NCBI GenBank assembly: GCA_008933995.1
Contig: WARS01000036.1
Coordinates: 6,486,419 to 6,550,418 of the forward strand
Direction: 5' to 3'
From: Datnioides undecimradiatus
Taxonomy: Eukaryota > Chordata > Actinopteri > Lobotiformes > Datnioididae
Length of the DNA stretch: 64,000 bases
Below, piece after piece: positions 1 to 64,000 of the stretch. Position numbers and translations under genes: made by a program. The stretch's first letter is position 1. The number at the start of each line of letters is the position of its first letter. The notes beneath the pieces are model-generated. The model ran no database searches and was not told where the DNA came from. It saw only the letters and a list, made by a program, of their open reading frames with translations.

Positions 1-3000
1 ACCCTTGCACACTTTAACAACTTTAATTCACTGTTAAAAGTGTACATCATATTTTTTGAACTGCTGTGATGAATGAGCCACTGCCTTGACCATTCAGGCA
101 AACACATATTATGGGTAATCTCTCACATAATTGCACTGAAGGGTTGAACTGGGCACATAGGCCCACAGTTTTATCAGATGTATGAAGCTGTTTTGTAGAA
201 TTGGAGATGAGAATGTCATTTTATCTGGACAGCCCGAGAGGTTTAAACCCTCTGCAGAACAATGCTGGTCCGCTCGACACGGAGGAAGCAGTGTGTAGAT
301 GGGGAAAGTGGTTTCACATCTGGCGAATATGGGCTCACAATAAACTAGAAAAACACCTGTCCCCTTCTCGTTCTAGCATCTTTCTGTGGTGGAATTGAAC
401 TCTGTCAGCAGGCTCTCGCAGCAGAGAGCGGAAACACTGGCAGCTCCTCTCCACCATGTCACATCTCACAATGTCTATTCTTATTAGTTTGTTTCATTAG
501 TCGCTCCTTTAGTTTAACAACACCATTCTATATTTAGTACAGATGCAGCGGAGAGTGCAATTATATAAATATATCATTGTCGTCGGCTGTAGTTTTGTGC
601 ACCGCCAACAGTATCTAGAATGACTTTGATACCTGTTTTAACATTCAACCTTGTCTCACCTCACTGGTTCTCACTGGTTCACTGGCTCTTGTTTGTGTGT
701 ACATGAAGTAATGCTAATACACCCATACTTACTGATTTTCCCCCTTTTTTTCTTTTTATAATCATACTTCCTGTTTCCTCCTATCTTCACTAACAGCTTT
801 TCTACGGTCTGCAACCACGTACTGTGTCAGTGTTAATTTAATTCCCCCCCACTCTCTGTTTTCATGTCATCTGCTAATAGTATCTACTTGATCTGTGTTT
901 GTGTGTTTTGCTTCTGTCTATTCACCTGTTGTGCTTCGTTATGCCTGAACGATAAAATGGGGATTTTTACAGAGAGGAATTTCCATGTTATTGAAAAAAG
1001 GCTGGTATATTTCATACTGTGATTTTCAAATCAGCAGGTGTTTATTTTGACTTTGTTCCGCTCTGGGCAATGCCTGTGGCAATGCTGCCTTGCCAGTATA
1101 CAGGACTTGACACAGCATGGTACTGAATGCTGGAGACAGGGCTCATCTCAGTGCTGCTGTCCAGTGATTCAGTCAGGTACCAGACATATTCACTGGTATT
1201 CACCCCTCTTAAAACAAACAGCGAAGGGGATGCATTTGACAGAATAAAAAGTAATATTTTTGACTATCTTATTTATTTCTTTTACTTATTTTTATAATAG
1301 AAATATCATATTGTGTGTGTCTACTTGAGTTTTGTAACAATTGCAAATAAATGATACAGGTTATTACTTTTCTTATTTCAAAATACAAACCGTTTACCAC
1401 TGAAAAGGGATAATAGTAAATAAATCATGCCTCTTTTTGTGTGTCTTACTTCTTTCCTTGTCAACAGGGACTTCACTTCCTTTGTTTGATTGGTCAGGGT
1501 CAAATGGATTTACAATTTGTAATGACCATCTCATAAAACATACCAACAACAGACAAATACACTACAGTGTTCCTGTGCTTGAATGAAGCACAGGCAGTGT
1601 GTTTATGTGTTGATCTGTTCACAAACATCCAGTTTACTCACACTGGTCACTACATCTTGTTCTCCCCGGCAGCGGCCTTGTTAAAAGAATATTACACACC
1701 GTATTATTATTCATTTCATTTATAGAGCTCTATTTAGGAGATTTGTGAAAGCAGTTTATTGTAGCCTAACAGATGTTTTCTGACCACTGTCTTTGACACA
1801 CAACTCAAGAAAAGAAGTGCCACTAAAACTGATGACGTTTGTTCAAAAGCCATTGTTTTTTATCTTCCATGGCATGAATTTTAAACAGTTCCCTGATTTT
1901 CAACAGTCAGACTTCACAGTTTTAAGTTATTTTTATCAAGTGGTCCACAGTGGCAAACATACTACAACGCAACTAATGAAAACATTTCCACTGGGAGAAA
2001 TGTGCTGCAGCTTCATTAATGCTGCCAATTCAAAAACATTCAAACCCAAAAAACAAATGCAGAAATGCTGCATATCCAGTGAACACAACGGAAGTTCTCA
2101 GCTGTGTGGGAGCACTAACTGGAACAAATGAACTAGACAATTTTTGAATGTAAAAAGAATAATTAATTTAATGCACCTTTTTTCCATTTCAATAGCTGGA
2201 AAGATAAGTCTGTTGTTCTCCTCCAGTGTGCAAAAAAGATGTTTTCGACTTTTACTCATAAATCTAAACATCTGAAACAACATTGCAGTCATGTTGCGGT
2301 TTGGCCGTATATTCAAGCATATCAGATCTGTAATGAAACAAGTAATAAACGATCCCCCACTCTTGTGCTTAAAGGATAAGTTTGGCAATTTTCTTATTGT
2401 CAACAAATCCTGTGATAAAACCAAAGCCAACAATGCTTCACTCGCTCTCTGAATACTTTCTGACCTCCCCACCCTGTCTGTTACTCTGAGCCTCAAGCCC
2501 TTTAGTGTCTACTGAAGTCGTTAAAACCAGGTCACAAATACATAGTTTCATTATTGGAGTAATTTATAAGCAATTTCCTGAAACATCTGGGTGCTGTAAT
2601 TTTAGTTAAGGTAAGGAAACAAGAATAAGCCTCAATCAGAGGAATAAGCTCAGCTTCAGCTGCTGAAGTGCTGAGCAAAATGTATTGCCTTTGTCAGGGT
2701 TAATAAAGGAACCTTGATTATATTTTTGTGGGTTGAGTGTGCATCCTCAATGGCACAAACACCTGTGACCAGTTTTTTTCTGATTACACATTTATCTTGC
2801 AGGTGCCAGCACCTCCAAACGTGAAGCACATGCTGCGTGCAGAGCTTTTTGCTTTTCTCCCCAAGAATATAGCCCAGTTCCAATATGCGCCCTTACAGAC
2901 TTACAGACACGCAGGTGCTACAGCGAGTGCTTGAGCACCTTTTATGCACACTTTACACTGTCATTTGCAACAGGATTTAAAAAACAGTGATGACAATGAA

Positions 3001-6000
3001 ATTTCATAAGCATTACGTGTAAAAACACACGTCGCTACTCTGTGCTGTGTGTACTGTTTGTCTTATGATGCCACAGTGGTGATGATGATGATGATGACTT
3101 GGCCCAACAAGATTACTAATAAACCAAGACTGAGAAACAAATACTTTACTGTCACTCAACCCGAGCAGCTGTTTGCTTTGTTATAAAATGTGGCACTACT
3201 TCCTGTTTTTTAAATGTAAACATAGGTTGTTAAGCTGTTTAAATAAACAAAGGGCAGTCTCTGCAGGAGGGCAGGGACAAGTAAGGGATGTCAGGGGCGA
3301 CTGGTCAAGTTAAAGTTCATCACAGTGGGGTATCCTCGCTCCTTGTCTGATTATCAACACACATACACACACAACGTTATTACCACATCTAATAAAAAAT
3401 TCCACCAATAATACACCAACCATCTTGTTAGTAAGGTGCGTGTAGAGTACGAACCAGGAACTACAAAGAGAGAGCCTTGTGTTTTCTGAACTGATCTCAT
3501 TGCACTCCTTACAGACTATATGTTCTGTGTGATGAGGTTTACGCTGTGAGGTGAAGCTTCTGCTGGGGGGGGGGGGTGTAAGTCAGCTGACACGCTGCCT
3601 CTCCTGTAGCCTTTGATCTTGTGTAATGGCTTCTGGTATATTTAATATTATATAGTGAAATATTCCTGAAGTTTTCCCCCCTCGTGCTAAAGACATGCAA
3701 GTTAGTTGAACTGGCAACTCTAAAATGCTGATGTAGGCATAAATGTATTTCTTTTTCTATTTGTGTGTTGTGCCTTGAAAAAATCTACAGTGACCTGCCC
3801 AGCAGTGAGTCTGTGTTTCTCCATAAGATATAGTACATTGACCTGTAAAATGTGGTGTCTGGTGTAAAACACCAACATTTTGACATGCGAAAGTTATGGG
3901 AAGCTCAGAGTAACAGTAAATAATGTTTTTTGAATAATTTCATTGTTGTGCTTCAAGTGCACGTGTCAGTAACATGTTTCTCTTCTCCAGAGATGCAGGA
4001 TTTTATGCCCTCTAACTGCTCATTCCTTGAATGCCAGATGGTATTTTTTGAACTGAGGGGTATAGCAGTATGTTTTTCTGTGTCCAGTACAGAGGGGAGT
4101 TTTTGTCATCAGCCCTTCCTTGTTTTGCTGAATTATAGTGGCAGTTGTTGGTAACATCATTACACTGTGAAACTGGGGAAAATGAGAAAGGTTAAGAGCT
4201 CCGGAGAGGAACATATAGCAGCAGACAGGTCACAAGATTGGATTTGAAAAGATGAGAGGCATTATCCAGGGCTATTTTAAGAAGCATTAGTCCCCTATAA
4301 AACTTACTATAGCTGCTCTAAATAATCAGTTTGATCTTTTCTGATTGATACAGTCTAATACAAACTTACATAAATTTATCAGAATCACACAGCTGGACTC
4401 AGGAAAAAGGCTGGTGCTATGACCCTGAGGTGACTGCTGCGCCATGTGTGCACTTTATGGAAAACCAGTGACAAGCTGCAGCCACAGATAAAGGAGGCAG
4501 AGAAACTGCAATGTGATGGAAACTGTGAAACTAAATATATTGCAGATACATCACTGTCACACTCAATTTGTCCATTTGACCCCATTTGTAAATTAGGCTG
4601 CATGGTTCACAATCTATCTATATGATCATATGACAGGAATTGTAAAGACATTCATGAAAAATAAGCACTGCCGCACTGAACAGAACAGACCGAACAGAGA
4701 AAAACACTGCAATGCTGCCGTGGAAAAACTTCCACTTCTCATCAATCTCCACTTTGATGAAAAGTGAAAACTCGTTCAGCCTCAGCTGATCTGCATATGT
4801 GGTTTATTTCAACACTGCTCCGACATCACATTAGATCTTGATCATGGTACAGCTCTGATAGACTTCATGGACAAAGCTCAAAACAAGAACTTAAAGGAGC
4901 ATTACATTTGCTCAGCTTTATACAGTATGGCCCACTTACATTTCTTATCCATTATTATCACCTTATCTTTACCTCTAATCACCTAATGCTTCTTCGTGTT
5001 AAGTAAACCATGTGTGGAGGGGATCTCAAGGTTTCCCAGTCATGTCAATAAACAAGTTTCTGTTTCTGTATTTAATTTGTATTTAACCAGGTTAGTCCCA
5101 AAATATCAACGATATCAAAGATCCCTGAGAGAGACGACAGAGACGAGACCACAGGAAAACTTAATAGATACACAAATATATGCAATTACTTGGACATAGA
5201 CAAGCACCAACAAATACATTAACCATTTTAGTTACAAGAGCTTTAAAATCAGTCATTACACATAAGGCTTTGTTACCTCTGGATGTTTCCTACACACAAA
5301 AAAAACCCCATTCCAGGTATTTACTGCTGCAATGAAACAGCCAAATGGCACAGCTGCTTCAGGCTCAAGGTCCTGTTACTGTGCGTGTTCACAGTCACAT
5401 TGTCATGGCTTACTGGGACTTTAGCAAGCTAAACACACTGTGTGGTGAGTCTTCGTAGGCTGTTGTGCTTCCACTTTTTAGGATTTGAGTCACTTTCACC
5501 TTCATGCACATCTCTGCCACTGTACCACAGCAGCTTTTTTGGCGGGTCCAGTATGTGCTTTACACACCGACACTGACAGACTTTTCAGTTTTCCTTTTAA
5601 ATGAATTAGATACGTGGTTTTTTTTTCTTGAGAAACAAGACCAAATGAAATGTTAACATTAATATTTGATAGACCTAACTCTATGTTCCCAGTGGATTTT
5701 AGAGTTTTTCTGTCAAGCATTATGAAAGCAAGTTGTGAATATGAATGTAAGGCAGGAGAAGAACCAAATGTGCAGCCATACCACTGGGTAACTACTCGCT
5801 TGCTTGCTTTGTCTTGCCTTTGTTTAGACATAATGAAACTTCAAAATGACGCATAAGTGATTCTTTACACATGGAGTGTAAATGTCTTTAAAAATAAGTC
5901 TGTCAACAGAAACAGAGGAAGTATTATTATAATATATAATATATTTTATTATACAATAAAAAAGCCCAACCACTCATTACAGAAGAGAGAGATTGAAAAG

Positions 6001-6593
6001 AATGTTACAGCTGATATGTCTGTGTATTTGGCAACGTTGGGCCAAATTTGATTAAGTACTCAATGGACAATTATGAAGTGGAGTGGCAGTAAAGGCTTCA
6101 GTATACCAAACGAAAGAATGAGTGGAGCAGTGAGGGAACCGGGGATGTAGGGGTCATTTGTTTGGTGACCCAGTGTGATAATCCCATAACCTTAATCCTG
6201 ACAGACTGCAGGTTTTACCTCAGATCAGACACACTAAGAGATTAAGAGACTTCGCCAACATCAGTGAGACTGTACAATTAAATGAAATGGTTAAGAAACC
6301 CCAAATGAGGTTGAGTAACTCGTGTGAGTATTACAATACTGCACACTGGGATGTGGGAAAATTGCATATTTGCTGTATTATCAGTATTTTAGATTTTAAA
6401 AATGACTAACATTAGCTGCTCTATTTAATGTATTTTTATGCAGGTTTTTAGCATTTTATAGACTTATTTTGATGGTACTCTCCTGCTCTATGACATAATT
6501 ACACAGTATATTTTATGTTTTTGTTCATATCCTTGTGAGCCATATGGTTTAGAGCTGCTCTCTTTCATTCCTCTGCCTCTCTGTCTTTCTCAG
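1..6593. other. Non-coding: probable first intron of the TMT-type opsin
   Basis: No convincing exon is seen here on either strand. The opsin exon that starts at 6594 enters in phase 1 (its first two bases complete a split glycine codon), so an upstream coding exon carrying TM1 to TM3 must exist. No reading frame in this stretch resembles that part of an opsin, so that exon probably lies left of base 1 and this stretch is intron. It holds a G12 run at 3565-3576, a short GAT repeat at 3081-3097, and segments resembling dispersed teleost repeats near 2370-2480 (TTAAAGGATAAGTTTGG-like) and 5080-5160 (TTTAACCAGGTTAGTCCC-like). The repeat assignments rest on memory of common fish sequences and are weak. 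Confidence 0.55.
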
Positions 6594-6919
6594 GTATTGT
6601 TTCCCTGATCTCTCTGGTTATCCTCTCCTACGACCGCTACAGCACTCTGACTGTATACAACAAGCGTGGGCCAAACTACCGCAAACCCCTGCTGGCTGTC
6701 GGGGGCTCCTGGCTGTACTCCTTGTTCTGGACAGTGCCCCCTCTGCTGGGCTGGAGCAGCTATGGCATAGAGGGGGCAGGAACAAGTTGCTCTGTGTCCT
6801 GGACGGTTCAGACAGCCCAGTCGCATGCCTACATCATCTGCCTCTTCATTTTCTGCCTGGGTATACCAATCCTGGTGATGATCTATTGCTATGGCAGACT
6901 GTTACTTGCAGTCAAACAG
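6594..6919 (+). CDS. tmtops: TMT/encephalopsin-type opsin, internal exon (end of TM3 to TM5)
   Basis: This exon encodes 108 codons plus a split first codon of a non-visual, retinal-binding G-protein-coupled receptor of the TMT/OPN3 opsin group, a light-sensing plasma-membrane protein expressed in fish brain and many tissues. It is bounded by a CAG acceptor (6591-6593) preceded by a pyrimidine tract and by a GTAGAG donor at 6920. It exits in phase 0. Visible landmarks are the YDRY motif at the end of TM3 (the D/ERY G-protein switch), a TM4 block with GGSWLYSLFWTVPPLLGW, then EC2 with SSYGIEGAGTSCSVSW. In EC2 the E aligns with the ancestral counterion Glu181 of rhodopsin and the C with the disulfide Cys187. 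TM5 ends in YCYGRLLLAVKQ. The split after LFG/before IVSL fits the TMT and OPN3 exon structure. The exact TMT subgroup (1, 2 or 3) cannot be settled here, and OPN3 proper is less likely. Confidence 0.9.
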
Positions 6920-9900
6920 GTAGAGAGATGTCAAACTGTGTGTGTGCATGTGTGTGTGTAAATTTTTTCTGTCTGATCCCAACTGCAAAACCACAAAAGT
7001 CTTCAACTGATTGCTCACCCATCCAATCCCATCAAATTTTTGATTCCCCTTGGAACATGCACCAAATCCAAATTGCCTACTTTCCCCTGAATAAGGAGGC
7101 GTAAGCTCTCCATCTTGCTTAACAGTGCTGCTTTATGTAAGATTGCCAAAATGACAGCCTAAAATGTACATCACTGTCATATTGAGAATGCAGCAGCTGT
7201 AAATGATGCTGCATTATCAATGCTAAGAGACACTTGAGTAGTACTCAGTGGAAGTGACTGAAAACTTGGGGTCCTGAGATCTGATCCAGGCCTGGGAGCC
7301 TGCAGGTAGAGGCACAGGTTACAGAGGTGCCTCAGAAACCTTTGCCAACACGTTTGACCCTTGATACAATGAACATCCAATCATCTGAGAGTGTTTGAGC
7401 TCACCCGCACCAGCACTGTTGATCCTTTGTGTGCTAGAGCAAGGAGTGTGCAGCACAAAGAGAAAGGTACAACCAAGTGTGACATTTGGGATATTCAAAT
7501 TTACCAGGAGTCAATAGGACAGGCTTTGGACAGGGTTGCTTCGCTTGCCACATGTCACTGTTTCAACTCATCAGTCCATTATAATGTGGATTTTACATAC
7601 AACAATGACATAACACAATAAGAGCTGAGGCTGGCAGCATCTGTTGGAACAGGATCCTGTTTAGTGGCTTGCAAGAACTCGTCAAGAATAGCGTCATCTA
7701 GGTAGTTCTTCACATTAGCCACTGTCATCACCAGCTTTTGGATTGCTGCAGTGACTGTTGTAAGGATGAAGGCACTATGCTCACTGTACTTATATATCTC
7801 CTTTCTAGTTCCAGCCACTTAAAGCACTCTAACTCTACACCCATTCACCCATTCATACACTGATACATTCATACACATTCATACATATTCACACACCAAT
7901 GGCACACCCATTAGGGTTTAGTGTCTTGCCCAAGGACACATGCAGCCAGCTTTTCCTCATAAGAGGAACTGAGGATCAAACCATCAATTGAATGTCCATT
8001 GACATTCAAATTCTGACATACCGAGCCAAAGCTGCAGTGGCGGCTGGAGAAGGAAGTGATGCAGTTGGATGGTATACAGTTTTATCCTTGATCTTCAGGT
8101 GGAGGGCATACATTAAATCCATTCTCATAAGTGCCGTCTCTGAGTCCACGACATAGAAGTTGGCTGGGCCACATGAACAGTCGATTGCTTGCAGAACAGC
8201 ATCTTAATAGGGGTCCATCAATATATCACTAACAATCATATATCATGGGACTGTTGGAGAGGCGTTTCCTTGAAAAGCTCCTAATAGATGCTTTGGGGTA
8301 AGACACTGAAGCAACAGTGTCCACAGTTAGTTTTGATATCTTGACTTCAGTTCAACTTTGGACTGTATGTTATCAAACAATCTCTTTTATCCACAAACAA
8401 CTAGTGGTATTCAACTTCTCTCACTGAATGAGACAGAAATACATGTAGAAGAAATACAGTGAAAGACGGTTCATACAGAGGGAACAGAGGCACAACATGT
8501 GCAGGTGACAAATCCTGATCACTTGGTATATATTCAGCCAGCTCTCTTGCTGATTTAACTTGAGTAGTTATTGTAATTGTTTCTGCTAATGTCTCTCTCA
8601 CTAAAGCAAACGTTAGCCACACGCTCCACGAGCTGCTCCCAATGGATATCATCTTTACTGGAACGTTCAGTCTTTTTCTCAAAGCCTGATGCTCTGTTGC
8701 CACATTGTCACCTGTATGAAAGTATGAAAGAACCACTGTTCATTCCTATGTTCTATGCATTTCCAACTGCATTACTGACCTTAAAGAAATGTTTTAACAT
8801 ACTTACCCATGTCTTGAATGGTTTTGTTGACTCTTCAGGCGTGGCAGAAAAAGGTCCCCAGGTTGTTTATAGGTGGCAGGAAACAGGATCAGGTAGGATT
8901 ATATCTGATTTTTAGGAAAGTAGCAGGATACAGACTCCATCTTGACATTTGGGCTATGCATCAACATTACTTCATCAACTACTGCATCACTTCCTGTCTT
9001 TTACCTATAGTAGTGTTGTGTACCACCTTGTGGTATAATGGAGAACAGAGCAATTCCTAACTGAACACACCTCATCCCACAGTTGAAGCCAGTACCCCAG
9101 ACATACACTTGGGTTTGTTTCATCAACTCAGCCTGACTGCACAGCTGACACACAAAACCTGACCAATGCTGTCCAATATATGCAGCTAGCTCCATGCAAA
9201 GCTAGTGGACATCTGAGAAAGTCTTTGGGCCTGTCCACCATCTGCCATTCTGTATGAACAAGTTTAACCCATATGTTGCCTCAGAGAAAGGTGAATGGCT
9301 CTGTGTCAATCGTATTAAAATCCCGCTACACAGCTGCACATCCATGTCACAGTCAGAAGCGGAGGAGGCTGACAGATGACGCGATGTGATAATGTGACAT
9401 CAATGAAATTTTCAGCACGGCACCAATAGTTTGAAGAATTTTCTGTCTTACAACATCAACAGTCTATGTCAGTTTTAGGTGACAGTCCATAAATCAAGGA
9501 AATCTCTTTCACAGAGAACCTTGAGCTACCTTTTCTTCATTCACTAGAAGGCACAAGACAGACACAGATGTTAATGACTTAGCTAACAACCTAAAATATG
9601 TTTTTCTCTGCCAGTTTTTCCAACTTTGATTAAAATAACCCTTACTCACCCCTTCTCTCAGAACTGTGCCTTTTATTACTAAGGCAGGATATGCAAAGTG
9701 ATTTTTACTTTTACTCTAACGATGCAGCTCTAAATAATCATGTTTGCTATATTTAAATGATTTCTAAGCAATAATATAAAACAAGCCGATAATTATTAGA
9801 CACAAAAAACAGTAGGTCTTGGACTCTACAGAGGCACAGCCAGGGTTGTCGCCCTGAAACCGTATGATGTAAATGGAAGCACTAAAAATAAAGAGATCAG

Positions 9901-12900
9901 AACTCCAGCAGTTATTGTATGAAGATCAGCTTCAGTGTTTCATACTGGGACTTCATGAGTGTCATCCAAGAGGTCCACAAGCCAAAACTGATCCGGCAAT
10001 AGAGCTGTTTCTTATAACAAAGCTTCAACTGTTGCTATAGTAAAGGGTTTATATAGTAGACCTCTTTAGATTTATTTTCTCCATGCATTTTGTAAGAAGG
10101 TGATGTTTTGCCAGTAATCCCTACTCTGCTCCTACAGCACGGAATATATTTCAGATATGTGTTTGGATACATGAAATGAATGCATTATTTCCCCACAGTA
10201 TAACTCAGGCACCGCCCTGAGCACAACAAACTGATTTTAAGATGCCAGCCAGTCACTGTAATGCCCATTTAAAGTATTCATGGCAGCGACTGGTACATGG
10301 AGTTTTGTTGAGTGCAGCGGGAGAGACTTTACTCGCTTTAAGTAAGTGAAATCCTCCCAACCATCCCAGTGATTTAGACTGTTTATTCCTCGGAGCTGAG
10401 CACAGCATTACACCTTAGAAAGATCAGCTGCTGTGACAAAGCCTAAAGCCACTTTAGAAATGGCCTTGTTTCTTTAGTCGTTTTAATCCAATGTTTTTGT
10501 AAGGCGCTTTGGGTCTCAGTTTTTGATGTGCCGCACAAATAAAGATTATTAGAAGATGACTGCACAGTACACAAACAGAAAAAGACAATAAACAACCTCT
10601 AGTCCCTTGGAAGAAAGTGGAAATGGTACTTTTGCACTGCTGTCGAGCTCCACAGGAGCACATATCTCGTTTCCTGCTGGGTTGCTCCACAATAGATAAA
10701 TCATATTCTCTGTATGTTATGACCTTGTATCATTGGTTTTAATTCAATATTTCCTTTGTCCAGTCACAGATCTACAAATACACATAAACAGTATTTAGAG
10801 AACACTTCTCTTAGCACAATAAGGCTTCCTCATTCAGAAATACATCTTTGGACCGAAGTACCTGTCATGCTGGCTCACAGGGTGTGTATGATTTCATGTA
10901 AGTAGCACCGCAGTTTTACTAAAACAATTTTTAAAAAATCTATAAAAATAAATAAAAACAATAAAAAACGATACCTGAATGTTGGTCATAAGTATGGACA
11001 ATGCAGTTTGTACAGGAATGTCCTTTCAATGCTTTTCAGTAACAGTGAAAATAGACAAAATGATGAACAGGAACCAGTGGACATCCCCTGAGCAGAATGT
11101 ACAATAAAATTAAACAAATACATTTACAGAGCATTTGAGTCAAGGGAGTAGCTTTGCATTACATTACCTGCATTACGGGCTCAGATATCATATAACTTGA
11201 TAAAGCTTCATTCCTCAGAGTGCAAATTGTCTCAGTGAAGCTCTTATTAAGGATTTTCACTAATTTCATTCACTTGGTTCATGTAGGAAAACCCTTTTGT
11301 GAGCACTGATGGGCTCTGCTCACCATCTCTTTGTAAATCTTTATGTTTCTCCAAAATGATGTTTAAAGGGATAGTTCATGTTTTTTGAAGTCCGGTTGAA
11401 CAAGGTGCTCATCCGCTGCCTCTGAAAGGATTTGTCAAAATAGTTTGGTGGATTTCAGTTTCCTATTGAAAAGGGCTGTCTGATAGCAGGTTAAAGCGAT
11501 GAAAATATTCCAAATATAATGTACAAATAAACTCATAGAGATTACTTTTAGGTATGCCCTTTCTAGGCTAAAATTATATTTTTCTACTGAACACTTCTAC
11601 ACCAGTACAATGCTTCGCTTCCATGATGGTACTCCTGCTGCTTCTCCAAACTGAGGACTTGCCAACCATAAGCCACTGTGCATAATATACGAAGTATGTA
11701 TAAATACTATGTATAAAAAACTAGAACTGTCCCAAAAATGCCATTTTGTGTAATGACCCTTTATGATAAGCCTTGCAGAAGCCTTTTCAAAGTTTCATAA
11801 CACAAATTATTGACCTTAAATCACATAGTTGTCCTCAATAGGCAAAAGAATCGGTCAAAGGCTTACAGATACTGAGAGGAAACTGGTTGTGTGTCCTGTT
11901 TTCCACAGTCAAATGCTCTGCAGTGTTTTCTGGCTTGTAAAACAACCTATTGATTTACAAAATAGTTTCATTTTCATCAGCATCCTCGCAAATCTGAACA
12001 GCTGTCCATTCAGACCAAACGGAAGTGATCAAAAAACAAAAAAACAAAAGCAGTCCCTTTATGTAACACAGAAAATAGTCCCTATAATCCAACCAGAACC
12101 AGACATAGGAACAAGTCAGTATAGGCAGAAAAAAACACATTTAGACCACAGTGCATTTCCTGTTCATGTCCATGTCATACAGTGTTTTACACTGTACACA
12201 ACAGTATTATATGGAATTTTGTCAGTCAGATCCAGTCTAGCACAGCTGGCCTCTCAAATTACAGTGTTTTTATAGTTCAGGCCTACATGTTCAAATAAAG
12301 TAATTTAGATCTTTCTAAAAGTATAGATCCCTGCTATTTAAAGTGTACAATCAGTGCAAAATATGTGTTTACATTTATGTTGCAGCAACAGCAACAACTG
12401 AAAACACATGCAGAATATTGTACTGGTGTGGAGATCTTTCAGTGAGCATTGGAAAAACTTAGTTTCCTTCTGTTTCCCTGCAGTTTTTAAGTATACTTCC
12501 ACGTTTACTTTATATTCATGATTTTTGAATTTTAGTTTTTAAAATGTGTTGTAGATGTGTATTTAGATCATTATTTGTTTGTATTTGACCTTTTTTAGCA
12601 TCTTTTGGGTAGTTTTCATATAAGCCATTGCAGGTTTCCGCCTCACCATCACTTACTTTTATATTCCCTTCATGTGTTTTGTGTTCAGTAAAGTCAACAA
12701 AAACAGTAGCTTGTCACATGTGCTGTGCAGAGGAAGTTTGGGTAGTGTAGGGAGACGCAGCAGTAAATGGTGAATCAGTAGAGTAATGGTGAGGCGTATC
12801 GGATTATAAAGGCTTCTGTGTGCCACTGTATGAATGTGATGAGGGTGTTACTGGCCAGCTGGTCGCCAAGCAGCCAGTCAATGAGTCACTGATTGTAAAG

Positions 12901-14606
12901 AAAGTATCCCAAGAGATCAGTGGTGATCATCAGTTGTAGAAGTGAGCAAAGGAGACAGGAAAATTGTGACGTTCAAGGGGTGAAGTTATATGTTCCCCAT
13001 TAAACAGAAGGACTGGATGAGTAACTAATGCTATTGAAGTTATTGCATCCATGAGCAGAGCTAAGCTCCAACTGTGCCGGAGTCTCTAATAAAGTTTTGA
13101 GAGACTACTGGGCTCTACTGTGAAGAGCATTTGAGCACTTCATGCAGTGAGCTGGGAAAAATCCCCCACCTCTCTCCAACTTGTTTTTAATTACCATATA
13201 ACATAACAGGACAGTACAGAGGGATCCATCTGTGTGTGAGAAGATCCAAAGAAAGAAGTTAATATAATTTAAATTGGATTAGGATTCTGATAAAACTTGA
13301 TGGATCATGTTTAAAATCTATCAGAAGAAACACATAGTGAAAATATATTCTTTTATGATGATACCTGTGAAGAACATATATATATATATATATATATGTT
13401 TATACTGTGGTCTATCAATTTTATTGCACACTCTGGGTTTTAGGTGCTCAAAAGCTACAAATTCATTGCACGTAAATGGGTTGTGAGAATTTAATAAATG
13501 GCATATTTTTAATGGAATATTGCATCAGCCAAGTACAATATGAACATATGTCTTAGGTCTTATCTTTTTTTCGTCTGGGCTTCTAGAGGGCACATAGCCT
13601 GGGAATGAATGATAAGTCCAGTAGATATAATTGCCACAACAACACATGTTGGCTCTAACAGGTTAATCCAGCCATGTTTATGTTGAGGAATTGAATCAAA
13701 CATTGCTTGAATCTTGCACATTTTTTTGTGGTAAAAGGTTTCACATATTCAGCATCTCACTGTCATAACATACTCATACTATGTATTTAAGATTTTAGGT
13801 GACATTTCAAGTGGGAGCCCCTTGGTACAAGAATTCAGTTACATTATAGGCCTTTGTAGTTCTTGTACATAAGAACTTAGGACTTTAATATACATGGGCA
13901 ACAAAGACTTAAAGCCTTTATGTGAGTTATATTCTTTTTTTTAAATATGTGGCGCACATACATATCCACAAATTCTCTGCAGGTGCTGGGAAACAATAAA
14001 CTGCAGTCTTGTTACTAATCCTGCCTCCTACTTGAGGAAGACCATATTTGGCTGAAACACTATCATGCCTGTTGAATTAAAGAAGAACAGAAAGAAGGTG
14101 CTGTGGCTGTGTCTTGATGTGTAGCAGCTGATTTTCTTTCATTTGGGAAGCGACTGTTTTTCAATTTCAACATGGTATCAGAATACAGACAGTTATATTT
14201 TTTTATATAATTTACGTGAGACAAGCATAAGTCACAATCAAAAAATCTTTGCCATTTTATTTATATCACTCTTGTTGTGTGGCAGAGCAGTGAAAAGGAG
14301 GGACATATGAAAACTGGCAGTGTTGATAGTTTCCTTAAAACACAAATGACAAACTCATTACAGCCTAATGGCAACATAGCTTGTGCAATTAGTGAATCTA
14401 TGACATCAGAGCATTCTTGAATGCAGCGTGGAAGAAAATTGACCATGAAGTCTTTGTTTTGAAGTTTTTTTAAAGGTTGCCTTCCAGCAGTTGGAAATGA
14501 ATAAGTAATGGTAGCACTTCAAAAACACAGGATCTTTATTATCAAATGATCTTAGCTTTATTGTTTCACTCCTGCTTCATCGACTGTCTTTGACTCTCAT
14601 CTATAG
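6920..14606 (+). other. Opsin intron between TM5 and TM6 exons (7.7 kb)
   Basis: GT-AG intron (donor GTAGAG at 6920, acceptor TATAG ending 14606), phase 0 on both sides. I see no exon in it. At 7825-8000 there is a CATTCATACA-rich stretch followed by AGTGTCTTGCCCAAGGACAC and a GGATCAAACCATC segment, wording that is very common in dispersed teleost repeats. At 11365-11400 TTAAAGGGATAGTTCATG resembles the end of another dispersed fish repeat. A perfect (AT)11 run lies at 13376-13397. Several open frames of 60-150 codons occur, but none has a recognisable domain or good splice context. Confidence 0.6.
13376..13397. repeat. (AT)11 microsatellite
   Basis: Uninterrupted 22-bp AT dinucleotide run inside the opsin intron. 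Confidence 0.95.
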
Positions 14607-14840
14607 GTGGGTAAGATCCGAAAGACTGCAGCCCGGAAGAGGGAGTACCACATACTGTTCATGGTCCTGACCACAGCAGCCTGTTACCTGTTGTGCTGGA
14701 TGCCTTATGGTGTCGTGGCCATGATAGCGACATTCGGCCCACCCAACATCATCAGTCCTGTGGCCAGCGTGGTGCCCTCACTATTGGCCAAGAGCAGCAC
14801 AGTCATCAACCCCCTCATCTATATACTAATGAATAAACAG
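14607..14840 (+). CDS. tmtops: TMT/encephalopsin-type opsin, internal exon (IC3, TM6, TM7)
   Basis: This is a 234-nt, 78-codon exon, phase 0 at both ends, between acceptor CTATAG (14601-14606) and a consensus donor GTAAGT at 14841. It begins VGKIRKTAARKREYH (third cytoplasmic loop), then TM6 with LLCWMPYG (the CWxP toggle-switch region). TM7 reads SLLAKSSTVINPLIYILMNKQ: the K is the Schiff-base lysine for retinal (Lys296 in rhodopsin numbering) and NPLIY is the NPxxY activation motif. Since all the residues needed for chromophore binding and activation are intact, this copy is probably functional. The reading frame joins cleanly to 6594-6919 upstream and to 20778-20993 downstream. Confidence 0.92.
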
Positions 14841-16182
14841 GTAAGTCAGCAACATGCGAGTGATCGGCTCAGTTTCATCACATTGAAAATGGAGGACAAT
14901 TTGACATGTACAACAGCTTTATTTACACGGTAAAAAAAGACAAATTACAACAGCTGAAATCATACAAATGGTCTATTTAAATATCAATTCAAGTGTAATA
15001 AGAAGAGAATTCACTTACAAACCAAAGTCAAGAAGAACACCCTAAGGCTGTTAAAAGTGAAACGGGACCTTCACTCTGATTCAGTGAGTCATCGTTGCCT
15101 CTTTTACCTCTTCCTCTTTTCAGGAACACTGCAGGAAGCTGCAGGAGGATAATGTAAAACTTAAACGCTGAACAATTTTTTCGAGGCAGTGTGGTGCAAC
15201 ATATCCCACAATACTGAGTAAAAACAAGACATGAAAAACAGGCCTCAAGAGAAAAGAGCGAGAGGCTAAGAGGGTAAAATGTAATGAACAGTGTCTGCAA
15301 ATGTGTTTTCTCATCTCACCCTTTCAGCACTGGTCAAACGTTTAAAGTTTTAGTACAGCGTCCTATATTTAATATTGGCAAAAAAATTATTGTCTTGAGG
15401 AGGACTGAAAATTAAATTATATTCGACTTTAAGTATCCTAAGCAATAGCACCTTAGAAGTCCTATTACTCAGAGTCCTCATCCCACGCTTCACGCACCCT
15501 GCTGAGACGTAGCTAAAAATGGAATTTGGCACAATATTAAGATGCAAAGATGAAGTTGCCAGAAGGCATTGCACTTAATCAAGTGCTCGCAGGGAACTAC
15601 TAGTAGCTGCACCGCAGCTGGATGTGATTTCCTCGTCCACAAGCATGCACTAAAATCTGCAAAAACATCACTTAAGGAAAAAAAAAAATCTCTTAGCACA
15701 ATTTCCTGTCACAACATTAATGACAATGGTGTCTACTTGCAGCACGGTACAGCACAGACAGTTTAAGACTCTTAGCCCTGATCCTGATTTGCATGCTCTG
15801 TGCATTGGAAAGTAATAAAAGTTATCAGAAATATACATGTACAATATGTTCAGGGTTTTTTGCACCTTCAGTGTTACAATCACAAGCAGTAAAACATTTT
15901 ATCATTTACCTCAACAGAGAAATGTAAAACCTACAGCAGAGCTGAGAACCAGCATGACTCAAAATGAATGGGAAATCTCCTTAAGCTTCAAAAAGGGTTT
16001 CTACAGTGTGTTTTTAAACCTCTGTTACAGTCCTAATACAGCTGCTGACTTTACCTGAATCCTTTTCAACAACTGACGCCACCAAACAGTCTATCTGAAA
16101 CTGGGGCTGGGTAACAAACCACACTACTTTATGCATTCTGAGCAAAATGCCTCTGTAACATCGATGCTCACAAAACGTCAAG

Positions 16183-16777
16183 TAGGGCTGGGTGATACAA
16201 CAATACATACATAAAACATGACTCCATCTGTCAACTGTCAGAGATATTGCCAAACAATTTCTGCCAATGCAGCTGCAAATCAATGTGGAAAACTGCTTTA
16301 TGGCAATATTAGATTTATAGGATTTTGCATCAATGTGATGAAATACCTTTGTCATGTATGTAATTCACTGAATTAGTCAATCCCATCTGGTTATTTCATC
16401 AACACATGCACTCACTTGCCAGTTTATTAGCTTCAGTTTGCTAAATGTTCTGCAGTCCAATGCAACAGCCCTTCACATAAACCTTCATGAAGGTTCTGAT
16501 TTTCTGTTTTTCATTTAGCTGTTTTACAGAAGTGTGTATTCAGCTGTATTATTAACTGTGACCCAGCATCTACAAAGTATTGACTTGTACAGAGAAGTGG
16601 GCAGGGCTGTTGTAATAGACTTACATTGGCACCTAATACTTGGTCGAATCCTTGTTTGTTTCCTTTAATGTAAATAAAAAAGTTCTTTTTTGTAGAAAAC
16701 ATTTTAAAATGTGTTATTTTGGTATCGACACAGTATGAATTTGTAACACTGACACATTTAGATGATACCCAGCCCTA
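16183..16777. mobile_element. Small non-autonomous inverted-repeat element (TAGGGCTGGGT ends)
   Basis: The left end reads TAGGGCTGGGTGAT and the right end is ATCATACCC-like followed by AGCCCTA, so an 11-bp inverted repeat, TAGGGCTGGGT, brackets 595 bp with no transposase. Inside the right end, GGTATCG-type sequence occurs (16721-16727), which fits a family common in teleosts whose ends read TAGGGCTGGGTATCG. No target-site duplication is clear, so superfamily is unassigned. A related GGGGCTGGGTAAC sequence lies just outside at 16102 and a fragment of the same family at about 40646. Confidence 0.55.
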
Positions 16778-17746
16778 CTCAACAACAAGTAACGTTAAGC
16801 CCCAGAATCATCTACATACTAGTACTACTACAGAGCCATCTAATTAAATGTACACCAGACTGTTCAAAGCAACAGTTCTCTGACATGGTTTCACATCTTA
16901 ATACAAACCACAACCAATGGCACAAGAACATTTCGTAGAATATCACACTTAGCAATAAAAATCTCTGCTATAGGCAAGATGTTTCTCGCTGGCTACAGCG
17001 AAAGAATCACAACCACACCTCGTCTCCACCCTCAACTAATACCTCTAGAGCTTGCTGCAGATGTGGCACTGACTGACTGTAAACATAAAAATCACCGGAG
17101 ACAAAGCAAATCTGATGGTATTACCAGTTCAAATTCCTCTTTTATAATCGTCTCCACACTGAGCTGCAGACCGGTACATACCAATATTAGAGGATTCAGG
17201 AAATATGAGACATTTATAGTTGTAGGAAATGATCTTCATGCTGTTACATAACAAAGACAAAAGAAATAAGCCTGCACATACGGAGAGCATACTGCAGTGC
17301 TGAGCTCCAGGGAGGGTTTGACCATTACACGCAGTGGTAAAATTACATTCAATAAAGAGTGAACTGTCAAAAAACAGGGGCTGGTGATTGCTGAGTGCAG
17401 AGCTAAGAATCCCCTGGTACAGCTCACCTCAGCAATATCAAGTGCTGCACAACCTCTTGCGGCAATTAAGCTCCATGTTACTGCAGTCCTGCCACAGTGT
17501 GTACTGCATGTATCTGACCAGTGACAAGGCAACCCGAGGAAAGTGTTCGGCTGACCACCAGGCACGGGGTTACGGCTGTTCTGAGCACCGGTTTATTCTC
17601 AAGATCCATTTTGGCCCCATCAACTTTGATGAACTTGAATAAAAGAAAAAAAGATCTCACTATTGGTAGGAAGAATCTACAAAGGACAACCAGTGCCTTC
17701 TGTCCTGTGAGCTTTTAAATGAGAGTCTGGATGAACAATCACCCTA

Positions 17747-17798
17747 AAAATTTCCCCGGTGTGGGACTAATAAAGGATATCTAAATCTAAATCTAAAT
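17747..17798 (+). mobile_element. LINE 3' terminus remnant
   Basis: The sequence AATTTCCCCGGTGTGGGAC, then TAATAAAGG, then a short ATCTAA tandem repeat, is the characteristic 3' end of L2/CR1-like LINEs in fish, which close with AATAAAGG and a short tandem tail. No reverse-transcriptase frame is seen upstream, so this is a severely 5'-truncated insertion in the plus orientation. The family is inferred from memory of such tails. Confidence 0.55.
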
Positions 17799-18439
17799 GA
17801 GTGAGAAACTGGTGGTACAGTGAGCTGGCTGGTTGGCATGCAGAAGGGAGTAGTTTAGTATTAACCTTAAAACATCAGCCTTCTAAAATAAACCCCTCAT
17901 GACAGAGTGAAACTTACGATTTCACAAGATGGCAAGGAATGGCAGACACTGGCTTCAGAGCATTGCAATGTACAGTATTAGTGAATGTGTGTGCGTGTGT
18001 GTGTGTTGGATTTATGACATTCAGCGTGGATGACTGCTTATTCACAACCCTTTGGGACCAGTAAAAAAAGGAAAGAAAATCACAAATAACCACCGTTATA
18101 AACAGTGGCATTTCCTTTAAGTGGAGAACCACCCATACTATTGAAAAACACAGAGTTTACACCATTGAAACACACCCAGTTATTGAAAATTTACTTGTCT
18201 ATCTAAAAACACTGATCTGTTGCTACCCTAGTCAGCTCCACAGCTAACGTGGCTCAGCTAAAGCAGAGAGAAACATCTTGGGGACTCTTCCCGCCAGTCT
18301 CTGGTCTAGTAAACCATCTTAATGAAGACAAGTTCTTTCAGAAGCCCCCATGTTGATCCTTCCCTGGAGGGCTATGGCTTATGTTCTTCATGGGTCTAAT
18401 CTGAAACTTCTAAGCTCCAGCCTCCTTGTCTCCAGTAGT

Positions 18440-18445
18440 TTTATT
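18440..18445 (-). terminator. Candidate ST6GAL2 poly(A) signal AATAAA
   Basis: TTTATT on the plus strand is AATAAA on the minus strand, about 77 nt past the ST6GAL2 stop codon. It would give a very short 3'UTR. Another AATAAA at 17592-17597 (minus) would give a roughly 0.9-kb 3'UTR, which is as plausible. Confidence 0.3.
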
Positions 18446-18521
18446 GCACCTCTCCCTTAGTCAGCCAGAAAAGGCCAGAGTGTGTGTGTCTGTTCGGGCT
18501 CAGAGGGTCAGGTTTCATATT

Positions 18522-18769
18522 TCAGATGTCACAGTTGACGGTGCTGAAGCCTGGAAGAGTGACCCGTCCCTTCCTCCTGAGGTCACTCTCGGGCCCTGTG
18601 TTGATCCTCTGGATCACGCTCTTCTCGTACAGGAGGGGATGGTAGGCACCCAGTGTGCAGGCAGCATCATAATAACGCTCGTGGTAGTGGCACAGATCCG
18701 TCTGCCTCATGGAGGGAATGTACTCGTAAACGTGCACCTGCTCGCACAGCGCCATCATCAGGAGGATGC
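18522..18769 (-). CDS. st6gal2: ST6GAL2 terminal coding exon (end of motif S, motifs III and VS, stop)
   Basis: Last coding exon, 82 codons plus TGA (18524-18522), residues 462-543. The acceptor on the minus strand is TTGCAG ending at 18770; the exon enters in phase 1, completing a split Gly462. It begins [17 protein letters not shown], the second half of sialyl motif S. Motif III is around HYHERYYD (489-496). YHPLLYEK follows, where His505 and Glu510 form the VS motif (HxxxxE); this His is the expected catalytic base. The protein ends [11 protein letters not shown]. The exon sits inside the last intron of the opposite-strand opsin gene. Confidence 0.96.
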
Positions 18770-20777
18770 CTGCAATGACAGATAGAAAGAACTAGCTCAA
18801 GACATGCAGAGTGTACACCAGTTAAAAGTTACACACATTCACATCTGAAAGCTGTCCAGCACTTGGGAGTCAACAGAGTAATGTAAAATTTTAGGAAAGC
18901 ACACTTTTTTGATGCCTGTGTAAGGAGAGGATTAATAACATTGGCATATCTGCTCATTCAATATGAGGCTAAAGCCAGCAGCTTATTAGCATAGCTTAGC
19001 ATAAAGACTGGAAGTAAGGGAACACCAACAAAATCCACCTAATCAACACCTTTAAAACTCATTAAATACATGATGTTTCATGTCTGCTCAATCCATCCAA
19101 ACAAAAAGTTGGGATTGGGGACTATTACTTGGCCAGGCACAGTTATTTTTGGTTCCCTGGCAACCCTGTGGGGACGTCGAGGCATCAGAAATTAAGTAGT
19201 GAACTTTAGGGCATGATTTATGCTAAGCTAAGCAGCTGCTGGGTGCAACGCTGTGTTTCAAATCATTTCAGCATACTGTACACATACATACCTTACCAGT
19301 CCACAAATAGGCTAGTATAATTATGCACTGATACTAAAATCAGTCAGGTAAAAAATGGCTGGGGAAATGTGTAATAGTCTTCTGCAGAGCGTGCACCTTT
19401 GAGAAAAACATTTATCGCAACATCTCCACTGAATCTACACAGTGTCAGAAGTCAGGGACGGCACTTGTACTGGACAGTCCTCCGGTGCAAATGTGATTTT
19501 AAGTGTCAATGCGAAGTTCATTTGTGCTGAAATAGTGCATACACGCTCAGCAAGATCCTCCTTTAGGTAAAGACAAAAATAGAACTGAATACATAATATA
19601 TGAAGACAGTGAGTTTCCCTGCCTCAGCATGCTCTGCATGTTGTCTTTAATTCACTGAGATACGCTGCTAACACGGAGAGCAGTCAGCTCCTGCATACAT
19701 CTGGTTGCCTTTTGTCATTTTTCATTCCACCTTGCTTTGTACATGGCTGCTGATCATTTTCTCTCTGGTGATTGTTATTCTGCTCACAACGCTCCTCCTT
19801 CTCCATTGCTGCTCTCTAGCATGATTACAAACATCACATAACCAACCAAAATCCTCCCTGCACAATGTGTAAGCGTGTTGTGTAAGCATGTGTTGAATTA
19901 CTTTGCTAAAACTTCTTCTCCACAGTCTTGGTAAGCTTGTTGGCTGTGCATTGGTTTCTTAATAAGATCCAGAAGTGTAGACTGTACATGTCGCCCTTTC
20001 AAGAAACAGTTTTCTCATTGTACACATCAGTTGTAGAGAAAGTCTCAGAGGGCCAAACAATTGCTCTTGTTTGTGGAAAAAAATGACCGTGATTAAATGG
20101 TACCTTTGGGAAAATTTTAATTCTTTATAACTTTTATCTCACTGTGCTTTTTACAACTGCACGTAGATTAGCCTTTCTGCACAATAATGCTGAGCTAATG
20201 GCCAAATAACATGAAAAATGCATAACAAACAGGTAACCTTATAGAACTGTACTCACTGCATTTTTCCTTAGTACAATCCCATTATTGTTCAAGCAAAGTG
20301 TGTGGACAAAAACCCATCTCGGGTTGTACAATTTAATCATGAAGCAAAAGAATGACCACAAAAGAGAAAGAAGAAATTGAGTCAACATGACTCTGTGCTT
20401 CGCAATAATCAGGAAACAAATTTTTAAAAAAGGAGCAAGCACTTACATTTCAGAGAGCTGCACTCAGACGTTTCGAACCAATGTGTTAAATGACCTCTGA
20501 GACTATACTAACCAGTGAGTAGACACCACCTTCTCTGACAGTGCAAAGGCCATTAAAGGACCATTTACTCCTCTCAAGTGGCACTACCTGTTGACTGTGA
20601 GGACATGAAAGTGCACTAAGGCATGATTTCTGCCTAATCAAACTCTGACCCATGTACCTGTAGCACAGGTCTCTCAGAGAGGGTCAAACAACGGTCAATC
20701 CACGCTGGATGATTCCGAGAACTCTAAGAGCCGGCGTGCTGTGCTCACATTATCTTCCTTCCCCTGGTCTTTCCCAG
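18770..20777. other. Region that is intron for both genes (ST6GAL2 last intron, opsin last intron)
   Basis: These 2 kb are intron of ST6GAL2 (minus strand, 18770-26337) and of the opsin (plus strand, 14841-20777). No exon is seen. About 18915-19290 is a dispersed repeat (listed separately). The opsin acceptor at the right edge has a CTGGTCTTTCCCAG tract ending at 20777. Confidence 0.65.
18915..19290. repeat. Dispersed teleost repeat, copy 1
   Basis: Contains TAGCTTAGCATAAAGACTGG (about 18993-19012), AACAAAATCCACCTAATCA, CTTGGCCAGGCACAG and TTATGCTAAGCTAAGCAGC (about 19218-19236) in the order known for a very abundant repeat of percomorph fish. The two related blocks, AGCTTAGCATAAAG and TTATGCTAAGCTAAG, are inverted relative to each other. 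Partial copies occur at about 44550-44590 and 61065-61330. Family name not assigned. Confidence 0.6.
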
Positions 20778-20993
20778 TTCTACAGGTGTTTCCTGATTCT
20801 GTTTCACTGTGATCACTGGTCAGTGGAGAATGGCAACACATCAGTGCCCTCCAAGACTACAGTAATCCAGCTCAACCGCAGAGTCTACAGCAACACAGTG
20901 GCATGCACTGCCCAAATCTCCGCTAACGCTATCAACCAGTGCTGCAGCACCCTGGCCACAAAGCACACAACCCCGCCTGAGGTCACGGCCTGA
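20778..20993 (+). CDS. tmtops: TMT/encephalopsin-type opsin, terminal exon (helix 8 and C-terminal tail)
   Basis: This exon encodes 71 codons plus TGA (20991-20993). It starts in phase 0 after a strong acceptor (CTTTCCCAG), directly continuing NKQ of the TM7 exon with FYRCFLILFHC. That is the amphipathic helix 8, with cysteines that are usual palmitoylation sites. The tail is Ser/Thr-rich, with clusters that could be kinase/arrestin sites, and contains a TTVIQLNRRVYS segment of the kind I associate with TMT opsin tails. Cysteines are unusually frequent near the end (NQCCSTLA). The exon lies antisense inside the last intron of ST6GAL2. Candidate poly(A) signals downstream are ATTAAA at 21769-21774 and AATAAA at 22668-22673. 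Confidence 0.88.
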   Translation, partial: FYRCFLILFHCDHWSVENGNTSVPSKTTVIQLNRRVYSNTVACTAQISANAINQCCSTLATKHTTPPEVTA

Positions 20994-21768
20994 GCCTGAA
21001 TATCCTCACCAGGAAAAACCCAAGCAGCGACGGCTCAACTTGTTGGCTACACCTGCTATGTCAACCACTATGGAATGTGGACTGAAGCATGATGCGTATA
21101 GAAAGTAAATGTACATAATGTGTGAGCCCGTGTTTGTACAGAAAGATCTTCTTGTGTGTCCACTGAGTTTGAGCTTTCATATGTGTTTTGACAATTGCGA
21201 GACACTGAAGCATTCATCTGGAAAACCCCCCACATTTTACATTATATAGCCAAAGGTATGTGTACACCTGAGCATCACTCCCATATGTGACTGTGTTGAA
21301 CATCTTATTCTTAAACCTCCAGCATCAAAGTGTTGTTATAACAACCCGAGGTGCACCCAGAAAAGCTTTGGGAACCTGGCTGCAGGGATTCAGTCACAAT
21401 GTGAGGTCAGACTCTGATGCTGGGTGTTAAGGCCTGGCTTGCAGTCGACTTCACACCAAAACTTGATAACTGTTGAGGTCAGTGCTCTCTGCAGGCCAGT
21501 CAAGTTCCTCTACTCGAAATTTAAAAACAATTTCTTTCTCACTTTGTGCACGGAGGAGATGTACTGTTGAAACAGAATGATCTTCCTAAACTGCTGCAAG
21601 AAAGTTGGAAGCACATTATTGTCCTGAAGTGTCATTGTGCGTTTTATCATTAAGATTTTTCCTAATTGGAACAGTGGAACACAAACCACAGACAGATCTA
21701 AAAGCACATTTTCTGTTAAACACAATGCAGCCAGAGTCAAAACGTTATGGAAAGTGATGTCTGAACAG

Positions 21769-21774
21769 ATTAAA
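21769..21774 (+). terminator. Candidate opsin poly(A) signal ATTAAA
   Basis: Common variant poly(A) hexamer, 776 nt past the opsin stop codon. AATAAA at 22668-22673 is the nearest canonical alternative that I found. Confidence 0.25.
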
Positions 21775-22667
21775 AACCAAGGTGCACACCATCTTTATTG
21801 AGGTAAAAATGTGTGTTTCTATTCCCTTCCAATGTGATCACTGACAACTAATAATCCCAGTCAATTTCAAACACACTTTATGGTCTACGCTTACGCTATA
21901 TTCCTTAATTCCTTAATATATTCCTTAATATTTTTTTCAATCATGTTTTCTATACACCAAAAACCTGGTGTCTATTCTCTTTGTGATTGTGCTGCTGTAA
22001 GTGTCAAAGCTAGTCAGGTTTGTGCTTTGTCAGTGTCTAAGTGGATTGATGTGTTCCTAAAAACTCTCACACAAAGACCTCACGCTGAATTTCACCTTTA
22101 TCTTGTATATATGTACTCAAAATGTTCAAATTTCCGCCGGCATGGTCGGCTTTAGTTTTATTTGTTTATTTTTATTTTTGTGTTAGTGCCCCCTATTTGT
22201 TAAAATGCATGATTTTGATGCATGTTTCTTTGTACATTTGATCTGAGAGACAGATGAACAATTACGGTGCCGGGACTAAAAACCACTGAGGCCATGGCAG
22301 GTTTTGTCCAGGACTTTTGGCCTGTGAAACTGTGAAGATGGTCACAACCACCAAGGTTTTAAAGGAGAGGATGCATGAGGAAGGGGATGTGGCACCTGTT
22401 TTTAGTTTCACATGCCTGGATGGGAGATGCCACTCTGAGACTAGAGGAAAGCACTGTGCAGATACAAAGTACATGGACAGGACTTGGTCGCAATGCACAA
22501 GCTGACCTTCTCACTGCAGGGTGGTGATGAGACCCTGATGATGAAAGGACAAATGAGTATGCTGGACACAGACTTGAGTCAGCTCCAGCTGTGAATGGAT
22601 GCTAACCACTGAGTGACTCAAAGCGACAGGCCATTTATTGTATTTCATTGTTGGTTTTAGTGGTTTT

Positions 22668-22673
22668 AATAAA
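22668..22673 (+). terminator. Candidate opsin poly(A) signal AATAAA
   Basis: Canonical hexamer 1.7 kb past the opsin stop codon, in the plus orientation; it would define a long 3'UTR lying wholly inside the ST6GAL2 intron. Confidence 0.3.
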
Positions 22674-25600
22674 TATTATTGCTGTGGAAGAAAATTCAAG
22701 GCATTGCTGTATTTAAAAAAAACAAACAAAACACACACACACATGCTGGAGGTTCTGATACAAAAACAAAAACTCTGACGCTGAGAGTAAGGCAAATTTC
22801 TTACTGACAGCGAATTGATCAACAACATGAACCTGCCACGTCTGTTTTTTCAGTGAAGCTAAAAGAGCAGTAGAAATCAGTGGAGATTTGAACGTTGGCA
22901 ACACCTAATTCACAAGATGTTTGAAAACCTGACAGTTTCAGAAAAATGTGAGCAACCATGCATCCATTTGTTTTTGTTCTCCAAACTGCATTATTCACTA
23001 CTCTGTAGAAGACAAGGCAGATTCACTTTTATAAGAAACAGTATCAATTCGCCATAAACCGAAGATTTACATAAATGCAGTAAAGACTGGTATCACATTC
23101 TCATCTCTGTTATGTCAAATGACTTTGATTTGGTAGCGTGAGCTTAATTTGTGATGGCACAAACCCCATCATGCCATCAACAGTGCACAGTGCAGCTCCT
23201 CCCTCCTGTCATCATGACTGCACTTCTTCCAAAAGGCAAAGGAAATTACACAGCACCCACAATTTAACACATAACCGTGTGTTTGGACATAAATAAAGGC
23301 ATATTTGCACTCCTTTGTAACTCTGCCATGAGTGACAGGAAGAACCAATTATTTTTTGAGAAGATGTCATTTTACAATTTGGAATAAAGTCGGTTTCCAG
23401 TAATGGACACAAATCTGACAGAGTGGGGGACTGTGTTTGCGCTTTAGGCTACAACAATATACATCCTGCATCTAACAGAGTTAATCAGAAGTAGCTTAAT
23501 TAAGTATGAAGCAACATGACGAGAAAAAACAAAAGACCTGAGATGCTGGCCTTTTAATTTCATTAATATGGAAGTAGGAAGCAAAGCCTTTCAATTTAAT
23601 CACACATGTTGATGTTTTTGTTTTTAATTGAAAGCCTTGGCGACGTTCATCCAGGCCATCTAATAGGAGACAGATTTAGGCCAGTGTAGCAGAATATAGT
23701 CCCAATAAACCGAATATAGTCCCAAGGGTTAATTTACTTCCATAAGATCAAACTGACCTCCGTCTGCTCTGTGGTTAAACTGTGACATCACCTGGTGTTG
23801 TCTACGGTTGTTATTATTGTTCTGTTTAGCTGCTTCATTACTTTTTGAGTTTGTTGATGACCAGTGCATTTGAATTATCTGAACTATCTGAACTATTTCC
23901 ATAATATTTCGATGAAATGTACAGATAATTTGCTTTGATAAAGTTCTGAAAACTAATGAATAAAATTCAAACATTTTAAATTGTAAAAAGGTAAACAAAG
24001 TTAGACTGGGAGTAATTCACACAAGAATTAAAAATCCCTATTAATATGATTCAAACTGCCTCATATTTGAGCTTTCGTAATTAAAGTCTCATGTTTATTT
24101 ATGTTCATATACCAGAACTTTCAACAGAAAAGTGAAGAAACTTGTATTACAGAAATAATTCACTTTATCAAATAAGATGGTTAAGCTTTTAAATTAAACT
24201 CTACATAAACACATCAAATCAAATGACTTTTCTGTGACAACAATATTAGAAATGTCATTTTAAAAAAATCCATTCAAAAACTTGTGCAAGGGCTTTGTTA
24301 GAATTACTGCAGAAGAATAACTTATTTACTAATAAGCTTACTTTTTAACCAATGAACAAACAATTCAGAATGTTAAAACTATTTAACAAATTGTTTCACA
24401 ACATTCAAAAAACACTGACTTAAAATATACTTTAAAACTAAAAAGATGCACACCAGACAATTATAATTAGATTTTGCCTTTAAAAAGCAGCTGAAAAAAG
24501 ATCTTTTTATTATATAACAGTATTCAGAAAAGGAAAAACACAAGCGCTTTATTATTTTTAATTAATTAAATGTCAATGCTGTAGTTATAAAAAGTGAAGG
24601 TGTTTATATTCTTTTTAAAATTAATTTAATTACCAGCTAGAATTACCACTTCACAGTTGTTTGCCTCAGCCAGCCAACTATGCTGATAACATTCATGTCT
24701 GTTCCAACTCAAAATAATATAAGCTGTTAGAACTTCTCTTTTTATTCCCTTAGGCATTTGGGTAAAAAATGTGTTTCATTAAGATACTGTGACTTGTTTT
24801 TAATTATTATTCTTATTATTATTGTTAAAAATATGTATTATTTATTATGAACAAAAATAAATACCTTAGACTGAATCATTCTCTCTGCCGTCACTGACCC
24901 ATCTATAGTCTGCAGACTCTGCAGTGCAGAGGATCAATCATAATGACTTCGGTGATGCCTCCTGCAGCGCCTCCATGTGAACATTTTGTTCTTTTTGACT
25001 ATGTGACAACCTAATTCTCATCAGCTGCTGCTTGTCTTTAAAGGGTTAATAACTGGTATTTTAATAATAACAATTTGAAAGGAATGACAGTTTGAAAGGG
25101 ATTGCTGCTGCTACTACTACTACTACTACTAATACTAACAGTACTTATACTGCTACAGTTAATATCATCATTTAGCTGTCCAGCACACAAATTTACGGTT
25201 TCAGTTAATCTCACTTCAGCTGTTTTCAGGGAAAAGCTCTGAAAACCCACCATGAACTACCAACATACAAATGAAAATGAGGATTTATCAGCTAAAGAGA
25301 CAGATACTTCCCCCAGGAACTAAAAGAGAGTGAAAAATTGGACTTGAATTAATCAGTATGATACAAACACGACTCCAACTGAATGATAATGCGCTGGATG
25401 CATAAAAGAGCAACTGTTTGATGAGTTAGACATACTGACTTAAAAGGTAGTGATAACTGGTCTCTGATGCCACCCGTTTCCAGCATGGCCAAAGTCTAAT
25501 GTTAATTAGAAAATGTAAGCATATTAACGCATTAAACTAAGACAGGAAACGGGGTACACATTAAAACGGCTGCATATTAGCTTTGTCATTGTGAGCATGT

Positions 25601-25945
25601 TGCCAAAATGACATTAGTATTTGGCCAAATGCTGCACTGTGTCCAAGCACAAACTCAGCATGGCTGCAGTCTTTTTTTAACATTTGTCTAAATCAAATAG
25701 CTCAGTATTTTGCTTTTGTCTAACAGTAACAACCTAAGACTGCACCAAGGTAAAGAAAAAAGATTCTTGATATATTTGTGTCTAATCATGAAATAGTGAG
25801 GATCAAAAGTAAGAAAAATGGTCTGTCGCTCAGAGGCGAGCAAATGTTCTTGCCATGATTGGATGCTTTATGTTTTACTGTTGTGCAAGGAGGGAAAAGA
25901 ATATTGAAATGTCTGAAAATTATAGTGAGGCAGACTGACATGAAG

Positions 25946-25994
25946 TACACACATATATATATACACACGCACACACACACACGCACACACACAT
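25946..25994. repeat. CA/TA microsatellite
   Basis: Compound (AC)n(AT)n(AC)n tract with occasional G interruptions, in the last ST6GAL2 intron. Confidence 0.9.
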
Positions 25995-26146
25995 GCTGGA
26001 GAGTCTCTAATGTGAGCTTACAGTGGTTACATTTCCATCTTTCTCTACATAGATGTGCTGCTTTGGAGTGCATAACAGCCACATTGAATGCTGATAATGT
26101 CACTGTGCATGTTGAAGATAAAAATTTCATCACGTGCACATGTCTG

Positions 26147-26206
26147 TTTGTGTGTGTGTATGTGTGTGTGTGCGCGCACGTGTACACGTGTGTGTGTGTG
26201 TGTGTA
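26147..26206. repeat. TG/CG compound microsatellite
   Basis: Compound TG run interrupted by GCGCGCACGTGTACACGT, an alternating purine-pyrimidine tract of about 60 bp, about 130 bp from the donor of ST6GAL2 exon 26338-26512. Confidence 0.9.
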
Positions 26207-26337
26207 TCTTTGCACCTATAACTGCTCCAGGACAAGCAAGGAAATTGAGAGATAAGAGTACAGAAGCAAGTACAAGAGAACACACGAACACTGCATGCAT
26301 ATCAGCTGTATGTATGCATGTACGTGTGTGTATTCAC

Positions 26338-26512
26338 CTATGAAGCCAGACGAGGGGGGATTGGGCTGGATATTCTCCTGAGTGTTGCTCTGAATCACAT
26401 CCCAGAGTCTCCACACGTAGCTGGGGTGAAGGATGTAGAAGGGCTGGCCAGGATGGAGCTTGCGGTGCTCCACGTATGGACCAAATAGATTATAGTCGGG
26501 ACTGGCGTACCA
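26338..26512 (-). CDS. st6gal2: ST6GAL2 coding exon (catalytic domain, first half of motif S)
   Basis: This is a 175-nt exon: 58 codons (residues 404-461) plus the first base of Gly462. Acceptor TTTGGCAG ends at 26513; donor GTGAAT begins at 26337. It starts [20 protein letters not shown] and ends NPPSSGFI, where PNPPSSG opens sialyl motif S (about 453-475), which binds both the CMP-sialic acid donor and the acceptor. The stretch [11 protein letters not shown] and the WRLWDVIQ segment match the ST6GAL family between motifs L and S. Phase 0 in, phase 1 out, consistent with the flanking exons. Confidence 0.96.
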
Positions 26513-28671
26513 CTGCCAAAGAAAAGAGGGATGAGACGCCTCAGTTTAAACCACAAGGAGGTTGAATTGTGCAATGAAAACATTAGTTTAGGTTTTCAGG
26601 TCCTGTCTCCACCAGGAATTGACACAAAGGTTGACTGCAAAGAGCCAGTGGATGCCTTTGGCGTCTACTTCACTCAAAAATGTCACCTGCTTACTGCAAG
26701 TCCTCCTCACTGTGCAGGATGATGTATGTTCAGCATTTGACATCTTATCTTAAATCTGTGTCCAAGATGTGCAGCTTTAACAAAATGATTCTTCAATGGA
26801 AAAATATTTATACATATGTCGATTTGGATTTTTTTTTTCTAATGTGATAAATCAGTATTTTCATGACTAAACATGCCTGAAGACAAAATTGAAGACATTT
26901 GTTTAGTGGGTGGAAATATGCGTTCTTTTTATAAGGAAGCAGAGCTATATGCCTGTTTGGCAACACCTCAAGTGGCTCAACATCATCCTGGATAAACACT
27001 GCATATATATTTACAATGTGCTGTATAATTCTGACATCCTGATGGTCTATACTGTAATTCTATCAGTCAATCTCTTCTGTACACACAACATCTATTGCAT
27101 ATTTGTCCCTCCTGGGAGAGAGATCCCTCCCTCTGTTTTTCTTTCTGTTTTTTTGGCCCTATTTTTCCTGTAAAACAGGTTCAATCGAGGAGTTGTTTCT
27201 CATCTGAACCAATGGGATCTAAGAACCAGAGGTGTCCTGATTGCACAGATTTTAAAGCCCCTGGAACCAAATTTGTGACTGGTAATATTGCACTATTAAA
27301 AAACCCCCCAAAAAAACCCCATGTAATTCAAATAAACTATCCAATTTAACCATGCAGTACGCTTTCTATGACTTTGACAATTTCTCTTCAAAGAAAAAAA
27401 AAAAAAGCCTGGCAGAACGTTTCTCATCGCTGGTTTGCTGTGTCGTGCTGTGTGGTGGCTGCGCTTAGTTCACGTCTCCTTTTATAGTTAGTGAGATGAT
27501 TTATTTAAATTATCCACATATGTTTTTTTTGCTGTTACGTCTAAATAACGGATGATATGCATGGTACACATTGAACAAACAGAACTAAAACACAGTTAAC
27601 GTAATGTACCAAAATAAGCAATATTATTACAACAAAACATAGTCCTGTGTGCTCAGAGAGGCTGTGTGAAAGCTCTTCAGAGTCTAATTAACGTCGGGGA
27701 ATTTAAGGTGTTTTGGAGCCCAATCAAACATGTGTTTAACATGTCATCTGGTGCGATAACCAAAAGCAGCCTATGATCGTAAAAACAGCTGGAACGAAGC
27801 CCCTGACAGTTATCGACAGAGAAGCACTGCTGTATATAGAAAAGCTCCGTCTGTGATTAATGACACTGAATACTGATCACAACCTCTGTTGTGAGTCAGA
27901 GAAATCTACCTTATAGACGATGTTAAAGGACACCTCTAGTCCAAAGGATCCCTTATAGTATGGGCACCGTCTGAAGACAAACAAGACTAAAATATCTTTA
28001 AAAATGGAAATTATAATTCACATTGTATCAACTATTGGACGGGGTTTTGTGTTGTGTGTCACTTATACAGTGTTGTAGCAAGTGTCTTTGTAGGTGAAAT
28101 ATACACATTCTCCTCCAGAGTGGATAATCAAATTGTCCCATTATCCACTGAACATACTGTACATTTTCAGAAAATGGATCAAACTAAGCGTGGTGAGGTA
28201 ATCAGTGTGTCATACTGATGGAAATGAAGGTCAGTTATAATGAATTTCAAGGAAGAACACAGCAGCCTGTAATTTGTCCTCCTTTTACTGTGCACATTCT
28301 CTGCTTTTCCATAATAATCATAATATCTCACTTGAATTATCAATGACTGCCACTAAATAAAGAATCTATCAAACAATACTTTTTATTATACCAAATATGT
28401 ACATTGTGTGCTCTGCCTGGGATTCATTCCCGTGTTCTCATATGAAATCAACTGTAAGGTGTGTGGAGCATTAGAAAATTACGAAAAATGGCTATTATAA
28501 CTTCCCATAGAAAAAGTTTAAAGGTTTACACAACCATCAGCCCAAAGACATCAGCATTATTATCACAGAAAAAATGACTCCCAATGACCACATTATTTTG
28601 AATCTATTTTACTAATGAACTAGTTGTATGGTTTGTGAGGGCAACAGCCCAGTAGATGACAGAAAACATAC
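26513..28671 (-). other. ST6GAL2 intron (2.2 kb)
   Basis: GT-AG intron between the exons at 28672-28773 and 26338-26512. Nothing coding is seen. A poly(A)13 run lies near 27393-27405. Confidence 0.75.
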
Positions 28672-28773
28672 CTTGTGTAAGTTGACGGTGTAAGGTGCAG
28701 GATCCCAGGCCACCAGAGTCACATTCTTGTAGATTGAGCTTGTGTTGAACCGATGCTTTGGATTGGCCAAAAT
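28672..28773 (-). CDS. st6gal2: ST6GAL2 coding exon (catalytic domain between motifs L and S)
   Basis: This is a 102-nt, 34-codon exon, phase 0 at both ends (residues 370-403). Acceptor TGTAAAG ends at 28774; donor GTATGT begins at 28671. It reads from [17 protein letters not shown] through [17 protein letters not shown]; the VAWDP block matches the VWDP block of ST6GAL enzymes. Two N-glycosylation sequons are present (Asn379 in NTS, Asn386 in NVT). Confidence 0.95.
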
Positions 28774-29379
28774 CTTTACAGGGAAATATAAAATCAAAAC
28801 AAACTGAATTTACTCAAGCATCATCAGTTGCCTAAAATACAGTTAATTGACTTTTAATTGGGGTTTTGTCGATCGATGGCTCAATTGCTTTCTGCTGCCT
28901 AAAGATAGCAGTGCACCAATGATATTACCGACCACACCCGGTTTGAAGACCTGTACGCTCAAGGGGTTACAGATGGATGCAAGTGCATTTGCTCCTTTAA
29001 CAACATGGGTGCTGGGTGTGAAAATGACAGCTGCATTGGTTGGAAATTAGCTAAAGAGTGTTGTGCTGTAGACTACTATGTGTAAACTCTAATGCATCAT
29101 AACAAACCTGAAGTACCCTCGAATAAGCAAGTATATATTCTGATTCATATTCCAAAGAGCACATGCCAATACATTTGGAAACAATCACGAAATGCAAACC
29201 GACAGCCACATAAAAATGACAGCAAGTCCAAAAATAATTGAAGTCATAAATCATTCATATTTTCATCATGTGCCACTCTACATGTCATACATGTACTTCA
29301 GTGAGTGACACAGCTGTCTCCGGATTCTTCTATTAATGATTCATTACTATGCACCATACAGGGCCAGACTCTCACTCAC
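28774..29379 (-). other. ST6GAL2 intron (606 bp)
   Basis: GT-AG intron between the 29380-29477 and 28672-28773 exons; nothing else seen. Confidence 0.8.
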
Positions 29380-29477
29380 CTGCGAGTTGATGATGCGGAT
29401 TGTGGTTTTGTTCCCCACATCCCGCTCGTATCCCTCTGTAGGTGCAGCATTGAACCGTAAAACTGCATCGTGAGTAT
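29380..29477 (-). CDS. st6gal2: ST6GAL2 coding exon (second half of sialyl motif L)
   Basis: This is a 98-nt exon, entering in phase 1 (AT completes Asp337) and leaving in phase 0 (residues 337-369). Acceptor TTTCAG ends at 29478; donor GTGAGT begins at 29379. It encodes [20 protein letters not shown], then [13 protein letters not shown]. That is the distal half of sialyl motif L, which contacts the CMP-Neu5Ac donor; [10 protein letters not shown] and VGxKTTIR are hallmark residues. A sequon occurs at Asn359 (NKT). Confidence 0.96.
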
Positions 29478-29886
29478 CTGAAAGGCAAAGTGCAGACCAA
29501 TTCAGAGGAGGAAGCTAATGAACTGACCCTGAGTTATGCACAAAACTATAGCTGAGTTGAATTTTTAATGTGGTAACAAAATTATGTTTTTGCCCTGATA
29601 TAGTACACAACAACCTTTCTACAAAAGAGATATTCAAACCAGGTAATTTATGTTAAAATGTAAAAAAATATATATATATTTCAATGTCAAGTTGAAAACT
29701 TTGCACATAGAATGTCTCACATTAGCCAGAGCTAGTCATGGTCTTGATGCAGCCACCACTGTCCTTTACAAAGACTGACTTATCTCATTTTACAGAGACA
29801 ACTTCAACAAGAGAAATAAGTACATAAAGGCACACTGCAGCTGTCTGAAACATGCACACAGTCATTTGCATATGAATGAATTTAAA

Positions 29887-29909
29887 ACACACACACACAC
29901 ACACACACA
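29887..29909. repeat. (AC)n microsatellite
   Basis: Perfect 23-bp AC run in a ST6GAL2 intron. Confidence 0.95.
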
Positions 29910-30629
29910 GCATCAAAGTGCTTGTGGCAGAGGTCACTATGACAACACAAGGACTGCAGTGACATAAATTCTGATCTTATTGACTCTTAACAACATCATC
30001 AACATCCGGCAGAAATAACCTAAGTGCTCTCCAGCTGTTCTCTCTTGTAGCTGAGGAGCTACTACTGGGAAAAAAACATGAAAATAAATAAATAAAAACA
30101 AAAAACATATACACATGTACACAATGGGATCCAGACGTCTGAGACAATGTTAAAAAAAATTACAGCACAGAAGTTCAGACGACACTTAGGTGGACTTGAT
30201 CATTTCATCAGAAGCTTATTCAAGTTGCTTCACTTGCAGCCAGTGTTTACCTGTTGTACAGATCATCACTTACAAAGCAGCATTGTGACACTGATAATCA
30301 TGTCATCAGAATAAAGTGAATTGTTATTCTAAGTATTCTACAACAGCTGCACTAAAGGTTTCTAAGGCGACAGTGCATTGAACTCTAAAACAGTGGATCA
30401 GTGGATCAAAGCACAATCCGGCATACCAACAATGACCATGTCATCAGAATATCGATATTCAAGCTCTGTTCCCTGAGATAGAAAAGCGACTTCACCACAG
30501 ATACAGAATTTGCTTAATGAAGAAGGCAAGACGCCAATCAGCAAGTACATGTAGGCGTTTCTAAAAAAAAAATCTTCTCAGTAGATGAGAAGGTCAAAAG
30601 CTTGATAAGAGACACAACAGCAACCATCA

Positions 30630-31080
30630 TTTGACTCTTGATGACTGGGAAAAGGTCCTGATTACTGATGAATCCAAGTTTTTTAGGCAACAAAAGGGTG
30701 TATGTAAAGTAAGGAGATGAACGGGAGACAGAACAATGGCGCAGTGCCGCAAACGACCAAATATTCAAGTCGGGGGATGATTTGCTTGAACTGCAGTTGG
30801 ACACCTGCACCAAACTGACTCCAACCTGACCAACTAGCAGCACCAGTTCACTCTTTAGAGACATGTTAGAACTTCTGCTTTGCATCTTTGTGGGGAACCA
30901 TTTTTGCTTCAGCAGCATAATGACACCTCAAAGCTTTGCAAGAAGGACTTGCAGACCAAAGAAGGCCAAGAAGGCCTGTCTGTGATGGACTGCTCAACAG
31001 TCGCCTGGCTTTAACACTATTAACCATTCATAAGGGCTTTTAGATCGACTTCTGGGGTCGATTCAAGCTCAGATGTTCTT
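30630..31080 (+). pseudogene. Heavily decayed Tc1-like transposase fossil
   Basis: Translated on the plus strand in shifting frames, this stretch shows the Tc1 catalytic core in order. DWEKVLITDESKF (from about 30643) contains the first catalytic-Asp block. A vestige of the arginine-rich and GGG-FA block follows (about 30705-30790), then a LHLCGEP-FLLQQHND block (about 30883-30930) in which the second catalytic D of the usual QQDND is replaced by H. SKLCKKDLQTKEG and a VMDC remnant come next, then sequence around 31035-31070 where the PIELLWD segment would fall. There are many stops and frameshifts. It is an old, inactive insertion, unrelated in age and orientation to the younger element at 38331. 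Confidence 0.7.
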
Positions 31081-34000
31081 AAATGAAAAGTGGGACGATC
31101 TAAATTCTAAGATATTCTGAATTTGTGTACATATTTTACATGAAATCCAACATGAAATCCTCAGCTTGATGGATGGTTGTAATAATAAGAAACTTGTAAC
31201 GTGGACGTCAGAGGATCGATGCATCAGTTTCACAGATCCTCCTCTTGTGTTGATCTGACATCAGAATGGATGATCCTCCAGCTTTTGATCTGATACTCCT
31301 CCATCACTGCCATCAGTCGACTGTTACAACACTAACTGGCATTCACAACAACACTGCAAACAGTCAGCAGACATGTGCTCACTAGCTTGACATTGAGTTT
31401 GCCCTCCTGCTTTGATGTGATACTGCAGACATCGGCCTGTTCCCTGCAGGGCGACACCAGACGATGGATTCACAGGAAGGTTTTCCTAAAGCAGGAATCC
31501 TGTTCCTTTGTCTACATCTGGCTGAATTACAAATTAATCAGTGTTACTTTAACTGAAGAGCAGCACATTATTATTAAGCTGGTGTGAAATAATAGTTTTC
31601 TCTTATAAAAACTGAGATTTAGTTTAACCTGTCTATAAGTATATTTGTCATTTCTATGTATCAATTTATCCCTCTTTTATTTGATCAATTTCATTGTACA
31701 ATGTATTGACTATGTTTCTTATGTATAAATGTAATTATTAATTAGCACTCTGTCTTGTTTCATTTTTTTATTTATTATACTATTTTTATGGTTGCAGTAT
31801 TTTTTGAACTTGCATTCCTCGTTTGTCCTCCAGCGTGTTTTTGTGTTCCACTCTTAATGATGTTTTGATGCACTGCACTACTATTGACTGTCTGCAGACG
31901 AGCTAGTTTTACACCCGTGTTTGCCATCTCTGGTAATGATGGGTAATGATGACACATCGTAGCCGCCTCCAGCTGTTTTCACCTATTTAACCCGTCTTTT
32001 AACCCGTGACTCACCACTGAAGCATTTTATGAGCCCTGTGTAGCGCAGAGCCAAACGCGCTGCTTTTGTCACTGTTGTTTTTTTCATTTGACGAACATGT
32101 CGATCACTTTATAATGATAATGATAAGTATGAAATATCAAAATGACAGTCTTTTCCTTTAATAACTGATAGAAATGATTATATACTTTGTTACTGTGCTA
32201 CTAATTTAAAAGACTTTTATTACCTATACAGCATCGAACAATTGTAAATGCTTGTAAATGCTACTAGAAAGGGCTTCATACAGTAAGGACATGATGGGAA
32301 AATCACTCAAACTCTGATTGACATCAATTATGTAATGTGCCACAGGCTATCAGTTGCACACTGTCAAAATGTGCTCACGATAAATCATTTCTATGGATAT
32401 TCTTTTCTGAAACCAGCGATTTTCAATCTTGCCTGACTGTGATCCCATAAAATAAAGCGATGCTTCACTCATGACCCCCTTTTCTCTGATTCCTTCACAG
32501 AAGAGCCCCAAGGTTTAAAACTGTGCTTTACAAGAAACAGAACTCGTACAAATATACCCAAATATGAACAGTAAAGAGTAAAAAATAAAAAAAGCAATCA
32601 TCAAATTTTGACTAATGACTAAAACAAGTACATGTTTCCCTGGTTGAGAACTGGTCCAGACTGATCTCATTTACACTTTAGAATTACACTGTTAGCGCTA
32701 AGTGTTTATCTTTTATTGCTTGAAAGCTTTTATTTTCTCCTTCCAGAGTCTCTGTAACTCCACATCCTCCCCAAAGTGAAACAATGTGCACCCAGCTTAA
32801 GAGGAGTTGGAAAGGATCATCAAATTATCATATTTTTAACATGTTTGACCCTCATATGGCTTTGACCTTGGTTAGGAGCCTTTGAGTTTTCTCTTCACAG
32901 AAACCAGAAAATCAGACAATCAAATCACTTCTTATAACCTACTGAGTTTGCAACATGTTACACTTGTTTTTCCACCATTTTCCCACGGCACTTGTTTGTA
33001 GGTTTGACCTCAGCCTGACCAGGATCAATACTCCACCCTCACCTTGTGTTCACAATTATCCTTTCTCTCTGGCCGACATTTCTCACGAGAGAAACCACAT
33101 TTCTTTTTTCTTTTTAAATAATATACTAAAGGTAAAGCCTAACTAATACATAACTGATGATGATTTAATTCACGAATTAATGCAGAATCTACCATGAACT
33201 CGTTACTAATCATTAACATCAATCAAGTGATCAAGTCTATCTCGGATTAGTTTTAGTTATAAATGTTAATTAACAGTTACTTCACACACTGACTTTGAAC
33301 CAAATTATCTGGATTGCATAAAGCACTTTACATTACACTTTATTTCAAACTTATGTATTTGCTCATCTTCTCTGAAACCATAACAGTACCTGTTCTCATA
33401 AAGAGAAGCTCTCTTTTTAACATCAAACTTGCCTGTCAGACGCAAACATTTACATAATGAAAATATACATAAATAAACACGTAAACAAAATTTTACATGA
33501 GTAAAATCCAGCTAACTTCATCACATATCACTTGACTGAAGTACCTGATTAAATATTATTTAACTGATGGTCTATTATATGTGAACTAATCATATAAATT
33601 GATTTGATCATTAGTTAATGGTGAGCAGCAGGAGTTCATGATACAGCCTGCATTAAATCTCCATCAGATACGCTTTAGTTAATCTTCGCCTTTAGTAAAT
33701 GAGAAAATGTTTTCATTTATACCCTGATAAATAAAGTGTTACCCCTGTAATCTAATACAATCTTAGTGCAGTATAGATTTGTATAGATTTATTCAGATGT
33801 ATGTGTGTGCTCGCGTGTTTGTACGCACACTTTTTCTGGCGACTTCAGCATAAAAGCCGAGTTGTTAATAGGAACAGCTGAATGTAAAGCTGGACTTTAT
33901 TTCACAGTAAATGTACAGTTTACCAACGATGCGTCCCCTGTGGTTTAAAGTTGTGCGTTTCCTTCATCATCAGCATTTCCTCAGTGGCAGAGCTGCCATA

Positions 34001-36176
34001 AAGTATGTGAAGCTGGTGACATACACAGTGATTAAACTACAGTATTACAACGCCATTATTCATGCTGTGTCACAGAGAGTTCGATTAATTCAGTGCCACA
34101 GTAAAAAGTGCATTCATCAGTGTCCACGAGATTAAACTTGAACCCACTGCTGCTGTCAATGTAGTTTGTCCACGTTTGACATGTGGCGTTCCACCTCTCA
34201 CTGAGTTAATTTTACAGGCAGAGATCGACACCGCTTAATGCACCGCACTAAATACAGAGACACTGCAACGAGCACAGACAACAACACTTTCCATAAGAAG
34301 TGAACACATCTGGGACACACTTTGTTGTTGCCATGGTTTGTGATTCATGGAGTTACTGATGTTGGAAAATGAGATGAAATGTACATTTCTTTTGGGTTTT
34401 GGGTCCTTTTAGATAAACGTGTTTCCGCCCTGCTTGAGCACGTGCATCAGAGCCACCTGCTGACAGTTTTCAGTCTTCTTTGATTTGTGTGTCAGTTTTC
34501 TTAATTTGTTTGTGTTTTGTCAATTTGCACGTTCTCTGAAGTAGCAGTAAGCTCACTGTCAGACTTCTACTAGAAGTCAGACTTCTAGTTCAAGTGATAC
34601 AATTACTTTTATCTTCAGTATAACTCTGCTCCTGCAGTTTGGATTTAATTTCTTCACATAAAAAAGTGTCTTTACATAAAAAAGTGTGGATGTCAAATTG
34701 GTCTGACGCATAAAACCTGACAGAAGCAGCTGATGCAGCAGGCTGACCGATATCTGGCTGCAAATACATTTTGCCATGTCAAGTTTTAACCATCTTTTCA
34801 AAATTAAGCCATTTTTGTTTTTGTTTTGTTAGCTAATATTTAGTTTTATAACTACTGAACTACTCTGGCATCAATCATGTCTCTAATCATCACTGAACAT
34901 GACATGCTTCATATGCACTTGTCACCTTAAATTGGTTTTGTGTAAAAGTAATTAACAAAATAATGAAATAAAAATAAAGCAAGGCATTAAATGGTTTTGA
35001 TGCAATTACATTTCTAGCCTGTTCTAGCCTCCAGCATTAGCAGAGGAGGTCTTGCTGTCCACATGTTGGCTATGGGATGTCAAAGAGCTTTAAGGCTTTT
35101 CAAGGTGCTTCTGAACATATATATTCAACCTTCACACACTAAGTTTCTTATAATGACTTTTAAATAAAAAGGTTTTTGTCACAGCTTTCCCATTTGTTCT
35201 TGTTTCACAGCTTCATCTTTCTCATTTGATCTTTTCTGTTCTTTGTTTCCTTTCTATGTTTTGATTGACTGTGACTTTTGCTTGTATTTCATCCCTGTGA
35301 GGTACTTTGTGCTGCGCAAATGGAGATAATTATCACCATCATTTACAGGAGAACTGAAGGGCTTATTTCAAGAAGACAATCAAAAGAAAACTGAGATGTG
35401 ATTAAATTGTAATGATCGACTGTGGGGCAAATATCAAAACATAAAATGAGAGGCGTTGAAGCTTTTTGTGTCACTGTAACTGGAATATTTGGCTTTTGGA
35501 CAGTTAATTGGAAAAAAAAACCCATTTCTAGGTGTCACCTTGAGCTCTGTGAAAACTGAGTATTACTCAGTGAGTATTACTATTTTCTGTTGTGTGCAAA
35601 ATGAAGCTGTTTTGATGTTTCATGCTGTGAGAATATGCAAACTAAAGGCAGAGCAGCATGAAAACACTGTGGACACATACAGGAGGTGGACAAACAAGCA
35701 GAGAGGTAACAAAACAACATTGTGGTTTATTGCCAGTAAAAGATGTCTGTGTTTATAACACTCCAATAACTCTGATGGCATCATTTTTGTGGCAATAGAG
35801 GAACACGATCCCAATGAAATGTGCTGTGTTTTTAACATATACCGGTATCTCAGGGTTCCCAAGTCAGATCTGTTTTTATTTTAATAAATACTACCACTGG
35901 AGGGCAGCAAGTCAGAACTGTTCAAATTCTGCACAACTATAACTGCAGTTACAAGGACAACAACAATACAAAGTCATGTTTACTTTGTAAAAACAAAACA
36001 AAAAAAATCTTAAATCATCTGCCAAGACTCAAAAGAGTCAAAAACAATGAACACTTTGGAGATCTGGTTGAATAATCCTGTCATGTGTCAGCGCTATTTC
36101 CCCCCCCCCCCAATCAGTGTTGGTGGGGATGCAGATTATCTTGTTCACCACATGATGGCAGCCTAACATCACTGGC

Positions 36177-36233
36177 ACGCACACATGCACATGCACATGC
36201 ACACACTGGTGCGCACACACACACACATACACA
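36177..36233. repeat. CA-rich compound microsatellite
   Basis: Repeats of GCACAT and CA units with a short GGTGCG interruption. Confidence 0.85.
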
Positions 36234-37700
36234 CTGAACTAAACCAGAGCCTCAGTTTCAAAGCTCTCACAGGATGAACTCAGCTCTGCAGACACAGAAA
36301 ACCCCAATTTTTTCTAATTCTAATCTAAATGTCAGCCGACCCACAAGGGGCACAGCAACAGCAAAGAGAATGATTTTCATACTCATCTTTGGGTGATTTG
36401 TCACAACTCACAGCCGCATAATGTAGCTTTTGATGCAGTGCAGCCTTTTGGGAAGGACGGAGCGGGTGAGGAGAAGTAGACGGATTGGGATCAATGTAGT
36501 TTGATTTCCCGTTCAAGTCAAGTCTGAGAATTAATGTAACAAAGCCAAGCTTTTCCAAACGCTGCGAGGCTGCTCCGTAATTAATCGGCTCTATAACCTT
36601 CATCTCATTCGTCAAGTAACTAAGTCCCCTGTCAAGCGAAAACCTCTTTTTGAAGAACTGATTACCCTGATGATGACACACTGAACCAATACCCTGCTGC
36701 TGTTTGACATAAAGACGTATGCAATTGGCCTCAGAGAAGAAACGGTCATGAATTACAATTCTTTGGACTTTTCCACATTCTAATAATGACTCTCTGATGG
36801 TATATTTAAGGCTAACAATAGCTTTTTAAACAAGATATGGACTTCCAGGAACAGGAAAGGCAACAGTTGTAAAGTTGGTGCTAAAAAGACACATTCGCTT
36901 CCTTTGTTTAAGAGCATGTGCATATGGGTCACATTGTTGGCCAGAGACCAAAAACAAACATGGGAGGATGATGATACATCAGCAGAGATTTTAGAAGCAC
37001 CTGCAGAGTTTAAGTCCAAGGCCTGGTGCCCAAAACTGAAATCTGCCTCTTGTCTCTTTGCTTGTTAAAATGAGGACCAGTGATGATCTTCAGGCTCCAG
37101 GACTCAAACCAGAGACACCAAAGGCTCCTTAATATTCACCATAGAGGGACTTGTAGAACTTAAACACATCTTTAGTCTGTATTTCTTTCACTTTGCAGCA
37201 AATCTGTTTGCACCACCAGCTTTATAAATAAATTTGACCATCTAGAGATTTCTTTTGCAACGGGGGAGCGAGTGGAGGCATCAGAGTTGAAAGACTGCAA
37301 CGCTAATGTTTTCACTGACACAGCACCTCAAGTTAATTCCACTGTGAACACAAGGTCAAGTGCAGATGTAGATTCGCATCACCTGGGTCTGTCTGATTTG
37401 CTGTCTGTCTGCTTCCCTTTCTGGGGCAATATTATCTGGGTCAGCGAGTGTCTACAGAGCGCTCTCAGCATATAGACAGACTATAGAAATATAATGCACA
37501 AAGCCAGAGCTCTTTATATTAAAGCTTTTGATTGCTCTGAGCAGTCAAGCACACGAGGAAATGCAAAGAGGCTATACGTGATGCAAAGGAGCCTGATTGG
37601 TTACCAGAGGGGGTTCTGTTTTTTTCAAGTGAGCCATCTGTCACTGACTTCACACTCTCCCCACCAACCAAAGAGCTGCCAAAGTCTCTAAACCAGGAGT

Positions 37701-37737
37701 GCGCACACACACACGCACGCACGCACACACACACACA
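37701..37737. repeat. (CA)n/(GCAC)n microsatellite
   Basis: A CA run with an embedded CGCACGCACGCAC stretch. Confidence 0.9.
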
Positions 37738-38330
37738 AAATCAGACACAAAGATGTATAGTCTTCTAGGCACGCACTCAACACCGCTCACAGTCAGCTTG
37801 ACAAGTTAATCAGCAAATGCCGTGCGAAAAATTGGGAGCCAATCAGTGCAAATGCAAATGGATATTTATTGACCTTTAAAATCCAACACTGTAGCACGCC
37901 ACCAGGTCCAAAGCTTATGAGATAGAGCAAGAATGTTTGTTATGTTGTTGACATAATTATACATGCAGTAAACGACTGCCTGATTCACTCATGTTAAACC
38001 GGAGTCGCTGGCGAGCGATGTAAATGTCTTAACCTGGATCTCAGTACTCTTGTTATTTGTGTGCTGTTTATACGTGTGTCTGGTTTGTGTTAAATGTGAC
38101 AGACCACCACCAAGCGGAAATAGCACAAATTAAGGCTTTGATCTCTGCTAATCGCCCATCTCAAAGATCATTTGCTATTTCTTTATTATTAAAAGATATT
38201 ACAACTTCTCTGTTGGTTTTTCCCACACTTTTAGTGGAAAGTATGACAGTTTTGTCTATGACCAAGGGACTCAAGAGATAACTATCATATTTCCATATAA
38301 TTCATTTCTATTTGACACTACACCGCGTTC

Positions 38331-39891
38331 CACATTATTATGCAAATGTAATTTTTCTCTCTTTTTCCTAAATAATCTATAAAAATGATAGTTCTCATAA
38401 TTTTCAAGTCATCAAGCATTAGAGTATAACTCGACTGTTTTTGAACAAACCTCCAAATCATAACGTTTTTTTAAAAAAAAAAAATCAAAATCTTAAAATG
38501 CACTGTTCCACATTATTACGCACAATAGAGTTTCAAAACATTTTATTGTTGTAAACAACTGAAAATGGTCATTAGTTAAACTGCAAGCATTTGCAGGTTA
38601 TATTTGCTGAAATCAAAAGCTCTTTCAATCAAAAATATCTTAACAGGCCAAATTACATTTTGACATAGGACCCCTTATTGGATAGGAGCTTCACAATTCT
38701 TGCATCCATGGAAGTTGTCAGTGTTTGGATGGTTTCTGCTGGAATTTCTTTGCAGGATGTCAGAATAGCCTCCCAGAGATGCTGTTTTGATGTGAATTGC
38801 CTCCCACCCTCATAGATCTTTTGCTTCATGATGCTCCAAAGGTTCTCAATAGGGTTGAGATCAGGGGAGGATGGGGGCCACACCATGAGGTTTTCTTGTT
38901 TTATGCCCATAGCAGTCAATGATGCACAGGTATTCCTTGCAGCATGGGATGGTGCATTGTCATGCATAAAGATGATCTTGCTACGAAAGGCACGGTTCTT
39001 TTTTTTGTACCACGGAAGAAAGTGGTCAGTCAGAAACTCCACATATTTCACAGAGGTCATTTTTACACCTTCAGGGACCTTGAAGGGGCCGGCCAGCTCT
39101 CTCCCCATGATTCCAGCCCAAAACGTGACGCCACCACCTCCTTGCTGACGTTGCAGCCTTGTCGGGACATGGTGGCCGTTCACCAACCATCCACGACTCC
39201 ATCCATCTGGACCATCCAGGGTTGCACGGCACTCATCAGTGAACAACACTGTTTGGAAATTAGTCTTCATGTACGTGTAGGCCCACTGCAGGCGTTTCTG
39301 CTTCTGAGCTTTGGTTAAGGGTGGCTGAATGAGGTTTATGCATAACTGCAACCCTCTTGAGGATCCTACACCTTGATGTTCTTGGCACTCCAGAGACACC
39401 AGCAGCTTCGAATACCTGTTTGCTGCTTTGCAGTGGCATTTTAGCAGCTGCTCTCTTAACCCGACGCATTTGTCTGGCAGAAATCTTCCTCATTGTGCCT
39501 TTATCTGCTCGAACCCGTGTGTGTTCTGAATCGGCTACAAATCTCTTTACTGTACGATGATCACGGTGAAGTTGTTTTGAAATATCTAAAGTTGTCATAC
39601 CTTCTCCTAGGCATTGAACTATTTCTCGCTTTTCGGCAGCAGAGAGAACCTTCTTCTTCCCCATATTGCTGGAAAATGGTGGTCTGCTTAATAATGTGGA
39701 ACATCCATTCTTAAGTAGTTTTCCCTTTATTTGGACTCATCTGCAAACTAATTGGCACAGGTGTCTGAGATTGATTGGAGTGATTGGAAGAGCCCTGACA
39801 CACATTCCCATCCATGTGTTTAAACTGACAGACAAAAAAATGACCTTTATGACCTTTAAACGTAATTTGCATAATAATGTGGAACGCGGTG
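38331..39891 (-). mobile_element. Nearly intact Tc1/mariner element, probably the DD37E (TRT-like) group
   Basis: This is a 1,561-bp element flanked by the TA dinucleotides (38329-38330, 39892-39893) expected of Tc1/mariner insertions. The outer 27 bp at each end are perfect inverted repeats (start CACCGCGTTCCACATTATTA). Each end also has a second internal copy of the core GTTCCACATTATTA: left at about 38504-38517, right as its complement at about 39688-39701. This gives the roughly 200-bp IR/DR architecture that allows paired transposase binding. It carries one transposase frame on the minus strand, interrupted by a single frameshift. The perfect ends and one lesion indicate a recent insertion. 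Spacing between the second Asp and the Glu of the catalytic triad is 37 residues; as I recall, DD37E is the TRT lineage of fish Tc1-like elements. It sits in the first coding-side intron of ST6GAL2, same orientation. Confidence 0.95.
38653..39664 (-). pseudogene. Tc1-like DD37E transposase with one frameshift
   Basis: The frame opens with ATG at 39664 (MGKKKVLSAAEKREIVQ) and would encode about 336 residues, the normal size of a Tc1-like transposase. The N-terminal part has two helix-turn-helix blocks (TTLDISKQLHRDHRTVKRF, and a second near SKQVFEAAGVSG). At about 39332-39345, just after VAVMHKP, the frame shifts by one indel; the downstream frame then continues unbroken to the stop at 38653. 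The catalytic residues are all present: Asp in LFTDECR, Asp in FMHDNAPSHAA, and Glu in SPDLNPIENLW, with 37 residues between the second D and the E. The GG(G)VTFWAG motif is also visible. As it stands the copy cannot make full-length transposase. Sequence on either side of the lesion is otherwise intact. Confidence 0.92.
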
Positions 39892-40848
39892 TAGAAATAT
39901 TCAAACCTGATGATACCAAACCTCACATGCAAATCCATTCTCCTGGAAGTTCCACAACTTTGAATGTTATCTAAAAGGGACAGTCATAAAATTTGCTAAG
40001 CTATAAGATATATATGCTTCAGGTGCAAACATTTACCAAATATATGATTGAATACATGTCTTAATCAATACATTTATGTGAATATTAGCCCAATGTGAGT
40101 TAACAGTTGGTGGCGCTTACTCTCCAGTCGGGTTTCATTAAACCATTGCAAAAGAAGAGGGCGTAATAAAATGATGTCATTACGACAGCGCCAACCAAAA
40201 TGGAAAACATGACGAATGGAGCTTATGTTTCATGTGGCTGTTGAGCTATTATCAGTCTCTCAGGGAGCAAAAGCTTCAGCGGAAGTTTAAGTCACATGGG
40301 CCTTATTGAAGTCTGTGTTGCTTTTAATCAATACACAAACTTTTTCACCATTTCTACTCTGATTTCTTACAGTATGTGTGAGTTAAAAATGCACATAAAA
40401 ACCAGGAAACGCACGCATTCATGACATGAGAACTTTATGTTTAAGTCCCACAACAGGCTTAATAAACTCAAGGATCATCAGTATGTTGTTTATTCTGACC
40501 CATACATTTGAACTGCGGGGTGTGATGAATATCACAGCCTCTGGGTAAAACAGCCGCCATTCAGAAGACAGAGTATTTTAAAATCCTGGTCTTTGTGCTT
40601 ATATCCTCAGCTGCTCTGTGCCACCCCTCATCTTTTGTTCTTTCAGCTGTAGGGCTGGGTAACTTTTTAAGTTTTTTTGATACAAATGCGTCAATAAAAT
40701 GCCTGGGTTTTAGTGCTGATACAAAAAAAAATTTTTTCCATTCCCCGCTTTGTGGAATATAAACATGTTTTTTTCTACAAAACCATTTTTTCATTTAACA
40801 AAAGATGCAAGGAATGTAAAAAGTATAAAGAATCTTCTCTCCACTCAC
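39892..40848 (-). other. ST6GAL2 intron, segment between the Tc1 element and the coding exon
   Basis: Intronic on the minus strand. At about 40646-40725 TAGGGCTGGGTAAC followed by TGATAC-type sequence is a fragment of the same inverted-repeat family as 16183-16777; its left end is about 125 bp from the exon boundary. Nothing coding. Confidence 0.6.
40646..40725. mobile_element. Fragment of the TAGGGCTGGGT repeat family
   Basis: TAGGGCTGGGTAAC at about 40646-40659 matches the terminal motif of the element at 16183; the right end is not found, so this is a truncated copy. Confidence 0.4.
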
Positions 40849-41857
40849 CGATCTCTTTTCCCAGTCCTGAGCGCAGGATGGCTCCAGCCGAGGTGACGAC
40901 CGCACAGCTCTTGAAGCTGCTATGGTCCTGCCGTCTGTGCAGCTGCTCCAGGGGAAGAGTGGGCACAAGACGAGCCCAACCAAGCGAGGAGAAGGGCTGC
41001 TCCGACCCGTCCACCGTCCTCAGCCGGGCCTGGGCTTTCATTTGACACAGCAGCTCCTTCGCACTCTGGGCGGCACTGCGATGCCCTTGGTAGGACACAT
41101 GGTGTTTGTTGGCACTAACATAGTCCTTCATGGCGCGCTGCAGCCGAGGACTCAGCATGCCGGCGGACACACGGCCCCGCCACAGTCGCTGCACCACAGA
41201 GGCCGACTTGGAGAAGTAATATTCCTCCAGATCAGAAGAGTCACCGCCGGCCCTCCTGCCTGCTGCAGCCCTCATTCTGTTTTCCAACTCTTCATCCTCA
41301 TTCTCCCTCTCATCTTCATCTTCTTCCTCCTCCTCCTCTCCACCACGGTAGTGTGTGGTGCTCATGTGGTTCTGGTACTCTGTGGTCTGGGATGTTCTCT
41401 CACGACTCTGGACTCCGGGATCCGAGTGAGAACCCACATTTTCTGTACCAAAGGAGGACCAGGCAGCCAGGCTCTGTGGGTCTAGGTAGTCCTGATGGCT
41501 GGCTTCCTGGCCACCATAAATGGCATACGGAGCACTATTGGGGCTGTGGGTTACCTCCAGGCTGAACTCTGGGGTTGTGGGGCTGGCGGAGGGCTCCGGC
41601 TCATCTCTGGGGTAGGTTGTGGTTAAGGTGGAAGCAGGTTCAGGACGGGAGCCCAGGTTGGCCTGCTGTTGATGGGAGGCCTGTATAGAAGCCAGGCGAC
41701 GGGTGTCAGGGTGCTGGGAGAGTAAAGAGCCAGCAGAGGTCAGTGGCTCATTCACACGAGCATCCAAGAAGTAGGAGAGGAGGGCGAGGAAGAGGAGAAC
41801 CCAGGCCAGCATTCCCACCAGCACCAGCCTCCGCCACTGCCTCATACTGGACTTCAT
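40849..41857 (-). CDS. st6gal2: ST6GAL2, first coding exon (beta-galactoside alpha-2,6-sialyltransferase 2)
   Basis: ST6GAL2 is a type II Golgi enzyme that transfers sialic acid from CMP-Neu5Ac to the 6-position of terminal Gal (or GalNAc) beta-1,4-GlcNAc on glycans. This exon gives residues 1-336 plus one base. A short basic cytoplasmic tail (MKSSMRQWRR) precedes a signal anchor at about 11-31 (LVLVGMLAWVLLFLALLSYF). A long Pro/Ser/Thr/Gln-rich lumenal stem follows (about 35-205) with a striking acidic run at 174-192. The catalytic domain begins near 210 (DLEEYYFSKSASVVQRLWRG). The exon ends inside sialyl motif L (CAVVTSAGAILRSGLGKEI, 318-336). Donor GTGAGT at 40848. With the other four coding exons the frame is uninterrupted at 543 residues, close to human ST6GAL2 (about 529) and much longer than ST6GAL1 (about 406). 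The start is the first ATG of the exon; 90 nt of 5'UTR precede it. Confidence 0.96.
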
Positions 41858-41947
41858 TACCTCTCACTCACATACACACCTATGCAGCTGGCCCACCAAC
41901 AACAAAGCCCCACAGCCGGGACTTAGCCTGGAGGTCAGCTGGAGGGC
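41858..41947 (-). other. ST6GAL2 5'UTR part of the first coding exon
   Basis: Minus strand. The acceptor CTTCATTTACAG ends at 41948, so 90 nt of leader precede the ATG at 41857. Confidence 0.75.
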
Positions 41948-42033
41948 CTGTAAATGAAGAGAGCTCAGACTGAAACTGCTCAGGGGAAAATGGAAACATG
42001 CAGAGCAGTAAAGCAGAGGTTGGAGCCACTCAC
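41948..42033 (-). other. 86-bp intron in the ST6GAL2 5'UTR
   Basis: Minus strand, donor GTGAGT at 42033 and acceptor TTACAG ending 41948. Good consensus at both ends; very short, near the lower size usual for fish introns. Retention would add an 86-nt leader segment. Confidence 0.65.
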
Positions 42034-42092
42034 CTCAGACTGATGCTTCTATTTCTTCATGTCCACGTGTTCCTCAAGGATTTAACAGGACC
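42034..42092 (-). other. 59-nt non-coding 5'UTR exon of ST6GAL2
   Basis: Minus strand. Preceded by a strong acceptor, TACTGCTCCTCTTCTCAG ending at 42093, and followed by the GTGAGT donor at 42033. It contains a minimal upstream ORF, ATGAAGAAATAG (42060-42049, Met-Lys-Lys-stop), which could lower translation of the main frame. Confidence 0.65.
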
Positions 42093-42840
42093 CTGAGAAG
42101 AGGAGCAGTACAAATTAGTGGAGTCCGCAGTGCACATGCATACACGAGGCAGTGTGTGCATGAAAACACAGTGCTCACACAGACACACGGCAGGAAGAAC
42201 ACCTCCTGCAGGGCAGAACTTGGCTGCTCTCCACTCGTTCCAAAAAAAAAAAAGAGATTTTTTTACAAACTAGGATCATTTACTAACTGGAATCAATTTA
42301 CAGCTTCCCTAATGAAATCTCCAACACTCAAGTTAAAACCAGAAGAACAGACGGCTTTAAATGTCCTCTCAGACAACATAGATCACATAGATCATTATGT
42401 GGTTTTTGAGTTAATCAGACACTTAATTTTGCATTTTGCACTGTGCCAGACGTGAAACAAGATATTATCTAATATTTTTTTCTTCTATGACTCTAATACA
42501 GTACAATTCAATACCATAGATAAGAAAATAAACACTGCATGATGATGATCAAGTTTCATAAACATACACCTTGAGACTGTATATCGCTGCAACCTTGAAA
42601 TGTAACAATCCATCATTCATCTGATCCGAGTCCTCATGCCAGATATTATTTAAAATGATAACCTCACTCATGGAAATCATGGATTTAATGATGGCCTGTG
42701 TGCTGAACACTAAAAGCACTATGATTATTATCATTAGGGCTCATCAGCATTTCACATGTGCTTGAACATGATATCTTTGCTTATTTCATTGCTGTACAAA
42801 AAATAAAAACACACTCATCAAAAATAACACTCCCATTACC

Positions 42841-43135
42841 AGCCTGACTTAGTCGAATACCCTGGCGTACAACACGTTAGCTCACTGATGGCTTTCAGAG
42901 TGAAATACACAGCAATGAAGGTAAATAAATGAAGCATTAAATTGCTTCACATCAGAGGACTACAATCCTCTCAACCACACGTAATTATGAGCTTTGGTCT
43001 CTTAATGTGGGAGCATTTCTCTCGAGAGAGTGGCAGGGTGAGGCAGGGGGAAAAAAGCTCCTGAGTGTTAAGCCTCCTCTAGTCCTAATTACAGCTTCCT
43101 GTCTCTGTAGCTGCTGGGTCCTGCAGAAGTGATCT
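42841..43135. promoter_or_regulatory. Candidate conserved non-coding element in ST6GAL2 first intron
   Basis: Complex, non-repetitive sequence with several homeodomain-type cores (GCATTAAATTGC, CACGTAATTATGAGC, CCTAATTACAGC), starting about 0.75 kb upstream of the leader exon. Conservation is inferred from appearance only. Confidence 0.25.
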
Positions 43136-43355
43136 CAGGCATCCCTGTGCCTCCCCCTCCTCCCCACCTAGACCCGGACATCTAGGCCTCCCACCCAGGG
43201 GCCACACAGGAGGCCAAAGCTCATCCACTGACCGTGGTCAAGCAGCGGGGAGCAACTGGGCCAGAGGGAGCAGAAACAGTATGGGAGAGGGAAAATAATG
43301 GCAAAGAAACAGACGCAAGCACTCAGGCAAACACATCTGCACAAACACAAGCTTT

Positions 43356-43399
43356 CACACACACACACACACACACACGCACGCACGCACACACACACT
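43356..43399. repeat. (CA)n/(CGCA)n microsatellite
   Basis: About 44 bp of CA repeats with an internal CGCACGCACGC stretch. Confidence 0.9.
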
Positions 43400-44376
43400 C
43401 TGATTCTTTCAGAAAACATACAGCATGTTCTGTTAAAGGCCTTAAGGCCATAGACAGGTGGGGTAGGTGTCAGGCAGTAATCCCCTGCGTAGCAGTTTCA
43501 ACATGTCTACCACGCTTGGGTCAAATGTTACTCAGTGGAAAATATGCCATTTAACACCTGGAAAGAACAACAGTGGGTCTGATGTCCCAAAAAGACAAAG
43601 AAAACAAGCAGGAAAACATACAGCTGCCCAATGACAATGTTGTCAACAGGCAAATGGCATCTATATGCACCACTGTTTCACAGTATCCCACTGTGGATCT
43701 AAGCATGTGTGTTTGTGTGTGTATGTGTGTACCCTGAGGCATGTCTTGCATGCATGTGAATGCGCCGCTAGTTTGCCTCACCTGGCAGCAATCAGGATGT
43801 GTGCTTCAGTAACTGCAGTGAAACAACATAAATGCGTGGCACAGATGGAGAGGCGGGGGTGGAGGACAGAGCTAGTCTTGTGAGGGCTACACAAAGAAAC
43901 GGTACAAAACGGGAAACATGGATTCGAGACACTGCCAGACAGCAAAGGACGACTAAATGACTTAGTGGGAGTTAGCAGGAGACAGGGATGAACAAAAGGA
44001 GCCCGACAGAATATAATGCGTAGATGCTGTACGGAAAAAAGCAGAGCCAAGACCCAAAGAGAACGTGCAATAGCAGGAGAGAGGAAGCTTTAATAGCTGT
44101 AATAGGGCAGAGGAGATGGTTTAAATGTATGCAGCTCATTCGCCATCAGAAGGGTAATTATGTGGTTTGAGACCTGCATGAGAGGAAAAAATAGTAAAAA
44201 GTGAACAGACAGGAAACATGGTATGTTTAGAGGAACAGTTCTCCGAACATGCATGAAGCCTCGGGCGATACATAATGGGTCTTTTTTCCATTGATGTGCT
44301 CAAAGTAAAAAATCTGAAAACAAATGTGGAAAATGCTGATCAAAACTAGAAACAGAGTTCAATATGAAGTAAGACA

Positions 44377-44405
44377 AATAATAATAATAATAATAATAAT
44401 AATAA
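44377..44405. repeat. (AAT)n microsatellite
   Basis: About nine perfect AAT units. Confidence 0.95.
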
Positions 44406-44549
44406 AGATGCAAACATTTTAGAAGTTGGTCCCAGATTTTTGTCAATGACAATCTGCTGCCAAAAAAAGCTGACAATTATACCAGTCATTTAAAAAGGAA
44501 CATGTTTCATACCAATCATATGTCTGTATGGTAAACGAGAAGCTGGAGC

Positions 44550-44590
44550 CACCAGCTGGTTAGCTTAGCATAAAGACTAGACATTGGGCT
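44550..44590. repeat. Dispersed teleost repeat, partial copy 2
   Basis: Contains CAGCTGGTTAGCTTAGCATA then AAGACT, matching the repeat at 18915-19290 over its central block only. Confidence 0.5.
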
Positions 44591-47490
44591 AAGAGTAATA
44601 AGATCTACCACCAGAGTGCTTTACCTTTACAGACCACCCACCCCCCATTTAACATTGTCAAATCCATGTTAAAAAGAAACATGGTTAGTTCCTCTACCAC
44701 TTGATGATAGGTCTGTCTCTGCGTGCCTGAGTGCCAGCTGGTTTGCCTGTATCCTTCCTCCTTCCCACAGCATGCAACACTGCAGTGCACAGATGAATGA
44801 AAGCTAGCTGCTGCATTAAATAGATCTCAAGGATAAAGAGACTTCAAAATCAATTCTTAGATAACTGCTCCCACAAACTGCTCCATCTTAGGCGGCATCA
44901 GCCAATAAGTAAACAAATGTGGCTGCTAATTGAGCCAGCAGACACTTTTCATTCAAAGACGAGGTTACTACAGTGTTTTTACAGCTGTTTAAGAGGAAGT
45001 CCTCAGAAGAAACGCTTTCCATCTCTTTTTTTTTTTAAAGTGCTGGACGTTTGCCTTGAGTTTAATCGTGTCCTGCAGGCCTCTGTCACCCTTCATGACA
45101 AACCTTACGGTGATACCACTCCAAATACAAACAGAGCATCAGTCGTAACACACAGGCTAAATCCAAATGGCCAAACCTTCTGGACTGCAGACTCAGGAAG
45201 TTCAAATCCCCCCCAATTTTCAATTCAACTGTGGGCTTCCAGACTTTGCTTGGAGGAATACCCAGAGGTCATAACAATACAGAGGTTACCGTTTAAAAGA
45301 AAGAAATAATGTTTGATCTATAAAATAAGGTTTGACTGTTAAACCAACAATACGTCTAGCATACAATAATATAAAACAATCTTAACAACTTGTGTTAGAC
45401 AGAAAATTCCTTTTCTTTCATATTATGTAAAGCAGCATAGTTGACATCACCACTACAGTGGCATAAAGAACAACTACTTGAACAACTAATTGAAATAATT
45501 CACCCAGTCAGGAATTTCAATTAATTTCACAGGAAACGACTAAAGTCTAAAGTCCTGTCTCAGCACATTTCCTTCCCTCATGCCCCAGCATACTCACAGA
45601 AACTGACGTGACGAGTGAACATGTTACCGTGCGTGCGACTGATGTCTGTCAGGTTTCGTCTGAAAGTCTGAAGGGAACAACATTTGCATTTCGTCACAAA
45701 CTAAACTCTGTCCAAACAAAACTGACTCAGTCTTTTGATAACAGTGACGTAAATGTTTTGCAACAAGGGTTTGTTTGAAAACGGTGTCTTGATGGGCAAA
45801 GTTAGATTTCTGTGCAGATTTTTCTGCAAAGCTGGATATTGTCTGTGTGTAATTTGGATGCTGTGGCATTATGGGAGGCATTTGGATATTTTTACTGCTT
45901 GTGCATCTCTCTGAATGATTTCATGCCACTGATACTGCCTCTGCCAGCTGCGTGTTTCTGTGAAGCGCCATGTTTCTGTGTCATCAACCAGGTGCATGTC
46001 AGTGCCTGTGATTTCACTGGTATGATTAAACTCCATATTTGGTGTATTTTTTTGGCAAAAGTATAATTTCTTTGCCTAATTGTCTTGGACAGGCTACACA
46101 CACTTGTTTGCTCTGCATCTACCTACTCTACATTATGACTGGGTAGGAACCAAATTATGACTCCCAGCTACCAATAATAATCAAGGTATCCATCTCTGGC
46201 ACGGATACAGATTGTTGGGGGGATGATGGTATGAGTTGAAATGATCAACCTCAATCAGTCTGTGGTAAAGGGGAAAAAAAATTGGATTCGTGATATAATA
46301 CACGGAAGATTGGTTTAAAAAAAAAAAAAAAAGGTAATTAAACTCTTGAACACCCTGTCTCTGGAGGACAGTTGATAAAAAAAAAATGACTAGGCAGGTA
46401 CGTGAAGAAAATAAAATTTTAACCATCACTGACCTAATATACAGGAACAAGAAAATATGCAAATTAAGATGGGGAAATCTGAGCTACAACAGAGAATTGA
46501 GCAAAAAAAGTAAGTGCGACGTATCAATGAGGCAAAATGTTTTCACGCAGTATCTGAAAGCGCAGCGTGAAAAGGTTCCGTGTGGACTGTGGTCCTATTT
46601 GTACCAGACACACTTTATTGATTTACAACAATCACCAGTTACAACTTAACATACAATCCGGCCACTTTAAAAGGCAGCATGATGCCAATAGTGCAGGTGG
46701 GTCAGAAAAAAAAACTCTTCAGGGCTTTTCTCAGTCAGTACCTGAAATTACAAAGCTAGGAAAGTGTTGGCTTTCCTGCTGGATTGGCGTGTTATTTGTA
46801 CATGTGGCACTTCGCGCATGTGACTCCCCAGCAGCTTTATTATTAGACTCCACTGCTTGTAGGTGGAAATTTTGTTTTTATTCCATTTTCTGTCCATTTA
46901 TGGAGTTCACATTTGTAACAACAGAGTACAGGCAATTATATAATCTTAAATGCCTCTATCTGTGAGGTCAGTCAGCAAAGACGACTGATATGGATTTCAT
47001 TCAGTATTCATTTCTTGAAACGTGTTATGTCAAGGAACATGAGGAAAAGAAATATAAGAAAATTTGACGTCAACTAATAAAAACTAAACTGTCCTAGTTA
47101 GTAAAGGCCATCTTTACATCTTTCTGTGTTGTGTTGTGTTGAGGCATCTTGCATCCAGTAATGTTCTGCCTAAATAAATGGCTTGCCATGACCAACCAGC
47201 GGCCTTTTCAATTAGGAAATTCCACACGTTTTCTTGGCACTCTCTTCCTTTGCCACGGTTGGCAGTGGAATACTATGCGGCTGGATTCACAAGATTACAA
47301 GATAATACAAGATCATGAGATCAGAGGATTACAGGTGAATCCAGCCCTGATTTGCTACATAACCTGCCCTGAATATACAGCAGGAAGAGTAAGGTACAGC
47401 TCCCACAGTGTAAAAGGTTACTGCCAAACACATGGTATATACAGTATGTTTGTACATCAAGTATCGAAGTTGGCTTTTTTTTTTTTTTAT

Positions 47491-48319
47491 TAGGGGTGGG
47501 ACTTTAACGTGTTAATTACGATTAATTAATTACAAAAAAATTAATTAACGCGTAAAAAAAAAAATAAGGCATTTAATCGCAGTTTGCGTTCCAAACAACG
47601 CGGAACGTTTGTCAGTGCACCGATTACACTGGTGCACACGTCAGAGCTCAGCTAACGGCTACCAAAAAGGAGGAATCGGTGAAAGCGCGTCGCTAGGACT
47701 GATGCACTTCAACCCTGCAGTACCGTCTAAATGCAAAGCATGTTGCAGCGAGCACAGAAACCGCTGGAGCTGTTAGTGCTAGCAGTCCTGGTCCGAGTAC
47801 GAACAGTACGAGTTGGCTTCAGGACCAAAATTAGTAAGTGTTATAGCCTAATGTACAAAATAATTTGTGCTAAGGGTACTTGGAGTTTAAAGGAGATTTA
47901 AGCCTGTCAAATGACCATTTATATTTGTAGTTGTTTTACCAGAAGAAGAAAGAAGTAGAAATTGCACTTTATGTTGAATTGTTTTGTTTTGGGGTTTTTT
48001 AACCATTTAAAGGCAATACTGTTCTGAAAAAGTACTTAAAGCACTTAAAATGGCACTTTAACTTTAGGTCTGTTCAATTTTGGCCAGGGATATTTTCTAT
48101 TTCTTTTTCTACTGTTTTGAATTGAAATGCAATTAAATGCATTTTTCCAGACATTAAAAGTTAATTCGATTCAGTCGTCCACTAAAATCCATTTAAATTA
48201 AAAAATGTTGCTTTTTGGGGCAAATATTGTTATGCGATTAAAATGTGATTAATCGAGATTAACTGATTACAAAACCTCTAATTAATTAGATTAATTTTTT
48301 TAATCGAGTCCCACCCCTA
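47491..48319. mobile_element. Non-autonomous TIR element, hAT-like ends
   Basis: The left end TAGGGGTGGGACT and right end AGTCCCACCCCTA are a perfect 13-bp inverted repeat enclosing 829 bp. Sub-terminal sequence on both sides is rich in TTAATTAA-type words (ACGATTAATTAATTAC left, CTAATTAATTAGATTAA right), so the ends can pair further. No transposase frame is visible. Short TIRs starting T/CAGGGGT suggest hAT, but the flanks are T-rich and no 8-bp duplication can be read, so the superfamily is uncertain. Confidence 0.7.
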
Positions 48320-48592
48320 CTTTTTTTGTATGGAAGTTTGACATAAAAAGAAAAAATTGTGTAACCATGGTACCACGACAAAGATACTGACAGCTGTAGC
48401 AACAAATACTTTAGAGATATAAATATTAAAGATGCTTGATAAAAAGAAATTTCACAAGAATAAACTTCCAATGCTCAAACAATTAACATGGACTGAGGCT
48501 GATATGGCTTTTGTCAAAAGAGTAAAACTTAATCAAAATTTAATGCCAACATCAAGACCCCTTGAAAATTCAATTCTTTTAAAATGACTATA

Positions 48593-48620
48593 TAATATAT
48601 ATATATATTATATATATAAT
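48593..48620. repeat. AT-rich simple repeat
   Basis: TATATAATATATATATATAT-type run of about 28 bp. Confidence 0.85.
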
Positions 48621-50401
48621 AAGACCAGAAAAAGAGCTATATTTACAGATATACTTCTTTTTTATGTAACCACATTCTTTGAGTCCCAGGATGCCCTGCT
48701 GCTGCCTGCTGTAATATTCTTAATGGGACTATAGTGCAGGCATTGCCAGAGGTGACTACCCCAGCTACTATTTGACTACCAGGTGAACACTGGACAGCCC
48801 TTGAGGGAATAGAGCTTGCTGAAAATTGCCCAGTCCACTTTACTACACCCTGCTGAGGAACCAGGGAGGAGAGAGCCGTGTTATGAATTCTTTAATCACA
48901 CCTCGCTTGAAGAGACTTCTGTAGGAATTAGAGGTTCTGGACTTGGTGTAGGACAGTAAAGACCACATGAAACTTTACAGAAAATGAATGCAGAGGTTGG
49001 CTCACAAGAATATGCTGCTTGCCTTTGTTACTGTACAACCTGTTAATTCAGGCTAATAAAAAGTAATCTTAGGTATCTAACACTGGCATTAAAAGGACAG
49101 AAAGGAAACAATAAAATAAAACAAAAAACAATAAAAAACAAAAAACTGACTGAGACTGAGGTATTCACTTCACAAAACCAGGCTGGTTCTGCAAGAGAAC
49201 ATGCTGTCCTCCTCTGTTCTGCACACTACATGGCACTAGGATGCAAGTGTGCACATTCTTTCAAATACAACACTGACCAAAGGGCTTGTTCCTCATAAAA
49301 TATTGAGCCCTCAAGAGCGGAGCTGTTCTCCATCTAAAAATATAAAGTCGTTTTTCCTTTAATATTCACCTTGCAGCGGTTCAAGCAGCCACAAATAATA
49401 CATCACTGGGAGGTTACAAAAAGGCAACAACATGAGATCCACTAAGCATTTGTGGACCCAAAGATAGGGGCATGAACTGTGTGGTCAAGAGACTCCAGGC
49501 CACGCCTCCCAGGATTATGTGAAAAGAGCATGAAATAAATGCAAATAAACAGGATGTGCTCCATGTGTGACAAGTGAGAGAAACAGATTTTCCTGTGAGG
49601 GATTACAACACAACTGGAAACAGGCTGTAGTCTGAAATAGAAGTGGGTGCTGGTAGTGGGCGTATACACCTTCACTGCTGGGGCACAGAGTTATTTATGA
49701 ATTTGAGCTCAAGTTGAAAGTTTTTTTTGGTTTTTTTTTAACAAAACCAAATCATAGAGTAACAATGGGCTCAATACTGCAGCCCCCTGAGTTAAATGAA
49801 CTGAGCTGGTCTGTCAGAGCAGCAGATCTTCTGGCCAGCCATCGCAAAAGTTAAACCAGGCTCAACTAAATCTCCCAGTGGTGGTTAAATTTGTATTCTA
49901 GTGAATGAGAAAGGCATTTACCACAGGTATTAGTTTTAATTTCGTTAATCAAAACTGTAACAGAATATGTTCATCAACAACCTTTTATCGGTGTCTCAGA
50001 CAAGACATTGACAAGCTTAAAATGGTAATTCGATAGTAAAAACTTGGCGAAATGCACATTTTGTGTTTGCTGATGAGACAAGATGGGACTAAAATGTCAG
50101 TGGTGGGCTATCAAAATGATCCTCCTGATATCTATCGTGACTAAAATGTTCTGGCTTTTCATAGACACACTCCCCACTAAAAGTATGAAAATTAAACTGT
50201 GATGTGATTTAAACTAATGAGACAAAAGCACCACTATGGCAGGCCTTCCACCCCACCTTTGACTGTGATTTAATACACTTTGCGTGACTTAGTTCCTTTC
50301 AAACATACCTAACTTGCCTGAACTAGTTGCTGGAACCTCATTGTACTTTAGTTGCCTGAACTGATACACTCCTGTCATACAGTTTACACCTAAAACTGAG
50401 T

Positions 50402-50580
50402 GTGTAAGAGGGAGAGGAAGAAAGAACGAAAGAACAAAAGACAGAAAGAGTAGGAAAAACAAGTGAAAGGCAGAGAGACGGGCAGTAAGAGGAAAGAGAA
50501 AGAATGAAAGAGAAATCAGAACAAAAGAAAAAAGAGTGAAAGAATGAAAGACAAAGCCAGGCAGAGAGAGGGAAAGAATC
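50402..50580. repeat. Polypurine tract (about 180 bp)
   Basis: The plus strand is almost entirely A and G with very few pyrimidines (units such as GAAAGA, AAAGAATGAAAGA). A degenerate simple repeat able in principle to form triplex DNA. Confidence 0.8.
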
Positions 50581-52833
50581 GATCAGCTGTATACTTGTAT
50601 GCACTGAAGAAATCATAAATTAATCCCAAGGCAAGACCACAAGGTGTAAACTAAGTTGTGAAGCAGCTGAACAGCGTTTAAGCTCACCATCTGAACTGCA
50701 ATGTATGAGACAGAGATCACACAGATGCAAATTAGCCATCTTCTCAACACTTTTCTTACACACTAAAATTTGACTTGGAGCATGTCAGATTTTAATGTCT
50801 CAGACTTCTGGGCTGGTCTGAAAGGTTCCTATCAGATAGAAGAAACCGCTGGCTGAAACGTAATCCTAGAAATGATTTCTCACCGACTGAATTCCAGTTA
50901 CAAAACTGTCATTAACGCAGAGGCACTTATACTGGTATTGATCCGCAACCATTTTTACTGACTGTTGTAATATGAACCGCGCAAACTTTGCCAATACAAG
51001 GCGTAATATTTCACTGCACAACATGAGCAGCTTTCTGTTTATCATGCAGAGATGGACATTTGCGTGGCTGCGGGTCAGATGAGAAAAATGAGACACTGCA
51101 GATTTGGGGATGTACTATATCGCATTGTTCAAGGAAATACCTGTAAAATTAAAATGAATATTATTATCGTTATACTGACAATATATTAACATGAAAACAA
51201 AAAGTAACACTGCTACCGGGAAGAGAGAAGAGTGTTCATGAGAGTGGAAGTGGTTTGGTTACAGAAGAACCATAACAAACCACTGTAATATACAAAAAGT
51301 GCAGACAGAACCAAGGACAAAGTGAAACAGGGACATCAGAAGTCTCTTGAAACCCTGCACTGAAGTGATAAAACTGAGATCAGAGAGAAAGCATATGTAC
51401 AGACTAAATGGATCTCTCCTTCTCTCTCCTCACTTAATGAACCCCCTGCTACAGGTCCACCATGCTTTAGCCTCGGGAGGCAATGAGGTTATTACGGTGT
51501 AGGACATCAGAATTCACCCTGTGTAATTATGCTGCCAGCGTCCGGAGGTCTCCGAAGGGTCCACTGCACTTCATCACATCTTGAAACCCCCAAAGTGCAG
51601 CTGTTAAGAATAGCCTGTAGACTGAATCGCAGGGCAACCTAAACCCATAAAAATGAGCAGCCGGAGAGGGGACGATGTTTGAGCTAAAGCACTGTCTTGT
51701 TGTGTGAAACAACCAGGCAGCGACTGTTTTAGTGAACTTTTCTCGGTGTCCCACATCTGCCTGGCTGCTAATTCTGGAGCAGCGTTTCCAGGCCGGAGGA
51801 GATGGAGGAGAACGAGACAGGGCTGATATCTTTCTTCTCTCTGATTGATGGAAAAATTATTACCTTTCACTTCTAAGGCAAAGGCTTAAAAATTCAGGGG
51901 TTAAACCCTCCCCGTGTATCCTTCCAAGCCCTAATATGCTGCTGCTCCAACATGATGACATAATGAAAGGCTTCCTCCTCCCTGCATTTCCACTGCTCAC
52001 CTTCTTCGCTTCCCCCACATCTGCCTTATTCTGTGACCTACATTTAGCTGCGCATGCAGATGTAGACACTGCTCCACTGACTGTTCGTGTCTATATGTGT
52101 TTGTTCTAAAGTCAGTCATTTTTACATTATGCCTTACCCCCGCAAAGAAGCAAATTAATAATGCATTCACTACTGCATCTCTGTTCCGTGCGAGCAAACA
52201 TGTATCCGTGGTGTGACTGTACTCTGGCTGTGCCTGCTAGTGTCTTTGTGTGGAAATGTAACTTACTACCAGCAGTAGATCAACCAGCTCCTCACCACTG
52301 GCACCTAGCATGTGGAGCTGAGAACACACTGCAGGCGATACAGCTCATTCCAGCCATCCAACTTGCTGCCAATCACACACACTGGAGCATGTCGTCGCAT
52401 GACTGCACGCACGCATGCAGGCACACGGCTAAACACAGACCAGCTTTAAAACTTAAAGCAGAGCACAAACCACGGGCCACAAATACAATGAAACAAAGGT
52501 TAAATTTCAGTTCATTCATAAGTAAGGAGACTAGATGGAGACACAGAACAGGCCACTATGTTAAAAAGAAAAAAAGAAATGCAGGCATGCCCACTTCTGT
52601 CTGAGTACAAATCAACGTGCAGGGACTTGAATGCAATGCCGGTTAACATGAAGGTTTCTCTTCACCATTATGACGGCAGAGCTTTCAACATTAGTAGGAT
52701 CAAAATAAAACATGTTTGGTTGCTTTTGTTTGTTCACTAGAAAGTAAACAGTTGTATTTTCACATATGACGTAGCTACTCTTTTGGTCACTTCATGAATG
52801 TTAGTTCATACTAGTTAACGTTGCTCTTTGAAA

Positions 52834-52923
52834 ATGGCGGATGTACCATCGGAGAAGAGCCTGGACGATGTCTTTGCCAAGCGGGATAAAAAGAAGAAGA
52901 AAGATGCTCACCTGGCATTGTGA
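52834..52923 (+). pseudogene. CDV3-like N-terminal fragment (29 codons)
   Basis: An ATG in good context (GAAAATGG) opens a 29-residue frame, MADVPSEKSLDDVFAKRDKK, continuing with three more lysines and an aspartate before diverging into a five-residue tail and TGA. SLDDxFAKRDKKKKK is the signature start of vertebrate CDV3 (human CDV3 begins with a very similar acidic-Leu-Asp-x-Phe-Ala-Lys-Arg-Asp block). The similarity stops abruptly at the lysine run; no GT donor is seen there, and AATAAATAAAT follows within 40 nt. It is probably a captured or duplicated 5' fragment of a cdv3 gene or transcript. A tiny real gene or an alternative first exon is possible but less likely. Confidence 0.5.
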
Positions 52924-53485
52924 TCAGAAAACACAATAAATAAATCTGATCTGAAACAATTCTGATAATTGCATTTTCATTCAAGTTATTTTTTATATCC
53001 ATACACGCCAAAGACTATTTGGCAGAAATTTCTAAATGAGCATATTTACTGGTTTTTGTTGCCTTCTATGACCCTAAACTGGGTACCTCCGAATCTTTTC
53101 ATCTTTCTTTATCTGACTATTGGTCAGATAAAATGAACCGTACAAATTTGCTAAACTGGGCTCTGGAAAATTGTGACAGAGTTTTTCGGTACTTTCTGAC
53201 ATTATATAGACAAAATATTTTTGAAATTGTTTCTTGTCAGCAGAAATTATCAGAACAGTCAATATTGGAAATAAGTAGTCAGGCCACAGAGCCCCCAAAA
53301 AAATGACTTGAATGAATTACGCTGACAGCCCATTAGAGGCAACCTAACCCTTCCTCAACCGTAGTTTCTCAGACTGTTCAGAATAACTCAGCTAATAATG
53401 GATTCCAATAGCTCCAATAGGTCAGATTCTTTGATAACACCTCCGATGTGTAATCTATGTAACAATGACACTGTTAACAGCCTTA

Positions 53486-53971
53486 AGGTGCTTTCAGACA
53501 ACAACTTGTTGTCGCTGCCTACGTTCTTTCCAGCATAAACACAGCAGCCGACATGTCACACAGCTCTTTACTGCTGTCTTCAGAGTTTATGATTGTTCAG
53601 CTCGATCTACTGCTGCATCTGTGTTTCCATGGTGATCACGGAAACGAGTACAAAATTACAGGAGCAAATTTTACCGTATCTGATCATCAGCAGAGAACAA
53701 AAAGATCAACAAATAAAAATCGCATTGGAGCAACATCAGTGTCAGAGTCTGATGAGCCAGTCTGACGCTAGTTAGCAATAATTATAAGTCATATTTCTCA
53801 CCACTGCTCCATTTGTTTAGCTCCTGTTTCATCTAGCTCCATAACAAGCTAGGTGGATAGCAGCAGCAAGCGTACAAGCTGGGAGCTGCTGTAACACTGC
53901 GTACTACAGCCACCACTACAGCTTCCAAAAGAGAGAGCAATAATGTTGTTGCTTCCTGCCTGAAAGCACCT
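53486..53971. mobile_element. Harbinger-like MITE with TTA target duplication
   Basis: The left end AGGTGCTTTCAGACA and the complement of the right end, AGGTGCTTTCAGGCA, form a 15-bp inverted repeat with one mismatch. TTA stands immediately outside each end (53483-53485 and 53972-53974), the 3-bp duplication typical of PIF/Harbinger elements. The 486-bp interior has no transposase. Further matches between the ends (AACAAC...TTGTTG vs TGTTGTTGC) extend the pairing loosely. Confidence 0.7.
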
Positions 53972-54889
53972 TTACACATATCTTTACAACATCCTTTTAT
54001 TAGTTCCACAGATACTCATGAATCTGCAAAAAGCTGATATTTTTTAAAGCTTTAAGAGCAGCCATATTTAATTTTGCAAAACATTAACATTCACACTGTG
54101 AAGTTAATATGCTGGACAAACAAATGACACATTCATTAGACTTGAAGCATCAATAACCCTCATTTGAGGGAGTGTTTGCGTCCACCTTATGAGAGCAAGG
54201 CCAGTACTGACTCTTTGCAATTCTGATCCTTTCCTACTGTGGTAATTAACTTTTTTGCCACTATAAAGCACTTTGAATTGCCTTGTGCCTGCATGTTTCT
54301 ATATAAACCCACTTGCCTTCCCTTGCTAGAAACAAGAAATAACATTTTCAGAAAAAAAATAAGTGAATGCCACTCCATAGAATATAAAAATGTTGACTGG
54401 GGTAGCTTTAAGTTTGTATTTGGATGAGTGGAGCAAGGGCTTCTATGGTTAGATGTATCTGATGGTAGACAGGTTTGCAGCAGTCTCAAGAGAAGCCCAC
54501 TGGTTTACCTTAAACCTGTCACATATCTGCTTTTCAGCAATATGAGTCAGAGTTTCTCCCCCCAACATTCTCCTTGGGTGCACTGCCTCTGAGGTAATAA
54601 GAGAGGACGTACAGATTTTTGTTAAAAAATAAATAGATAGGGTCCTTCCGTGTGATGCACACACGGGGAAACAATCAAACCCCACACTTGAGTTTGTGAA
54701 GTGATCAAAGAAAAACAAGCAAGACAAGTTTTATCCCGAGTCTGCTACCCGGTGGTAGCAGGATCGGACTCATGAGGGATGGCTTCACGCTGCTGTGACA
54801 CCAGGTCCAGCAAGGTCAGACCAGAAAGTACTAACTCCATTAAAGGCTGATCCCGCTGAGGCAGATTACTCCTGTCCTGTCTCCCACTA

Positions 54890-55310
54890 TCCTCCTTCAA
54901 CCGATTATATCAGCAGAGCAAAAATGTCTATTTTGGCAAAGGCGTGCTTAGACACTCATTAATCTTGCTCTAAAGAAGAGCTTCTCCCAATAATAGCCAA
55001 TAGGTGCAGGGAGGTGGAAGTCTCACACACACACACACACACGCACCTGTCACAGTCCATCTGCTAGATAAAATTCACACCTGATCCACAATGCAGAGGG
55101 GAGACAACGGGGTTTGTGTGCACACAGACATGCACACAATCAGGATTCATTCTGCAGGGAGCAGTGCAGACATCCATACCATAATAGTGAGCTGACACCT
55201 GGACGGGGATGCTGCACTACCAATTAGCCCCACTCTTCCTACCAGAGCACCGTGTGAAGTGTTCATGCGCCTTGTAATTACCAGAGCAGAGGACGTGTTT
55301 CATTTAAAAA
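54890..55310. promoter_or_regulatory. Candidate conserved regulatory stretch in ST6GAL2 first intron
   Basis: Two non-repetitive blocks (about 54895-55015 and 55190-55310) around a CA microsatellite, with CTCATTAATCTTGC, ACCAATTAGCCCC and CCTTGTAATTACCAG motifs. Appearance only; conservation unproven. Confidence 0.25.
55024..55042. repeat. (CA)n microsatellite
   Basis: Short perfect CA run. Confidence 0.9.
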
Positions 55311-56473
55311 CCAGCACTACTGACACAGACCCTTGAGAGAAAACAAGCCTCTGACTCATTCCGAGTGAGCAATGGACAAGAGAAAGTCATCAGCCGTCAG
55401 ACATCCACTGGCTTTTCAATGTCTAAACGGCAAGAAAGTTTAAAATCTAACAACACTGTACTTAAAGCACCTTCTGAGTCGCAGGAAAAGAAAAGGACGT
55501 GATTAGTCGAAGGAGGAAGCTCCACTTTAAGAAGAAAGAACATCTGATGGAAACACGTGGCCGGGAAGAGTTGAATCATCCTGACCTTCGAAGCACATCC
55601 CATTCTGATAAATCACACAGGGCAGCGGTTCTTGATGACAGGCTTTCACGGTGCACAGAGCCCTCTCGAATACAGCCTGCCAACAGCAAGGTCCTATGAA
55701 GGAAATGCAGCTCTACACCTCACATTATGGCCCATAAATACCACCAGGAGCGCTGACGCCCATAGCAGGTGGGAGTTTGATGTGAGAAAGTCGAGAAAGT
55801 CCACTTAAAGCTCATTTCACTGTCCCTCCTCGTGTTGGTGAAGGCCGAGTGAACATAACAACACTTGTACCATCAGATTGTATGACTAGTCACCCTCACA
55901 CCTACAGTGACCCTCTGACTGCATTTGTTTTTAAACTAGGGATGGATTCAGCAGTATTTAAAACTGCTTGCTAAATCCAAGTTTAGGACAAAAGAAACAA
56001 AGATGGAGGCTTAGGAAGCTGCTGAAAACCAACAATAAAGAGCAGATCTTACAGGTAAACACATGCTAATGCTTGGAAAAAAAGATGCTGACAGGATTTG
56101 TTCATATCAGGGTTTCACACGCTGCTGTATTTGTTGGAAAAGTTGCACAGAGAACAAGCCCACTAATCTACAGCTCTATAGCCATTTTCAGACAGCTTAA
56201 CCTCACTATAATCTGCCTGAACTCTGGACACTCACTTCTAAACACAGACTGAGATTAACAGCCTATCAGAGACTTATGGCGCGACTATGAAAGCCCCACC
56301 ACAATAAGCTGCTCAAACCTCCCATGTCACTGACTCAACATAGGAAAGAAATCGCACACACACACAAATGAGCGCCTAAACAAGTCCTCTTAGGAACTTT
56401 ACAATCTTGTGAAGATGGTTAACAACCCTGGACATCGATGGGTTTCACATGGAGAGTCATGTCCTCTGAGCAC

Positions 56474-56500
56474 TCACACACACACACACACATACACACA
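56474..56500. repeat. (CA)n microsatellite
   Basis: CA run with one CATA interruption. Confidence 0.9.
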
Positions 56501-58149
56501 GCCAGGAGTGAGCAGCACAGCTGGTCTTGATGACTCCAGCGCTCCTTCTTTTGAAGGCTGAGCTCAGATAACTGCTGCTCTGGCCGGTTAGCGCGCATCT
56601 GAAATTACACCTCCACCTTCCCAGAGTGCCCTGCCCATGCAATCCCTGCTGTACTCTGCCCTGTACCATGCATCCACAGACACAGTGGAGAACAGACAGA
56701 AATGAAACTCTACCTCCAGCTTCGGCCACATTTTAGGATTAACTAAAAAGAAGCTATAATATCAACCTACAACTTTAGCTTTGTCCTTTCACAAGCAGCC
56801 GTGGGATACTGCGCAGTACATTTTGATGTAAAGTTAAGATGAGGGAATCATTTTTTTTATATTTAAAGTAGCTACACATCAATATTTTTAGTATAAGAAT
56901 GTATCAGAGCACAAAGTGAAGGAGTCACTTGTATTGATGAGTGTTTTACAGCAAGCTACAGGCCATCGTGTAGCTGACTGTCCCACAACGGTAATGTTCA
57001 CTCTCACTGCTCTCAAAGCAACATTCTCAATGAAACAGTATTAAAAACCCATCTTACACTTTCTGTACAGCACCAAACAACACACAGAAACAGTTCGCAA
57101 CTAGCTGGTGAATGTAGTTGAGCAATTGAAAACTAAAGTTATAGTTCCCTCAGGAGTTGGTTGGTAGAGACCAAAAACAGAGCTAAAAGACCAACTATTG
57201 AACTTAAATTCACCAGGTGGCTAAAATAAACAATAACAACGGAATAATAATGTTTCTATTTTAATATTTTTGATGATACATCAATGTTGTGTTCACATAT
57301 TGTTTCTGACACTCTTAAAATAGGCAAAAAAAATACAGTTATTGCATGTTTAAACATACGTGTCCCCCATTTTTCCCCATCAATATTAAGTGGTTGACAT
57401 TTAAAACCGTCTCATTTTAAGTTGGCAATTTCTAACCTCACTCTTATGACTGGCGATATCATCTTATGGTTAAATCAATGCGACTGTTCAGTGCAGACTA
57501 AGAGCTGCAATGGTGCAATATTAAAAAGGTGCTCCACTGTGCTGTGCTGCTGAAATGATCGACCGTTGCACATCTTTCTTTCAGAAACAGAGGGTCTGTG
57601 TATACACGCCGTCTACTCATGGACGGTAAAGCGATGTATCCTTGAAGCACAACTACAGATTTTTCTGATGTGGAAACTATTTTCTGTTTCTATTTTCTGC
57701 TAAAGCAGTGAGATCAATCAGTCAAACATCATCACAACAATCAGTGACTCCTCAAAAAATAATTGCTCATTTCTTAGCTTTCGTCAGCATCAGTTTAAAT
57801 CAGGTGAACACAGGAATTCAATTAATACACCGTAGTGGGATTTATGCTAAACTTCATCTGACTAGGACTGTCTCTTCACTGCACACTCTTCCACATAAAC
57901 CACTTCCACCCTCAGACTTCTTCTGGCCCGATGCTAATCAGAGCAGTCAATCTCTGACTAACTAGTAATTCTGTTACTGGGTCATCACGGACACCACTTA
58001 CATATTTCATCACTTATTATTTTTAGAATAACACCATTTCCTCACAGCTATTTTGTGGCTTAACGAAAGCCCTCCAAAAGTCATTTTTAATCCTGAGCTG
58101 TGCGTGCTGTTTAACAATGAGACATGTTAGCAACAAAGTGTGAAAGAAA

Positions 58150-58400
58150 ATTGGTTTCACATTGTTTTCTTATAGTTATTATACGCTGGCCATTGCTAAT
58201 AGATTAGATGGAGAGCCATCTAATCTGTCCTTGTTTACCCCGTCTCAGCTGGCAGCAGCTGCATGGCCACATACACCGCTGTGCAACATCAATTTCACAA
58301 TGATCAGAGAGGTTGTCTGGGAACGGATAAAGTCAGTATCAAACACAAAGCTACAAAATTTCATCCTCGTACGAGACTGCATATGCTGAAAGAGCCATGC
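58150..58400. promoter_or_regulatory. Candidate conserved element with a perfect hairpin
   Basis: Non-repetitive block with TGATCA, ATTAG and GCAGCTGC-type sites. It includes a perfect 11-bp inverted repeat, AGATTAGATGG / CCATCTAATCT, separated by AGAG (58201-58226). The block reads open for 75 codons on the plus strand but resembles no known protein. Inference only. Confidence 0.3.
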
Positions 58401-59324
58401 TCTCATGTTGATCATTAGACAGTGTGTATTATGTTTGTTTATTTATTTGTGAATAATGAATTTTACCTGATTTGGCCTAATCCAAGGTGGAGCAGTCACT
58501 GTATAGCAGTCTGTTGCTCCAAATAAATGTACATTTTGAGTTTTTGAAAACTGGTACCGTTCTTTTTCTTTTAGTTTGCTTTATGGGATGTTTTTATTGT
58601 GCATTTTATTCAAATGTGGTTAAAAGGAGAAAAATTTGAATGGCTGCAGGTCTGCTGTCTGGTGATCCGCCATGGAAGAATAGAAGTGGAATATTGTTTG
58701 TGTATTCAAAGAACGCATCTCTCCTACACACCTGTACTCGCTCTGCACATACAGAGGGAGGGTGCTCCATTTGAGACAACAAATATCCAGCTGCAGAAAC
58801 AATAACGTGCCAGCCAGTGTGTAGCTGCAATTAGACAGTTATGTGCAAAAGCAATAAAGATGTTCTGTGAGAGCTGCTAACCTTTCACACATTGTTAACG
58901 GGTATGTGCATTTGTCAGGTAACCATCATCTGGATAATGTATCTTTGCAGTGGGTAGCACCATCCATAGCTGTACTAGAAAAGAAAATGATCTAGCGAAG
59001 AAACTATAAATAATCTAGATTTTGTTTAATATATTGTGAGTATTTTCTGCAGTTGCCTTTGCCTTGGTGGAAAACGCTAGCCACAAAAGTCAACTTCTGT
59101 CCCCGTCACAGCCTTGAAAACAGTTTTGAAAACCAAAGAGAGCATATAATTATTCAGCAGCTGCACACACAAACAAAATGACACTTTTCTGATGCAATGT
59201 CACTATAACCTGGAGAGAGGCTTTGTATTTCCTTAGCCGTATTGTTTGTGCTGCGCAGGGAGAAATGACAAAGAACGGACCGATGCCTTTGATTCCAGTG
59301 GACTACAGTGAAGCGTTCGAGTCA

Positions 59325-59346
59325 GTGTGTGTGTGTGTGTGTGTGT
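59325..59346. repeat. (GT)n microsatellite
   Basis: Perfect GT run of about 22 bp. Confidence 0.95.
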
Positions 59347-60584
59347 TCTTATTGTAATGAGTTTCACTCTTCTCTTGACCTCCGCCACTGTTCTTCAAGG
59401 TGTTGTGTTTTTGTGACATTGAGATAAGTCCTCACAGTTCACAATGATAACGTCTTCACATATTGCTGTTATTACAGAACTCATAGCACTTCAAAAAGGC
59501 AATGCAATTCAACACCCCCTGCTCCAATAACACACACAAATAACATGTAATTGCCCTTGACACTTGTATGTTTCCCTTCTTTGAAATGCTTTCACTGCCC
59601 TCGATCGTGTGATGTGAAGGTGATTAGTTAGCATAACGCTTTTGTGTTTAATTTAAAGCACTTGGTCTGAAAGCTGAGATGCTATCTGGCTGTCACTAAT
59701 TAAATTGCTGCAAACACAAAGACTTCCACAGTTGAGAAGGGGTGCAGCTGTGGATATGAAAGTGTAGTGATGTGAAATAAACACATTTCAAGAAGCAGCC
59801 TGTAGAGTCTTGTAAGTGTGCTGATAAAATGAACTTTTTGGGCACAAGAGCACAACTTAGCACGATTTCCATCGGGACAAAAGAGTGACAGACTTGGTGC
59901 ATGAAATTCCCCTCTTCAGAGTCACATTGTAGGAATTTACACATGTGTCTGATAGTCAGGGGGATAAGAGGGACATGGTATGTTACCCTGGAGCTCTTTT
60001 TTGTTTGGGGTTTCCTTGTTTTGTGCAGGGTGACACCATGTGCATGAAGCTGTTTGACAATAACTGAGCGTCAAGGGAACAATAAACCTCTGCATCTTCT
60101 CTTCAAGTTGTAGAGCAGCATGCAGGCCTGGCTTGAATGAACTCGGTTTCTTCATTGTGGACCAAGATTTTAATAAAAAGAGACTCCGCGGCTGCAGAGA
60201 GGAGATCCTCATTAACGGATTCACACTGGACTCTGCTGTGTGTGTCAATTATATCCGTCGCAGTTATTAAACCTATTTTTTTTTATAATTTTTTGTCGTG
60301 TGTAAGCCTTAAAGAGCAGCGCCGAAACTAAATGAGCCGCTGCTAAATGAGCTTGCTGTGATGACCATCGTGGTCCGCAAAAGTAACGAAAGGACAAAGG
60401 ATTTCTCTACCACAATTTTCATCCGCGTGTTTGATCTGTATGAATCTTCAACATTGGATCGTTTACACCAAACATCGTGCATGCACATCCTCCCCCTGTG
60501 CAGCTCCGTGTCCTGCACAAAGCGCCCCGAAGCCGCAAACGCAGATCTGTATGAAAATGCTGCGGAAAGCGAACAAAGCCTTAC

Positions 60585-60800
60585 CTAAAATCTGAGTCGG
60601 TCCTCACTGGATGCTGCTGCTGTCCGGCGGTCCATTTTGCTCCCGTTCGCCTCTTTGCACGGCAAGCATGCGGCTCGGTTTGGCTCGTCTCTGCTACCCG
60701 TTCACCGAGAAGACATCTACTACTACACTGAGCGGAGGGGCTGTGTTGTCCGTCACACTGTTGCTGGCCTTTTTCTCTCATCCACATCTGAGTTAGAGGG
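60585..60800 (-). promoter_or_regulatory. Candidate ST6GAL2 first exon and GC-rich promoter
   Basis: On the minus strand this ends at a good donor (ATTTTAG|GTAAGG, exon end 60585). The segment is G+C- and CpG-richer than its surroundings (for example CCGCCGGACAGCAGC and GACGAGCCAAACCGAGCCGC). A GC box (GGGGCGG on plus, about 60798-60804) lies at its upstream edge, and a polypurine block follows at about 60838-60892. These features fit a TATA-less CpG promoter and non-coding first exon feeding the 42092 acceptor. The 5' limit is arbitrary, no transcript evidence exists, and the segment contains several upstream ATGs. Confidence 0.45.
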
Positions 60801-61064
60801 GCGGAGTCACCGAGAGGCAACGAGGTGGCTCGTTGGCCAGGAGGGGAGGAGAAGAGGGAAGGGGAAAAGGAGGGAAGGAAGCGAGGAAAGGTGTATTGAT
60901 GTTGAATTTAATACCTTCCTGGCAGCAGAGGCTGGTGTGTCATTTGCAGAGGGAAGGAAGAGAGTAAGGAAAAATAGAGAAAGACAAAGAAAGACAAATT
61001 TATCTGTCCAGTTCAAAAGGGAGATAGGACATTAGGGGAATACCCTCATTTGTTGAATTGCAAA

Positions 61065-61330
61065 AGTCAGATAAGAAGATTGATACCACTCTTTTACCTC
61101 CTTTATGAAAATGAGGTTCAAAGCAGAAGCCAGTTATCTTAGCCTAGCTTGGCTGGGATCAGTGACTTCCAGATGCCTCAGCAGCACTTACTCCGTTTCT
61201 ATTCATAAGCTTAGCTAACATACTACTGACTAGCATATTTACTAAACAGATGTGAGTGGTTTAAATCTTTTCCCCTAACTCTAAGCTGCAAAGCGAATAA
61301 GCTTTAATCCCAAAAATGTATTATTTCTGT
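61065..61330. repeat. Dispersed teleost repeat, copy 3
   Basis: Contains AGATTGATACCACTCTTTTA, GAAGCCAGTTATCTTAGCC, CAGTGACTTCC and GCGAATAAGCTTTAATCCCA, the same family as 18915-19290 but degraded and rearranged. Confidence 0.5.
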
Positions 61331-62699
61331 AAGGAAAAAAGAAGTCAAGATTATTATTTAGTGCTTTAAACTAGTGACTCCTAACTTTTTTGACCTATGA
61401 CCCCTCACTATGAAGAAGTTCATATTTGCAAGTTCTTGTGTCAGTGGACTGTGAGCAGTGAGAGCAGTTTTCATATTGTGTCATTTAAATGATTCTGAAA
61501 GGTCAGAAGAGGCAACATCATCCCATATTTATGTATTTACCAACAAAATCAACTCCACAACAATGACAACTTTAAAAAAGTTTTTTAAAAAAAACAGGTG
61601 TTGATAGGTGTCTCTGTTAACACTGGACAGACCCAAGCTGGCTGTCAATCTCTGTTTCAATCTCTATTTATGCTAAACTTAACTAATACCCATTTTACAC
61701 CAAAATTAGCATAGATATGCTGGATCTTTAAACGCGGGTAAAGCCACTAGAAATAGGCAACTGACTCTTTCAGAGTTTCCAGTAGATGTGTTTGCCTATG
61801 AGTGTTTTTTCACGTCACATTGATAAGTGACATCACTACTGCACCGTGAGGCTAGCAAGATGGAGGCCAGCAACAATCTTGTGGTTGCACTATACAAAGT
61901 ACTATATCACCCCCAGACTGTAAACAGCTGTAACGTTCCAGGCTATTAAGCTGTTGTGTGACTTCCACTCGTTTCATTGCATTGTGCTGGAAGAAGGGCG
62001 AAAATTAGAGCGTCTAACCAGGTGTGTCGTTTTCATCACTGATCGGCGATTGAGCCTATAAACACTTGAGACTACTGCAGAGTCGTTTGACCCCGATTTG
62101 AATGCAGATTGGGTCTTTCACATTGAAGACAAAGACTGCTGCTATAGGCAGCATTATCAAATCTGTTTTGACAAATGTGACAGTGTACCAGTATTTTCAT
62201 TCGACTATAAGCAAGAAAATAAACAAGTGTATTTTGCAGAATGTCCACTGTTTTTAAGTTTGCAGAAAAATAAAAACCTACACAGCCACCACTGATTTAA
62301 CTCCAAATAGATCCAAAACAGCTATTTAATGCAGTCTGGGGAGGGATCGTTTCACCCATTTTTTGTGTCCTAGATCAAAAAATAAATTAACCCAATGATT
62401 AAGCTAGATGTTGCTTGCATAATTTTAGAAATGAAAGTTGCTTTTTCCATTTTTGCATTGTGTGTGTGTGTGTTTGTAAGTGTGTGTTAAATGAAAGCAC
62501 AGCAGAGCAAGACATGTACAGTTCAGTCATCTGTTGCAGAGCAATCTCCAATCACTGTTTGACAAAACCCTAAAAGGGCCTTTAGGTGGAGTAAAGAAAC
62601 TGTTAATCATACATATTCATTTAAAGGGGCAGTGTTTTTCTGTATAACAAATGTGAGTATGTGCGTGTGTGTGTGAGAGAGAGAGATAGAGGGGGTAGT

Positions 62700-62930
62700 T
62701 TGTGTTATTGTGCTACACAAGGATCAGCCAGTGTAATGTAGGTTGTGTGTTTGTGCACTGCTCTCTTAATTGCCTCATCAGTAAATGTCAAACGTTCAAA
62801 TGGCTCAGCCATCTAGATTTATTTATTCATTTGTGCTCCATCAGATGCAGGCGCTGCTGCTGCATGCTGCAATTACTGCTGCACAGCCAAATGTGCCAAT
62901 GAATAATAAATCACAACACAAAGAGATCTA
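62700..62930. promoter_or_regulatory. Candidate conserved element upstream of ST6GAL2
   Basis: Non-repetitive sequence with CTTAATTGCC, GCTGCTGCATGCTGC and GCAATTACTGC; looks like typical vertebrate conserved non-coding DNA. Conservation is inferred only from appearance. Confidence 0.25.
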
Positions 62931-64000
62931 ATCAGTTGTCTATGAACCATAAGACCAACTGGAAAGTAAACCTTTATGGTGTTTACAGTAGAAACATCCA
63001 ATTTAACCACTGAAACTCAAAGGCATGTTTAGATGGCTCTTGGAGGACAGGACTCTTATAGTTGAGGAAAACTTGCACACACACAAACAAGAATCCATAT
63101 ACACATGTATATGGATCATGGGGTTTGCACAGATACTCAAAATAATGCACCTAAAGCCATTGACTCCATTGCACACATGTTGTTCTCTCTATTCAAAGTG
63201 AGGCTCAATAACAGGGCGTTCGGAGGCAGATGACTCACACCAACTCACTAGTGTGCTCAGAGACTGTGACTGAAAAATGGAGAGTGTGAGTGGGCTGTGG
63301 GAAGTGTGTTTGTGGCCCAGAGCAATATGTTAAGACCTGTGCACTGAAATGTCTCCTACAGTCATCCTAACAGCCCCCCAGCAGGTCAGCAGCCCTTTGT
63401 TGAATACCTGACTCCAGCGCTTATCGTCTTTCTCCAGGTGCGTGTCAGTCAGCCACACTTCATTATACTGCTGCCTTTGCAGTGGACGACCAAAAAGGAA
63501 TTTCACAATGAATGTAAGAGGTGTGTAGCCAGGTGCGAGAAAGTGCACACATGTGTGTTATGAAAGAAGAGCTTGCATGTGTGTAGTGCCTGTGCATGAA
63601 AGGGGATCGTGCACTTTTTAGCCCAGCTGGAAAGCTGTTTCCCTTGAAAATGCCTGATCACTGTGATCAAAGGGAGCAATTAACCCCTCACAAAGTCCCA
63701 TTCCCCTCCAGTGGTGACTGAGCTATATCCACCTGTCAGGCTTTCCATTCTAGTATTGCAAGTATACACTGTTTGGCGGTGGTGAATACAAATTTTCTAT
63801 TCAAATTTATGGTAATTTTTGAAACAATTGGTCTTTGATTTCAGACAAAAGCAGCTTCTCATTTCTGCTGGCTGAATGACAACAGCCACTGGCAGATATT
63901 GTTAACTTAAGCTACCTAATAAGTATCCACTCTGGTAGACTTTAAAGTTACATTCAGTCTTCAGCATGCAGTTTATAACCGCATTCCTAATATTGTGCTT

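Follow-up and report, generated by a model that had tools for sequence, protein, structure and literature searches.

The closest described system is the chicken locus of the TMT2 opsin (cTMT) and st6gal2, whose interlock was described in 2016 (Kato et al., 2016; PMC5115664). There the four-exon opsin adjoins st6gal2 and its fourth exon lies within an st6gal2 intron, a feature that, in the sections of the paper available, appears only in the legend of Fig. 2. According to the same sections, the flanking genes are kept in zebrafish (TMT2B) and frog, and the chicken opsin occurs in two forms, the three-exon cTMT-S, obtained by 3'RACE, and cTMT-L; the chicken Ensembl entry matches the short form, and the light response in a cell assay came from the long form only (PMC5115664).

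The window analysed here, a stretch of 64,000 nucleotides from the fish Datnioides undecimradiatus, carries the orthologue of this chicken interlock; the locus is of a known kind and the interlock itself is not new. What is new is that both interlocked copies are kept in one genome, by comparison with the single copy reported for chicken in the available text (PMC5115664). A literature search that took in only a minority of subscription papers found no earlier description of two interlocked copies retained in one fish, and the 2013 PLoS Biol paper on TMT opsins makes no mention of st6gal, synteny, genome duplication, TMT2 or isoforms.

The opsin and ST6GAL2 genes of the window

The original prediction named a plus-strand opsin and a minus-strand ST6GAL2 (Table 1), and both names held: the opsin matches Pfam 7tm_1 (exons 2 and 3) and PDB rhodopsin, and the sialyltransferase matches Pfam GT29 (below the cut-off in single matching exons; exon 5 reached 22 bits against a cut-off of 23 bits) and PDB ST6GAL1. 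Neither opsin exon 4 nor ST6GAL2 exon 4, taken alone, gave a Pfam match. Together with an exon 1 match approximately 3.6 kb left of the window (C468:6482586-6482846), exons 2–4 give the opsin a structure of four coding exons; exon 3 has the length derived from the published junctions in chicken (662/895) and zebrafish (694/927), that is 234 nt counting both ends, as far as the available text goes (PMC5115664). The spliced opsin could be aligned to rhodopsin across the exon 3/4 junction with matching lysine and helix 8 cysteine columns and, given its 7tm_1 fold, retinal lysine and helix 8 cysteine, it is predicted to be a non-visual opsin.

Assignment to the TMT2 type is suggested by synteny and by the closeness of the window opsin to a second copy on contig C483. 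A genome search gave 24 opsin-like matches, seven of which were examined further, the 17 weaker ones being left out. Over exons 2 and 3 the window and C483 opsins are 80.6% identical, versus 54.6–63.4% to four other TMT-like loci, and a FastTree tree of the same exons, built from loci of this genome with one of the four other loci represented by exon 3 only, grouped the two copies apart from those four with a support of 0.992. Opsin exons 2 and 4 were not found in the retrieved stretch of C477, and a search of genome_contigs with opsin exon 3 returned no relative in other vertebrate sequence.

The five ST6GAL2 exons join to 1632 nt, or 543 codons (336 of them in coding exon 1). Over exons 2–5 the window gene is 68.1% identical to the C483 copy, versus 60.8–61.3% between the two copies and a third locus, C285 (61.3% for the window gene), where the stretch AVVSSAGSLRYSGLG resembles the solved ST6GAL1. 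A long stem is a trait of ST6GAL2; with such a stem, and being nearer to C483 than to the ST6GAL1-like C285, the window gene is best read as ST6GAL2 and not ST6GAL1.

Each gene had been predicted to hold the terminal coding exon of the other in its last intron, and this is what was found: frames, phases and splice sites agree for both exons, and the joined ST6GAL2 exons and opsin exons 2–4 are each open to one terminal stop. The antisense overlap of the pre-mRNAs, put at 2.4 kb at least, is borne out by coding ends that overlap by 2472 nt, and the coding exons share no base. The possibility that opsin exon 4 is a chance exon was ruled out by an excess of third-codon-position differences against C483 and by an acceptor scan, in which only two AG sites within the 49,160 nt that follow opsin exon 3 preceded an in-frame start resembling opsin helix 8, one of these being the claimed exon. 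Scans of the window for Rfam families (at the gathering threshold) and for tRNAs gave no matches.

Isoforms and 3' ends of both genes in this fish are predictions, the 3' ends being taken from a hexamer scan. In the C483 copy an AATAAA lies 89 nt past the ST6GAL2 stop; ordinary stretches of 106 nt contain this hexamer in 9.3% and 7.2% of cases. Intronic poly(A) signals were also considered as a sign of an early-ending opsin form. On the opsin strand, the part of intron 3 that ends at the ST6GAL2 stop holds seven AATAAA in the window and three in C483, more than the Markov expectation (p = 0.031 and 0.0185; 0.037 and 0.276 on the other strand), but ordinary stretches of these sequences reach such counts in 10.6% and 5.6% of cases, so the sign was dropped and early polyadenylation is left without sequence support.

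Table 1. Features of the interlocked opsin and ST6GAL2 loci in the window and on contig C483
Feature	Position	Strand	Remarks
Opsin (TMT2-type by synteny) exon 2, 326 nt	6594..6919	+	Pfam 7tm_1 E 8.9e-15; splice sites and length as in C483
Opsin exon 3, 234 nt	14607..14840	+	Phase 0 at both ends; Pfam 7tm_1 E 6.3e-10; donor CAG/GTAAGT; retinal lysine aligned to that of rhodopsin
Opsin intron 3	14841..20777	+	Contains last ST6GAL2 coding exon on opposite strand
Opsin exon 4, terminal coding	20778..20993	+	Starts FYRCFLILFHC, stop TGA; acceptor CTTTCCCAG/TTC; 65% identity over 46 residues at C483:125337-125474
AATAAA, first canonical hexamer past opsin stop	22668..22673	+	Pattern only; ATTAAA at 21769 comes earlier
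ST6GAL2 coding exon 1	40849..41857	-	Start codon, membrane anchor, long stem; PDB ST6GAL1 E 1.7e-11; donor at 40848
ST6GAL2 exon 2, 98 nt	29380..29477	-	DAVLRFN motif; C483 match, joined reading frame
ST6GAL2 exon 3, 102 nt	28672..28773	-	C483 match, joined reading frame
ST6GAL2 exon 4, 175 nt	26338..26512	-	Splice sites; 63% identity at C483:126550-126720
ST6GAL2 last intron	18770..26337	-	Contains opsin terminal exon on opposite strand
ST6GAL2 exon 5, terminal coding	18522..18769	-	Stop TGA; Pfam Glyco_transf_29 E 1.3e-4; 70% identity at C483:124926-125174
AATAAA, candidate proximal poly(A) signal of ST6GAL2	18440..18445	-	77 nt past ST6GAL2 stop
C483 opsin exon 2	122663-122988		Interlocked locus
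C483 opsin exon 3	124059-124292		Interlocked locus
C483 ST6GAL2 exon 5	125167-124920		Between opsin exons 3 and 4, opposite strand
C483 opsin exon 4	125337-125585		Between ST6GAL2 exons 5 and 4
C483 ST6GAL2 exon 4	126720-126546		Followed by exons 3, 2 and 1

The second copy on contig C483

Contig C483 carries a second copy of the interlock with the same exon order, strands and phases, so that the reciprocal geometry, with intact frames and splice sites, is present at both loci. Six exons have the same lengths and phases in the two copies (326, 234, 98, 102, 175 and 248 nt), and the C483 opsin and ST6GAL frames are both open to one terminal stop. Protein identity between the copies is 63–81% for the four interlocked exons and 50–84% for all matched exons; in every one of the six exons, read in its own frame, differences at third codon positions are in excess (by codon position, 13/8/21 over 44 codons of opsin exon 4 and 20/14/43 over 81 codons of ST6GAL2 exon 5). 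The resemblance between the copies has limits: the ST6GAL stem is much shorter in C483 (coding exon 1 of 604 versus 1009 nt; 408 versus 543 residues).

The claim that both exon assignments are firm is supported by this repetition of the interlock. An assembly error that misordered the exons of two ordinary neighbours becomes extremely improbable, and we reject it, since the same order is found on two contigs whose interlocked exons have diverged too far for both to stem from a single misassembly, and again in chicken in the available account (PMC5115664). The second copy also shows that the interlock is older than the duplication that produced the two, which was probably the teleost genome duplication.

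No match to an ST6GAL exon at E 0.01 or better was found in the 20 kb retrieved for each of the TMT-like loci C477, C482, C389 and C493 and for the OPN3-like locus C13. The gene uxs1, which flanks the chicken locus in the available text (PMC5115664), did not turn up in the stretches examined: UXS1 motifs were absent from the window, from 20 kb on its left side and from a 40-kb region surrounding the C483 copy.

Origin and persistence of the interlock

We favour, with a probability of about 0.72, the reading that the tail-to-tail interlock of a TMT2-type opsin with ST6GAL2 is an old vertebrate arrangement, present twice here and kept mainly by the cost of breakpoints, any coupling between the genes acting via the choice of 3' end. 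Each pre-mRNA would be spliced independently, with the partner's exon transcribed in antisense and removed as part of an intron. A breakpoint within the interlock would sever the last exon of at least one gene, so that the arrangement would persist, and a gene could escape only through loss of its partner, as may have happened in placental mammals, which keep ST6GAL2. TMT genes are absent from placental mammals according to the available text (PMC5115664). Functional coupling, if any, would most likely run through the opsin 3' end: a transcript ending early in intron 3, which is how we read chicken cTMT-S, would never reach ST6GAL2, and the full-length form would have to read antisense across the 3' end and the last exon of ST6GAL2. 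On the other hand, the tmtops names point to retention of pairs for each of the three TMT types in zebrafish (PMC9596584), so that the TMT2 pair could have been kept without an interlock; in catfishes, tmtops2a is missing (PMC9596584).

The original prediction had also raised a coupling of the two genes through transcriptional collision, antisense RNA, or the choice of splice or poly(A) sites, possibly dependent on light or clock. Such a putative regulatory switch, with polymerase collision or antisense RNA in brain cells making opsin and ST6GAL2 expression anti-correlated, possibly by light or clock, would fit the minimal overlap (2472 nt in the window, 666 nt in C483) and the reported presence of cTMT in retina and brain (PMC5115664) and of st6gal2 in the central nervous system (PMC5000683), in the portions of both papers available. 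We consider it improbable, however, as the overlap differs almost fourfold in length between the copies and has no collinear non-coding similarity. A blastn comparison of the loci gave nine collinear blocks with E values no higher than 2.6e-5, all of them whole or partial coding exons extended by no more than approximately 35 flanking bases, and none in the non-coding sequence of the overlap, which argues weakly against a conserved antisense element; five further matches (E 0.027–0.52), considered as a candidate conserved non-coding element, were not collinear and were rejected. Recognisable conservation restricted to coding exons, and an interlock zone that has drifted freely in span (11,497 nt in the window versus 2,253 nt in C483), would also suit a neutral relic, an accidental interlock of an early vertebrate that has simply persisted, with no coupling and no effect on retention beyond ordinary linkage. 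That reading is possible but rather doubtful: most overlaps between vertebrate genes fail to be conserved from one lineage to another in the available part of one survey (PMC2151771), and the chicken and both fish copies are unusual by that measure.

A deeper origin, in which a TMT-ST6GAL interlock predated the two early vertebrate genome duplications, TMT1-ST6GAL1 and TMT2-ST6GAL2 being the two halves left, and acted as a structural lock coupling the fates of the genes, seems unlikely to us. If neither gene could be deleted or moved whole without harm to its partner, ST6GAL2 duplicates would have survived and a non-interlocked ST6GAL1 would be single. In keeping with this, TMT1 and ST6GAL1 adjoin in lizard and flycatcher (PMC5115664) and ST6GAL2 is one of only two ST3Gal/ST6Gal genes with surviving teleost duplicates (PMC5000683), according to the available text of each. 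ST6GAL1 in this genome is not interlocked (its last intron is approximately 220 nt and there is no opsin match in the 20 kb retrieved for the locus), and there is no second copy of it among the three ST6GAL loci found.

A reciprocal interlock common to fish and birds and kept twice after duplication would offer a natural test of whether overlap geometry preserves synteny and duplicates. It also carries a warning for annotation: the full-length opsin needs an exon that sits in another gene and is easily missed.

Comparison with known overlapping genes

Halford and colleagues reportedly described in 2001 a tail-to-tail overlap of OPN3 and KMO on human 1q43, where a related opsin has a convergent neighbour, as here, but the partner gene differs. 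KMO was not located in this fish, none of seven matches to Pfam FAD_binding_3 falling on the OPN3-like contig C13. Calling the present arrangement uncommon is justified: in the available part of an early survey, zebrafish had 161 non-nested intron/exon overlaps, and overlaps of any kind common to chicken and zebrafish numbered 13 (PMC2151771). Convergent partial overlaps with CDS/intron contact (PMC2330155), and the intron/exon overlaps of PMC2151771, are likewise antiparallel with 3' ends involved, and each gene has a coding exon in an intron of its partner; reciprocal interlocks or retention of duplicates are not singled out within these classes in the available text.

TR alpha and Rev-erb alpha are also arranged tail-to-tail, with a short form that stops before the neighbour and a long form that enters it, according to the available sections of PMC4569393. 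In that pair, however, the terminal exon of the long form overlaps an exon of the partner, including coding sequence, whereas no coding exons overlap here; and platypus lacks the TR alpha 2 exon, which marsupials do not express (PMC4569393), in contrast to the opsin-ST6GAL2 interlock, which is common to fish and chicken.

Interlocked opsin and ST6GAL2 exons at two loci

The opsin (TMT2-type by synteny) and ST6GAL2 lie on opposite strands of the window and, as the original prediction had it for 14841-26337, the opsin last exon falls in the last ST6GAL2 intron while the last ST6GAL2 coding exon falls in the last opsin intron. Splice borders in both genes carry AG/GT with matching phases and the five ST6GAL2 coding exons join into 543 codons with a single stop, bearing out the predicted frames; at their coding ends the two genes share 2472 nt in antisense, with no coding exon overlapping another, again as predicted. 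The window opsin was aligned to a solved rhodopsin, the alignment spanning both exon junctions. The Pfam search of ST6GAL2 covered coding exons 1, 4 and 5, and the first and last of these score below the GT29 cut-off of 23 bits. The interlock is real, old and unusual.

Exons of the two interlocked opsin-ST6GAL2 pairs (window coordinates unless a contig is named)
Exon	Window copy	Strand	Protein match (window)	C483 copy
Opsin 1	C468:6482586-6482846 (match, ~3.6 kb left of window)			near 121.8 kb
Opsin 2	6594-6919	+	Pfam 7tm_1, E 8.9e-15	122663-122988
Opsin 3	14607-14840	+	Pfam 7tm_1, E 6.3e-10	124059-124292
ST6GAL2 5 (last coding)	18769-18522	-	GT29, 22 bits	125167-124920 (strand opposite to opsin)
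Opsin 4 (last)	20778-20993	+	no Pfam match taken alone	125337-125585
ST6GAL2 4	26512-26338	-	no Pfam match taken alone	126720-126546
ST6GAL2 3	28773-28672	-		126936-126835
ST6GAL2 2	29477-29380	-		127386-127289
ST6GAL2 1 (coding)	41857-40849	-	GT29, 18.1 bits; solved ST6GAL1, E 1.7e-11	from 128412

The genome searched comprises 581 Mb in 497 contigs, the window being 64 kb of contig C468; its size, gene content and duplicated locus point to a teleost. Opsin exon 4 returned two matches and exon 3 returned 24; the last and penultimate ST6GAL2 exons returned three each. On contig C483 the matches form a single collinear set of opsin and ST6GAL2 exons, and both genes there have an open frame with one terminal stop. 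About 14 kb from the C483 opsin, opsin exon 3 weakly matches (E 0.002) a chemokine-receptor-like stretch (108041-108250) that resembles ACKR3.

A third ST6GAL gene, on C285, resembles ST6GAL1; its last intron is ~220 nt, and the 20 kb retrieved for it (154 bases unread) gave no opsin exon match. Likewise, no ST6GAL exon matched in 20 kb at each of the four other TMT-like loci and the OPN3-like locus. Exon 2 of the TMT-like opsin at C493:1605192-1605621 matches as two pieces ~130 nt apart, hinting at an additional intron or an interruption there; the TMT-like opsin at C389:9296882-9303545 has a large last intron (~6.7 kb).

Divergence and origin of the two copies

Exon lengths are equal in the two copies for six exons and differ for opsin exon 4 (216 nt in the window versus 249 nt on C483) and ST6GAL2 coding exon 1 (1009 versus 604 nt, the C483 stem being short); the interlock zone spans 11,497 nt versus 2,253 nt. 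Over exons 2 and 3 the two opsins are 80.6% identical and group in a tree with support of 0.992, compared with 54.6-63.4% identity to the four other TMT-like loci (C477 represented by exon 3 only and two loci by an incomplete exon 2) and 39.3-42.8% to the OPN3-like locus. ST6GAL2 exons 2-5 are 68.1% identical between copies and about 61% identical to the C285 gene. Each of the six compared exons, taken in its own reading frame, has an excess of third-codon-position differences between the copies, and both genes thus look constrained as proteins.

Most simply read, these sequences descend from a single interlocked pair that was duplicated, probably in the teleost genome duplication, and of which both copies survived. 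A segmental duplication may instead have made the second copy, although the low identity between copies speaks against a recent one.

Transcript ends and non-coding content

Blastn between the two loci gave nine collinear blocks, all coding exons or parts of them with flanks of at most ~35 bases. No non-coding similarity stood out in the overlap by this comparison, which could miss short elements at such divergence, and a conserved antisense or silencer element is therefore without support; regulatory coupling of the two genes is a testable idea. Each pre-mRNA would be spliced independently.

In both copies an AATAAA follows the ST6GAL2 stop, at 77 nt in the window and 89 nt on C483 (background frequency in 106-nt stretches, 9.3% and 7.2%), and is a reasonable candidate signal for a short 3' end of ST6GAL2. 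Within the ST6GAL2 intron between coding exons 1 and 2 (29478-40848), two overlapping open frames in different frames (38653-39736, minus strand) read like a transposase that we take to be of Tc1/mariner type.

For the chicken opsin cTMT, the excerpted text of Kato et al. (2016; PMC5115664) describes a three-exon short form found by 3'RACE alongside the four-exon form, with a light response in a cell assay only from the latter. Early polyadenylation in opsin intron 3 is a possible fish counterpart, for which hexamer counts cannot argue. Read-through past opsin exon 3 (14841-14933, plus strand) adds 30 residues before a stop, and a pyrimidine-rich acceptor ending at 15123 precedes a 15-codon tail in opsin phase (15124-15171, plus strand); either could yield a short opsin form.

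Persistence and published precedents

Persistence of the interlock is best explained by its structure: a breakpoint inside it would cost at least one gene its last exon, so that the pair would dissolve only through gene loss. ST6GAL2 is kept by eutherians. TMT genes are absent from them according to the same excerpts (PMC5115664), a combination that fits dissolution by gene loss only. A bolder form, in which the lock also shields duplicates from deletion, is compatible with the portion available of PMC5000683, where st6gal2-r and st3gal3-r are the only survivors among teleost-event ST3Gal/ST6Gal duplicates, though this sample is tiny and duplicates of the other TMT types also seem to survive, judged by gene names in the accessible part of PMC9596584.

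From partial texts, and for assemblies of that time, non-nested intron/exon overlaps numbered 161 in zebrafish and 160 in human, with 13 overlaps of any kind common to chicken and zebrafish and 22 to chicken and fugu (PMC2151771). A human-mouse comparison, also read in part, showed better conservation of convergent than of divergent overlaps (PMC2330155). In the excerpts of PMC5115664, synteny with uxs1 and st6gal2 is common to cTMT and zebrafish TMT2B, frog TMT2 is said to share it (data not shown), and in flycatcher and lizard the neighbours of TMT1 are st6gal1 on one side and gpr35 on the other. The fourth cTMT exon is placed there within an st6gal2 intron. Given this chicken description, the arrangement at the orthologous locus is already in print; the double interlocked copy is a new fact.
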